From the NCBI RefSeq assembly GCF_029873635.1, contig NC_080420.1, positions 123,884,719-123,948,718 of the forward strand: a DNA stretch of 64,000 nucleotides, in the 5' to 3' direction. A program made the position numbers and the translations under genes. The stretch comes from Malania oleifera (lineage: Eukaryota; Streptophyta; Magnoliopsida; Santalales; Ximeniaceae). The first letter of the stretch is position 1. Each line of letters begins with the position of its first letter. The notes under the pieces are model-generated. The model was not told the origin of the DNA and did not search any database. It worked only from the letters and a program-made list of their open reading frames with translations. Below, one piece after another: positions 1-64,000 of this stretch.

Positions 1-177
1 AAGACAAAATTCTATACTTCGCTACACCATACCTACTTCTCAACGCCTAACCTACCCATCTCCTATTATTTATCCTAACTCATTTCTATACTTTTGTATA
101 AATCATCTCTAACCTAATACTCTAATATTTCCATATCCAGACGATGTGAAATTAATCACACTTTCGGCTGGAACATT
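1..177 (-). mobile_element. Internal start of an LTR retrotransposon running off the left edge
   Basis: Read on the minus strand, this stretch lies just downstream of a primer-binding site (178-189) and an LTR end (192), so it should be the untranslated leader of an LTR element whose body lies outside the window. No ORF of note is present, and the family cannot be told from this piece. Confidence 0.5.
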
Positions 178-189
178 GCTCTGATACCA
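178..189 (-). other. Primer-binding site (initiator Met tRNA), first copy
   Basis: The minus strand reads TGGTATCAGAGC, the standard plant PBS complementary to the 3' end of initiator Met tRNA. It sits two bases from the LTR terminus (TGTAATGCCCC on the plus strand from 192). This spacing is usual for copia and some other plant LTR elements. Confidence 0.8.
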
Positions 190-191
190 TC

Positions 192-827
192 TGTAATGCC
201 CCGACCCCCCTAAGTGGGCCCGGAGTGCTACTAATCCCTTCATTTACTTAATAATTCACATGCTAATATCATTTTTGCAGTGGAAAATATAACTAAAATA
301 TTTCAACAATAATAAAACCAGAGTTTTCTACATCCATCTACATTCTAACATACATCATACATCCATCTGTATTCACATACATATCTCCAAAACATAACCT
401 ACACCTCCAGTATTCACAAACATCAGTATGTTTTACAACCATCCATTATTCAGAAGACTTAAAACATAAAACATAAAACATAAAACATAAGATATCTACA
501 TCCCAAAATATTATCAAAATTATACCCTTTTTCCTCCAAAAGTATTATAAAATCTCGAGCTCTCTAAGCTCGATGTCGAGGAGGTCCTAAAAAAAAGAGT
601 ACATTTATATTTGGGTGAGATACATTTCAGTAAGGGAAAAAATAATATATTAAAACAGTGTGTGGCCAACATGAGTTTATAATCAACATAATATTTAACA
701 TTTGAAAATCTTTAACATAATTTCTTAAATCATTTTCTGGACCTAATCAACGACATACAAAAGATTTAACCCACGAGGTTACCCAAGGATATGGGTGATT
801 ACCCGCCCATACAAGTAGCACCCCTCT
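192..827 (-). repeat. Truncated LTR, copy A of a tandem pair
   Basis: Begins TGTAATGCCCC and matches the copy starting at 842 over its whole length. Shared landmarks are the AAACATAA repeats near 465-490, the 'ctcgagctctctaagctcgat' region near 555, and the 'cccatacaagtagcacccctct' region near 807. The copy stops where its own internal 'ctctgatac' would be expected and instead joins a second PBS. Related to the solo LTR at 41618-49927, which ends GGGGCGTTACA in the opposite orientation. Confidence 0.7.
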
Positions 828-839
828 GCTCTGATACCA
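828..839 (-). other. Primer-binding site, second copy
   Basis: The minus strand reads TGGTATCAGAGC two bases from the LTR start at 842. Its presence between two LTR copies shows a tandem LTR-PBS-LTR arrangement rather than a normal element. Confidence 0.8.
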
Positions 840-841
840 TC

Positions 842-1870
842 TGTAACGCCCCAAACCCTTAAAATCGGGTCTGGTGCGTTATACCTGATAATCCATAATC
901 CATAATATACGCAGCGAAAAACATAAACATAATCTCCATAAAACATAATACTATAATACCAGAGTTTCCTAGTTCTAACTATAAATCATCATTTCGATCC
1001 ATCACCTGTATTTCCATAAATACACACATCTCCAAAACATACCAGTATTTTCACAATCATCCCTTTCTCTACGGACTTAAAACATAAAACATAAAACATA
1101 AAATATTTACATCCCAAAATATTATCAAAATTATACCATTTTTCTCAAAAGTGCTATAACAGCTCGAGCTCTCTAAGCTCGATCTCGTGGAGGTCCTGAA
1201 AAAGATAAATTTGTATTCGGGCAAGACACATCTCAGTAAGGGAAGAAACAATATATTAAAACAGTGTGTGACCAACATGAGTTTATAATCAACATAAAAA
1301 TTAACATCTGCAGATCTTTAACATAATTTCTGAAATCATTTTCTATACATAATCAATCACATGCAAAAGATTTAACCCACGAGATTACCTAAAGATAAAG
1401 GTGATTACTTGCCCATACAAGTAGCACCCCTCTACTCTGATACATTTGGCAACTTGAAGGTCACAATTGAAGCATATCAGGGCACTCACCATACTCAGTA
1501 AGCCCTCAAGTATTAAATTAATCTCGTACTCACATAGTTCATATAAAATTTTATCGGAGAAGGCTTCCAAGAATAGGGAAATCTACCTGCCCATACAAGT
1601 AGTTTCCCTCTGCCCTAACACGTTATGCAGCCTACTGCTACACCTGATACAATCAGGACACTCGCTTTTCTCAGTGAGCCCTCGGGCAAAGAGTTTAGTT
1701 AATGAGTCTAGTTCGCATTTAGTTTTAAAGGATCATTTATTAAATAAAGCATGTCTAAACATTCTAAAACTCAGCTCAGCTCAATTCCGCTCCATTGTAA
1801 CCCTAGGGACAATGACCCTACCAATGTCAGGAAACCTAAACCCTCCCTCTCTTGTCTTTTGATACCTCTC
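842..1870 (-). repeat. LTR, copy B (right boundary approximate)
   Basis: Starts TGTAACGCCCCAAACCC, identical to the reversed terminus of the solo LTR ending at 49927. It continues past the point where copy A stops (near 1441), through two further 'cccatacaagtag' blocks (about 1411 and 1591). I could not place the right end exactly; similarity fades around 1870. ORFs inside it show no protein features and are treated as chance. Confidence 0.65.
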
Positions 1871-2006
1871 CTTTGTTTTTGTCACTCTCTTGTCTTGTCA
1901 ACCATTAGATAGATATGTCTTAATAAATCCCTCCATTTTTCTCTTTTTATCATTCTTTCTCCAAAGTTATATTGTGATATTTCGTGGAAGAAAGACTTAA
2001 AATGGA
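1871..2006. other. Unassigned spacer
   Basis: T-rich sequence between the LTR copy and the Cassandra LTR. It may be the 5' end of the LTR or flanking backbone. I see no gene or clear repeat in it. Confidence 0.3.
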
Positions 2007-2255
2007 TGTGATGTTACTACCCATATCAACAAGGTGCACCTTTCTTTTCGGGAATCTTCCCATAAGAACTCCACGGTTAAGCGTGCTTGGCTTGGAGTAA
2101 TCTTGGGATGGGTGACCTTTTGGGAAGTTTTCTCGGGAAGTGTATGACTGAGGACAAAACACACTGAAAAAGACACGTATTGATCTGTAGGACTAGTCTT
2201 TAGTCCGATAAGGCCCGCCCCCTGTTGTCTGGTCCAGGTGGAGGAGGAGAGACGC
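2007..2255 (+). mobile_element. Cassandra-type LTR with 5S rRNA sequence, left part
   Basis: Positions about 2057-2135 match the 3' two thirds of plant 5S rRNA, including the A-box area (GGTTAAGCGTGCTTGGC, 2075-2091) and the C-box area (GGGATGGGTGACC, from 2105). The LTR resumes at 11832 and ends CGTTACA at 11865, giving about 283 bp once the element inserted at 2256 and one copy of its TSD are removed. That fits Cassandra TRIM LTRs, which carry 5S sequence. No PBS follows the right end, so it is probably a solo LTR. The left boundary is approximate and no TSD was found. Confidence 0.8.
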
Positions 2256-4489
2256 TGTTAGAATTGGTGTTTTCCCAAGAGGGGGGGGGGGGTGAATTGG
2301 AATTTAAAACTTTTTCTCCTAGTCTAATTTATCCTACAACAGTATATACACAACCTAGGGTCTGTCTATTCAATTTCCAAATGCGTAGATAAATATAATG
2401 TGAAATTTAAGTCATACGCATCATTCACCCATAACATACATGTACGGTAAATATAAAATGCGGAAATATAAATGAACACACGATATGTTATCGGGGTTCG
2501 GCCAACCGTGCCTACGTCCCCGCCTTAAGCTCGCAAGCAGGAGGATTCCACTAATAGCTCACTTAAGGGTGGAGCGGCACCGTTTACAACCAGGTCAAAT
2601 TAACACAGGGCTGACCTCAACCTTAACCAGGTCAATTAGCGGGGCTGACCTCAACCTACACGCCTTAACAGGACGACGCACCTAGCTTTCCTAACCGGGT
2701 CTAAGCCAATCCGGGACTATTCCAGGGCTAGTCTCCCTCTTCAGGCCCGTGCCTGAAAATACAACCAAAGTGTATTACAATGAAATGGTACAGTGATTGT
2801 GCTTTCAAGTAAAGCAGATAAGTACCCAAATTCGCGCAATAATATACACCACAAATATGATTCAATATGTAAGCTCAATGTGGTCTAGATGATTCAACTC
2901 TCAAAGGTATTTTCTATCGGTGTAAAGCGTACGTGAGAGTGTCAAACAAATAATCTTTGTATCACAAGATATTCAACAAATAGTTTCACACAAAGATGTC
3001 AAGTCTTATGTATTTCAATCATTAAGATATCTCAAGCATGTATGTATTAAACGATGTATATGCTTGGTTTGCAAAAGACGTGTAATCTTTGTATTCAGCA
3101 AATAATATATGAGTGAAAGAATATTGCAACAAAGATTTTATCACACTAATAAATATCTCATCAAATATTTTCAAGATAAAAACACAGTAGATATTTGAAA
3201 ATGTTTTTGCAACCAAAATGAAAATACCCTCTTCTTAAGATCTTGCAATGAAGATGCAAGCTTAGAAGATCTAACAAGGTTTTCTTAGGAAATGCTTATT
3301 AGCAAAAGCCTCCTAAGAATCTTAAGGTTTGGCTCTCAAGAAAATCACATCAAACAAGTAGCATAAGGAGAGCAAACCTATTAAACAAAACACTCAATCA
3401 ACTTACAAAATATGTAGGCAATGCTAGAAGGCAAGTATGAGTGGTTTGAGTAATAAAATGAGTAGTATAGGGTTTTTATTTTTCAGAGAATTCTTCCCTA
3501 ATCAAGGTGGCTAATCTCTTACTAATTTTCTCAAATGAACTTGTATATATAGGCAAAGGAGAAAACATGACCGTTGGGGACCTATTGGGTATTATTAGAA
3601 AAGTTTAATGACGTTTAAGACATTTTAACCCTGTTTAGAAAAATATTAACCACGGTAAAAATTGGACCAACCCGAGAGGTCCGGTCGACCGGAACTGGTT
3701 CGGTCGACCAGGACTCAAGTAGCTCGGTCGACCAGGGCAATTTTGAACTGAGTGGCTCGGTCGACCGGAGAGGGCGATTTGCCAAATTTCTGAGGTTCGG
3801 TCGACCGGAGCCTTTTTGAACTATAGAACTCGGTCGACCAGGCCATTGAGAATTCTCCCAAGACCCCTCGGTCGACCAGGTAGTTGGAGTACAAATCTGG
3901 TCGGTCGACCGGGAGGTCAAAGAGTTGACTCCCAGGAGGTTCGGTCGACCGAGGTCAAATGACCTATAAGGGCTCGGTCGACTGGGCCTGGGTCAAACAG
4001 TTGACCCGGACTGGTTTCAGTCGACCAGGCCAAGAATGAACTGTTTTGGCCGATTGACCGAAAGTGCACCAAGTGTGCATTTCGGTCTCTTCTTACAACA
4101 TATAAACCCTATTCAAGTGCCTATTACATACAAGTGTAAAGGTGAGTGTCCTAAGGTCACTTGGGGTCCAATTTGAAATCACCGAAAAAGTCCAGTGTTG
4201 GTCGACCGAAGGTTCACCCTAAGGTCTTTCTATGGTTCGGTTCAGCTTACAAATTAAATCATGCATGTGATGTGTGTGAGCTTATTACAAACCGAAAACC
4301 CTAATTACTATTACAGACAACTTCACTGAAAATTATTATAATTAAGAGTTATGAAATTGTCTTTAAGCCTTTCTTGCTTTGTACACATCTTGATCTTATC
4401 ATTGTTGATTCCTGCACAAAACTCAACCACTCATTAGATACAATGAGTATTTTTCATAATCAAAATCGGGCGTGATCAATAAGTCAACA
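2256..4489 (-). repeat. 3' LTR of element A
   Basis: 2,234 bp, TG...CA ends. On the minus strand: U3 with the palindrome array (about 4210 down to 3681), TATA-like box at 3544-3551 (TATATATA), then the long R/U5. It differs from the 5' LTR by scattered substitutions and one extra 20-bp palindrome unit near 3690-3710. A G-run of about 12 sits near 2281. Confidence 0.9.
3681..4060 (-). promoter_or_regulatory. Array of CGGTCGACCG-like palindromes in U3 of the 3' LTR
   Basis: About a dozen copies of an 8-10 bp palindrome (core GGTCGACC, a SalI site at its centre) spaced roughly 20-45 bp apart, most of them perfect, with another near 4200. On the minus strand the array lies upstream of the TATA box. 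Arrays of palindromes before the core promoter are known from Sirevirus LTRs, though the core sequence differs between lineages. A regulatory role is inferred. Confidence 0.7.
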
Positions 4490-4490
4490 A

Positions 4491-4640
4491 TCTCCCCCTT
4501 TTTGATGATGACAAATACGACAAGCGAAAATATAGGGTTAAGCCAGCCTAAGAAGGCTCCCCCTCACAATATGCATCTAATGTATTTAAATAAATAAAAC
4601 CATTAACCCATTATTTTTGCCCTTTCCATCTCCCCCTTTT
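4491..4640 (-). other. Multiple polypurine tracts next to the 3' LTR of element A
   Basis: On the minus strand AAAAAGGGGGAGA abuts the 3' LTR (4491-4503). Further G-rich purine tracts lie at about 4556-4567 and 4629-4640. The proximal tract should prime plus-strand synthesis. Several polypurine tracts in this place are a known Sirevirus trait. Confidence 0.7.
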
Positions 4641-5938
4641 GGCAACAGCAAAAGGGGCCATTTGAATTTAAAATCCTAGGCAATGGGTGATTAGTGTACT
4701 TATACATGATGAATTTTGGAAAAATTTCGGCAGAGTGCCGTTTGTAAATAGCACTTTCCAAAAGATATCCTATATAAGTATGACCTGTTTGAGTTTAAAT
4801 TTCCTAACAATTTATCCACAACTACTCAAACAGTTCAGTATGGTCCAATTACAGCAAGTGAAATATTAATTATGATCATGAATTGGACAAGTTGTGCAAT
4901 AAAAGTATAAAGTGTGCACATAATCAATATATCTGGTGATAACAAGGTTCAAATGACATAGCAAACCTGATTAAACTAGAAATATACACAAACCATTTAA
5001 CAATGAAAACATATCATAAGACCCGTGGAAGATTTGAGTTAAGGACACACGGCATATGATACCTAAAAGAGGGTTTGAGCATAAATATAGTCTAACTAGT
5101 TCACATGCATTTTCACATATTATCAATGAACCAGTTATATAATGCAACACCCTTAAGATATTTCATGACGTAAGATTTCAATACATGGAAGGCACAAGTC
5201 ATGAAGGCATGTAAGCAAATTAGCAAGACATACAATATATCCAAATTGAATTCAATTCTTGCTTTCATAGATAAATGTATATATATTCCCTTTAGTATGT
5301 GTAAAAGGTACTGAGAAGTTGCTTGATGAAAAGGAGAACTCCAATTTTAAGATAATCAAGCAATATTTTTCTGGGTTGTCAATTGTGCACATAGTAAATT
5401 ATAACCAGAAAAATCATAACCATAATGATCCAAAAATTTAAGATTCACATGCATGATCATATGGCAAGTCAAGTAACAGTGGCAACAGGAACATGTTTCA
5501 ATTTTATGATTAAAGCATTCCATTTAAGTACAGGCCACACTTGATTAAAAGGTAGATATAATCCATACATATTTTGTGAGCAAGACAAGATAGATATTTA
5601 TTTTCAGATTGCTCCCCCTAAATGTATGCAAATTATGAAACAATTACTTCACATGAATATATACATTTGGCACACACAAGTAATTGTTTTGATTATTTGG
5701 GCAAATGCCTACAGAAAATTCGGCAGCATGCTGGCTGTAAACAGGACATTTCCCAAATTTTACCTGCACATAAACGTTCTTAAACAGACAATATTATAGA
5801 AGTAGGGCACACGAGAACCTATCATCTACCAGCAGGCAATTCTCAACAACTGCATCCGCCATGCAGTAGGCATTCTACTCATGCATTTCAATATTACACA
5901 CAATTAACCACAAGAACATGTAAGTCAAGAGACTGCAA

Positions 5939-5976
<38 letters not shown>

Positions 5977-6060
5977 TAAATAACCAAGGTAGTATGTCAA
6001 TAACATCATGAGAGTACAGGATAAAACAAAAGAGCTGTTTTATTTAATACAGACCAGATG
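4641..6060 (-). other. Non-coding internal region of element A
   Basis: AT-rich, with no supportable ORF. It shares blocks with element B, for example the 'gccatgcag(t/g)aggcattcta' block near 5860 here and 16388 in B, so it is an old part of the family. It holds a (TA)n tract at 5943-5974. Confidence 0.6.
5943..5974. repeat. (TA)n microsatellite
   Basis: Uninterrupted alternating TA of about 32 bp within the non-coding internal region of element A. Confidence 0.95.
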
Positions 6061-6123
6061 ATATAAAATAACAATAAAAAGAATCAAGGCCCATGCTATC
6101 TGATCTGTGGACAACTCTGGAGT

Positions 6124-6387
6124 CTAGATCTCTCCTCCATCATCTTCTCCATCCTCTCCTCCATCATCACCATCAGCGACATCAAAATCAAAATTCATCG
6201 TCATCCTATCTCTCTCATCTTGCATCTCCTGAATGCGGTCACTCAGCTCACTGAAGCCAGCTGTCATGGTCCGCTCTAAATCTGTGAGGCGGCTATCAGT
6301 GGAGATGGAGTGCTGCTGGAACTCCTGCCGAAGTGCAGCAGATGACAATGCCAAGTCCTGCAAGTTTGACTGGACTGATCCTTGAAA
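6124..6387 (-). pseudogene. C-terminal extension of the Transposase_32-like ORF beyond an in-frame TAG
   Basis: In the same frame as 6388-7326 and separated only by one TAG codon. It encodes heptad-like residues (QDLALSSAALRQEF..., then a DLERTM/ELSDRIQEM stretch) suggesting a coiled coil, and ends in a strongly acidic Asp/Glu/Gly tail. Either the element carries a nonsense mutation, or the tail is reached by stop readthrough. The base context after TAG (TTTCAA) is not the usual tobamovirus-type readthrough context, so mutation is more likely. Confidence 0.55.
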
Positions 6388-7326
6388 CTATATGAACATG
6401 TCAGACAAGCCGGAGATAGCAGCCATAAGATCCACATTCGATGGCTGTGGAGGCTGTGGTGGCTCCTGTGGGGCCACAACATGTGCTGCACCTGCTTTAG
6501 AGGGCGCCCAAATGTTCCCTACGAGCTCATACCCCATCAGTCTAAGGGTCACTCTAGAGAAGGTGTCCGCCGGTCGTCTCCTCTTCAGTGAAGCCACATT
6601 CGTCCTTGTGACTCCAATACTTCTGAACAACTTGTTTAGGATTCCTCCATATGGCATGATCACTCGGTGGCCAATTGTCTTGGCCATCATCCATCGGATA
6701 ATCAAACTCGGCAAGTCCAACTTCTTCCGAGCAAAGAGGCACCACATGACGAAGCAATCTAAAAAGGAGACGTGCACTCTAGATCCCGCCTTGGGCAGGA
6801 TATTATACGTGATCAGATGATGCACGATCTTAGCCTTTAAGCTGAACTGTCTGTACTGGGGAGGATGGATCTGGCTAGCAGTGCCAGGGTCAAACATGGT
6901 CAGATTGGCGAATGTGGCTACGGTAAATCCCTGATCAAGGATCCAGGAGTTACCCACCTCGGGGCACTGAAAATCACCACGGCCAATGTCGAGGACTTCA
7001 GAGATATATTGTGCGTCAAACCGCACATCTGTCCTCAGAACACGAGAGAAATACCCGTTCTCATCATTGCCAAGGTTGGCATAGAACATCCTAACGAACG
7101 TCGGGTAATATCCCCCAGGCTGGTAGGAGATAAAGGATTTCCACCCTTGATACTCAAACATGTCTAAAATATTTTGAAAATACTGGCCCATAAATACCAG
7201 GTCGAGTATCTTACCTAGTATAGCCTCCTTGGGGCGAAACTCCCGTATGTACTGCATCTTGCATCTATCTGAGCGAAAATACTCATCCTCGGCATGTGCA
7301 AGATCGCGAGCTTCAATGTGAGCCAT
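6388..7326 (-). CDS. Putative plant transposon protein (Transposase_32-like) inside element A
   Basis: 312 codons. The stretch YYPTFVRMFYANL (about residues 72-84), followed by a region ending SEVLDIG, resembles the plant-specific 'putative plant transposon protein' family (Transposase_32), from my memory of that family. The biochemical role of the family is not established. The chosen ATG at 7324-7326 is the first in frame, has G at +4, and lies about 100 bp downstream of a TATA-like box (7426-7437). The reading frame continues beyond a single TAG (6388-6390) for 87 more codons, so the ancestral protein was probably about 400 residues. Element B has no counterpart, so this looks like a gained cassette in A or a loss in B. 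No catalytic residues can be assigned. Confidence 0.65.
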   Translation of the reverse strand: MAHIEARDLAHAEDEYFRSDRCKMQYIREFRPKEAILGKILDLVFMGQYFQNILDMFEYQGWKSFISYQPGGYYPTFVRMFYANLGNDENGYFSRVLRTDVRFDAQYISEVLDIGRGDFQCPEVGNSWILDQGFTVATFANLTMFDPGTASQIHPPQYRQFSLKAKIVHHLITYNILPKAGSRVHVSFLDCFVMWCLFARKKLDLPSLIIRWMMAKTIGHRVIMPYGGILNKLFRSIGVTRTNVASLKRRRPADTFSRVTLRLMGYELVGNIWAPSKAGAAHVVAPQEPPQPPQPSNVDLMAAISGLSDMFI

Positions 7327-7425
7327 GGGAATGATGATGTGAGGCTAGGGTATTGGGTTTGCTAGGAAATAGGGAAGGATTTCTCAAGATTTCTCGCGCA
7401 AATGAGTTGAAAATGAAGAGATTCA

Positions 7426-7740
7426 ACATATATATCACAGCTCGGTCAACCAGGAGTAGATACGGTCGACCGACGCTTGAAATTCCCTAGGTACCGACAC
7501 CTTTCGGTCGACCGAGGCGAAAATGAACTGGGATGGCCGGTCGATCGTAAGGGTGTATTGTGCCACGTTTCGGTCGACCAGGGGGAAACCGAGACTTCCG
7601 GTTGACCGAGATATTTTGTTCATGAAGGTTCGGTCGACCGTGAGGGGTCAAAGTCAACACACGCTGGTCGACCGAGGCGTTTTATAACTGAAGTGCTCGG
7701 TCGACCGAGCATAGTGGATTTTCCCGGTTTTCCCTGATTT
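7426..7740 (-). promoter_or_regulatory. LTR-U3-like internal promoter upstream of the Transposase_32-like ORF
   Basis: Nine CGGTCGACCG-like palindromes lie between about 7442 and 7706, followed on the minus strand by a TATA-like box (TGATATATATGT, 7426-7437) and then the ORF start at 7326. The order array, TATA, transcript is that of the flanking LTR U3 regions. The upstream edge also shares 'tcctaaggtc' with the LTR. I infer a promoter taken from, or evolved with, an LTR. Confidence 0.6.
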
Positions 7741-8276
7741 TTGATCCAAAGTTCTTCCTAAGGTCCATATTTGATGTGTAACAGTATAACCATGATTCTT
7801 AGGGATCCTTGGTGAAAGATATTGCTCAAATGAAGTGTGTACCGAGAATCGACTTTATCGACCTATTTTAGGAACCGGGCACTGCGGAGTATGACGCTTT
7901 TCTTAACTTGTGCTCAATGGTGATTGGATAATGTCCTACAAAGATGATGGCATAAAGGAGCAAGAATACGAACCAAGAAATAAATGAGAACTCACCGAGT
8001 ATGATCGTGGTTTGGTGATAATTCCCTATGGATGAGATATAAGACGAAGCCCTAAAATTTAACTTTGTACAATGGACAACTGCTGCTTAACTTTATGTTT
8101 TTCATGACGGCAGGGGTTAAGCAATTAGACGTAGATACCGGGCGTACATGCCATGTCCATTTTGAAGTGGATAAAGGTTCTTAGTACAACAAGATAGCTT
8201 AATGAGTATGCATACTAAATATTTTGTTTTAATCAACAATCACTTCCTGATACTATAATCGTCACAACTCCCAAAC
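7741..8276 (-). other. Spacer between gag and the second ORF of element A
   Basis: No ORF. The part from about 7960 to 8276 resembles element B at about 17190-17900 (shared blocks 'gatacgaacca', 'tatgatcgtggtttggt' / 'tgtgatcgtggtttggt'). The junction with the cassette found only in A therefore lies upstream of about 7960. Confidence 0.5.
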
Positions 8277-9554
8277 CTAGGAATAAAGAAAGGATAGCAA
8301 GAATGCATTTTCAGTTTGAGTTTGCTTTTCCTTAAGTCCTACGAGATTTGCTTCGCTGATTATCCATCTCATTTCCTTTTCTAGTCCTCTCTCGCTTCTT
8401 AGCAAGCAATTAAACCACATATGGCACACAAATTTGCAAAATAAGCAAGCATAGAATATATGTGAAGGATTGTGCTTATTTATTCCATTTCTCTTCAGTG
8501 AGGCCAGTCTGTTGATTCTATGTAAGCAGCCTGAACCCTTTTGGAAATGAGTTTTCTTTTTAGATCCGAAGGGTTTATTATGATTATTCGTATCATTTTT
8601 AATGTCCAGAGCAATTTTCGAATAATCATCTATTTCTTCATCCAAGCATGCAATATTCAATATCTTCTCAACCTTTTTCTTTTCAAGAATAGCATAAAGA
8701 TTTTTCAGCCCCTGTAATTGTTTTGCTATTCTTTTGTTCTCATTCTTTAGATGTATTTCATGCTTAGAGATTCTAACTAGAAACTTGTGCATTTTCAATA
8801 AAGTCTTTTCTAGTTCTTCATGTGATAACAAGCTTTTAATATTCAAATCAGCACATGATTCCCCAAAAGAATTATCACAACAGTTTTCATATGAATCATT
8901 GCATGCATGCTCAATAGGACTATCATGAAGTACAAGGGATGATTCATTCCATAATATACTGCAGCATTTAATATATGAATCATCACAAAAATCACTATCA
9001 AAGCTATTATAATATTCAACAGATGATCCAGCATTTGATATGTCACAAAAATGGACATATGATTCATCATAAGATTTATCATAGTAAACATCGCATGTAC
9101 CATTTACTGCATTCTCACAAAAACCACCAAATGGGCTAGAGTAAGAATCATATACCTCGCCATCGATGTCTAGCTCATGAATTACCTCCTCTTGATCATT
9201 AGAGCTTGGAGCATCTGGAGGAGTCACCATCTCTGATTCCTGGGATTTTCCATATTTCTTTTCCAGTTCATCCCAGATTTCCTGTGCAGTCTGACATGCC
9301 ACAAACTCAACAAAGATATCAGAATCTAACGCAAGATATAACATGTTCATGGCATCAGAATTAATCATATCAAAATCATTTTCATTTATTTGTGCACATC
9401 TTCCTTTGGCAGTCACAAGCCAGACCCTCCAGTCCATAGATTTCAAGAATATTGTCATTCTAACCTTCCACATGGTGTAGTCGACACCACAAAATACTGG
9501 AGGACTGGAAAGTGACTGTCTCTCAACGAATAGGGATACACCAATGTGAGCCAT
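8277..9554 (-). CDS. Copia-type gag polyprotein of element A
   Basis: 425 codons. The N-terminus (MAHIGVSLF...) is shared with element B, fixing the start. A DUF4219-like motif (VDYTMWKVRMTIFL, about residues 24-37) and a UBN2-like stretch ending EIWDELEKKYG are typical of plant copia Gag, but the middle of UBN2 seems shortened. Then comes an acidic Cys/Tyr/Ser-rich imperfect repeat region (about 135-230), a Lys/Glu-rich coiled coil (about 245-320), and a CCHC zinc knuckle CLFCKFVCHMWFNC (CX2CX4HX4C) near residue 390. Role: capsid and RNA binding for packaging. No pol frame follows it. The ORF is uninterrupted, unlike the copy in element B. Confidence 0.8.
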   Translation of the reverse strand: MAHIGVSLFVERQSLSSPPVFCGVDYTMWKVRMTIFLKSMDWRVWLVTAKGRCAQINENDFDMINSDAMNMLYLALDSDIFVEFVACQTAQEIWDELEKKYGKSQESEMVTPPDAPSSNDQEEVIHELDIDGEVYDSYSSPFGGFCENAVNGTCDVYYDKSYDESYVHFCDISNAGSSVEYYNSFDSDFCDDSYIKCCSILWNESSLVLHDSPIEHACNDSYENCCDNSFGESCADLNIKSLLSHEELEKTLLKMHKFLVRISKHEIHLKNENKRIAKQLQGLKNLYAILEKKKVEKILNIACLDEEIDDYSKIALDIKNDTNNHNKPFGSKKKTHFQKGSGCLHRINRLASLKRNGINKHNPSHIFYACLFCKFVCHMWFNCLLRSERGLEKEMRWIISEANLVGLKEKQTQTENAFLLSFLYS

Positions 9555-9595
9555 TTCGATCTTTTTACAAAAACATTTAAGTCAAGTGCAATGAG

Positions 9596-9607
9596 GCTCT
9601 GATACCA
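9596..9607 (-). other. Primer-binding site of element A
   Basis: The minus strand reads TGGTATCAGAGC, two bases from the 5' LTR. It is complementary to the initiator Met tRNA 3' end, as in most copia elements. Confidence 0.9.
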
Positions 9608-9609
9608 AT

Positions 9610-11826
9610 TGTTAGAATTGGTGTTTTCCCAAGAGGGGGGGGGGGGTGAATTGGAATTTAAAACTTTTTCTCCTAGGTTAATCTATCCTACAACAGTATA
9701 TACACAACCTAGGGTCTGTCTATTCAATTTCCAAATGCGTAGATAAATATAATGTGAAATTTAAGTCATACGCATCATTCACCCATAACATACATGTGCG
9801 GTAAATATAAAGTGCGGAAATATAAATGAACACACGATATGTTATCGGGGTTCGGCCAACCGTGCCTAAGTCCCCGCCTCAAGCTCGCAAGCAGGAGGAT
9901 TCCACTAATAGCTCACTTAAGGGTGGAGTAGCACCGTTTACAACCAGGTCAAATTAACACAGGGCTGACCTCAACCTTAACCAGGTCAATTAGCGGGGCT
10001 GACCTCAACCTACACGCCTTAACAGGACGACGCACCTAGCTTTCCTAACCGGGTCTAAGCCAATCCGGGACTATTCCAGGGTTAGTCTCCCTCTTCAGGC
10101 CCGTGCTTGGAAATACAACCAAAGTGTATTACAATGAAATGGTACAGTGATTGTGCTTTCAAGTAAAACAGATAAGTACCCAAATTCGCGCAATAATATA
10201 TACCACAAATATGATTCAATATGTAAGCTCAATGTGGTCTAGATGATTCAACTCTAAAAGGTATTTTCTATCGGTGTAAAGCGTACGTGAGAGTGTCAAA
10301 CAAACAATCTTTGTATCACAAGATATTCAACAAATAGTTTCACACAAAGATGTCAAGTCTTATGTATTTCAATCATTAAGATATCTCAAGCATGTATGTA
10401 TTAAACGATGTATATGCTTGGTTTGCAAAAGACGTGTAATCTTTGTATTCAGCAAATAATATATGAGTGAAAGAATATTGCAACAAAGATTTTATCACAC
10501 TAACAAATATCTCATCAAATATTTTCAAGATAAAAACACAGTAGATATTTGAAAATATTTTTGCAACCAAAATGAAAATACCCTCTTCTTAAGATCTTGC
10601 AATGAAGATGCAAGCTTAGAAGATCTAACAAGGTTTTCTTAGGAAATGCTTATTAGCAAAAGCCTCCTAAGAATCCTAAGGTTTGGCTCTCAAGAAAATC
10701 ACATCAAACAAGTAGCCTAAGGAGAGCAAACCTATTAAACAAAACACTCAATCAACTTACAAAATATGTAGGCAATGCTAGAAGGCAAGTATGAGTGGTT
10801 TGAGTAATAAAATGAGTAGTATAGGGTTTTTATTTTTCAAAGAATTCTTCCCTAATCAAGGTGGCTAATCTCTTACTAATTTTCTCAAATGAACTTGTAT
10901 ATATAAGCAAAGGAGAAAATATGACCGTTGGGGACCTATTGGGTATTATTAGAAAAGTTTAATGACGTTTAAGACATTTTAACCCTGTTTAGAAAAATAT
11001 TAACCACGGTAAAAATTGGACCAACCCGAGAGGTCCGGTCGACCAGGACTCAAGTAGCTCGGTCGACCAGGGCAATTTTGAACTGAGTGGCTCGGTCGAC
11101 CAGAGAGGGCAATTTGCCAAATTTCTGAGGTTCAGTCGACCGGAGCCTTTTTGAACTACAGGGCTCGGTCGACCAGGCCGTTGGGAATTCTCCCAAGACC
11201 CCTCAGTCGACTAGGTAGTTGGAGTACAAATCTGGTCGGTCGACCGGGAGGTCAAAGAGTTGACTCCCAGGAGGTTCGGTCGACCGAGGTCAAATGACCT
11301 ATAAGGGCTCGGTCGATCGGGCCTGGGTCAAACAGTTGACCCGGACCGGTTTCGGTCGACCAGGCCAAGAATGAACTGTTTTGGCCGGTCGATCGAAAGT
11401 GCACCAAGTGTGCATTTCAGTCCCTTCTTGCAACATATAAACCCTATTCAAGTGCCTATTACATACAAGTGTAAAGGTGAGTGTCCTAAGGTCACTTGGG
11501 GTCCAATTTGAAATCACCGAAAAAGTCTAGTGTTGGTCGACCAAAGGTTCACCCTAAGGTCTTTCTATGGTTCGGTTTGAGCTTACAAATTAAATCATGC
11601 ATGTGATGTGTGTGAGCTTATTACAAACCGAAAACCCTAATTACTATTACAGACAACTTCACTGAAAATTATTACAATTAAGAGTTATGAAATTGTCTTC
11701 AAGCCTTTCTTGCTTTGTGCACATCTTGATCTTATCATTGTTGATTCCTGCACAAAACTCAACCACTCATTAGATACAATGAGTATTTATCATAATCAAA
11801 ACCGGGCGTGACCAATAAGGTCAACA
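9610..11826 (-). repeat. 5' LTR of element A
   Basis: 2,217 bp, aligned throughout with 2256-4489, bounded by the PBS on one side and the GACGC duplication on the other. The close match between the LTRs suggests a fairly recent insertion compared with element B, whose LTRs differ more. Confidence 0.9.
10898..10907 (-). promoter_or_regulatory. TATA-like box of the 5' LTR of element A
   Basis: The minus strand reads TTATATATAC, downstream of a palindrome array at about 11034-11395. The position matches the TATA box of the other LTR (3544-3551). This is the likely start region for the genomic transcript. Confidence 0.6.
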
Positions 11827-11831
11827 GACGC

Positions 11832-11865
11832 AGTACTCCCAACAGACCTAGGTCGAGGCGTTACA
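11832..11865 (+). mobile_element. Cassandra-type LTR, right part
   Basis: Continuation of the LTR at 2007-2255 beyond element A. It ends AGGCGTTACA. Joining the two parts across the GACGC duplication gives one continuous LTR. Confidence 0.75.
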
Positions 11866-12000
11866 TATATATTATAAAATTATGCAATAAACTATTAATA
11901 TTATTATTGTTAAGTACAAAAAATTAGTCAACTACTCTAAACACTATAACAACTCATCTATGATATCAACTCGCTATTGACACAAGAAATGCATATTTAT
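11866..12000. repeat. Backbone repeat (left of SINE)
   Basis: Contains the landmark 'caactactctaaacactata', also seen with variations near 22740, 23215, 23450 and 29020. It is part of the diverged, repeatedly duplicated backbone of this window. Its last 15 bases (11986-12000) form the SINE target duplication. Confidence 0.6.
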
Positions 12001-12435
12001 GCCCCTACGACATGGCGCAATGGAAATGCATCAGTAAGTAAGAAGGAGCATTGGAGGTTCAATTCCAGGTAGATACACTCACGGAGCCCGCGGTACTTGT
12101 GGATGGTGAAAGTTTACTCTGTAAGCCAGCGAGGACCGTGGATGGTAAGAGTTCGCTCTGTGAGCCAATGGGGACCGTGGATGGTAAGAGTTCTCTGTGA
12201 GTTAGAGGGGACCATGGATGACAATGGAAATGTCTCTCGAGAGTCGGGTTGGCCGAACGTCCAACTAATGCACAAAATTCATGTCTGCGTCCAAACTTTA
12301 CCTTAATCAACGAGACCTGGGGGTGGAGAACGTTGATTCGTAGGTTTGGTGCCGCATTAGGGGCTCAGAAGGGCTCGTTGGTGGCCGGAGTTCCTATGTA
12401 AATCAAAAAAGAAAAAAAAAAAAAAGAAAAAAAAT
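12001..12435 (+). mobile_element. tRNA-type SINE with 15-bp target duplication
   Basis: An A-box-like TGGCGCAATGG (12013-12023) and a B-box GGTTCAATTCC (12056-12066) give an internal Pol III promoter. The 3' end is an A-rich tail (about 12404-12434). A 15-bp duplication GAAATGCATATTTAT flanks the element (11986-12000 and 12436-12450). Three imperfect units of about 40 bp ('ggtgaaagtttactctgtaa' type) occupy about 12100-12217. A second copy lies at 25575-25980 on the minus strand. I do not recognise a named family. Confidence 0.85.
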
Positions 12436-12665
12436 GAAATGCATATTTATAATTTAAAGTATTTTTATATTAAAAATTAATGCTAAAATAACATCTTTAC
12501 TTTTCGTGTATATTTTTTGTGCACATGTTTAATTCATCTAATTTTACACTAGAAAGTATAGTTTTGCATTGGTCATTAGTACCAAATGGCATCATTTATA
12601 TAATTAAACTCACTAACTTCCAACTAACGACGTATGCTAACACACATCGCAACTTCTTTCATATC
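12436..12665. repeat. Backbone repeat (right of SINE, left of element B)
   Basis: Continues 11866-12000. Phrases such as 'tatattaaaaattaatg' and 'tgtgcac/atatgttt' recur near 23290, 23805, 34070 and 37010. It is interrupted at 12665 by element B and resumes at 21274. Confidence 0.6.
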
Positions 12666-14783
12666 TGTTAGCTTTGGTGTATTCCCAAAATAGGGGTGAA
12701 TTGAAATTTTAAAATTTATCTCCTAGGTTTAGCTAATCTAACAGCAGTATATTCGTAACCTAGGGTTTGTCTATACAGTTCCAAATGCACAGATAAATAA
12801 AACGTGCAGAAATAAAATCATGCTCGGCATTCACAATAAAACATACACGTGCAATAAATAAATTTCAAGAAAACAAAATGCATACATGATATGTTATTGG
12901 GGTTCAGCCAATACTGCCTACGTCCCCACTTCTAAATCGTAAGCCCAAGGATTCCACTAATGATAACTTAACGGGTGGAGCGGCACCATTTACAACCAGG
13001 TCAATTAATGGGGGGCTGACCTCAACCTACACTTTACCAGGATGGCGCACCTAGCTTTTCTACTAAAGTCTAAGCTAATCCGAGACTATTTAACTGGACT
13101 AGTCTCTCTTTTCAAACGCGTGCTTGGAATACAATAAATGTGAAATACAATTTTTTCATACAAAAAAATGCTTCTTACACAACCAGATTTGTACTACTAA
13201 GCTCAATATAATCAATCAATTAATGCACATCAATAATATAGGATTTATAAGCTCAATGATGTATGTGTGCAATCGACACTCAGTAGGATGTATAATTTCA
13301 AATATGCGCAGAGTGTTCTAACAAGGTAATCTTTGAAAGCAAAGTGTATCAAATCTCAATATCAGATTAGTGTTTCAAAAATGCTAGCAATAATATTCAA
13401 ACAAACTCAAAAATATTTTCTCAAATGTATTTACCACAAAAATTGTTTGAAATCAAGTTTTGTAAAATATTTTGCACACAAAAAGAATGCTTAAGGAATC
13501 TTGCAATATCAATGCTAAGATCCTCAAACTAATGAGTTATTCCCAACACAAGATTTATTAAGTTAAATATGTGGGAAAACTCTAGCCAAACTCTCAATAC
13601 AAAAATCAAACAATACAAATATCAATGAGAGTATAGGGCTATTTAGATGAAACACTAATAATCTAAACACTCTCTTTAAGCTTGGAGGACCAAAGAAAAC
13701 AAAGTAAAGGAGTATTTGGGATAGTATTTGGCAAAATAGGCTTTTTTAAATTTGATAGAATTTTTTGTTAATAAAGATCTTACTAATTTCTTACTAATTT
13801 TCACAAGTGAGCCCCTATATATAGAAGTTAGGCAAATTATGACCCTTGAGGACATGTAGGATATTATTAAAATTGTTTTAAAATATTTTAACAAAGTTAA
13901 CTCTGTTTAAAAACTTTTAGTCTCGGTAAAAAATTGCCCAACTTGAGAGCACCGGATGACCGAACTTGAGGTTTGGCTAACCAAGTGACAAAGTTTGGTC
14001 GACCGTGCAAAAAATGAACTGAGAGTTCGTTCTACAGGATAAGTGTCTTAAAGGCGATTTTCCCAAAACCACGCGGTTCGGTCGATCAAGTGATTTTGAG
14101 CTAGGTAGTTCAGCCGATCGGGCAATTGGAATCTCCCACGTGGGGGTTCGATCGACAAGAGCGTTGCCCGTATAAATTTGGTTGATCGACCGAGGGGTCA
14201 AAACGTTGACCCGATGGGAGTACGATCGACCAAGTTGTATGAACTTGGCAAGGTATGGTCAACCGTGCTATGGTCAAAATGTTGACCTCTAATCGGTTCG
14301 GTCGATCGAATGCTTTTATGCATTCCGATTCGGTCAACAGAATATGCATTTTTAATACATTTTGATTCTAATCCCCTTATACATTAACCCTATTCAAATA
14401 AGCACATATGTTTATGCATGCATGTGTGTCCTAAGGTCATTCTAGGTCCTTTTAAGGACACTGAAAAAATTCGGCGTTGGTCGACTGTCTAAGGTCATTT
14501 GATTTTCAAGTGATGTGTAGGGACCTAGAGTCCTTCTAAGGCCTTTGATCTTGTAGTTCCTACATGCATGATATGCATTAAATATTATAGACATTTCCTA
14601 TATTACTATTACAGACCGAAATGAATAATAACGAATTACAACATAAATGATCTTTAGGGTCTTCATGCTCTACTTCATGTGTCATCAAAGTATTTGCGAA
14701 TATAAATCTACACACAAACTTGATAGCTATCAATTACCAGTATTTGTCATTATCAAAACCGGGTGTGACCCATAGGGTCAACA
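12666..14783 (-). repeat. 3' LTR of element B
   Basis: About 2.1 kb, plus-strand ends TGTTAGC...GTCAACA. It holds a degenerate palindrome array (about 13960-14340) and a TATA-like box at 13816-13823. More substitutions separate it from its partner than separate the LTRs of element A. Confidence 0.85.
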
Positions 14784-14784
14784 A

Positions 14785-14834
14785 TCTCCTCCATTTTTTA
14801 CGATAACAGGTACTTGCCTACTTCTCCCCCTTTT
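14785..14834 (-). other. Polypurine tracts of element B
   Basis: The minus strand shows a purine tract next to the LTR (14785-14799) and a second G-rich tract at 14823-14834 followed by the 'ggcaacagcaaaa' block. The same block follows the second tract in element A (from 4641). Confidence 0.65.
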
Positions 14835-17800
14835 GGCAACAGCAAAAAGGGCCAAGATAAACATTTAAGTATATGTAGACAAATAAGAGGAAAATATCAT
14901 TTATATACAAGATAAGGTTTGCGAAAAATTTTAAGAAAAATTGGCAGCATGTCGTTTGAAAATAGGTGCATTTCCCGAAAACATGTCTGTATAAAAGTGA
15001 CCTGATTGAGTAATATATTGACAATAAATCCACAACTACATACTCAAATAGTCCAGTATTCTCAAAACATAAAATAGAAGTATAACTTTCAGTCATTCAA
15101 GAGATAGAATAGTCATACCATGCAAAAATAAATGACAAAGATAATCTCAGCAATTTAGCACACAAACAATACAATTTGTCATTTAAATGATTTAAATGAC
15201 TCATTTAAATGACATGAAAAAAAAAAATTAGACCATAAATATGCACAAATCATTTCAATTGAAACATATTATAAGACTTGTAAAAGATTTGAGTTTAAAG
15301 CTCACGACATATGATAGCAAATAGTTGGTTTGAGCATAGACATAGTCAAACAAGTTCGCATGCATTTACATGTGAAGTTATCGAACCAGTTGTGCATTTT
15401 AAAAAATATATATCCTCTTTTGATATTTGCAAAAAGTACTGGGGATTGCTTGCCAAAAAGATTTTAATTTTAAGTAAGCAAGCAACATTTTTCTGGTTTA
15501 GCATTTTAAGCATATTCATAATATAACCAGAAAACCACAACCATAATGATCCTAAAAATTTAACAATCACATGCAAGATTATATGACAAATCAAGTGACT
15601 GTGGCAACAACAACATATTTCAAATTTATGATTTGCTATAAGAATAACACATTTAAGCTCATGTCGCACTATATTTAAAATTTACCTAAGCTAAAAGGTG
15701 CTGAGCATAACAGGGTAGATATTTAAATTTAGATGCTCCCCTTATCAATTTGAACCATAGCTTAGATGAAATAAATTACTTATACTTTGTAAGGGATTGA
15801 TTTCATTGAATTTTCCAAAGTATAAGTGAGCACACAATTCATTCTTCAATAACTATACTAGATATTTATTAACAATATTTATCTCCAATCATTATAGTCA
15901 TCCCTATAGACAACAAGTGCATCGGAAATAGATATTAAGGCATTCTATGCAATTCATGACCCAAGAACATTCCATATCAAATAATTGAACTTTTAAGTGT
16001 AGGATACAATGTTCAAAGATATCAAAAGAGCCTCAATATTCAATAAGTGTATTGATGCATATGAGTTCTTTGAGCCTTTTCTATAGGGAGGGAGCTGAGC
16101 TCCTCTAAATGTCTGATGATTATACCAAGATGAAGTTTGATTATTTAATTGATTTTCATTCATTCGTTCAAAAATATTTTAACTTTAATTTTATTATAAT
16201 CATATTTAGACAAGATTTTACTTGGGAAAATTCTAACAAAAATTCGGCAGCATGTCGTCTGTAAATCGGACATTTTCCCATAAAACCTATACCTAATAAA
16301 TTCAAGCAAGCAATATATAATTCAATTTAAGCATGCAAGAACCTATAACCCACTACTAGTATGCAATTCACATCAACTGCATCCGCCATGCAGGAGGCAT
16401 TCTAGACAAAGCATGCATTCCAGTAGTATCAACTCAAGATATTCAATATAGCTCAATAGTGGTTCGTGCTAGAAAAATACATAAACTATCCATCAGAGAA
16501 ATTTTAACCATTAATTGAATCATGGATAGTACTGCAATGCTATACACATATAGGCATAAAGACATAAATGATATAAGAATATGAGAGCATTCAAATTATA
16601 TATATGAAGAACAAAAGCTCCCCTTGAGTTATGCACTCAACTCATTTAATGTCTTTTTCATTTTCAAGTTCAAAAACCAAGAGTTATAATATTTTCAATG
16701 ATTTTAGCTTGGCTTTTTTATTATAGGCTTAACGGACCAAAAAGTCACAATGAATATCTTTTCTGTGTGTTAAGCCTATCTTGCCTCTTTTTTTTTATGA
16801 ATTTCAATATGCAAGAGGCCCAAGTTCAGAATGGCTTTAAATTTAAACTGCTCGTGTGCAAGTTTCATTTGGACTATGAATTTTCTTTAAAATTGAAACC
16901 TATTACAATTAATTTAGCCATTCAACTCATTTCTAAGGATATGAAGCTCTAAAGGATATGATTTAACATTTTGAGAGCTTATGAGATGAAGTAAAGAATA
17001 AATACTCTTAACAGTTAAATTTCTATTAAGTTCAGAAGAGTATTTAAAAGAGGTAGGACATTGTTCAAAATGTATTCGTGCTAACTAATATGCCCTAATA
17101 GTTAGACCAAGAGCAACTAGGAGTATATTATTATTTATGGAATAGTGCTCTTTGGAGAATGGAAAGTATCCTTTAGATATGATCAATTTAAAGCAAGGAT
17201 ACGAACCAAAGAATGGGAGAAACCCTACTGAATGTGATCGTGGTTTGGTAAGGATTTCCTATGAAGGAGACGAGTAAACCAAAATTAGAGAATTTTGATA
17301 TTTTAAATTCAAAGGGAATATTTTTATTTAATCAATAAAACCTGAATCCCTTAGTGGTTGCCTCTAATCTTGATTATAGCAAGATGTCTTATGAAAAGCA
17401 CACTTAATATATATATATATATATATATTAATCATTTATGATCAATAGTCCTTTAAACCTAGAGTGGTGACTTGATTTTGATTTAACCTTTTCATATTCA
17501 AAAATGAGTTTAGGATTAAATGATATATAGTATGAGATGGATCCCTAGACCACAAACTTAAGTGATGGACAATGCATGCTTAACTTAGGATTTTCATATT
17601 TGCATGTGAATTAAGCAATTAGAATTATTTACCTGGCAAAGATGCCATATCCATTTTGACGTGGATTTTCATTTAAGTATGATATAACCAATGTTTTCAT
17701 ATTTTATCCAATCATTATGATATATGTATGTGTGAAGTTTAAATTGGATATTTTATCTGAGATTGCATAATGGTTATATTTTCTAATGTTCTTAGCATAG

Positions 17801-18007
17801 AGTGAAAGTGTATAATGAATACACATACTAAGATTTAACATTTTAAGCATAGCCCACTTCCTAGCCTTTTGAACATCACTACCCCTTAAACCTAGGAACT
17901 TAAGGAAGAATTTAAAATGAATATCTAATTCTTATTTGATCCCACTCTCCCTCAAGTCCTACGGGGTTTGCCTTCATAATTACCCATATCATTTCTTTGT
18001 TTAGGCT
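14835..18007 (-). other. Non-coding internal region of element B
   Basis: AT-rich, with no ORF I can support. It shares segments with A on both sides of A's cassette (about 16250-16600 with A 5700-6020, and about 17190-17900 with A 7960-8276). The stretch 16620-17150 is not shared with A. Short (TA)n at about 17407-17428. Confidence 0.55.
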
Positions 18008-19118
18008 TCAGGCACTTCTAAATAGACAATTAAATTGATTGTGCCCTTTTCTTTTACAATGTAAGCAAGTTTTGTTAAAACATGAAAGATTATGCTTACA
18101 ACTCTTATGATTACTTGTTGAGGCATGATATTGGGAATTATATGATAATCCTAAATCCTTTTTGAAAAGATTTTTCTTTTTAATCTCTAAGGATTTATTA
18201 TGATTATTCTTTTTATTTATAACTTTGAGTGTAGTTCTAGAAAAATCACCAATTTCTTCTTCTAAGCAGATAATTTTTAAGATCTTCTTAATCTTTCTCT
18301 TTTCTAAGATGGCAAAATAATCTTTTATTTCTTCTAATTGCTTTGCCATGCTTTTATTTTCCTTTTTCAAAAAGGATTTCTGCTTAGATAACTTCGCTAG
18401 AAATTTATTCATTTTCAATAAAATTTTGCCTAACTTTTCACATGATGGCATGCTTTCATTTATCAATTCAGCATATGATTCATCATAAGATATATCATAG
18501 TTATTATATGAATCATTGCATGCAACAACAATAGTATTTTCACAAGGAATACCAGATGATTCATCATACAATATGTTGCGATATTTTTCACAAGAATCAT
18601 CACGTGCATCAATAACAAGATTATCATAATATTCAATAGATGATTCAGCACATGTAGCAACACAACATTCAACACATGAATCCTCAAACGAGCTAGAGTG
18701 AGAATCATATACCTCATGTTTTGTTGATGCACTATCCCTATCACTTACCACTCCCTGATCATCTGAACATGACCTCTCTAGAATGATGGTTTCCTTTTCC
18801 TGGGTCTCTCACATATCTCTTTTCCAAGTCAACCTAGATCTCCCACGCATTTGTACATGTCATAATCTTAAGCAAAATATTAGAGTCTAAAGCACAATAT
18901 AGCATGTCCTTGGCATGTGAATTTGCATGCAACAAATTAATATCATTTTCTACTGGCATACAAGTTCCTTTATCGATCACCTGCTAGTCCCTATAATTCC
19001 TAGATTTTATAAAAATTCTCATTCTAATTTTCCAGGCAGTGTAATCAACACCACAAAATGATGGAGGACTGGAAGGTGATCGTCCCTCTCCGAATGGGGA
19101 TACACCAATTTGAGCCAT
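18008..19118 (-). pseudogene. Broken copia-type gag of element B
   Basis: Starts MAQIGVS at 19118, matching the gag start of element A, with the DUF4219-like motif VDYTAWKIRM. Two Trp codons have become TAG in the first third, more stops follow and the frame shifts before 18751. The rest (247 codons from 18751) is open and keeps the Cys/Asp/Tyr-rich repeats, the Lys/Glu-rich coiled coil, and a zinc knuckle CLHCKRKGHNQFNC of better consensus than the one in A. It cannot make full Gag as it stands. Confidence 0.8.
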
Positions 19119-19158
19119 TGCGATATTTTACAAGAGCTGTTAAGCCTAGTGTAATGAG

Positions 19159-19170
19159 GCTCTGATACCA
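19159..19170 (-). other. Primer-binding site of element B
   Basis: The minus strand reads TGGTATCAGAGC, initiator Met type, adjacent to the 5' LTR. Confidence 0.85.
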
Positions 19171-19171
19171 A

Positions 19172-21273
19172 TTAGCTTTGGTGTATTCCCAAAAGGGGGG
19201 GGGGGAGGGTGAATTGGAATTTTTATATTTATCTCCTAGGTTTAACTAATCTAACAACAGTATATTCACAACCTAGGGTCTGTCTATACAGTTTCGAATG
19301 CGCAAATAAATAAAACGTGCGGAAATTAAATCATGCGCAGCATTCACAATATAACATACACGTGCGATAAATAAATTACGAAAAAATAAAATGCACATAC
19401 AATATGTTATCGGGGTTCAGCCAATTCTGTCAACTTCCTCACCTCTAGCTTGCAAGCCCGAGGATTCCACTAATACTCACTTAGCAGGTGGAGTGGCACC
19501 GTTTACAACTAGGTCAATTAATGGGACTGACCTCAACCTACACCTTACCAGTATGGTGCACCTAACTTTCCTAACTGAGTTTAAGCCAATTCGGGACTAT
19601 TCAACAGGGCTAGTCTCTCTCTTCAGACCCGTGCCTAAAATACAACAAATGTGAAATACAATTTTTGCGTAACAAGCAGATTTGTACCACTAAACTCAGT
19701 ATAATCAATCAATTAACGCACATCAATAATATAGGATTTATAAGCTCAATGATGTATATGTGCAATCAACACTCAGTAGGATGTATAGTCTCAAATATGC
19801 GTAGAGTGTTCCAATAAGCTAATCTTTGAAAGCAAAGTGTATCAAATCTCAATATCAGATTAGTCTTTCAAAGATGCTAATGATAATATTCAAACAAACT
19901 CAAAAATATTTTCTCAAATGTATTTACCACAAGAGTTGTTTGAAATCAAGTTTTGTAAAATATTTTGCACACAAAAAAAATGCTTAAGGAATCTTGCAAT
20001 ATCAATGCTAAGATCCTCAAACTAATGAGTTTTTCCCAACACAAGATTTATTAAGCTAAATCTATGGGAAAACTCTAACCAAACTCTCAATACAAAAATC
20101 AAACAATACAAATATCAATGAGAGTATAGGGCTATTTAAAATAAAGCACTAATAATCTAAACACTCTCTCTAAGCTTGGATGATCAAAGAAAACAAAGTA
20201 AAGGAGTATTTGGGATAGTGTTTGGCAAAATAGATTTTTAAATTTGAGAGGATTTTTTGTTAATGATCTTACTAATCTCTTACTAATTTTCACATATGAG
20301 CCTATATATATAGAAGTTAGGCAAATTATGACCATTTAGGACATGTAGGGTATTATTAGGATTGTTTTAAAACATTTTAGCAAAGTTAATCTAGTTTAAA
20401 AATTTTTAACCTCGGTAAAAAATTGTCCAACCCGAGAGTATCGGTTGACCGAACTTGAGGTTCGGTCGATCAAGTGACAAAGTTCAGTCGACTATGCAAA
20501 AAATAAACTAAGAGTTCGGTCAACCGGACTAAGTGTCTTAAAGGCAATTTCCCCAAAATCACGTGGTTTGGTCGACCAAGTGATTTTGAGCTAAGTAGTT
20601 TGGTCGACTGGGCAGTTGGAATCTCCCACATGGGGGTTCGGTCGACCAGAGCATTGCCTGTATAAATCTAGTCGGTCGACCGAAGGATCAAAACGTTGAC
20701 CCGATGGGAGTACAATCAACCAAATTGTATGAACTTGGCAAGGTACGGTCAACCGTGCTATAGTCAAAATGTTGACCTCTGACTAGTTTGGTCAACCGAA
20801 TGCTTTTATGCATTCCGGTTTGATCGACCGAACATGCATTTTTAATGCATTTCGATTCAAATCCCCTTATATATTAACCGTATTCATATAAGCACATATG
20901 TTTATGCATGCATATGGGTCCTAAGGTCATTTTAAATCTTTTTTAGGACACCGAAAAAATCCGGCGTCAGTCGACCGTCTAAGGTCATTTGATTTTCAAG
21001 TGATGTGTAGGGACCTAAAATCGTTCTAAGGCCTTTGAGTTTGTAGTTCCTACATGCATGATATGCATTAAATATTACAGACCTTTCCTATATTACAATT
21101 ACAGACCCAAATGAATAATAACGAATTACAACATAAATGATCTTTAGGGTCTTTATACTCTACTTCATGTGCCATCAAAATATTTGCAAATATAAACCTG
21201 CACACAAACTTGATAGTCATCAATTACCAGTATTTGTCATTATTAAAATCGGGTGTGACCGATAAAATCAATA
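19172..21273 (-). repeat. 5' LTR of element B
   Basis: Aligned with 12666-14783. The junction to the PBS reads 'ccaattagcttt' where 'ccaattgttagcttt' is expected, a three-base loss at the LTR edge. It ends CAATA instead of CAACA at 21273. Confidence 0.85.
20301..20312 (-). promoter_or_regulatory. TATA-like box of the 5' LTR of element B
   Basis: A run of TATATATATA-type sequence downstream (minus strand) of a decayed palindrome array at about 20433-20840, the same layout as in element A. Many array units have lost the perfect GGTCGACC core. Confidence 0.55.
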
Positions 21274-24264
21274 ATATCCCAACTGTTTTCGCTAGTCATG
21301 TACTCTTTTAGATTTTATGTTAAAATAAGTAAATCACTAAAATACACCCACACTCAAGTTTTACTATGCAAGTCTTAGGTATCCTGTGTAAAGCTACAAC
21401 CATCCAACAATTACATCAAGTTTGACTATATCTTTTTTATCAAATACTAGTGTACCTCTAGCCTTGCTTATATATATTTTTTTCTTTTCTTAAATATGGT
21501 AACCATTTTAACTCTCTGATCTTTTAAAAATGGTTGTCTTAGGAAGAAGGAATTGGATTTTAACAAAATTTTGACCATATTATGGAACTACTATAAAAAG
21601 TGGCTCCTAGGAGTATGTACTCCAAATTCTCGATTATTTATATTTTAAAAAATTCCTTCATAAAAGTTTCTTTTAAAAAGTAAGAAAAAATATAAAATCC
21701 CCCTTTATGATTTGTCTCAAAAATAAGAAGGTGCCTTGTGGCTTCGTTATAACCACTAAACCCCTTATGCTTTCTAAAAATAAGATAATAGCAAGTCTAT
21801 TATTTTTTACCGAGATTATGAAAAAATGAATAAAAAAAGAAAAAGAAGAAGAAGAAGAAGAAGAAGATGAAAACATTCACAAAATAATTAATTTAATTAA
21901 AGTATTAAATACTTGGATTAAAATTCATGTAATTAAGGGCCTCCCCTAAAATTCCAAAGAATGATTTTTGCCTCTCTTAAAGTTTGATAAATGGACCTTC
22001 AAAGGTTTTATAAATTGCACAAACTTCCTCGGACATTTAATTTGCAGTGCACTTATATGTTTTCTTCGTTAATTAGCACCAAATAGTCAAATGAAATTTC
22101 AAAAAAAAATTACTATTTTGCCTTTTTTGCTCGACCCTCATGAAGTGGCATTACATTAGCAAGCAGAGATTCATTGCGCACAATAACGGTGTCTTTTTAC
22201 TGTGCATAAGCCAAAGAACAATTGGGACAACCACCCGGCCTAAAGATGTCAAGAAACTAGAAAACTCCTTTCGTACATCTTCTTTTTAGGTTTTTCTTGC
22301 CATGTCAAGACATATTTCAAGAACTTGATCTCCACTTTTGGGGAGATATGTTGACATCTTTAGAGATTTCAAAAAATTTATCAACTTTTTTGGATATTAG
22401 ATATTGAGACGCTTATACTTCTTTTGTCAATTTTTTGTCAAGCTTAAAGAGGGTGCATAAGTCTCCTAGAAATCAAACTTTCTATTGTAGGAGTTGGGGG
22501 CAAAGGAATTAACAGTCTTCCCGGTTCTACTTTGTCTTTTGCTTCTCTAGTCCTGGTGGGTAAGGTTAGTAGGGGGATGTCCAAAAATGTCGACATTTTA
22601 AAATTTCATGAGAGTTTGTGTGTTTTTGAAAAACCTCGAGAGAGATTTATGGAATTTTAAAATGTTAAAAGAGATCTACTTGTTGCCAAATTGCAAACAA
22701 TTGCTATTATTACTATTATTATAATTATTATAAATCAGTCAACAACTCCAATTACTATAGTATCTCATTAGCTATGACATTGAAGAGGGATAAACCAAAA
22801 AAAGGCATGTACTATAGCACTTTACCTTTTGTGCATATTTTGTACAAATATTTAATATCACACGTGTTATGAATTATAAAATACAAGTTCGGCGTTCACC
22901 ATTGGTATCAATAAAAGCTTATATAAAGGTTGAGGTGACCATAAGATTCCAACTAGCTATGTAAGATTCAAACTAGCTAGGGTGGCGTTCAAATCTCAAG
23001 CCACATTTCTCAATTTCTTATCTCACGAAACTTCTTTAGAATATAAAATCACAATAACAAACATTTTCTTATAGTGTGAAGATAAAAGTGATTTTTTTCA
23101 ACTTATTTTTAAAGCTACCAAATGCTAGTATAGGTCATAGAGGTTGACGTTGTTGTTGTTTTATTGTAATTATAATGAACAATGACAACAAATTAGTCAA
23201 GTGCTACTCTGAACAAAACTAACTACTATAACATCAAATAGCAACAGACACAAGAAAGGCACGATTATAATTTCGAGTACTCATTTATATTAAAAAATTA
23301 ATGTTAAAGTAGTATCTAAACCGTTCGTATTTTTAAAATCTTATGAAAGTCTGTGTATTTTTACTAAACTTCAAGAAAAAATTATGGAATTTAAAAAATA
23401 TATTTTTAAGGAATAGCCATCATTATAAATAAGTGTTGTAAATTAGTCTACTACTCCAAATACTATAGTGCCTCACTATGACATTGAAAGGGAAAAACAA
23501 AAAAAAGGCCTGCTTACATTTTTGTACTAATTGTGAGTGTTACTATAGCATATTTACCTTTTGTGCATATTTTGTACAACTATTTAATATGACATGCATT
23601 ATGAACTACAAAATACAAGTTCAACATTCACCATTAGCACCAAGATACATGAATATAAAGGTTGAAGTGACCATGAGTAGTCATTTGCACTTAATCAATG
23701 ACAATAAATTACTCAACTATTTCGAATATTATAATGATCCACTTGTAATATTGAATAGCGATAGACACAAGAAAGGCACAACTATAATTTAGGGTACTTT
23801 TATATTAAAAATTAATTTTTAAAAATAGTGTCTTCACCTTTGGTGCATATTTTTGTGCATATATTTAAACAACATCTAACTTGACTTTATAAAGTATAAG
23901 TTTGCATTTGTTATTAGTCCCAAGAGGATGTCATTTATACCATTAGATTCAATGAGATTCCAACTAATAGATGCGCATCTCGACGCTTTTCATCACTAAA
24001 CTGCTCCCTTGGACTTTAGGTTAAAATAAGTAGATCACAAAAATTATTTTGTTCCTTTTTATTGACAATAATCATGGGTTATTTTCTTGAACTTCTTTAA
24101 TAATCTTGAAATGAAGTAAAATTAATTTTTTTTAATAAAGGATAAAGAATATGCAACATTTTAAATACATACTAAATCAATTATTTTTACGTGAAATAAT
24201 GGATAAGAATATGCAACATTTTAAAGTATATACTAAATCAATACCAAGTTCTTAGAAGGGCTTG
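21274..24264. repeat. Backbone repeat region between element B and an LTR remnant
   Basis: No gene. The stretch is made of diverged copies of units found elsewhere. 21360-21640 resembles 37540-37760, and 22360-22760 resembles 28725-29030. 23030-23140 resembles 34385-34500 and 37345-37460. 23160-23330 and 23410-23830 resemble each other. A (GAA)n tract sits at about 21838-21866. A 42-bp tandem pair with the phrase 'gaatatgcaacattttaaa' lies at about 24145-24245. A segment at 22080-22280 is unassigned. Confidence 0.55.
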
Positions 24265-25574
24265 TGTTGACTTTTTGAGTTCTATCTCATTTTGATTATG
24301 ACAAATATAAAGTATCTTACCTGTGCATTGAGTATATGAGCAGGATTATCACTTTACATGCACGGATGGTAAGGATTAAATAGAAGCCATGAGGAGCTAA
24401 AATTCAACATTACCTAGCGTATGGCATGACAATACAAAGTGCAAAAGGAATGGAAGACAAAATTTTTTCAAATTGTAATTGCATTAAGTTTTTGGATCTG
24501 TAATAATTATATGGTTTGTAATAATACATTACATGCATGATAGGATTAAATGTTCAAAGGTCATAAACTGAACTTAGGCCCCTAAATATCACATGAAAAG
24601 TCCTCTATAACTCAAAAGTTATACTTATGTGAACATGGGTGACTTCTAATCAAAATCAAGACTTAACTTGAACTTTGAAAGGGCTTCGGTCGATCGATAT
24701 TAGGGCGTTATAAACACCTCGGTCAACCGAATTGGTCAGCGGTCAAATTCTTTGACTTGGCTCGGGCAACCGAACTAGATTTGAACTAATCGTCCACGGT
24801 CAACCGAACCTTAAAGCTGACTTTCTTTACTTTCCCCAGACAATCGAACTATCAGTTCAAAATACCCTTGGTCGACCGAATTGATCCACTCGGCAAACTG
24901 AACCCTAAAATAAATTCAAATTCTTTGAGTATGTTTGGTTGACTGACCAAAGCTTGGGTCAACGAACCTCTCGAGTTCAACCATTTTTACTGCGATTAAT
25001 CAGAGTTAATTTTTAATTAATATTTTCCAAAATTCTTATTATGTCCCCAACGGTTATATTTTTTGGAAAAACTATATATACTCTTTCATTTGCCTTGATT
25101 AGTAACCAGATTAATATTTGATTAGCAAAAATTCTTTGAAAATTCGTTGAGATATTTTTCATATAGTTGCAAGCAAATACTCCTCTCTTTCATATTCTCT
25201 TGTGAAAATCTTTTAAAGAGGGCTTAGATATTCAATCTCTATTTGCAGTTTATTGCACTTGGGAGATTGATTAATCTTCATTGTGTGCTGTACACATTTC
25301 CCATTTCTCGATTTATGCGTGTCATCCTTGCGCAGTGCTGTACACATTTCACTGTTTTAAAATCTTTTTGAGAGTATTATCTTAAAGTTCTTCCCATATT
25401 TTCGATTGATACACATTTCTCTTTGGGAAAAACTTTTTATTACTTGTGTGTCTTTGTAAATTCATTGCAAGACTCAAGAGCTTTTTGTGTGATTATTGAA
25501 AAATATTTTTGAAGCTAAATTACTACCTACACTTCATTGTCGAAATATATTTGTGGAAGAGATTTTATATATAT
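24265..25574 (+). mobile_element. Truncated, diverged LTR of the A/B family
   Basis: Starts TGTTGACTTTTTGAG, as the LTRs of A and B do on their coding strand. It carries a decayed GGTCGACC array (about 24688-24965), then 'gtccccaacggt' and TATATAT (about 25073-25080), in the same order as in A. It stops near 25574 where a SINE begins. No partner LTR, PBS or gag is seen nearby. Confidence 0.65.
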
Positions 25575-25980
25575 AATTGATTACATAGGAACTCCAGCCA
25601 CCAACAAGCCCTTCGGACCCCCTGGTGCGGCACCAAACCTATGGATCAGCGTCCTCCCCCTAGGTCTCGCTGATAAGGAAAAGTCTAGAATGCGGACACG
25701 GCTTCTGTGCTTCAGTTGGACGTTTGGCCAACCCGACCCTCGGGACACATCTCCATTATCATCCACGATCCCCACTGGCTTATAGAAAACTCTCACCATC
25801 CACGGTCCCCGCTAGCTCACAGAGTGAACTCTCATCATCCATGGCCCCCGCTAGCTCACAAACTAAATTCTCACCATCCACAGGTACCACTGGCTCCGTG
25901 AGTTTATCTACCTGGAATTGAACCCCCGATGTTCCTTCTTACGTGCTGATGTCTTTCCACCGTGCCTTGATTTCCTTAAT
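25575..25980 (-). mobile_element. tRNA-type SINE, second copy
   Basis: The reverse complement matches 12001-12400. The B-box GGTTCAATTCC is at 25914-25924, a weaker A-box near 25957-25967, and three imperfect internal units occupy about 25770-25890. It ends with the shared GGAGTTCCTATGTAA, followed by an A/T-rich stretch. I could not identify a target duplication, and the 5' boundary is approximate. Confidence 0.75.
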
Positions 25981-25985
25981 AAATA

Positions 25986-26110
25986 TTTAGAGTACCAACA
26001 GTGAACACATATTCAGTGTGCTTCGTGGATGTATGTCAGATTAGACCGAACCATGTAAATCTGATGTTCTTATATTGTGTGCTTATTTTGCTTGTGTGTG
26101 TGATCAGGGT
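25986..26110 (+). repeat. Possible copia LTR 3'-end remnant
   Basis: The phrase around 26024-26063 (ggatgtatgtcagatta... gaaccatgtaaatct) resembles the R/U5 part of many plant copia LTRs, from memory. There is no PBS after it, so it is only a fragment, and the assignment is weak. Confidence 0.3.
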
Positions 26111-26229
26111 CTTGGACCTGACCATGTATATAAGAACCCATCATCCACTCAAATTTTTCAATGTGGGACAAGCTCACAAGTGGAATTCTCAACAGAGATA
26201 TATAAGCAAAACTTTGTGTGAAGAAAGGG

Positions 26230-26995
26230 GATGACTGGGAGCTAGGTTTTGTGAAGGTTTTCTTAAGAGTTTATTTTTCTTTCATCTTATGATGAGAAAC
26301 TAATGCCCTAGCCTTGGCTAGGGATAAACTTGATCAAATAAAGGTATTTCAATTTGTTTTTAATCCATATTGTTGTTCTTCAATGTTTTTATATTTTCTA
26401 TTTATTGTTCATCAATTGTTATTTGTTTTATTTCATGCTTGAATATTCATATATCTGAATCTCTTCATGAATTCAGTCATTCTTTTTCCATAAAATTGTA
26501 ATGATCCATGAATATGTTCAAGACAAACTATTAATTTTGTTACATTACTCTTCTGCTGCGATATTGTCTCCGGATATATTGTTGTCGTTAGATTTTGTTA
26601 ACAAAGTTAATAGTTTTTGAGTTTTTAACGAGATGAATAATATTTAGAAAATTTACTTTTAAATTTATCAAAGATTTGTAATTCTATATCTTCCGATTGG
26701 GTATTTGGGATGTGAAATCTCCAGTTGAGAAAACCAATGGAATAAAAATAGATTGATTATCTAATTTGTGAGAGGATTCCTAATGCCTTGGTTCTTGCAA
26801 ACTTGATTTTCCATTCACAAAAATAATCTTAGTTTTAAATCTTTCTAAAAAGAAGTCATTTGTTTTTTCTTAAAAATCATTTACTATTCTTTTTCTTTTT
26901 ATTTGCCCATTTGTGTTTTTTTTTTTCCATCTTCCTGTGGAATCAACACCTCAAAGTTGTGCTACAACTACCGCATTATTCTTTGGGCATAATCA
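26230..26995 (+). mobile_element. Athila-like 5' LTR portion (start approximate)
   Basis: It lies directly upstream of an Athila-type PBS (27000-27017). It includes the 'ccctagccttggctaggg' stretch (about 26307-26325) common in plant LTRs of this class, and ends near the CA at 26995. The left boundary is uncertain; sequence between 26110 and 26230 could belong to it. Confidence 0.5.
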
Positions 26996-26999
26996 AATT

Positions 27000-27017
27000 T
27001 TGGCGTTGTTGCCAGGG
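27000..27017 (+). other. Athila-type primer-binding site
   Basis: TTGGCGTTGTTGCCAGGG is a mutated form of the Athila PBS (TTGGCGCCGTTGCCGGGG), placed just after the LTR end. Confidence 0.65.
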
Positions 27018-27183
27018 AGACGGTACAACAAGGAGCATTGTGAGGAATATATTTTACTAAATTGATTCATCAAGGGTGGTAATCTCATTCCTTTCTCTGT
27101 TATTTTATTTAGTTTTATTTCTTTTTTGTTTTGTTTAGTAAAGTAGTTTATTTTTATTTTTATTTAAGTGTATGCATAGGTAT

Positions 27184-28720
27184 ATGTACGAATTAGGTAG
27201 ATTCACAAAGAGACCCGACATTGATTCTGATACGGACATTTTCTTTTTGAATCTATCTAATACGCCTCCTGATTCAAATACAACATCCATTGCATCACAA
27301 TCTTCATTCACAATGAGTCATCATGAGGACCAATCCATTAGAACTCTTTAAGAGTATCTCCATCCTACACGCACTGCCACACCCTCATGTATCATGCTTC
27401 CACCTAATGTGCCGCATTTTGATTTTAAACTGGGGATGATTCCACTTCTCCCCACTTTTCATGGACTTGAAAACCCATATGTGCATATTAGGGAATTTGA
27501 AGAGGTAGTTGCAACTTTTCATAACCAACCTGGTACAATGAACGCAGTCAGACTTAAAATTTTTCCATTTTCTTTAAAAGAAAAAGCAAAGAGTTGGTTA
27601 TATTCATTGAGACCACGTTCGATTGGGTCACGCATGGGTTGAGATGAATCAAGCATTTTTTTCATAAGTATTTTCCTCATCACAAAACAAATGCTTTGAA
27701 GAGACAAATCTCAAACTTTGTTCAGAAAGAGAGTGAAACTTTATAACAAGTTTGGGAGAGATTTAAATAATTGTTAAATTTGTGTCCCTGCCATGGGAAT
27801 GAGAATCGGTGCTTAGTGAGCTATTTTTATGAGGGACTTACACCTAGAGAGCACCAATTTTTGGAGATGATGTGTGATGGTGAGTTCTTATAGAAAGATC
27901 CTGATGAGGCCATTAAATATTTGAATGACATAGCAGAAAAAGCCCACACATGGATAGGACCTAGTGCTACTGAGAGCACAAATAGGTCACAACCTGTAGG
28001 AAACCCAAATGGTGGTGGAATTTACCATCTCAGGGAAGAAGATAACCTAAAGGCTAAGGTTGAGATGCTCACTAGGGAGCTAGAGGTGTTAAAGACTAAG
28101 GACTTAAAGCCAACACATGTGGCTAACCATGCAGAGTCAATTAGACCTGTTTTGTGTGTGGCGGGGTAGATCACCTCACCTAAGAGTGTCCCACATTTGC
28201 TGAGATGAGAAGGATGTATGAGGAACAATGTAATGCCTTAAGTGTGTACAAGAAGTAAGTGTGTACAAGAAGCCTTTTACACCTTTCTCTGATACCTATA
28301 ATCCAAGGTGGCACAATCACCCCAATTTTAGCTGGAAGTTTGAAAACCAGCCGCTTGCACAACTCCCTAGATCTTATCTTGCACCATATCATGCACCTTC
28401 ATCTTCTAGGAGTCCTTTAGAAGACACTTGGCATGCTTTTATTGAGGCACAGGGTAAGACTAACCAAAAGTTTGAATCTTTGATTACGCAGGCTGTTGAA
28501 CAAAACAAGGAGATAAAGAGCCAAGTGTCCAAATTGATGAGCTCCTTGAGTGTGAATGAGCGAGGTAAGTTTCCTTCTCAAGCTCAGTCCACACCCCATG
28601 GTCAACACATGGTGCAAGAGAATTTGAAGGATGTGAATGTCATTGTGACACAAAGCAATAAGTCATTACACATCCCAACAACGAACAAATCAGAGGATGT
28701 GGAACTCCTCTCACATTTGA
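27184..28720 (+). pseudogene. Athila-like gag fragment (Ty3/gypsy)
   Basis: Frame from the ATG at 27184 with a TAA at about 27349. Then LGMIPLLPTFHGLENPYVH and the block NAVRLKIFPFSLKEKAKSWL are the hallmark of Athila-type Retrotrans_gag. Further frame changes follow. A zinc knuckle (CX2CX4HX4C, about 28149-28191) has a stop at the position before its Glu-Cys-Pro. The C-terminal part from 28261 (YNPRWHNHPNFSW and a coiled-coil stretch) is open. The gene is cut off near 28720, where backbone repeat resumes; pol and the 3' LTR are absent. A 17-bp direct repeat lies at about 28239-28272. Confidence 0.75.
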
Positions 28721-30173
28721 GAAAAATATGTGGACTTCTCTTGAGATTTCAAAAAATCAATGAACCTCTTTGACCAATTGATTTTTGAGACACTTATACT
28801 TTCTGTTAATTTTTTGTCAAGCTCAAAGATAGTGCACGAGTGTCCTAAAAATCAAATGACCAATAAGATTAGTGAGTCTTTCAAAACTTCACAGAGGTTT
28901 TGTCTTTTCTGTCAAACCTCAAAAGGGATTAGTTAGATTTTGAAACCTTAAGAAAGACTACCCTTTTTGCCAAATTACAAAGAATTACTATTATTATAAA
29001 TAACTATTGTAAATTAGTTAGCTACTCCAAACACTATATACCTCGCCTATGACATTGAATAGAAACAAATGAAGAGAGGGAGACACATAGATTTACTTTT
29101 TGTGCATATTTTTTACAACTATTTGATATGATATGTACTAAGAACTTAAAAATATAAGTTGTGTTTTGGCACCAAGAAAAGCATATGTAAATGGTGAAGT
29201 GACCTTTAATTAGTCATTGTGTTGAAAAAATAAATCTAAAATTGGGATACGAAAAATAAAACTAACAAACTTATCAGTTGAAGTGTATGTAGTATTGCCC
29301 TTAACAAAGATTTCGTCCCTCCAATGTGGTATATAAGGCTCGTCACTGCCTATGTAGGATACAACAACCCTCTTAATTGGTTGTAATCACCAATTAGGAG
29401 ACAAAACAATATGACTTGGCTAACCCAAATAAATACAAATAATCATAAGAAAAGAAAGCACAATCGATTCAACAACAGAAGAACTTTCAAAGAGAAAAGA
29501 ATTTGTTAGGAAAAATAATAAAATTGAAGCAATCATATTCTTACAAAATGGTTAACAACAATGATCACAAAACGGCCATAAAAATTGTTAATAAAATTGA
29601 ATAAATTGTGAAAACAACCATTAGATAAGATGAGAAATAAAATTTTAAAAAAATATGTTTATACAAATACCAACAATTTGCACTTATTGGGATTCCAACT
29701 ACTGACTTACACTTCTCAAGACACATATACAGACTCCTTATCTTACTATACTTATTTAGAATATAAAATTGCAATAACAAGTTTTTCTTAAAACGGAGAT
29801 AAAGATACTTTTGTAAACTAATTCTCATTGGTTACGACTACATAATAGTACACGCCTAGCCTAGCGGTTGATGTTATTCAATTAATTAAATTGTGCAAAA
29901 AGAATATCAAATGAAATAAAAATGTTTTATTTGAAGAAATTCAAAAACCCGAATGTTAAGCCGTAATTATTGAAATTCGATTAACTAATGAATTAAATTA
30001 AAAATTATAACAATCCAAATTCTAGCTGCATTAACTCAAATGCAGAAAACATATACAATAATTTGCAACAATCTATAAATGCATGCCATATTAGTAGACA
30101 CTAGCTCTCCTTGAAAATAAAAATTAAGAACTTTTCAAATGCACCTCATGCTCTAGTTTAGTTGTCACACTTT
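28721..30173. repeat. Backbone repeat, copy 1 (part 1)
   Basis: 28725-29030 resembles 22360-22760, and 29750-30170 resembles 35600-36120 (shared 'gaagaaattcaaaa', 'taagccgtaatt', 'ctaatgaattaaattaaaaa'). No gene seen. Confidence 0.6.
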
Positions 30174-30338
30174 TTTTTTTTTTTTTTTTACGAAAAACTC
30201 AAATTTATTGATAGTCTTCACTTATGACGGAAGAAAATCGTGGTTACAAACAAGTCATAAGGGATTTACAAATAAACTAGCAAAACCATCCCAAGCAACA
30301 AGACCAAAACAAACCTAACAAAACACGAACAAAAACAA

Positions 30339-30340
<2 letters not shown>
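30174..30340 (-). mobile_element. 5'-truncated LINE tail
   Basis: The minus strand ends with 'gtaaccacgattttcttc', 'cataagtga' and a poly(A) (T-run at 30173-30190). This is the same conserved 3' end as the LINEs at 33738 and 42558. The matching backbone copy near 36112-36125 lacks it, so that site serves as the empty site. Confidence 0.7.

Positions 30341-30341
<1 letters not shown>

Positions 30342-30378
<37 letters not shown>
30342..30378. repeat. (TA)n microsatellite
   Basis: About 37 bp of alternating TA. The equivalent place in the second backbone copy also has (TA)n (36127-36163). Confidence 0.95.
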
Positions 30379-30381
<3 letters not shown>

Positions 30382-30899
30382 ATTGTTTCTCTTCTCAAAT
30401 ATAAACAATTTATATTTAAAAATAAAAATTGAAGTTTGGGAAAAACATGACCTGATTATGGAGCTGTTATCACCGCAAGCAGCAAGTACTCTTGATTGAT
30501 ATTGAAAAAGGTATCAAAATATATGTAAGGGCAAAAACACTAACTATCCATGAAGATTGAAAGAAAAAAAAAAAGAAGATAGACTTCCTCAGGTTTTAAA
30601 AAAATGTACATAAGTAATTTTTAGGGCAGTTATACTTTTTAATTTATCATTAAACAACCACACATAGAGGTGTTGAAAAACTAAAAGACTCCCTTTTGGG
30701 GTATTTGTTGCTCTTGTCTAGTGTTCAGAGGCAAGTTTCAAGAAAACACTCCTCCCTACCCCCATTTCTCATAAATATAACATCAAAATATGCATTATTT
30801 TTGTTATTATTATTAGAGAAAAAGATACTGACTTTCCTTGATATTTGGTAAAAGGATGAAAATATTCCTTGACATTTAGTAGTGCTTTGCAAAGCAAGC
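30379..30899. repeat. Backbone repeat, copy 1 (part 2)
   Basis: Aligns with 36164-36735: shared 'tgacc(t/c)gattatgg', 'caagtttcaagaaa(a/t)cactcct' and 'ttcttgatgttta'-type blocks. No gene seen. Confidence 0.6.
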
Positions 30900-30929
30900 A
30901 TGATGACACAGTCCCACATGGCAGGTGTG

Positions 30930-31611
30930 CATCTAGGCCCATGTCATCACAGGCCACATCCTCCAGCTTTTCCTTTAATCTCTCATTTATTATATGCGGA
31001 TGACTTGCTTGTTTTTGCTAATGAAGAAAGGAGATCTTTGAAGATGTTGAAGGCATTGGATTTGTATGAAATTTGTTCTGACCAATTAATTAATAAGGAA
31101 AAATTGGCACTCTTTTTGTCCGACAAGATCAACATTTCCAGAAGAAGGGGGCTATTTCGATTGACAGATTTTGCAGAAGGAAAATTCTCAACGATGTACC
31201 TTGGGGCACCTTTGATTTTTGGATGCCTTATTGCTAGAATGCTTGAATTGTTGGTCTAAAAAATTCAAAATAAGGTGGCGAGTTGGAAGAAGAGGTTGCT
31301 ATCTCAAGGAGGTTATCTCATCCTGATTAGGCATATTCTATCATGCATGGCGACACATACATTAGCAGTTCTCTCAGTTCCTTCGGTAGTAATCAGAAAT
31401 ATTAATTTCATTCTCTCTTCTTTTCTCTAGGGGGCGTAATGGTAGGACAAAAATGAAATTGTGTGCTTGGTCAAAGACTTGTAAACCCTTAGATGAAGGA
31501 GGTGTTGGCGTAAGGGACCTTAATGACGTTCAAAGATCTTTCCACATGAAGTTTGCTTGGAGACTTATGACATTAGATAATCTTTAGACTAGTTTCTTTA
31601 AGGCCAAAGAT
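30930..31611 (+). pseudogene. LINE reverse transcriptase fragment
   Basis: Translation gives SHLLYADDLLVFANEE, the YADD active site of RT, followed by a thumb-region-like stretch with LYEICSDQLINKEK and TMYLGAPLI. The frame is open to 31259. Beyond it stops and shifts accumulate, though 'NKVASWKKRLLSQGGY' (31270-31320) is still readable. The endonuclease and RT N-terminus are absent. Confidence 0.8.
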
Positions 31612-32016
31612 GCATTAATATAGGGAAAGCAATAGTGTGGCTAATTTTCTTGCTAAAGAAGGAGAAATGAGAAATAATGTAATCAACGAAAAATAACACA
31701 TTCTACCACGTTATCTGAAAGGTATTCTTCAGATGGATAGGTGGGGTCTCATTTCCGTTCGTTGTTAGTTCAACTCTAGAGTTTCGTTTGATATATTTTG
31801 AATTAATTTTGGTTGTGTTTATATTTTTATTTTCTTTGTTAGTTATGTTTAGTTTTATTGTCTTAGTTTGGTTGGTTACTAGTGTTGTTTTTTTTTTTTA
31901 GGGTTTTTCTATAATCTCCCTTTTGCTTCTCTTGTAACCACGGTATTCCTCCGCCAAAAGTGAGGGTATATTAATAAATAAATGGAGGTGCTGCCCTCTT
32001 TTAGTAAAAAAAAAAA
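31612..32016 (+). mobile_element. Nested LINE 3' tail inside the LINE
   Basis: It starts with an RNase H C-terminal stretch (SVANFLAKEG, later LPRYLKGILQMDRWG), then a 3' UTR with CACGGTATTCCTCCGCC and AAAGTGAGGG, and a poly(A) at 32007-32016. The interrupted host protein reads FFKAKD before and VKSSHM after it, as expected for one domain split by an insertion. Confidence 0.7.
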
Positions 32017-33441
32017 TGTTAAATCAAGTCACATGGCTTCAACCACTTCTACTCCTGTAGGCTCTCAATTTTGGAAGACAATCTTAAATTTTTCAAGAGG
32101 TTTATAAGAATGTTTATATGAACGTTAGAGAAGGAAAGACTTCTTTTTGGTTTGATAAGTGGTTGAGTAGTGGTCCCCTTGCTGAGTGTTCTTACACAGT
32201 CCATCATCATGAGTTAAAGATTCAAGAATACTAAGAGTCTGAGAATTGGGATACTCATATGCTGAAAGAATTGGTAGGCATCCCCAAAACGGATGAGATT
32301 TTGTTGTCGTCTATAAAGCACAGAGCAGCACCTGATGTGTTTATTTAGAAGTCTTCCATAAATGGAAAATTTTCAACCGCCTCGGCTGGGGAGGTTATAA
32401 GAATTAAAGGGAAGCAGTACCCATGGATGGAGTGGGTCTGGCATAAACTACTTCTTAAGAAAGTATTGTTGTGTATGTGAAAAGTCATGTTCCAATGTCT
32501 TCCTATAGATAAGTGAGTGCGGAAACGAGGAATTGATATAGTCTCATGTTGCAACTGCTACGTAGATAAAAAAAGGAGTCTCTCAATCATGTTTTGAGTA
32601 CGAGATCCATCGCAAGTATGGTTTGGAAGAGTGCAGCATCTGTCTTGGGAATTCTAAATTTTGAGGCTGAACCATGAAGGGTGAAAATTAGTAGATGGTT
32701 CAGATGCCCAAAAAATCAACCCAAAAATGTACGATCATCAGTTTATTACCTACTATAATTTCTTAGAAACTATGGCTCAAACGTTATAAAGCCCGCATGG
32801 AAGATAAGTATGAGTTAGGGAATGCAATTTGGTTATCTGTGAGGTTTTGGCTAGCAAGAATTGCAAAAGGTATGAAGGGTTTTCTGCCCTCTATAGATAA
32901 AAATTTAGTGGAAGAGCTTCAAGTAAAAATGAAAATGCTAAATGTTAGAACTCCTACAAAAGTAGTTTGGGAAAAGCCTATAGTAGGTTGGTTGAAACTA
33001 AATATAGATGGTTCTAGTAGAGGGAATCTAGGTTCTTCTGGTGGTGGTGGTATTATAATTCATGACTCATTAGGTAATATTAAGGTCGCTTTCTCTAAAA
33101 AATTTAATCCATGTACTAACAATGGATCGAAGTTGCAGGATCTTACTAGTGGTGTTCGATTCTGTAAAGAGTTTGGATATTAGAATATTTGTATTGAAAG
33201 CGACTCGGAATTGGTGGTGGGATGGCTCACATTTGGAATTTGTTTCTCCTAATACTTATGGAACTTGTGAAAATTGTTAGAAAAGGAATTACAAGGTCTT
33301 TAGTTCTCTATAAAGTACCAATTTAAATAAGGTAATCAAGTGGCGGATTTCTTGACTTGTCAAGGCGAGGGAGGCAACACGATGAGATATTTTATAGGCG
33401 ATGTGTTGCCGAGTAAAATGAGAGGTCTCTTTCATCTTTAA
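32017..33441 (+). pseudogene. LINE zf-RVT region and RNase H domain
   Basis: Decayed zf-RVT-like reading frame to about 32790, then an open stretch (32797-33183) with KPIVGWLKLNIDGSSRGN and GGGGIIIHDSLG, the start of a plant LINE RNase H domain. After a stop it continues ESDSELVVGWL and GNQVADFL to about 33441. Many stops; inactive. Confidence 0.75.
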
Positions 33442-33738
33442 TTGTCATAATTTGATTTTCCCTATTTTCCTCTAATTTATGTTTGCAAGTAATTGACATC
33501 ATTTTGCAGGTAATTTGTTTATGTTTGTTTTGTTTGGTTTTGATTACATTTAGACATGTTTAGATTGTTTTAGCTGAATAATGGTTCTAGTTTTTTTAGT
33601 ACTGATTTTTATGTCTTTAATGATTTTGATAGTTTAATTGTAAATCTCATGTGTTCTACTTATAACCACGGTATTTCTCCACCATAAGTGAGGGCTATCA
33701 ATAAAATTGATTTTCTTAAAAAAAAAATAAAAAAAAAT

Positions 33739-34583
33739 ATTAATTTACTATCATGCTTAGTGAGGTAGTTTAAATGTCATAGAAATAAAATGTTTAGGTA
33801 AGTTTGTGTAAAATATCAAAATTTGAAGCAAAACTTAATTTTGTTTTCTAACAAAATTTCAGAAGAGATCCTAAATTTTTTAAAAGTTTATACGATATCC
33901 TCGTATTTTCCACAAATGAGGTCAATATTTTGTCTTTTACCCTTATCACTATTTTAGATAACGACGTAAATTACTCATTGATATATCTTCCCTATTTGAA
34001 TAGGGACAAACCTAATAAGGACCCATAAGATAAAGGTAACCTAGTGTATTTTTTATATTAAAAATGAATTTTAATATAGTATCTTTACCTATTATGAATA
34101 TTTTTTTGTACAAATGTTTAATATGTTAATTATATACCATGACCTGACCCTACAAAATATAAATTTTACATTTGTCACTGACACCAAGAAAAGTGGATAG
34201 AGGTGACCTTAAGAACTCATTTGCACTCATCTTAAAGTGCATGTCTTAATTCCTCCCCCTCACTAAACTATTCTTTCATTTCAGATATAAAAATAAGTAG
34301 ATTATCAATATTGTTTTCATTCATAATTATTGTGTTGGACTCCTTTAATAATTTTGAAATAAAAAAGGCTAACTTTTTAAAGAGAAACATCTTTAGAATA
34401 TAAAATCATAGTAACTAGTATGTCCTTATAGTGTGAAGGCATTCTTGGGAATTCATTCTAAGTATGTACAAGGTGGTAGTAGGCCATAAAGGTTGACACT
34501 ATTTGGTTAGTCAAAGTGTGCACAAATTAAGTATATCAACTTCAACACAATTCTAAAACAACATTGAACCATGATCAATTAAA
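33739..34583. repeat. Backbone repeat, copy 1 (part 3)
   Basis: Aligns with 36736-37540: shared 'gaatagggacaaacctaa', 'agtatctttacctattatg', 'cattcttgggaattcattct' and 'ggttgacactatttggtta' blocks. No gene seen. Confidence 0.65.
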
Positions 34584-34687
34584 GTGTTAGTGTATTTTAA
34601 TATTTTGATATTATTAATCTATAAATAAAGCAACTGTGTCATGAGAAATGACATGTATCTTGAAATAAGAAGTGTATCTGTGCTTAT

Positions 34688-35006
34688 GGATCGTTTGGTT
34701 TGGCAGAATAACTATTCATTAGAATAAAATAAAATATAGTTTAAATTATGGGAATCAAAAGAATATTTATTCCTTATATATACCTAATTTTTTCATTGAA
34801 AATGTACTTAGAAATGAATAGACATTTCTATGATGAAATATAAGAATAATTATTCTTATCTATCCCTTATTGTGGACTTATAAAATATTTCATATTGTTA
34901 TTTTTGTTTTATAGCAACGACATGTTCCTTGTATAACTAATTATAACTAATCAACCAAAACTCATCTATTCCTAAGAATAGATATTTCACAAACCAAACA
35001 TAACCT
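34688..35006. mobile_element. MITE-like element with terminal inverted repeats
   Basis: The left end GGATCGTTTGGTTTGGCAGA and the right end (reverse complement GGTTATGTTTGGTTTGTGAA) match imperfectly over about 28 bp. Length is about 319 bp with no coding capacity. GTTTGGTTT termini are common in plant MITEs. I could not fix a target duplication, so the superfamily is open. Confidence 0.6.
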
Positions 35007-35115
35007 TCGTTCAGTCATTTGTTCATGTATTTTATAAATTAATAAATCATTTACGTGAGTGTACCTTAACTTCAGGCATGTATCCATTTATTTTAGATAC
35101 ATCCTATTTATTAAG

Positions 35116-35122
<7 letters not shown>

Positions 35123-35158
<36 letters not shown>
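35123..35158. repeat. (TA)n microsatellite
   Basis: About 36 bp of alternating TA. Confidence 0.95.
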
Positions 35159-35162
<4 letters not shown>

Positions 35163-35590
35163 AATAAGAGGTCTAGTGTGTCTATAAATAGACACCAATA
35201 ACTTTGGCTCTAAACATAATCTTTACACAATTTTCTTCACATTACTCTCATCACACTACCTTAATCATCCAGGTTTAGATAGTTTGACATCTTAAGAAAG
35301 GTATTTTTGTGGAACTTTGGACTCTTCCATTTGGGCAAAATCGGAGAGAGTCATAAGATTCAAATCAGATTGTTGTAACTTGGGGGAGACAAGTCGAGCG
35401 AAATTCTATTGCACCAGTTCGTAGGTTAAGACAAAAAATTGCAGATGACTTGAATCTCCTTAAAGCAAGATATCTACGTTTCAACCTAATTATGAAGCGT
35501 GTTTGCATTTGATTTGAGTTTAAGTTTATTGTTATATTTATTTTAAATTCCTTAAATTTTTAAGGAAATTCAAACTGTGGAGTCTAGAAC

Positions 35591-36121
35591 AAAGGTAGAG
35601 AGATACTTTAGAATATAAAATCACTATAACAAGCATTATCTAGAACAAAGGAAGAGATACTTTTGTAAACTAAGTCTCACTAGTCATCGCTACATGTAAT
35701 GATACTATGATAGTACAGGCTGTAGAGGTTGAAGTTATTCAATTAATTAAAATGTGCAAAAAAAATATCAACTAAATTAAAAATTATTTACTCGAAGAAA
35801 TTCAAAACCCGAACATTAAGCCGTAATTGTAGAAATTTGATTAACTAATGAATTAAATTAAAAATTATAACAATCCAAACAGAAAAATCAGAGGAATGTA
35901 TTTTAATGTTAGAAATAAAAAATACACATCTAAAAATAAGTAATTATACGTGATAGCGTGCAATCAAATTCTAGCTACATTAATACAAATGAAGAAAAAT
36001 TATATAATAATTTGCAAGAATGCTATAAATGCGCGCCATATTAGTAGACATTAGCTTTCTTTAAAGATAAAAATTCTAAACTTTTCAAATGCTTCTAGTT
36101 TACTTGTCACACAATAAAAAA

Positions 36122-36168
<47 letters not shown>

Positions 36169-37900
36169 ATTCTCTTCTCAAATATGAATAATTTATATTT
36201 AAAAATAAAAGTTGGAGCACGAGGAACATATGACCCGATTATGGGAATACTGTCAGCGCAAGTAGCAAGTATTCCTAATTGATATTCTAAATATATATAC
36301 GGGCAAAAACACTAACCACTCCTGAAGTTCGAAAAATAGATCTAAACCTTCTTGAATTTTAATAAATTTATAGTTTTCTTTAGACAACTAATTTTTATGG
36401 CACTTAGACTTCGTTAGTTGATCATCAAACAATAAAGTAAAACTTCAAAAAATAGACTATGCTACCTATTTTTACCTTAATGCAAATGAAATTACACAAC
36501 AATGCTAAGAAATCCATTATACACAATAGTGCTTAGGCCGAAATACCATTTTTTCATGTCTCTATTTAGGTTTTTGTTGCTCGTCAATATTTCGAAGACA
36601 AGTTTCAAGAAATCACTCCTCCCCAACCCTATTTCTCAAAAATATAATATCAAACTATGGCTGCTTCTTATTATTATAGAAAAAAATACGAACCTTTCTT
36701 GATGTTTAGCAAAAAGATAAGAATTTTTATAACTTTGGATATAGTTATACCCTATTCATTACTTTACTATTAAGTTACAATATAAATGTCATAGAAATTA
36801 TATGTCTAGGCAAGTCTACAAAAAGTATAAAAAATTCAAGGGTAAAACCTCATAAGATATCCTCCCTTTTTTCCCAAATCACAAGAAGGTCAATATTTTT
36901 CATCCTTGTCACTATTATGGATAATGATCGTAAATTACTCATTAATATATCCCCTATTTGAATAGGGACAAACCTAAGATACTTTTCTTTTATTAAAAAA
37001 GAATGTTAATCTAGTATCTTTACCTATTATGCATATTTTTTTTGCGCAAGTTTTTAATATTACCTATACTATGACCCTACAAAGTATAAACTTTATATTT
37101 ATCAATTGTCATTGGCACCAAGGAAAGTGAACAATGATTAAGGAGTCATTTGCGCTCAATCAACTAATGGCGCACATATACGTTTTTAAGTCCTCCTTCA
37201 CAGAACTATTATTTTATCTCGTATGTAAAATAAGTATTGATTATCAATATTATCCACATTTCTATTTTTTTTTTCAAAAATAGCCTAGCACTATTGTTTG
37301 GTACCTCAATAATTTTTGAAATAAAATAAGCTAACTTTTTTAAGAGAAACTTCTTATACATAGTAACTAGTATCTTCTTATAGTGTGAGGGTGAAAGCAT
37401 TCTTGGGAATTCATTCTCAAAAGCATCCACTAGGTCTTAGTAGGTCATAGTGGTTGACACTATTTGGTTATTCAAATTGTGCACCAAGTATTTTAACTTA
37501 AACAAGATTCTAAAACAACATTGAACTGCAGTTAATTAAATTTTGGTTCATCTAGTAACTACATCAAGTTTAACCATGTTTTTCTTTGTAAAAAATAATT
37601 AAACTCATGATCATGCCATCGTTTTTCCTCTTAAATATGAACAAATATAGTCATTTAACTTTCTTTATATTACAAATAATTATATAGAGAAGAATGAATT
37701 GGATTTTAAGTTGGGCATGTGACATATTATGAAAAAATAATAAGTACACCCAATATATCAAACAATTAGTATATGGAAACCGATGTAATGCTTTCAAGCA
37801 TTTTGTGAGTCAAACTCACATATAGGCATTAAGATGCAGTGCAACCAAAGTCATTTAGTCAGTTATCAAAATATGATTGATCCTATTTGCATTGTCCAAA
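35591..37900. repeat. Backbone repeat, copy 2
   Basis: Diverged duplicate of 29750-34560 without the LINE insertions. It includes (TA)n at 36127-36163. The distal part (37540-37760) resembles 21360-21640. It is interrupted at 37905 by the Tat-like element and resumes at 61214. No gene seen. Confidence 0.65.
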
Positions 37901-37905
37901 GTAAC

Positions 37906-40660
37906 TGTCGCAACGTCCCAAAGAAGGGTCTAAAATGGCGAGGGCTAACAAATATTGAAATTTGAATGAAGTCACCACTAATCTATTACTTACCTTGGTA
38001 CAGTTAGAACACCTATTCACTACTCATTAATTGATCTCTAGATTATTCCTAGGTCAAAGAACTAATAGTTTTAGTCTATTTTACCAAAATCGGCATCAAA
38101 AGTTCGGTTACGCGAGGAGAAGGTACTAACACTCCCTACACACCCGTTCTATGAACGGTACCTAATTAATTATGAATAATCCCTAAATTAAATTTCAATG
38201 GTCTTTAATTAACTCTTTTAATGCAAACCAATAGATAAATAAATAAAAGTAAATAAATAGATTAATTAATTAATTAATCAAAAAGAAAAATGAAAAATTA
38301 TAGTACAATTAGGAATGTCTAATAAGACCTCCAAACAAGAAAATTTTATTAGATAACCCCCCCCCCCCTTCTAAACTAACACAAACGAGGTCTGAAATAC
38401 CTCTTTGCCCTTTTTGAAATCATCGGAACACACTCACACCAAAAACGAGTAAAATCATCAAAAATTAGCTTTGAAAACATTTCTAAATTTTTCAAAATCT
38501 TTGTAAAAATTTTCTGAAATTTTTCAATTTTTTTCTAAAATTTTCCAAGATTTTTAAAAAAATATTTCTTTATTTTTTTTTTGGTATTTTATTTTCCATT
38601 TTTTGAGTCAAAACAACTCAAAATATTTTTCTAGACTTCAAAAATATTTTTCCAAATTTTTATTTATTTTTCCTAATTTTTCTCTATTTTTAAAATTTAA
38701 AACTAAGTTAAAATATTAAATAAATAAATAAATAAAATAAAATAAATAATAAACAAAAATAAGAACCAGGCCAATCGGTTCATTTAAAATGAATTAGGTT
38801 AACCTGTGGGTGCCACATGTCCACCCATAGTGGTGAGACATAGCCACCTTTTTATTGTCCTCTTTTAAAAAAAATTTTGAAATAGGGTGACACATGTCAG
38901 CACCTAATTTGCTTGGACCTTAAAACATGGATCGCTAACGTGGTGAAGATCTGACCATCCAAAGAAAATACGAATTGGATGGCCGAGATTGAGCCATGTC
39001 ACCCCTTTAGTGCTTGGTCTAAAGAGTGTACCCACTTCCCCCTAAATATATATATATATAATCAATTTTCTTATTTTCTTTCATTTTTCAAGATTCTCTC
39101 TCTCTCTCTCTCCTCTCTCCCAAATTCTCTTCCCTCTCTCTCTCTCTCTCTCCCCGCGACTCTCTCACTCTTCGCGTCTCTCTCTCTCTCTCTTGGCCTC
39201 CCTCTCTTCGTCATCTTCTTCTTCTCTTCTTCTGTTCGGTCCTCCAAATTTGTTCGGCTTCTTTCTTCTTTTTGCTTCTTTCCCTCATTATCTATTATTC
39301 CCTCATTAATGATGATTTCCTTGCAAATCTACTCAACAACGGAGATTGGCTCCTCAAGTTCCTCATACCCGCACCAAAATGAAACCCAAGTAGTACTTTC
39401 TCCTTTTTCTTTTTATTTTCTTGCAAACCAAATAACTTTGATTTCCTTTTTTTTTTTTCTTTGTTGGACTCCCCTGAACTCAATGGGCTGAGTTCAAATT
39501 GACTCGGTGAGTTAATTCACCGGGTTGGATTTTGGTTTGGTATGGGCTCAGTTAGGTTTAAATTGAAATTAGACCCAAGTCCACATTTGGGTCTGAACTG
39601 AGCACATGGGCTCAATTTTAACATGTGGGTTCGGCCCACTGTTAAATTAAAATTCAAAACTGGTTTTGGAGTATTAATGGACCCAGATCCAACTTGGGTA
39701 TGGGTCTTAGGTTTACAGGTCCCTGAGTCAAACAGATTAACCCAGCCAAATGGATCGAGTTATTAGACCCTTAAGGTGGGTTGGGCCATTGGATGGTTTG
39801 GGTCATCGGGTCGAACTCAATGTATCGTATCCACAAATTGGATATGAATCCTCATTCTTTTTCAATTCATTTTTCATAAAATAAAATACAGAAAACGAAA
39901 CTAAAATTGATACACACATCAAGTCTTCAACTCCACCAGTCTTTGAGTCTCCTTTGCTACAATTTCAGAACACAAATTTTGATTTTTTTAGGCCTCTGAA
40001 TTCGACAATTTTCCCCAGCAAAAACTGTGTAACTCACAGATTCTAAATAACTTCTGTCTGGATGTGTGTGAATCACCTTATAAACTGCTCCTCTGTCTGA
40101 ACACCTCTCAAAATTCCTACTCTACTTGTATGCAAATCTTCTTTGCAACTATCACTGTAACTTCCTTGCACTACATCTATCTCCTCTGTTATGTGAATAT
40201 TGTGTGTCCATCCTCTCTAAAGTCCTCCCTATTTATAGGCTTTCAAAACTTGTTTGGATTTGATTGTGATAATTTTGATTGATTAATTTGCTCGATTAAC
40301 TTCCAATTTTGTCAACCATCACATTAATCCACACTGTCAAATTTACTTTGGAATTTAGCACATGTTTTTTGACCTTGTGATAATTTGATTGATTAATTTG
40401 TTCAATTAACTTCCAATTTCATCAATCTGACCATTAGAATTTTATCACATGTTTTGTACCCTTTTATTTCTCTCGCATGTTTCATTGCTAATTGCAGATT
40501 GAAGACTACCTTGGCCCACTTCCATTTTTCCTTTTCTACATCTTTTTTTGTATTTTTCTTTTATTTTGTTTTATTTTTTTTTATTTTATGTATGAAGAAA
40601 TAATGAAATTGTTTAATTTTTTTGTAATATAAGACCCTAAGACAATTTGGGGTGTCTACA
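37906..40660 (-). repeat. 3' LTR of the Tat-like element
   Basis: 2,755 bp, ends TGTCGCAACG...GTCTACA. Contains a C-run (38359-38368), (CT)n tracts (about 39094-39200) and a minus-strand TATA box CCTATAAATAGG (40228-40239). The ORF-like stretch at 38979-39491 is low-complexity Ser/Leu and not a gene. Confidence 0.9.
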
Positions 40661-40676
40661 ACTGCCCCTCTTTATA
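40661..40676 (-). other. Polypurine tract of the Tat-like element
   Basis: The minus strand reads TATAAAGAGGGGCAGT immediately before the 3' LTR (TGTAGACACC), the expected place and composition. Confidence 0.75.
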
Positions 40677-40919
40677 GGTTTTGCTACTAAATATGACAAA
40701 AGACCTATCTCTTGTCCTCTTTTAGTAACAAATCTATAAATACAAAAGGCACAGGTTTTGGACTGGGTCTTATATAACAAAAACCTCTACAAAAGAAAAT
40801 ATATGGATTTACAAAGATGTATGGAATCCCAAACCCACTCACGGACTTACAGAGTAAGGTATAAAATGTCTTAGTTGACGAAAAAGATTATTACCACAAG
40901 TTTGGAAACCATGCCCTGC

Positions 40920-41617
40920 ACCACGTGAATAGCTCTCCAATAAAAACAACTGCTCAAATTTAGGGAACTAACGCTGCATATCTCTGAAATAATCTTAGAT
41001 AAGACCTCTTAGATTCAGGAACTATAAACGCCAAAACCCTCTGAGATGGTCAAAACAACTTTAGAGTGTTAATGGTTAGTACAACTTTTTAAAGATGACT
41101 ACTCAAATTTGGGAACTCTAATGGCCGCAAATCTCTAAGATAGCCAGAGCACTTTGAATGTTAGCAGTCAGTACAACTTGAATATGACTACTCGGATTTG
41201 GGAACTCTAATCGCTGCAAACCTCCGAGATAGCGAGAGCATTTTGGATAAGACCATTTAAACTTTGGGAACAATAATCATCGCAAACATCTGAACTAGTC
41301 AAAACAACTTGAAGATGACTACTCGAATTTAAGAACTCTAATCACCACAAACCTCCGAGATAGCCAGAGTATTTTTCTTTGAAGATGACCATTCGGATAC
41401 TTAAACCTTCGAAATAGTCAGAGCATTTTTCTTTGAAGATGACTATTCGGATACTTAACCTCCAAGATAGCCAAAATATTTTTCTTTGAAGATGACTATT
41501 GAGATACTTAACCTCCAAGATAGCCAGAACATTTTTCGTTGAAGATGACTATTCAGATACTTAACCTTCAAAATAGTTAGAGCATTTTTCTTTAAATATG
41601 ACTATTTGGATACTTAA
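40920..41617. repeat. Minisatellite near the 3' end of the Tat-like element, left part
   Basis: Imperfect units of about 50-75 bp built on 'cctccgagatagccagagca', 'ttttctttgaagatgacta' and 'ttcggatactta'. The later units (41380-41617) are shorter and more regular. The array is split at 41617 by the solo LTR and continues at 49928. Tandem repeats in this place are typical of Tat/Ogre elements. Confidence 0.85.
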
Positions 41618-41719
41618 TGTAGTAACCCGAACCCAGTAAATAAAATAAAAATGAATAAAGGAAAAAGGAAGAATAAAAGAAAGGGAAAATAAAATTTCAA
41701 AAGGACATCAAGCAGGGAC

Positions 41720-41926
41720 TCATCGACGAACTAGTTCTCCTCATCGACGAGCGTCCTTATGGATTTCGTCAACGAGTTTACATGTCTCGTCGACGAAAAT
41801 TTAGCGAGATAGATTTTACATATTCCTGAGTTTCATCAACAAACTTATGGTTTCATCGACGAACGGTCTTCTTGGGCTCGTCGACGAATCCACATGTCTC
41901 ATTGACGAAGTCCTGCCTATAAATAG
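41720..41926 (+). promoter_or_regulatory. TCGTCGACGA palindrome array and TATA box of the solo LTR
   Basis: Eight copies of a palindromic motif (TCGTCGACGA and variants such as CATCGACGAA) between about 41720 and 41909, directly followed by CCTATAAATAG (41916-41926). The layout matches the GGTCGACC arrays of elements A and B, although the LTRs are otherwise different. Regulatory role inferred. Confidence 0.6.
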
Positions 41927-41966
41927 TATTGCTTTCATTTTAAGCGACGTTTTCTCTCTCCTCATG

Positions 41967-42003
<37 letters not shown>

Positions 42004-42887
42004 CCAACGGTTCCCTCACTCTCTCTTCGATTTCGGCTCTATTAAAGCCCCAATTGACGATCAGAAACCACCACGAGATTCTTGAGAAGATTCTCTTCAA
42101 CGTAGGCATAGAAGATTTTCAATTTGGAGTATTAAACTAAATTTTAGGAGTGTGAGGGCTTAGGAGATGTTAAATGATAAATATCATGGGGATAAACTAA
42201 TTAAGTCAGAATTTTTCAAATACAAGGTTTTGTTTCCTATTCCATTTAGGCAAAATATTCGAGGAGCAAGTAAGGGGAATTAATTATAGTAGGTTTTTAT
42301 TTAATTTTAAATCGATTAAATTCGAGTATACAAATATATATATATATATATATATATATTTAGGTATGTTTTATCTTAAAATTAGGCATTTGGAAAAATA
42401 ATGATTATTCATTCAATTATACATATGGAAAAGAAATTGTGTAGCAGGAATACAACTTTCATAATTTAACCGGCTGTTGTGAATGTTGATTGGTAGTAAA
42501 TACTGACCGCTTGTGAATATTGGCTGGTTGTGGATACAGTTTATTTATGAATATGGATTTTTTTTTTTCTTTTTTTTGGAGAAAGAGGACGGTACCTCCT
42601 ATCTTTATTAGAAAATCTCTCACTTATGGTGACGGAATACCTTGGTTCCAACCTTGAGACTTGGGAAAACAAAATCAAACCCCAAGATTTTAAAACTGAC
42701 TTAACCAACTAATTCAAAACCAATGACCAACAACCAAACAAATAAATAAGAACTAAACAAACTATAAGTGGAAAATAAACAAAACTCCAGAAGATCTTGA
42801 GAAATAAATCAACCACTCCAACCTTCACAAACACAAGCACAAAGCATCACGAGCACAAGGAAGGAAATCCCAACAAATCAAATCGAA

Positions 42888-45800
42888 TCATTCCCCTGAC
42901 TTGTTGTGGAAGCTCATCCTGACAACTATATGTCGAGATATACCAGATTCACCCTACTTGGCAAAGAAATCCGCACTTTGATTTGCTTCTCTATAAGCAT
43001 GTTCCACTTTGTAATGTATGTCTCTCAATGCTAACACAAGCTTTTCCCACAATTCCCATAAGTTCCAAGCCAAACACTTCCTAGAATTAATCCACCTAAC
43101 CAACAAAGCAGAGTCACAGGCAATCTACACTTGATCAAATCTGAGATCTTTACACAGATTAATCCCTATAATAAGTGCTTTCAATTCAACCATATTATTG
43201 GTTCCATAACCCGATAATGAGGAAAAAGTTGCTTTAAATAATTCTCTTTCATCTCTTAGCACGCCTCCACCACCACAATTACCTAGGTTATCTCTACAGC
43301 TTCCATCCACATTCAACCTAACCCAATCTATCCCAGGTTTACACCATCTGACTACACGAGAAAGATGAACCCTCACATTTTTTACTTGAATATCCAAAAC
43401 ACAAAGGACTGCAATATCCGTGCAAGAAGCAGGTGCACATTTAGTTAACTTGTCCGAAATTGATCTCAGCCAATATTTAATATCAAGCCACACAGTTCTC
43501 ACGGAATCATGAATTGATTCCATCCTAACTCTACATCGACGAGTCCAAAGTCTCCAAATAATGAGACTAGGTATGAGACCTACGAAAATGGCTAACCGTG
43601 AGGCACGTCCTGCACAACCAAACCAGAAATTAACTTTGACTTTCCATGTATTCGTTGTCATACAACTAACACCTTTTCATACCTCCTAAGCAAAAGATCT
43701 CATGCAAAACACATGGTCTAGAGATTCAATTTGGCATTTGAACAACAATCACACCGAAAGACCATCTGAACACCTACTTCTTGTATACGAGTATCAACAC
43801 GAAGACAAGCGAACCAAGACTTCAATGTACAAATTGACACCCGTTTTGGCAACACGGGATGCCAAATCCATTTTGAAACAAAGAATTCCTCTTTACGCTC
43901 CCTTATAATTTCCCAAGCACTTGTCGTGGTAAATTTCCAATCTGTTGAAGGTTCCCAAATTACTGTATCTGGACCCTCCTTACAAGAAATAGCAGAGTTC
44001 ATTACTTCCTCAGTCTATTCTTCACCCAACAGATCCACTAATAAATCAACATTCCACTCATCTCTATCCCAACAATCTCGTGTTCGTAGCTTATGGTTTC
44101 TAATTTCCTGAAACTTAGCACAAAGGGGACCAAAGGATAACCATCGATCAAACCAGAAAGAGGCCGACCCTTTTTAATTTGAACACGAACATGCTCTAAT
44201 ACTTCAGGTATCACACGAGCAATCGATCTCCAAAATCCGGTTCCTTTATCTGGCTTTATTTCTCTCAAGCGGTGTCTATTATTCAAATACTTGGCTTTAA
44301 AGAATTGAGTCCACAGATTATCCATAGTTAATAATCTCCACACAAACTTTATGTGCAATGATTTTTTTACTTCCTCAAAATCCCTAATACCCAAACCACC
44401 CTCACAAACAGACTTACATTTATTAGGCCAAGAACACCATTTCCTTTTTCTTTTACTATTTACTCCACTCCAAAAAAAAAAATTCGATAACATAGAATTT
44501 AACTTTGTGAAAACAATATTAGGAATGTCAATTACTGCCAATTGATGAACCGCCATTGATGATAATACATGCTTAATTAAAACTAAGCGGCCCCCTTGAG
44601 ATAAAAGCTTAAATTTCTAACCTGCTATCTTTTTCCTCAATTTAGAACCTAAAGGCTCTAAACTACGGCCGTAAAACGACCCAATACCAAAGGAACACCC
44701 AAGTATGTAGTAGGGAACCCTCCTTCCGCAAAGCCAGTCATCCTTAACAAGGATCACTTCCGAGCATAAGCAATTCTATTTGAAAAAAAAATACTTGACT
44801 TGTCTTTATTTATCATTTGGTCAAACCAATCCTCATATTTCTTAAGAGTCTTGATAAGCATTCGAATGGAACTTCTCTTACCATTGGAAAAAATAAGAAT
44901 GTCATCTGCATAGAGAATATGAGATACCAAAGGCGCCCCATGAGGATGATAGCAAGCCTCTATCTTATTCTCTATAAAATTTTTCTTTAGAAGCCGAGAA
45001 AGAACTTCCTGTAAAATAATAAACAGATAAGGAGATAGAGGGTCTCCTTGGTGAAGCCCTCGAGAAGGTTTAAAGAAACCTTTATAAGTGTCATTCATCA
45101 CAATGGAGAACCAAGGAGAGGAAACACATTCCGCCACTAAACCACAGAATCTTTAGGAGAATCCAAAGCTTTTCAAAACTAAGTTTAAAAAATCTCAATC
45201 GACCCTATCATAAGCCTTAGCCATGTCTAATTTGATCATTACATTTTCACCATTAGACTTCTTATGCAGAGAATAAACAATTTCTTGTGCTAATGTAATA
45301 TTTTCAAATATACTTCTACTGGAAATGAAAGTTCCCTGCTCCGGAGAATTCAATGCAAACAATAAATCTATCATCCTTGCAACAATATTTTTTAAAAAAA
45401 TTTTGTAAATAACACTACAAAGACTAATAGGCCTGAACTTATCAAAACTCCAGGGATTCTGAACTTTTGGGATTAGAACAATGTAAGATGCAGAATAAAA
45501 TCTAGGAAGATGAGACCTAGCAAAAAAATCTCTAACTGTATCGATCACCTCTTCTTTTACAATATCCCAACAATAATGGAAAAAAGTTGAACCAAAACCA
45601 TCCAGACCTAGGCTACTATTTCTCGGGATAGAAAGAATAGCATCCCTTACCTCCACCTCGGACGGAGCACGACAAAGAGCAATATTCTTCTCTTCAGAAA
45701 CCATAGGAGATATAATATCATCAAGGTAAGCTATTCGACTGGATCCTGCACCTGTTAAGAAAGTTTGAAAATACCTTACTGCACCTTCATGAACAGCCTC

Positions 45801-46961
45801 CATAGAATCCAACACTTCCCCATTTGAAAGCTTCAATGAATGAATTATAGTCTTCTTCCTCTTTTGATTCACAAATGCATGAAAGAACTTTGTATTATTA
45901 TCCCTCGCCACCAACCACTTCTTTTTGGCTAGCTGAGAAATACGAATCCCCTCCCTCTTTTCCCAATCTTTCAACTCGAGTTTAGAAAGGAAGAAATCTT
46001 CCTTAATTTCTGGCGAATACCCTTCTTGAAGATGAGCCTCTAGAACCTCCATACTTTCCTCCAGTTTTTTTATGTTATGATGCACATGTCTAAATACATG
46101 CTTGTTCCAGTTTCGAATTGCAACCTTCGTATGCTTCAATTTAGCAACAAGTCTAACTAAACACGTGCTATGGGATTCCTCCCTCCAAGCTTCCTCCACG
46201 CAAGACTTAAAAGACTGATGAGTGCTCCACACATTCTGATACCTGAAGGGAGAGGGATCATACCGATGCAAATTTCTATGAAACCGAATAATCAATGGGT
46301 TATGATCTGAAGTACTCCTATTTCCATACTCAAAATAAATATTTGGCAAAGATTGAAGAAGAGTCGAATTATAGAGGACCCTATCCAGTTTTGCCCAACT
46401 CCGAAAATTTTCACTATGACCATTAAACCAAGACATGTTGCTGCCAGTAACAACCAAATCCATAAGACCACAGTTGTCCATGCAAGTTTTAAATTCCTCC
46501 ATAGCTAATAACGGCCTCGTATGACCACCAATACATTCCAAATCTAAATGGATGATATTAAAATCTCCCGCCACTAACCAAGGGAAATCATCCCTCTTTA
46601 CAAGCTCCAAATCATTCCAAAGTTCCTGACGATCTATTTGACAACATTTAGCATAAACAAATGAAGCCAAGAAATTCTAGTCCACATAACAAAAAATACC
46701 CGAAATAACTTGATCAGACATATGTTGTAACTCAAAGTGCACTTCCTCTTCCCAAAACATCCAAAGTTTACCCCGTACCGATGTGTTCACACAAAAATTC
46801 AGAAAATTTAGAAAGTCAGCCCATTGCGACATCAAACTCTCATCAGAAAATGGCTCTGCAAAAGCCAAAACAGAAGGCGAAAATTTCCTTATTAACTTTT
46901 GTAAACGGCTTTTAGACATGCCTAAACCCTGCACATACCACACTAAAATTGTATTAATCAT
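42888..46961 (-). pseudogene. LINE ORF2: endonuclease, reverse transcriptase, zf-RVT, RNase H
   Basis: Order on the minus strand: endonuclease (46961 to about 46250; motifs VAGDFNII, KLDRVLYN, TSDHNPLI), RT (LIPKVQNPWSFDKFRPISLC, KLDMAKAYDRVD, RGLHQGDPLSPYLF, SHILYADDILIF), a zf-RVT region (about 43718-44556) and RNase H (43661 to 42888; GWDRLN-type start with NVDGSCRDNLGNCGGGG, later ACDSALLVRW and REANQSADFFAK). In-frame stops occur at about 46674, 45195 (Trp to TGA), 45153 and 43125. Frameshifts lie between 44754 and 44556 and further downstream. It would copy its RNA at a nicked target site if intact. RNase H-bearing L1 elements are common in plants. Confidence 0.88.
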
Positions 46962-47057
46962 AAATCAAGTTTCTTTGGACAGGTAATAACCCGTTAAGAC
47001 TTCTTCTCACTTTATCCATTAATATCCTTCAACTTAACAAGCAGAACATGTAAATCA

Positions 47058-48382
47058 TCATTCGAACAATAGCCTTTTTTCCAATGGGAGTTTCTCCAAA
47101 GTATTTGTCTCCACCTCCCTATCTGATTCACAATTATGTAAGACATACTTGGGCATGATTGTACACTCTTGTTTTAAGATTTCTAAAACCATGTTACAAG
47201 ATGTCATCAACTGATCATGCACTACTATAGCATCTTCCACTATCAACATATCAGCGAGCACCCAAGACTGGTTCAACAATCTCCTCCCTCTACTCAATCT
47301 CATAATGTTTTGTGTTCATCTGCAAAATCTCCACTTCAGGCCTCGATTCTTCAGGAACAAACTCCCCCTCTTCCATCTCACTTTGCGTAATTGTCTTAAC
47401 CACTGGCAAAATTTGTGATGTCATTACACCCTCTTGAACATGATCCACCTCTAAAGGTTCTTCAACAATGCATGGATCTATCAATTCTCTCTGAACTTCT
47501 TTCCCTTTATCCAAATGCTTCACACGCCAAATTTCTTGTCAATTTTCTTGTCTAGCATTTTTCGTATCCTTACGTCTATCCCCAATTTTCTGTTTCCTTT
47601 CGCCCACTCGGCATACCACCTTTAAATGCCCTTGTCTATGACATTTCTCACAATAAAATCCCTGTTTTTCGTACCTCACTTCCTGCCAAATTTTCTGATT
47701 TGCATAAACAACAATCATGAAAGCATCCACCTAATCTGCCAATAAATCCACCTCCACGCACATTCTCGCGCCCATAACCCTAGTTCGGTTAAGCGTAGCA
47801 TTGTCAGTTCCCAGATATTAACCAAACCTCGTGGCTAGAATCTGTAAACAATCAAGTATGTACATGTGCATAAGAAGACTAGGGAGAAATAACCATTGAG
47901 GGGTCAGGGATGGTTCCTGCTTTAGATTGAAATCCTTTGTCCATCGAAAAAGACGAAACGAAAACTCAGCCAAAATCCTTCCTTCATGAGACCATGCGTG
48001 AAGAAAATCTTGTTCATTATTCATCTGAACCAATACGTGAAAATCATCCATGAAACTAACAAAAGGGATCTCCGAAAGGCCCCTAAGACTTTATGATATT
48101 CAAATGGATAACGTCAATGGATGGCCTAGAGCGCAAAAATTTCAAAACCAATGCAAACCGGAAATCTTCTACCACTTTGCTCATCTCAGCCTCAGAGAAA
48201 ATGAATCCAATATCTCCCTCTACATCAATAGGATATCTCATGGCTAGTTTGAAAGAGGAATACGACAGGTTAACAGCATGAGAACGTGATACTACAGGGG
48301 CATACGACAAAAGTCCTAAACCACCTTTCGAAAAAGGCCCCATTGGTGAAGGATCCACTAGAGGGCCGGCAGGCGCCGCCAT
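47058..48382 (-). pseudogene. LINE ORF1: DUF4283-like and CCHC zinc knuckle
   Basis: The ATG at 48382 opens a Pro/Gly-rich N-terminus, then a DUF4283-like region (KFLRSRPSIDVIHLN, then RLFRWTKDFN after a frameshift near 48060). A zf-CCHC_4-like stretch GFYCEKCHRQGHLKVVC (CX2CX4HX4C, about 47640) follows, then an acidic tail. A frameshift near 48055, stops and a further shift near 47300 break it. Function: RNA-binding chaperone of the LINE particle. Confidence 0.8.
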
Positions 48383-49927
48383 CGTAGGCGCCTAACTTCA
48401 GCGAAATCCTAGACCATGCAATGGTTGAAAAGAGACATACCTGATTAAGGAATTCAATGTCCTGGAGATCCAGCAAGCGGCGGAGGCACCGGTGGCCAGA
48501 ACCGGTGGAGGCAACGGCGGCTGGTTGTGTTGTGCGTGGCTGGAGAAAAGAGATCTGTGAGGTGAGTGCGTGAGCGACGGTGGGGCTGCTTAGTTGAGCA
48601 AGGAGTGGCCGGTTGGAGAGGGCGAAAGGCGATCCAATGTGCTAGTACGAAAATGCCGCTCAGTGACGACAAGTGAGGCTGGATATGCGACAACCAAGGG
48701 GCAGAGACGATCGGAGATTTGACGGTGGGGCAAGGTGAGGGAATCTGGTAGGATTGGTTGTTAATACTGGTTATTTATAATGCGATGTGTGTGAATGGAT
48801 CGCTATGTGTGGTTATTTGTGCGTATCACAATATAATGTTGGCAGGCCTAAGGAGTTCGTTATATTTCCTAGATATAATCACGATATACGTTGGCAGGCC
48901 TGAGGAGTTCGTATATTATCATTATATATTGAGGTAGAGCATTGATAAGTCTAGGGAGGATGTTCTACTGATATACTATGGGTAGGTTATGGGTATTGAA
49001 TACTGGTGAATAGTGGTGTCTATGTGAACCATGTGTTGCAGAAGCTGGTGGGAGTCCTATGTGGACCGTGTATTCTATGTGGATGTGAGTCCTATGTGGA
49101 CCGTGTATTCTATGTGGATGTGAGTCTTGTGTGGACAGTATTTTCCTGTGTGGATAATTTAGGTGGAATGTGATTTGATAAGATAAATGGTATGTGAATT
49201 TAATAATATGTATATTTATGGCAAAGTAAAACTTTCTGTCGAGGGTTTGCTGAGAAAGGCGAGTGTCCTGATAATTTTTCAGTTAGGTACCAGAGCAGAG
49301 GGAAGCTACTTGTATGGGCGGGTAACCTTCCCTATTCTCGGAGACCTTGCCTATATACATAACCCGATGACTTACTAAGTAAGGTGAGTGCCTTGATATT
49401 AGTATTAGAGTAGAAGGAAGCTACTTGTATGGGCAGGTAATCTTCCCTATTCTCAGAAATTATCACTAAAAGTAATTATGTATGTGCAAGTGTAATTTGA
49501 TTGTGCTTTCTTTACTGATGATGAATTACAAATGATTATATTCTGTATTTATTTAAACTTTCTGCCACACACTGCTATGATTTATTCTTCCTTACTGAGA
49601 TGTGTCTCACCCTAACAAATGACTATATTTTCAGGTCCGTCGAGTGATCGAGCTTAGAGCTTCAGGCAAGGAAGTTTTTTTTTTTTTTTTTTTGATAATT
49701 TTGGGGTGACTATAAGAATGGTTTATGTATAACTTATGTTTTAAATACGGGGATGTGTTGTAAGCAGATGGATGCTGTTGTTTTATTTGGGATTAATAGA
49801 TAAACTCTGGTATTTAAATAGAGATTGTTTATTTATTTCTACTGCATGATTGTAGTTTATGGTATTAGAAACATGCGAATGAATCACGTAACCTTCAGGC
49901 CCCACTTGGCGGGTTTGGGGCGTTACA

Positions 49928-50200
49928 CTTAACCTCCGAGATAGCCAAAGCATTTTTCTTTGAAGATGACTATTCAGATACTTAACCTTTGAGATAGCCA
50001 GAGTATTTTGAAAATGACTACTCGAATTAATGAGGTAGCCAAAGCAGCTTGAAAATGACTACTCGAATTAACGAGGTAGCCACGGCAACTTTGAAAATGA
50101 TTGTTTGAATTTGGAGACTAATGCCCAAGTATCATGAGATGGACTAAACAATTTGGAAGTGACTACCTCGATTTGGGATGCCCCATATTTTTGGTAAAAC
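49928..50200. repeat. Minisatellite near the 3' end of the Tat-like element, right part
   Basis: Starts with the duplicated CTTAA and continues the units of 40920-41617 ('cctccgagatagccaaagca', 'gaagatgactattcagata'). Confidence 0.85.
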
Positions 50201-52433
50201 GCAAACCATTCTAATTTATGAAAGACAAATGATTTGGACGAGTAAGAATTAGATTGAACAAAATTTACACATGAAAACTTGTATGATATGATCATGATGA
50301 TGCATAATATGAGGACACTTTCTAACTCTACTCATGCCATGATTTTTACAAAATGCAGATGAATGAATGCAATGCATGTAATGCATGAAGATGCATGAAC
50401 CTTCCTCTTCAAATATGTCAATGTCTTATCCAACCAATAGACGAGCCTCTGAAATTTAGCCTAAGCGTGTCTCCATTTCATTCATCAATTTTCAATCTAG
50501 AAAGAAACTCATGCTTTTATCAATGATGCCCCAATACGCTTGAGCAGAAAATAGCAATCACAACATCTAACTTAACATGTCATTTGCCCCAATTTACTCA
50601 TGATTGATCATGTTCATCTTGAGATTTGAAAACATTTTTCCAGAACTTTCTCGACAAAGATTTTCTTGGAATTGTATTCTTAATGTCTTAAAAATCAATT
50701 TGAAATTTAAATGAATAAATACGCAATCAGTTAACATAATCTAATTAAGGGTATGAATGGAATGCTTAAATTTGTTTGCTTTTACTTGATAATTTGTGCT
50801 TGTTTAACAAGAAACAACTCTTATAGGACTTTGATGCTGGCGTAACTTTGTTGCTAACTTAGAGAATCACATCCATAGGCAAGCACCACTGCTTTTTCCT
50901 TTTTCTTTTTTTCTTTTAATTAGCCTCCTTTGGCAATAAACATAACTCTTCCACTGTATCATTACTCAAGGATACCCTTTTGACTTGTATTCTATGACTT
51001 ATTTCAAACTTTTTATCCTGAATTATAAATAGTTTCTCATTAGGTATTCTAATCAATATTCCAATCTTAATGTGGACTTTAAATCAAGGGATGAAACATA
51101 GGCTAACGATTTAGGTTCTCAACAAGAACATGAAAACTAAGGCTCAAAAACCCCTCCCCAACAATGACATTCATACCCCTAGTGTTGACAAAGGTTGACT
51201 GAACTTGCTCTTTAGACAAGCTACTTACGTACCTTGTTAGGATCAACTCATAACGTAGTTCAAATGCTAACGGGTTTGACAATTCATTTGAAATACTAGT
51301 ACATACCAATCTGGTCAGGACTTTCATTTGAACTGTAATGTAGGCTGAGGGTATTGGTTAAAGAAGAAAAGGATTTAATAAAACTCAAATCATGAATTTC
51401 ATTAGGGAAACATTGGCCAAGGATCACCTATGAGGCATTGCCCCCCTTTTTTTTTTTTTCCTTAATTTTTTTTTTTTTTTTTTTTTATTTTTTACTACAT
51501 CTTTTACTTTTCCTTTGTGAATAAATCCTAGCTCCCCTTTTTATCTGGGATCCATTTGCGATTAATCTTTTTGAAATTGCCCCATTATGGGGTGTGATCC
51601 TTTGATATGTTATTCAAGAAATATATTTTTCATGCTCAAAAGGGTTAGTAAGGGATTTCTTCTTTGATTTTTCTTTTAGTAGTAGAAAGATAGCCTATCA
51701 TCATTTTGGTAATAGCCATTGTCTCAAATGAATTGTCAAACACTAAGAGACTCAAACCCATGTTTTTTGGTAAATTGACATTAAGAACAAGTTAGTTTAA
51801 ATTTATGCTCAAATGGATTGACAAATGATAAAAACAATACATTACTTGGTTTTTTGGGTACACTGGTCGGCCAACAATGGTCACCCATCATTTGATCATA
51901 ACATAATCATTATACCCATAAGACACTGATAATAATTTTCCTGATAAGACCCCTCCTATTTTCACTGGGGTGTTTATGGATTGTCAACATATTCCTTTAG
52001 ACTAGTTCATCCTTTTAAAACTATTGAGAACAATGTTAAAGCAGGGTTCCTAATATGCACCAGTCTCGAGGTTTTTTCATTTTATTTTATTTTTCATTTT
52101 TTTCTTTTTCATCAATTTTTTTTTTTTTCATTTTTCATTGCCCCGTTGAATGGATTCTCAAAACCAGTTATCTATTCCAAGTCCTGTGTACTAGCAAAGT
52201 CATTCCTAGTATCACTGCACAAACCACGAGCAAATATAAAATTTGACAAAAGGTGATAATCAAAGGAGGATGTGATGAGGTGAGACTGAAATGCATTTTT
52301 TTTTCATTTATATTCAAAATAATTTAAACACAAAGAATGTATTCCTCTTATTGACAAGAATGAAGAATTTCATTTGATTCCGTCACCCTTTTTTTTTATT
52401 CCTCTTTTATTTCATGTTAGTTCAATTTACCAG
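50201..52433 (-). other. Non-coding internal region of the Tat-like element where pol would be expected
   Basis: About 2.2 kb between the end of gag and the minisatellite, with many T-runs (51440-51490, 52080-52130) and no ORF with protease, RT or integrase features. Too short for a pol gene. A 74-codon ORF at 51103-51327 (minus) has no feature I recognise. Confidence 0.6.
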
Positions 52434-55244
52434 TCAATCCTCCAACCCAATGGCATTTACTACATTCCCACTATGATTAGGCAACATGTTCCCATGTACA
52501 TTAGGCTCCTTCGTGTCAAACACCAACCAGCCTGCATATTTTAAAGTTTGCACCTTGTGCTTAAAAGACCAACATTTGTCTATTAAGTATCCAATGGCAT
52601 TAGCATGATATTCACATCGAGATTCTGGTTCATACCATCTCAAGAATGGAGGACGTGCTAGCATTCTCGATATAAGTGCAACTAATTGTCTTTCAACCAA
52701 TTATGGAAACAATTTATGTATAGGTCATTGGAATTGGTTGAATTTCAGCTCTTCTCATTCTTCTTTCTGGCATTTGTATATTTTTTTTTTTGTGCCAATG
52801 TTGGTGGAGGACCAAAGGAAATCAAATGCAGTCATGCACCCTGTTGTGCTACGTTACTGAACGCTGGCTCAAACATGCTATTCTTACTTGCCCATCTTTC
52901 TTCTTCGTATAGGTGACTTTGTATCATATGGGCCTCTTCTTCTTTCTTTTTCCTGATCCATTTTGAAGAACTTTGTTCTATCCCTGTATACTTCACTTTT
53001 CCCATCTTGACCGCCCCTTCAATCTGCTCTCCAAAGATTACCAAAACGGCAAAATTCTGGGGAAGTGCTTCTAATAAGATTACTAAAATATGGAACTTTG
53101 AGAGAGCTGACAAATAAAGAAACCGGTTCCCTATCTTCAACCGGCGGATAAATCTGTGTTGTCAGTTCTCTCCATCGATAAGCATATTCTTTAAATGATT
53201 CATTCATCTTCTTCTCCATACTCTGTAAAGTCAACATGTCTAGAGTTATATCATGCCTATACTGGGTAATAAAAGCATGAGTTAAATACTTCCATGTGTG
53301 AATCTTTGTTCGGTCCAGCTGAATATACCATCTTATAGCTGCCCCAGTCAAACTATCTTGGAAATAGTGGATAACCAATTTATCATTGTCAGAATGCACA
53401 ACCATCTTCTGGCAATACATCCTTGAATGAGCTAATGAACATTTGGGCCCACTAAACTTCTCAAAATCCAAGATTTTGAACTTTGGGGGTAAAATCACAT
53501 TGGGCACTAAACAAATATTAAAGGCATCCACCAAATCAAACATGTTTGCTCCCTCTATAGCTCGCAAATGTTCTTCCAATACCTCATATTTATGATTCAT
53601 TTCCGAACTAGGGGTAAGCTCCTTAATCGTTTCCTCAACTATTTCCCTTCCTTGGATATCAGGATTAAAAGACCAACATTTGTCTATTGAGTGTCCAATG
53701 GCATTAGCATGATATTCACATCGAGAATCTGGTTCATACCATCTCAGGAATGGAGGACGTACTAGCATTCTCGATATAAGTGCAACTAATTGCCTTTCAA
53801 CCAATTATGGAAACAATTATGTATAGGTCATTGGAATTGGTTGAATTTCAGCTCTTCTCATTCTTCTTTCTGGCATTTGTATATTTTTTTGTGCCAATGT
53901 TGGTGGAGGACCAGAGGAAATCAAATGCAGTCGTGCACCCTATTGTGCTACGTTACTGACCGCTGGCTCAAACATACTATTCTTACTTGCCCATCTTTCT
54001 TCTTCGTATAGGTGACTTTGTATCATCTGGGCCTCTTCTTCTTTCTTTTTCCTGATCCATTTTGAAGAATTTTGTTCTGTCCTTGTATACTTCACTTTTC
54101 CCATCTTGACCGCTCCTTCAATTTGCTCTTCGATGATTACCAAATCGGCAAAATTCTAGGGAAGTGCTTCTAATAAGATTACTAAAATATGGAACTTTGA
54201 GAGAGTTAACAAATAAAGAAATCGGTTCCCTATCTTCAACCGGAGGATAAATCTATGCTGTCGGTTCTCTCCATCGATAAGTATATTCTTTAAATGATTC
54301 ATTCATCTTATTCTCCATACTCTGTAAAGTCAACATGTCTAGAGCTATATCATGCCTATACTGGGTAATAAAAGCATGAGTTAAATCCTTCCATGTGTGA
54401 ATCTTTGTTCGGTCTAGCTGAATATACCATCTTATAGCTGCCCTAGTCAAACTATCTTGGAAACAGTGGATAACCAATTTATCATTGTCAGAATGCAAAG
54501 CCATCTTCTGGCAATACATCCTTGAATGAGCTAATGAACATTTGGGCCCACTAAACTTCTCAAAATCCGAGATTTTGAACTTTGGGGGTAAAATCACATT
54601 GGGCACTAACAAATATTAAAGGCATCCACCAAATCAAACATGTTTGCTCCCTCTATAGCTCGCAAATGTTCTTCCAATACCTCATATTTATGATTCATTT
54701 CCGAACAAGGGGTAAGCTCCTTAATCGTTTCCTCAACTATTTCCCTTCCTTGGATATCAGGATTGATGATTGGTGGTGCTTGGACATTTCTCCTTGGTTG
54801 AAATTCCAGGACCGACGCCATTGGGATAAATGGGTGCAAGCTTGGTCCCAAGCAAGTTGTAATGAAGGATGCTGACTAATAGATGTAAATTCAAGTTGAT
54901 AAATTCACCAGTTGTAATTAAGGATGCTCACTAACAAATGTAAATTCTAATGGAAATAGAGACTCACTTTCAACTGCAGATTCTAGAGATTGCACAGTTT
55001 TCCGTTTGCTCATAGTGGTGAGTATCTCCATTAACTTACTCATCTGATCCTTAATCACCCGAACATCTTGACGTATCTTCTCATGACTTTGCTTAAGAGC
55101 TCTCATGTGGCTTTCTAAATGCTTCCCAATGATTCTAACCTTTCTCCTGGAATTACAAAGATGTAGAGAGGTTGTCTTGTTATGCTCAATGTTGAAACCC
55201 CTAATTTTAGTTCTACCACCCCAACACACTGGTTTTACAGACAA
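52434..55244 (-). pseudogene. Tat-like gag with an internal tandem duplication
   Basis: The N-terminal coiled coil (EKIRQDVRVIKDQMSKLM) lies near 55050. The start region near 54851 reads MGPSLHPFIPMASVLEF, then a Retrotrans_gag core (KFSGPKCSLAHSRMYCQKM, FQDSLT, YRWRE). It ends with CEYHANAIGYLIDKCWSFKH and KVQTLKYAGWL, the zinc-knuckle-like CEYH...KCW region of Tat Gag. A 1.1-kb unit is present twice (52561-53664 and 53665-54763), so the gag core and the CEYH region occur twice in series. Frameshifts break both copies. Confidence 0.8.
52561..54763. repeat. Tandem duplication of a 1.1-kb gag segment
   Basis: Units of about 1,104 and 1,099 bp. The junction near 53665 fuses the CEYH...KCWSF end of one gag copy to NPDIQGREIVEETIKEL of the next. 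Both units are close in sequence, so the duplication is later than most of the decay. Confidence 0.85.
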
Positions 55245-55670
55245 CAGGAATATGAGTAATAACCCATTGGAAATGACTATGTATGTCTAACTATGTATGA
55301 AATGCATAAATGCAATGCAACCTAAACAACCACTTTGCCAAAATTCATAGAAAAATCCTTATTACTTCATTAGAGGCAATCATACTTTTATTTTTCAACA
55401 AATTTTAGTATACATATACTTTTAATGGAAACGCCCTGGCCAACCCAACTCTTTATGCACATCATGAATAGTTTAAGTCATTTCCGAGTCAAACTGCCCT
55501 GGATATACCCCATGTTCCACTTGCTTCATTTTTTCTACCATAACCCTTGCTCTGCTAGCAGCTCCTTGCATTTAACCGATCATTTCAAAAGCCTAATGAT
55601 CCAAAGTCTGAAATTCAGATTCCCAGTATCGTGCCCTTTGTACATAAGGTATGATCCTCTGATACCTGGC

Positions 55671-57156
55671 CTACAACTGGTTGCATTCATCCCTCCATTC
55701 TTGCCATTGGGTCTCTAATTTATGTATATTCCAGGATTTCCTTTCATTCTCAGCTTTAGTAGCTTTCAATAATTCAACATTTAATTCAGCCTCAACTTGA
55801 AGTTCTTTTCCTTTTCTTCTTAAAACTATCATTTCTTCCTCAACTTGTAGGAACTTGTCCCTTTTCTGTTTGACACACTTCTGGAATTCGATAATTAACA
55901 CTTGCTCCCTTCTTTTCACCTATCAAATATTCAACTCAGCCCCTATAGCCCTCTCTTCAGTGGAACGAAGCTCTTCTTGCAACTTTGCTTTTCTTGTATC
56001 TATCCAGCCTTCTAAGTCTCCTTTTTCTGGGATTGAGTAACTGTTGATGACTCTTCCTGAAAAGTGGGAATCCTCTGAAACTTTGCCACCTAAGGATTGA
56101 TTCTGCCGATACACCAATTGTCATAACCCTCTTGAACCTCAGTGACCTGGCTGCCTGAATCTATCAAATACACATATCTCCATGTCGACATGAATTTTTC
56201 AATTTGTTTCTGAGCTTCCTCTTGATCATAAGCAAACTTTGAACCTACTAGACCATAAGTCATAAATATGAACTGACATGATCTCATTTGTCTTATGATA
56301 TGAACATAAGAGATACGTAAGTTATTCCTCCCCATGGGCCTAGTAATGGAACCCATGGAAATTCCCTGCATCTATACAACATGTTAATGTATCACATCCA
56401 TGGTGTCTCCCAAACAAACCCTCTTGTTGCCAAATTAGGCATTCTTTCATTCCATTCAAATTTGTTGGGTTAATCCTCCCATTCAACCCTTTTAAACTCA
56501 TCTAGAGGAATTCGAAGCTTTGAGAATATAGGACGGAAGGAACCCTCGCTGCATGGCAAATGGCTTACAAACCAAACATAAAGCAATGGAACGTAGGACC
56601 TCAATCTTCCTCGCCCTTTTGTCCAACAAGCATTGAGAGATAGAAATGTCTCTACCAAATGGTACTAGGTTGACTCCATTCTGAACTTGGACCACAAAGA
56701 AAGTGTAGCTTGGTCGATAACTCACAATTTCTTAGGTAAGATAACCAAACCATAAATGACAAGAGCTAATATGTGTAAGTGAATCACTTCCCTTTCTTCC
56801 CCTTCTACCATGGTCTTCAAAAACTCTCAAGTGATTTCTCTATCCTTTATTCCAATTTTCTTATTTATCTTCTTAGGCTTAATCTTTGTTGCTTTGCCTA
56901 GCTCTCTTCTAAAGGTCACCTTAAGGTTATGTCCATACATCTGGTACGGTGTTTGAAGCTTCATCAAGTGTAATAACGATGTATGTTCTTCAATAGTTGG
57001 AATCATATCTGCCCCATCCAAGGTGAAACAACAATACGAGGGATTCCAAAATTCTACTAGCATGTTCATCATCTCTCTAAGTTTATCGATATATGCAGCA
57101 AAAATCCAATATGGTCGTACAACTGAGAGAACCTCAGACATCGTTCCGGTGTCCAT
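55671..57156 (-). pseudogene. Upstream ORF of the Tat-like element (DUF7745-like, then coiled coil)
   Basis: The first part (57156 to about 56827) reads LREMMNMLVEFWNPSYCCFT then MIPTIEEHTSLL. This resembles the DUF7745 protein encoded ahead of gag in Tat/Ogre elements ('...FWDP...CFTF...LTPTLEEY...'). A Leu/Trp-rich part follows (about 56658-56470) and a charged coiled coil (55919-55671; KRDKFLQVEEEMIVLRRK). Several frameshifts separate the pieces. The role of this ORF in Tat elements is not known. Confidence 0.65.
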
Positions 57157-57978
57157 TCTGCCCAGATGATTTTTAGCTCCTCCAAATAATTTGACTAGGT
57201 GTCCATCCTAACCCGAGCCAATAGCACGATCCTAGCTTCTCTGCTCAGACTATCTCCCCAACGAATTTGTTGACTTTCCAAGTATAATTGTACTGCAAAT
57301 TCCTCTTCCTTGTATACTACCAAACCCTCTATAAATAAATCGAGCTTTTCCAGAATCTTGACAAAGCGGCATGTATGTCTAATGTGGATGCAACATATGA
57401 GACACCACACAAAGGAATTCAAACAGACACAACAAATACTGGACTAAGTAATGTGAAAAAGGATAAAACTCCTGTCCCAACCCCCAATAGGTTTATCACT
57501 TACAGGTTTTCACCATGGCTCTATCTTAAGGGAGGAAACTATAGTTAAAATATGTGTGGTTCAAGCTCTATTTCTTATCAACAACAAGTTCCCAGCATGT
57601 CCTCTATCCTCATCCAATGGGCTTGCAAAAAGTTCACACCGAGCAAAGTGGTTCATGCACCGCCAAAGACCTTGTCTCATGAGAGCTAACGTTATTGTGC
57701 TCCTTTCAATTCCTAAAAGGTAAAGCCCGGGTAAGAGGCTAGTGAAAATTTGTGTGTTCACATAAATTTTAAAAGTCTGTCCCCCTAACCCCCACATATC
57801 ATTAGACCTTGCACATGTTTATCCATCCATTCCATACATACAAGAATTAATCATATAAGAATTAAATACAAGCAAAATATTCACAAAAAACATAACAAAA
57901 CATCATGGAATAATCAAAAGACCATTAAATTCATATTCGGGATAATTCAAAACTAATTGATAGGTTGACTCTCTATAT
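57157..57978 (-). other. Leader region of the Tat-like element
   Basis: Between the PBS and the upstream ORF. It has short ORFs (57195-57422, 57561-57797) with no recognised features. Confidence 0.5.
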
Positions 57979-57995
57979 CCCCAATGGAGTCGCCA
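57979..57995 (-). other. Primer-binding site of the Tat-like element
   Basis: The minus strand reads TGGCGACTCCATTGGGG, three bases from the 5' LTR. TGGCGACTCC... PBSs are common in plant Ty3/gypsy Tat-type elements. I did not assign the tRNA. Confidence 0.7.
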
Positions 57996-58937
57996 AACTG
58001 TAGCAACATCCCGGAGAAGGGTCAAGAATGGTGAGGGATAAAAGATATTGAAATTTGAATGGAGTCGCCACTAACCTTTTATTTATCTTGATGCAGTCGA
58101 AGCACCTATTCACTACTCATTGATTGGTCTCTAGACTACTCTTAAGCCAAGAAACCAGTAGTCTTAGTCTGCTTTACTAGAATCGAGATTGAGAGTTCGG
58201 TTATGCGAGGGGAAAGTACTAGCACCCCCTACACACTCGTTCTACAAACGGTACCTAATTAATTATGAATTATTTCTAAATTAAATTTTAATGGTCTTTA
58301 ATTAACTCCTTTAATGTAAACTAATAAATAAATAAATAAAAGTAAACAAATAGATATATATATATATAAAAATTAAAAAGGAAAATAAAAAATTATAGCG
58401 CCATTAGGAATGTCTAATAAGACCTCAAAATAAGGGTGTCTTGTTAGATAAACCCCCCTCGAAGCTAATACATGTAAGGTCTAAAATATCTCTTTACCCT
58501 TTTTGAAATCATCGAGACGCACCCACACCAAAAATGAGTAAAATCATCAAAATTTACCTTTGAAAATATTCCTAGATTTTTCAAAATCTTTGTAAAAACT
58601 TTCTGAATTTTTTCAATATTTTTCTAAAATTTTTTAGGATTTTTAAAGATTTTTTTTTTTTTGGTATTTTATTTTCCATTTTTTAAAAATTTTTGAGTCA
58701 AAATAACTCGAAATATTTTTCTTGACTTCAAAAATATTTTTTCCAAATTTTTCTTGCTTTTTAGTGATTTTTCTACTATTTTTCTCTATTTTTAAAATTA
58801 CAAACTAATTAAAAATATTAAATAAAATAATATATAAAATAAATAAATAAAATAGTGAATCAGGTCAACTGATTCATTTAAAATGAACCGGGTTAACCTA
58901 CGGGTGTCACGTGTCCACCCACAGTGGTGACACGTGG

Positions 58938-59760
58938 CACCTTTTTATTTTCCTCTTAAAAAAAATTGAAATAGAGTGACACGTATCAGCACCTAATTTG
59001 CCCTTAACCTTAAAACATGAATCGCTGATGTGGCAAAGATCTGATCGTCCAAAAAAAACACAAATTGGACGGCCAAAATTGCGCCACATCACTCCCTTAG
59101 TGCTTGGTCTAGAGAGTGCCATGTGTCACCACCATATGGTGACACATGGGCCACTCCCCCCCCCCCCCCCCCCGAATATAAAAAATCAATTTTTTTTCTT
59201 TCATTTTTCAATATTCTCTCTCTTTCCTCTCTCCCAAATTCTCTTCCCTCTCTCTCTCTCCCCCCCAGCTCTCTCACTCTCCGCGTCTCTCTCTCTCTCT
59301 GTCTCTCTCGACCTCCCTCTCTTCTTCTTCTTCTTCTTCTTCTTCTTTTTATTTTCCTCTTTTTAAAAAAAAAAAAATGAAATGGGGTGATACGTGTCAG
59401 CACATAATTTGCATGGACCTTAAAACGTGGATCGCTGACGTGGAGATTTAACCGTCTAGATAAAACACAAATTGGACAGCCGAGATTGGGCCACGTCACC
59501 CCCTCAATGCTTGGTCCATAGAGTGTCATGTGTCACCACTGTGACACGTGGCCCACTTCCCCCAAATATAAAAAATCAATCTTTTATTTTCTTTCATTTT
59601 TCAATATTCTCTCTCTCTCTCCTCTCTCCTCTCTCCCAAATTCTCTTCCCTCTTCCCCCCCCCCCCCGGCGTCTCTCTCTCTCTCTCTCTCTCAGCCTCC
59701 CTCTCTTCTTCTATTCGGTCCTCCAAATCTGCTCGACTTCTTTCTTCTTTTTCTTCCTCT
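58938..59760. repeat. Tandem duplication inside the 5' LTR
   Basis: The block with '(g/a)tcagcac(c/a)taatttgc', 'aattggac(g/a)gcc' and the pyrimidine-rich tract occurs twice in this LTR but once in the 3' LTR (about 38850-39230). A C-run sits in each copy (about 59155-59173 and 59655-59668). Confidence 0.8.
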
Positions 59761-60783
59761 TCTTCTTGTCTTCTTCTGTTTGGTCCTCCAAATCTAAATC
59801 TGCTCGGCTTCTTTCTTCTTTTTGCTTCTTTTCCTCATTTTCTATTATTCACTCATTAATGATGATTTCCTTGCAGATCTACTCAACAATGGAGATAGGC
59901 TCCTCAAGTTCCTCAGATCTACACCAAAATGAAACCCAAGCAAAGTATTTTTCTCCTTTTCCTATTTATTTTCTTGCAAACCAAACACCTTTGATTTTCT
60001 TTTTTTTGTTTTTTTTTTTTCTTGGTTGGACTCCCTTGAACTCAATGGGATGAGTTCGGATTGACTCGGTGAGTTAACTCACCAAGATGGATTTTGGTTT
60101 GGTATAGGCTTAGTTAGGTTTAAATTGAAATTAGACCTAAGTCCACGTTTGGGTCTAAACTGAGCACATGGGCTCAATTTTAACATGTGGGTTCGGCCCA
60201 CAGTTAAATTAAAATTCACAACTGAGCTTGGAGTATTAATGGACCCAGATCCAACTTGGGTCTGGGTTTGCAAGTCCCTGAGTCAAACAGATTAACCTAG
60301 CCAAATGGATCGAGTTACTAGACCCTTAAAGTGGGTCGGGCCATTGGATGGTTAGGGTACCAAGTTGAACTCAATGTATTAGATCCACAAATTGGATCTG
60401 AATCCTGATTCCTTTTCAATGCATTTTTCATAAAATAGAATATGGAAAATGAAATTAAAATTGATACACACCTCAAGTCTTCAACTCCATCGGTCTTTGC
60501 GACTCTTTTGCTACAATTTCAGAATACAAATTGTGATTTTTTGAAGCCTCTGATTTCAACAATTTTCCCCAGCAAATCTGTGTGAAAGCTCACTGTTTCT
60601 AAATAGCTTATGTCTGAATGTGTGTGAATCACCTTATAAACTGCTCCTCTGTTAAAACACCCCTCAAAATTCCTACTCTGCTTGTATGCAAATCTTCTCA
60701 ACAACTCTCACTATAACTTCCCTGCACCATATATATCTCCTTTGTTATGTGAATATTGTGTGTCCATCCTTTCTAAAATCCTC

Positions 60784-60795
60784 CCTATTTATAGG
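60784..60795 (-). promoter_or_regulatory. TATA box of the 5' LTR (Tat-like element)
   Basis: CCTATAAATAGG followed by GAGG on the minus strand, conserved at 40228-40239 in the other LTR. Likely core promoter of the element. Confidence 0.6.
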
Positions 60796-61213
60796 CTTTC
60801 AAAACCTGTTTGGATTTAAGTGTGATAATTTTGATTGATTAATTTGCTCAATTAACTTTCAAATTCGTCAATCATCACATTAATCTGCACTGTCACATTT
60901 ACTTTGGAATTTAGTACATGGTTTCTAACCTTGTGATAATTTGATTGATTAATTTGTTCAATTAACTTCCAATTTCATCAATCATCACATTAATCCGCAC
61001 TGTCAGATTTATTTTAAAATTTTAGCACATGATTTTTAACCCCCGCTTTTCTCTCTTAGGTTTCATTGTTGATTGCAGATTGAAGACCGCCTTAGCCCAC
61101 TTCCATTTTTCCTTTTATGTTTTTTTTTTTTTTTCGTATTTTATGTAAGAAGAAATAATGAAATTGTTTAGTTCTTTGTAATATAAGACCTCGAACAATT
61201 TGGGGTGTCTACA

Positions 61214-61389
61214 GTAACTAGGAGCAAATACTCCCAATTCTCAATAAATTGCATCTAAAGAACAAAGAAAAATTATTTGTGAATATCAATATTTGAAAAT
61301 GATATATAAACATATCGTAAAGGATATTAAGTTCTCTAAGCTTAAAAAAACCTTGGATCTATTATGCAAGTTGGAGGAATGGAAGAGAA
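61214..61389. repeat. Backbone repeat right of the Tat-like element
   Basis: Begins with the duplicated GTAAC and 'taggagcaaatactcccaat', which resembles 21606-21640. No gene seen. Confidence 0.5.
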
Positions 61390-61915
61390 TATAATGAATA
61401 GAGTTAAAGCAGGCTAAGTAAAATGAAGTGTTCCAGAGTGTGCTTTGTGATGATAGAATATCTTTAGAATTGAAAGGAAAGTTTTATATGATGGCTATCA
61501 GACAAATTATGTTATATGGATCAGAATGTTGAGCAACTAAGAAACGGCATATCAAAAATGTAAAATTTGTCGAAATGAGAATATTTAAATGAATTAGTGA
61601 TATAACATTAAATGATAAATTAAGAAATGAACATATTCACAGTAAGTTAATTATAACTCCTGTAGAAGATAAGACAGAAACAACTCAGATAGTTTAGGCA
61701 CTTATATCGTAGGACATATAATGCAAAAGGATTAATTATTATGAAAAACAGTGAAAGGGGTAGGAATAGACATAAAATAACTTAAAATGAAATAATAACA
61801 ATTTAATAGTTCTGAATTAGTCGAAAGAAATTGTCTACAATCATATAAATTGATAGAAAAGGGATTCATAACTGACCCTACCTAGTGGGTAAGGCTTGAT
61901 TTTGTTGTTGTTATT
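61390..61915 (+). pseudogene. RTE-type LINE 3' fragment
   Basis: The reading frame, with stops, gives LELKGKFYMMAIRQIMLYGS, later VEMRIFK, and KLRNEHIHSKL...TPVEDK. These match the C-terminal region of plant RTE non-LTR elements (KGKFYRTAIRPAMLYGTECW type). It ends with a TTGTTGTTG tail (61903-61912), typical of RTE 3' ends. 5'-truncated and decayed. Confidence 0.75.
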
Positions 61916-62305
61916 CCTCTTGTCAAATGTCTATCAATAGAAAGAAAAGCTTTGAGAAATTCCTAATCTTATTTCCTCTGTCTGAAAATATAATATTAGA
62001 ATGTGTAGATTACTATCATTATTACGAATGATGGCTGCAGAATAGTCAGCTACAGTGAAGCATATGTCCTTGTGCGGCCTTACAGTATAGGTATTTTCAT
62101 GGATTCATTTAAATCATGCACAAAGAATATTAATTAAACCAATGTTGAAATGAATAAAATTTTAAAAGAATTTTTGGTAATTCAACCCAATTATAAAGCA
62201 ATATAAGCTGTGATTAATGGAAATTCAATTACTATCCACTTAAGTCAATATTATAATGATCCAAACAAATATATCAAAGGGATGTATTTTAATATTACAA
62301 ATATA

Positions 62306-62340
<35 letters not shown>

Positions 62341-63260
62341 TCTGAGTAAGATTTTTTTTTTTTTTTAACAAAATGCAATGACAATAATATTGAAAATTCA
62401 AAATAACAGTTAATCTAAATACACATAAATTGAAAAATAATTTACCAAAATGCTACTACTTGTCCTATTGTCATGACCTTGTGAAGGATCGTATAACACT
62501 AGCTAAAACACTTTTTTTCAACTAATTAACTGAAAGTATACTATAGTTTACCACTAACACATTCACAACCATCGAATACAAAGCAAGTGAAAGTAGCTAG
62601 CAAGCATGTAAGCAAATAAGAATGACGCAATATATATTAAAGAAACACAATTCATTAATAAAACCTCTATAGATAACATGTGTTTAGTGAGTGAGGCAAG
62701 TACACTTGACACGTTTACAAATTCTAATGACTTTTACAATGATTGATGAACACTCGCTATGCCATAAAAAACTTCATATTCTATTTTAATTCTAACACTA
62801 GAAAACATGAAACTGACTGAGGAGTCATACTCACATTTTACGCTCAGGCATAGACATAATGAATAAACTGATACTTCTATTAAATTATAATTATACATCC
62901 CACATACATAAGGGAAGCAGCTACAGACAAACATAATGCTTTGAATAAGCTTGACGCATGGCATTTATTAATAGCCATTAGCTCTCTTTAAAAATAAAAA
63001 TTCTTAACTTTTCAACCTTAAAATGGAACTCATAATCAACTAGTAGCCACAATACACAAAATTACAACTAATCTAATAATCAATACTTCTTACTCGTACT
63101 GGTCTAAATGCTAACAAGACATCTTGTGACTAGATAGTCCCAATCTTACATGCTGGAACCATCCGTTACTAGTTTCTCCTTAACTTCATGAAGATTAAAT
63201 AGGAAAGATGCAAGTATTCAAACTTCATTCGGGTCACAATGTCTATTACAATTTATCTCT
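61916..63260. repeat. Backbone repeat, copy 3
   Basis: 62170-62300 and 62960-63020 resemble 35800-35920 and 36040-36090. Contains (TA)n at 62310-62337. The part between (62340-62950) is AT-rich with no clear match or gene. Confidence 0.5.
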
Positions 63261-63266
63261 ATATTA

Positions 63267-63426
63267 AATATTAGAAGTTGTTCAAATACGAGAAAAAATA
63301 AGACATATCAACAAAAATGAGAAAGGAAAGAAATATATTTTGCACAAATGAATAAATTTTATTTTACAAGATATTAAAATTTTATTTTGTCTTATTTTTT
63401 CTCGTATTTGAATAACTTCTAATATT
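63267..63426. repeat. Inverted repeat, 39-bp arms
   Basis: Arms 63267-63305 and 63388-63426 are reverse complements with one mismatch that I can see; the loop is about 82 bp. No target duplication was evident. It could be a small foldback or MITE, or a hairpin RNA source. Confidence 0.85.
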
Positions 63427-63520
63427 TTTTTCTCGAAAAAAATACTTATTTGAATTAAGGAAAATTTTTATTTATTTTTATTAGATTTTACAGGAGGTCG
63501 TTGTCTTTTGCCATAAAGTC

Positions 63521-63521
63521 A

Positions 63522-63563
<42 letters not shown>
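63521..63563. repeat. (ATT)n microsatellite
   Basis: About 14 ATT units. ORFs predicted across it are low complexity. Confidence 0.95.
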
Positions 63564-63683
63564 GTGTGTGTTTTGTGTGTTTGGGTATAGCCGCGTGGGG
63601 AGGTGGCGGCCTAATAGCGCGTGGGGGAGAGTTACAACATAAAGTCATTTGAGGGATGCGTGTACGGTGACAAAATTGGACAA

Positions 63684-63687
<4 letters not shown>

Positions 63688-63732
<45 letters not shown>
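63688..63732. repeat. (TA)n microsatellite
   Basis: About 45 bp of alternating TA. Confidence 0.95.
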
Positions 63733-63735
<3 letters not shown>

Positions 63736-64000
63736 GACTCCGCCACTGACACGTTTGTCGAGGTCAAGGTCAAGGTCCAACCCCGCAAGAAAGAGCCTTT
63801 TTACACGCTCCTTGTTTGTTTGACGATTTCATGTGATCGTGTTTTAGCCTTCCTTAATGCTTCCCGTCGCCCATGGCAACCTTCGAGATCCAAACACTGC
63901 CTTATCATTCTCCTATCTTATCCAAACATGGTTTAGAATTTTACTGTGATGGTGTTGAAATACTCTCATTTATATAAATTTTTTTTAAGAAAAATAACAA
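63733..64000. other. Less repetitive right edge
   Basis: Higher GC than its surroundings, and I found no copy elsewhere in the window. A TATA-like TTTATATAAA (63969-63978) lies near the edge. It could be the beginning of a gene region beyond the window. The ORF across 63649-63936 runs through the microsatellite and is not convincing. Confidence 0.3.

Follow-up and report, generated by a model that had tools for sequence, protein, structure and literature searches.

A 64,000-nt stretch of the Malania oleifera genome (contig NC_080420.1, positions 123,884,719 to 123,948,718; hereafter the window) contains an LTR retrotransposon, element A, in which a gag-type reading frame is followed by a gene of the Transposase_32 family and no pol is visible. 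According to the first-pass annotation, a non-autonomous element propagating such a protein is unusual and could account for the spread of the family. The locus raises two questions: where the gene came from, and why an element lacking pol keeps it.

Organization of element A

Element A occupies positions 2256-11826 on the minus strand and has TG...CA ends. It is bounded by the target-site duplication GCGTC, found on its 3′ side at 2251-2255 and, as the same 5-mer in minus-strand reading, on its 5′ side at 11827-11831. The 5′ LTR (9610-11826, minus strand) measures 2217 bp and has a C-rich stretch near its end, while the 3′ LTR (2256-4489, minus strand) measures 2234 bp, starting with TGTTGAC and ending with TAACA. 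The pair shows 52 differences over 2215 aligned positions (identity 0.9765, K2P 0.024). Directly adjoining the 5′ LTR is ATTGGTATCAGAGC (9596-9609, minus strand), presumably a primer binding site of the initiator-Met type. The internal region then runs through gag, a spacer, and the leader and body of a second ORF to a 3′ untranslated or linker region (4490-5949, minus strand) that contains four AGGGGGAG octamers. The LTRs, target-site duplication and polypurine tracts of the first-pass annotation were all recovered. Element B, which is related to element A and lies in the same window, is without a Transposase_32 gene. G+C content is 0.469 at 6001-8000, compared with 0.343 and 0.368 in the adjoining 2-kb stretches.

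The gag frame (8277-9554, minus strand, 425 aa) is copia-type and matches Retrotran_gag_2 with an E-value of 4.6e-6 and 26.6 bits, just under the cut-off of 27. Because this match spans only positions 29-78 of the 172 in the profile, gag is called truncated. It comprises an N-terminal capsid part followed, by eye, by an acidic stretch, a coiled-coil-like part and one CCHC knuckle; a typical Sirevirus gag would be large, with a CCHC knuckle and a coiled coil downstream of it. Compared with the gag pieces of the loci L066 and L065, the second half of the capsid domain is absent, as apparently, by eye, is one zinc knuckle. The label "gag-only" was thus too generous about the completeness of gag. 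The spacer behind gag (7730-8276, minus strand), where pol would be expected, is without detectable pol similarity. Nine protein queries taken from the pol of a relative (loci L008 and L065) were negative at E 0.001 for element A and the window, in agreement with the earlier reading, and likewise for loci L011-L062 and L064.

The Transposase_32 gene

The env-position gene of element A (6388-7326, minus strand) encodes 312 aa in this copy. Its match to PF20167 has an E-value of 3.2e-21 and 76.4 bits, over the curated cut-off of 45, with residues 60-239 aligned to profile positions 3-176 of 177; the family assignment made from the letters alone is borne out by this profile search. The interval 6124-7326 had been read as one open frame, which does not hold for this copy: the 312 aa end at a TAG, behind which an in-frame continuation of 87 aa with an acidic end follows (6124-6387, minus strand). 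The frame is open to at least 390 aa in six of the 30 copies read. Since it is not in the other 24, the window copy included, most copies read are judged to be decayed.

A simple scan found no strong membrane span in the 312-aa ORF (highest 19-residue mean hydropathy 1.22), so "envelope" is a name by position only. From an alignment of nine sequences, AlphaFold2 gave a poor model of this ORF (mean pLDDT 59), for which Foldseek returned nothing at E 0.001 from PDB or BFVD; the fold therefore points to no function. Protein database searches returned one homologue each. One public Malania germin-like gene model carries Transposase_32.

Sirevirus features of element A

In Sireviruses, AGGGGGAG octamers lie mostly behind the env gene, the last of them exactly 10 bp ahead of the 3′ LTR (PMC2829016). 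The four octamers of element A start at 5619, 4637, 4564 and 4499, all behind the ORF, with three of them at most 0.2 kb from the 3′ LTR and the fourth 1.1 kb off. The terminal polypurine tract (4499-4492, minus strand) is followed by AT at 4491-4490 and by the LTR from 4489, which is the published spacing. Element A shares this arrangement of tracts behind a 3′ gene with env-containing Sireviruses (PMC2829016, PMC3599292).

A second set of marks consists of palindromic CGG-CCG boxes, which in Sireviruses begin 200-400 bp into the LTR and reappear upstream of env; the box of a Vitis Sirevirus is CGGTCGACCG (PMC2829016). Boxes identical to the Vitis one occur in element A in the LTR and immediately upstream of the Transposase_32 ORF, again as in env-containing Sireviruses (PMC2829016, PMC3599292). 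Counts of GGTCGACC are eight in the 5′ LTR (offsets 284-782), ten in the 3′ LTR (offsets 282-799), six in the leader of the second ORF (7345-7729, minus strand) and zero elsewhere in the element. Leader boxes recur in other copies: in the 19 of 30 copies in which a fixed motif marked the beginning of the ORF, there are 6-16 box-like matches each, and a control stretch farther downstream has 0 in all of these 19. A C-rich integrase signal and a conserved junction of the 5′ LTR with the internal region are named among Sirevirus features; by eye, element A has a run of C close to the end of its LTR and a junction that may correspond to these. An inverted repeat around the junction of polypurine tract and LTR is a further Sirevirus trait; the one in element A matches at 11 of 12 positions but adds little, because 23 of 300 places chosen at random give 11 or more matches.

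Copies and pol-bearing relatives

A first look at the DNA gave 1432 candidates for the ORF, and the 40 that were scored show 91-100% identity across 1186 or more of its 1215 bases. Gag and post-gag neighbours are common to 29 of the 30 loci read, counting the window copy, and 76 of the 99 related gag matches listed have the ORF 701-994 bp downstream, whereas shuffled positions gave a mean of 2 and no more than 5. Of 127 matches to ORFs of the element-A type, 50 have no gag among the matches listed. A single cassette would have meant a chance insertion; these copy counts rule that out, and the proposal that a non-autonomous element has multiplied together with the gene stands.

The gene also occurs beside pol. 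Seven of the 10 best Pfam-scoring Transposase_32 loci lie directly behind a copia RT/RNaseH on the same strand. For the remaining three (L001, L003 and L004), the stretch examined contained no RNaseH, and no pol-like ORF was recognised by eye in 10 kb around L001. Of 124 RNaseH matches listed, 22 are accompanied by a Transposase_32 match at an almost constant distance (510-541 bp), and for one other the distance is 2798 bp. None of these 124, the matches closest to L008, came with an ORF of the element-A type. L066, L065 and L008 follow one another on a single chromosome and strand and together give gag, Pol_BBD, gag_pre-integrs, rve, RVT_2 and Transposase_32. The last 27-102 nt of the 3′ linker of element A match L006-L010, a stretch of shared PPT/LTR-end sequence.

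Selection on the ORF and on gag

The Transposase_32 ORF of the pol-less copies is under strong purifying selection. For 28 such copies compared with the window copy, dN/dS is 0.167 (codon bootstrap 0.11-0.24), against 0.61 (minimum 0.46) in a neutral simulation using the flanking mutation spectrum. In the same matched set, from which L018 was excluded beforehand for having no gag and the missing-position filter removed none, gag amino acids look near neutral, with a dN/dS of 0.463 (0.35-0.68) for the gag part against a neutral 0.53. Stops per 100 codons number 0.34 in the ORF, where 1.19 are expected under neutrality, and 0.08 in the last 188 codons of gag, where 1.03 are expected. The matched set was preferred over copies picked by gag similarity, which gave full-gag dN/dS values of 0.465 (11 copies) and 0.484 (nine copies); the full-gag stop expectation, set at flank divergence and unmatched to the nine copies, was not used.

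Synonymous divergence averages 0.22 among the 30 copies, and dN/dS is 0.24 in the closest quarter of pairs versus 0.14 in the most distant quarter. In pol-bearing copies, the gene has a dN/dS of 0.18-0.28 in three pairs at similar dS. Pairs with L006 or L009 were left out, since their gene dS was at least 1.3 or saturated (ratios of 0.05-0.07 where obtained).

Probable origin and retention of the gene

Taken together, the non-coding Sirevirus marks and the position of seven of the 10 best loci behind copia RT/RNaseH point to the ORF as a Sirevirus 3′ gene. Element A probably descends from an env-containing Sirevirus (Ty1/copia) through deletion of pol and truncation of gag, and its ORF would be the ancestral env-position gene with its own box-rich leader. 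Transposase_32 looks like regular equipment of Sirevirus-type elements in the Malania genome, which element A retained when it dropped pol. It is highly improbable that a foreign gene was inserted by chance or captured by a gag-only element and amplified later. The G+C-richer stretch at 6001-8000 and the related element B without the gene would fit such an event, but selection on a coding gene of long standing can also explain the higher G+C, many copia elements have the same gene directly behind RT/RNaseH, and the box-rich leader follows what is published for Sireviruses (PMC2829016). Capture was dropped in favour of retention in view of the pol-linked copies, and the idea that a non-autonomous element acquired the gene and thereby spreads the family is not supported, given the seven loci and the near-fixed spacing at 22 of 124 RNaseH matches. 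A Gypsy/Athila origin of the cassette, prompted by PMC11728184, is unneeded, as the linked RT is copia-type.

Why the gene persists is a more tentative matter. The analysis suggests that the Transposase_32 protein is needed by its own element; a Sirevirus lineage without pol and half its capsid may keep the gene because the protein works mainly in cis and cannot be borrowed. Rather unlikely is a reading in which conservation is a legacy of pol-bearing ancestors, or is imported by template switching, the ORF being idle in pol-less copies. The higher dN/dS of the closest pairs, as if recent branches decay, and the 24 of 30 broken copies agree with it, and the selection signal could come through ORF exchange with unseen pol-bearing relatives; but the pol-less structure of 29 of 30 loci and the mean dS place much of the divergence probably after pol loss, and the gag part, too, avoids stops. 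Mutual dependence, in which pol-less elements give Transposase_32 protein and truncated gag while pol-bearing ones give pol, is improbable: the strong constraint on an ORF without pol and the rarity of gag stops would suit it, but pol-bearing copies keep their own constrained gene in the three pairs, with no evident need for a second supply. Interfering truncated gags are known from yeast Ty1, and the truncated gag of element A might likewise control the copy number of full-length Sireviruses, with the ORF as a bystander. The few stops in the last 188 gag codons despite the loss of half the capsid speak for this, but its probability is similarly low, as gag amino acids evolve at a near-neutral rate and the ORF does not.

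On the retention reading, an env-containing Sirevirus ancestor would have lost pol and part of its capsid and retained the env-position gene. Element A RNA would be packaged, reverse-transcribed and integrated in trans by the pol of pol-bearing Sireviruses, which would share PPT/LTR-end signals with element A and probably supply full capsid as well. Acting in cis, the Transposase_32 protein might work, for example, on the RNA of its own element, on chromatin or in transport.

Comparison with known elements

Element A differs from env-containing Sireviruses in its lack of pol and truncated gag, and its 2.2-kb LTRs are longer than the 0.54-1.68 kb tabulated for Sireviruses (PMC2829016, PMC3599292). 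The available passages of these two sources do not name the Sirevirus 3′ gene Transposase_32. TR-GAG elements resemble element A in having LTRs and a gag-type ORF without pol, and an Arabidopsis TR-GAG related to ATCOPIA63 transposed in ddm1 (PMC8704663). They are defined, however, by a single, complete GAG ORF, whereas element A combines an incomplete gag with a second, constrained gene. The barley copia element RLC_Giselle also lacks reverse transcriptase and integrase genes, has a potentially intact gag and is proposed to depend on a partner, RLC_Inga (PMC5738225), for which an env gene is tabulated elsewhere (PMC2829016). For RLC_Giselle itself only gag is mentioned in the available text of PMC5738225, where a whole-word look-up found nothing on an env-position gene.

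In sunflower Athila elements, an additional ORF with partial Transposase_32 similarity lies in sense orientation at the 3′ end, as here, but these are Ty3/gypsy elements with gag and pol ORFs (PMC11728184). The TRP28 genes of Retand elements are likewise conserved accessory genes, with no known function, in plant LTR elements that are in part non-autonomous, but they are antisense ORFs of the PF04195 family in gypsy elements (PMC11963269).

Implications

Transposase_32 is here given a home as a copia 3′ gene in seven of the 10 best loci, which helps in judging gene models that carry it. The gene is about as constrained in the pol-less family as in the few pol-bearing copies, pointing to a role separable from reverse transcription and integration. 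If the cis-acting reading is true, pol-less elements would constitute a natural genetic test of the function of the plant "env-like" gene.

Organization of element A and its neighbors

Element A, on the minus strand of the window (2256-11826), is bounded by a 5′ LTR at 11826-9610 and a 3′ LTR at 4489-2256. Its termini are TG...CA, and the 5-mer GCGTC flanks it on either side. Aligned over 2215 positions, the two LTRs show 52 differences, of which 47 are transitions and 5 transversions (K2P 0.024). Directly inside the 5′ LTR lies ATTGGTATCAGAGC, and two minus-strand ORFs follow, a gag-type ORF (9554-8277) and a second ORF (7326-6388). The first-pass annotation had described an LTR element without visible pol. 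This description is borne out by the LTRs, by GCGTC on both sides, and by a search with pol sequences of a relative, which gave no match at an E-value of 0.001 in element A, the window as a whole or the loci L011-L062 and L064 (L011 being the window copy). The suspected kinship of the second ORF to Transposase_32 was confirmed by Pfam, at 76.4 bits against a cut-off of 45 (E 3.2e-21). In the window copy this ORF meets a TAG after 312 codons, followed by 87 further in-frame codons.

The element was also said to carry gag, and a gag-type ORF was indeed matched; however, it is not a complete gag, since its match to the 172-position capsid profile extends only from position 29 to 78. The second half of the capsid is absent and, by eye, so is one knuckle. 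Compared with the gag of L066/L065, stretches of a pol-bearing relative, the N-terminus matches at 41% over 118 residues, the coiled-coil-like part at 31% over 93 residues, and the CCHC knuckle weakly (E 0.04). Element B, a second LTR element of the window (12650-19970, about 12.6-19.9 kb; long repeats 87% alike), has a gag-type ORF at 18008-18751 with the same capsid-truncated form, alignable to that of element A in two pieces of 53% and 42% identity. Because this short form is common to both, the truncation may predate element A. No pol was found in element B, which has no Transposase_32 gene and a single GGTCGACC box, at 13997. Elsewhere in the window, LINE-like ORFs occupy 43125-46670 on the minus strand (endonuclease-type start and reverse-transcriptase-like end, the translation being judged by eye), and a Gypsy-type gag fragment (Retrotrans_gag, E 1.4e-8) lies at 53019-53804, also on the minus strand.

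Sirevirus marks in non-coding DNA

According to PMC2829016, Sireviruses carry a repeated octamer, AGGGGGAG, mostly after the env gene and with the last one 10 bp before the 3′ LTR. It also describes palindromic boxes, with a CGG-CCG core in nearly every case; they begin 200-400 bp inside the LTR and appear again ahead of the env gene, whereas the linker of env-less Sireviruses is free of them. In element A the octamer occurs four times, always behind the second ORF and, in the final instance, exactly 10 bp from the 3′ LTR. The 3′ LTR contains 10 GGTCGACC boxes (offsets 282-799), the 5′ LTR 8 and the leader just upstream of the second ORF 6, with none elsewhere in the element; the box CGGTCGACCG is also that given for the Vitis Sirevirus in the same paper. 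A fixed motif located the ORF start in 19 of 30 copies; in these, the 400 bp upstream hold 6 to 16 box-like matches per copy, and a downstream control stretch holds none. Judging from these non-coding marks, element A, which has no RT by which to place it, is a Sirevirus derivative. An inverted repeat at its PPT (11 of 12 matching) was not beyond chance in the test applied. Outside the element, a small GGTCGACC cluster at 20487-20970 (20570, 20640 and 20674) may be the remnant of a different LTR with such boxes.

Origin of the Transposase_32 gene

A Transposase_32 profile search of the genome gave 8173 first-look candidates, of which 150 were scored and the ten best read in detail. A copia RT/RNaseH lies just upstream on the same strand in seven of these ten (L002, L005-L010), and all except L001 have at least one AGGGGGAG downstream in the sense of the gene. 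RNaseH was not found in the 1.5 kb examined at L001, L003 and L004, nor was a pol-like ORF recognized by eye in the 10 kb around L001. In L008, both RVT_2 and Transposase_32 were called by Pfam. Upstream on its chromosome and strand, L066 and L065 add Retrotran_gag_2 (in two pieces, the second under its cut-off), Pol_BBD, gag_pre-integrs, rve and RVT_2 in broken frames. The terminal part of L065 resembles the LTR end of element A in reverse orientation, which probably reflects the nesting of a further element at that point; the stretches read leave a gap of 1.9 kb before L008. Genome-wide, at least 23 of the 124 listed RNaseH matches have a downstream Transposase_32 match (from the 150 scored), the distance being 510-541 bp in 22 cases and 2798 bp in the other. 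From this linkage and spacing, the Transposase_32 gene is a regular 3′ gene of copia elements in this genome. The box of element A is absent from L002 and L005-L010 in the stretches examined, which places them in other Sirevirus-like families. The one close match at the protein level, P0001, is a Malania gene model in the public databases that is annotated as a germin-like protein; it carries a Transposase_32 piece and is probably a model contaminated by a retroelement.

Recurrence of the gag-ORF arrangement

When the same genome was searched at the DNA level with the second ORF, 1432 first-look candidates emerged, 40 of which were scored (91-100% identity). The 30 best loci, the window copy L011 among them, were read for their neighbors. 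Gag and post-gag sequence lies upstream in 29 of the 30, at least 100 nt of leader is present in all, and the 3′ region follows in 29, the exception (L016) having it farther away, as visible in a longer stretch. In the locus lacking upstream gag (L018), an LTR directly precedes the leader; this copy is perhaps a recombinant. At the protein level, at least 76 of the 99 listed gag matches have an element-A-type ORF at 701-994 bp (sets of at least 99 gag and at least 127 ORF matches), whereas shuffled positions produced 2 on average and never more than 5. The cassette is therefore more than a single chance insertion. In two element-A copies on the small contigs C457 and C456 (L046, and L045 and L064, which are the same copy), the match to the second ORF covers only its first 60 bp or so, beyond which the sequence passes into telomere-like repeats of degenerate TTTAGGG type.

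Constraint on the second ORF

Selection was compared in the same 28 copies for both genes, each against the window copy. The second ORF has a dN/dS of 0.167 (dS 0.201; codon bootstrap 0.11-0.24; jackknife s.e. 0.008) and the C-terminal 188 codons of gag 0.463 (dS 0.175; 0.35-0.68; s.e. 0.02). Since the ratio is distorted by methylation-type mutation, a neutral baseline was obtained by simulating 120 four-sequence sets under the context-dependent mutation spectrum of flanking non-coding DNA, yielding 0.61 for the ORF (s.d. 0.07, minimum 0.46) and 0.53 for gag (s.d. 0.09, minimum 0.35). The ORF is thus clearly under constraint, whereas the amino acids of gag are indistinguishable from neutral. 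Stops per 100 codons were 0.34 observed versus 1.19 expected in the ORF, and 0.08 versus 1.03 in gag, so that the gag frame is also protected from stops. Over all pairs of 30 copies, dN/dS is 0.172 in the ORF and 0.93 and 1.53 in the other two forward frames. In three pol-bearing pairs (L007, L008, L010), the Transposase_32 gene gives 0.18-0.28 at dS 0.19-0.32 and RT/RNaseH 0.26-0.34. Against a maintained ORF counts the finding that only 6 of 30 copies are open to at least 390 aa, most copies read being decayed.

A proposed mode of propagation

LTR-driven transcription would produce an RNA whose PBS, PPT and LTR ends could be used by the pol of related Sireviruses. The internal sequence that adjoins the 3′ LTR matches L006-L010 at 75-96% over its final 27 to 102 nt. 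We infer that element A would be copied and inserted in trans. Such events are reported for a copia-type TR-GAG in Arabidopsis ddm1 (PMC8704663) and proposed for barley Giselle and Inga (PMC5738225). No Sirevirus that lacks pol yet maintains an env-position gene was recognized among the papers listed from the open-access literature, judged mostly by titles and abstract openings, and passages on additional ORFs in PMC7264820 do not mention SIRE. For the second-ORF protein, a simple hydropathy scan gave no strong membrane span, the structure model was poor and a fold search returned no match. In this scheme pol would be borrowed and the second gene kept; that it is kept rather than borrowed suggests a cis-preferring role for its protein.
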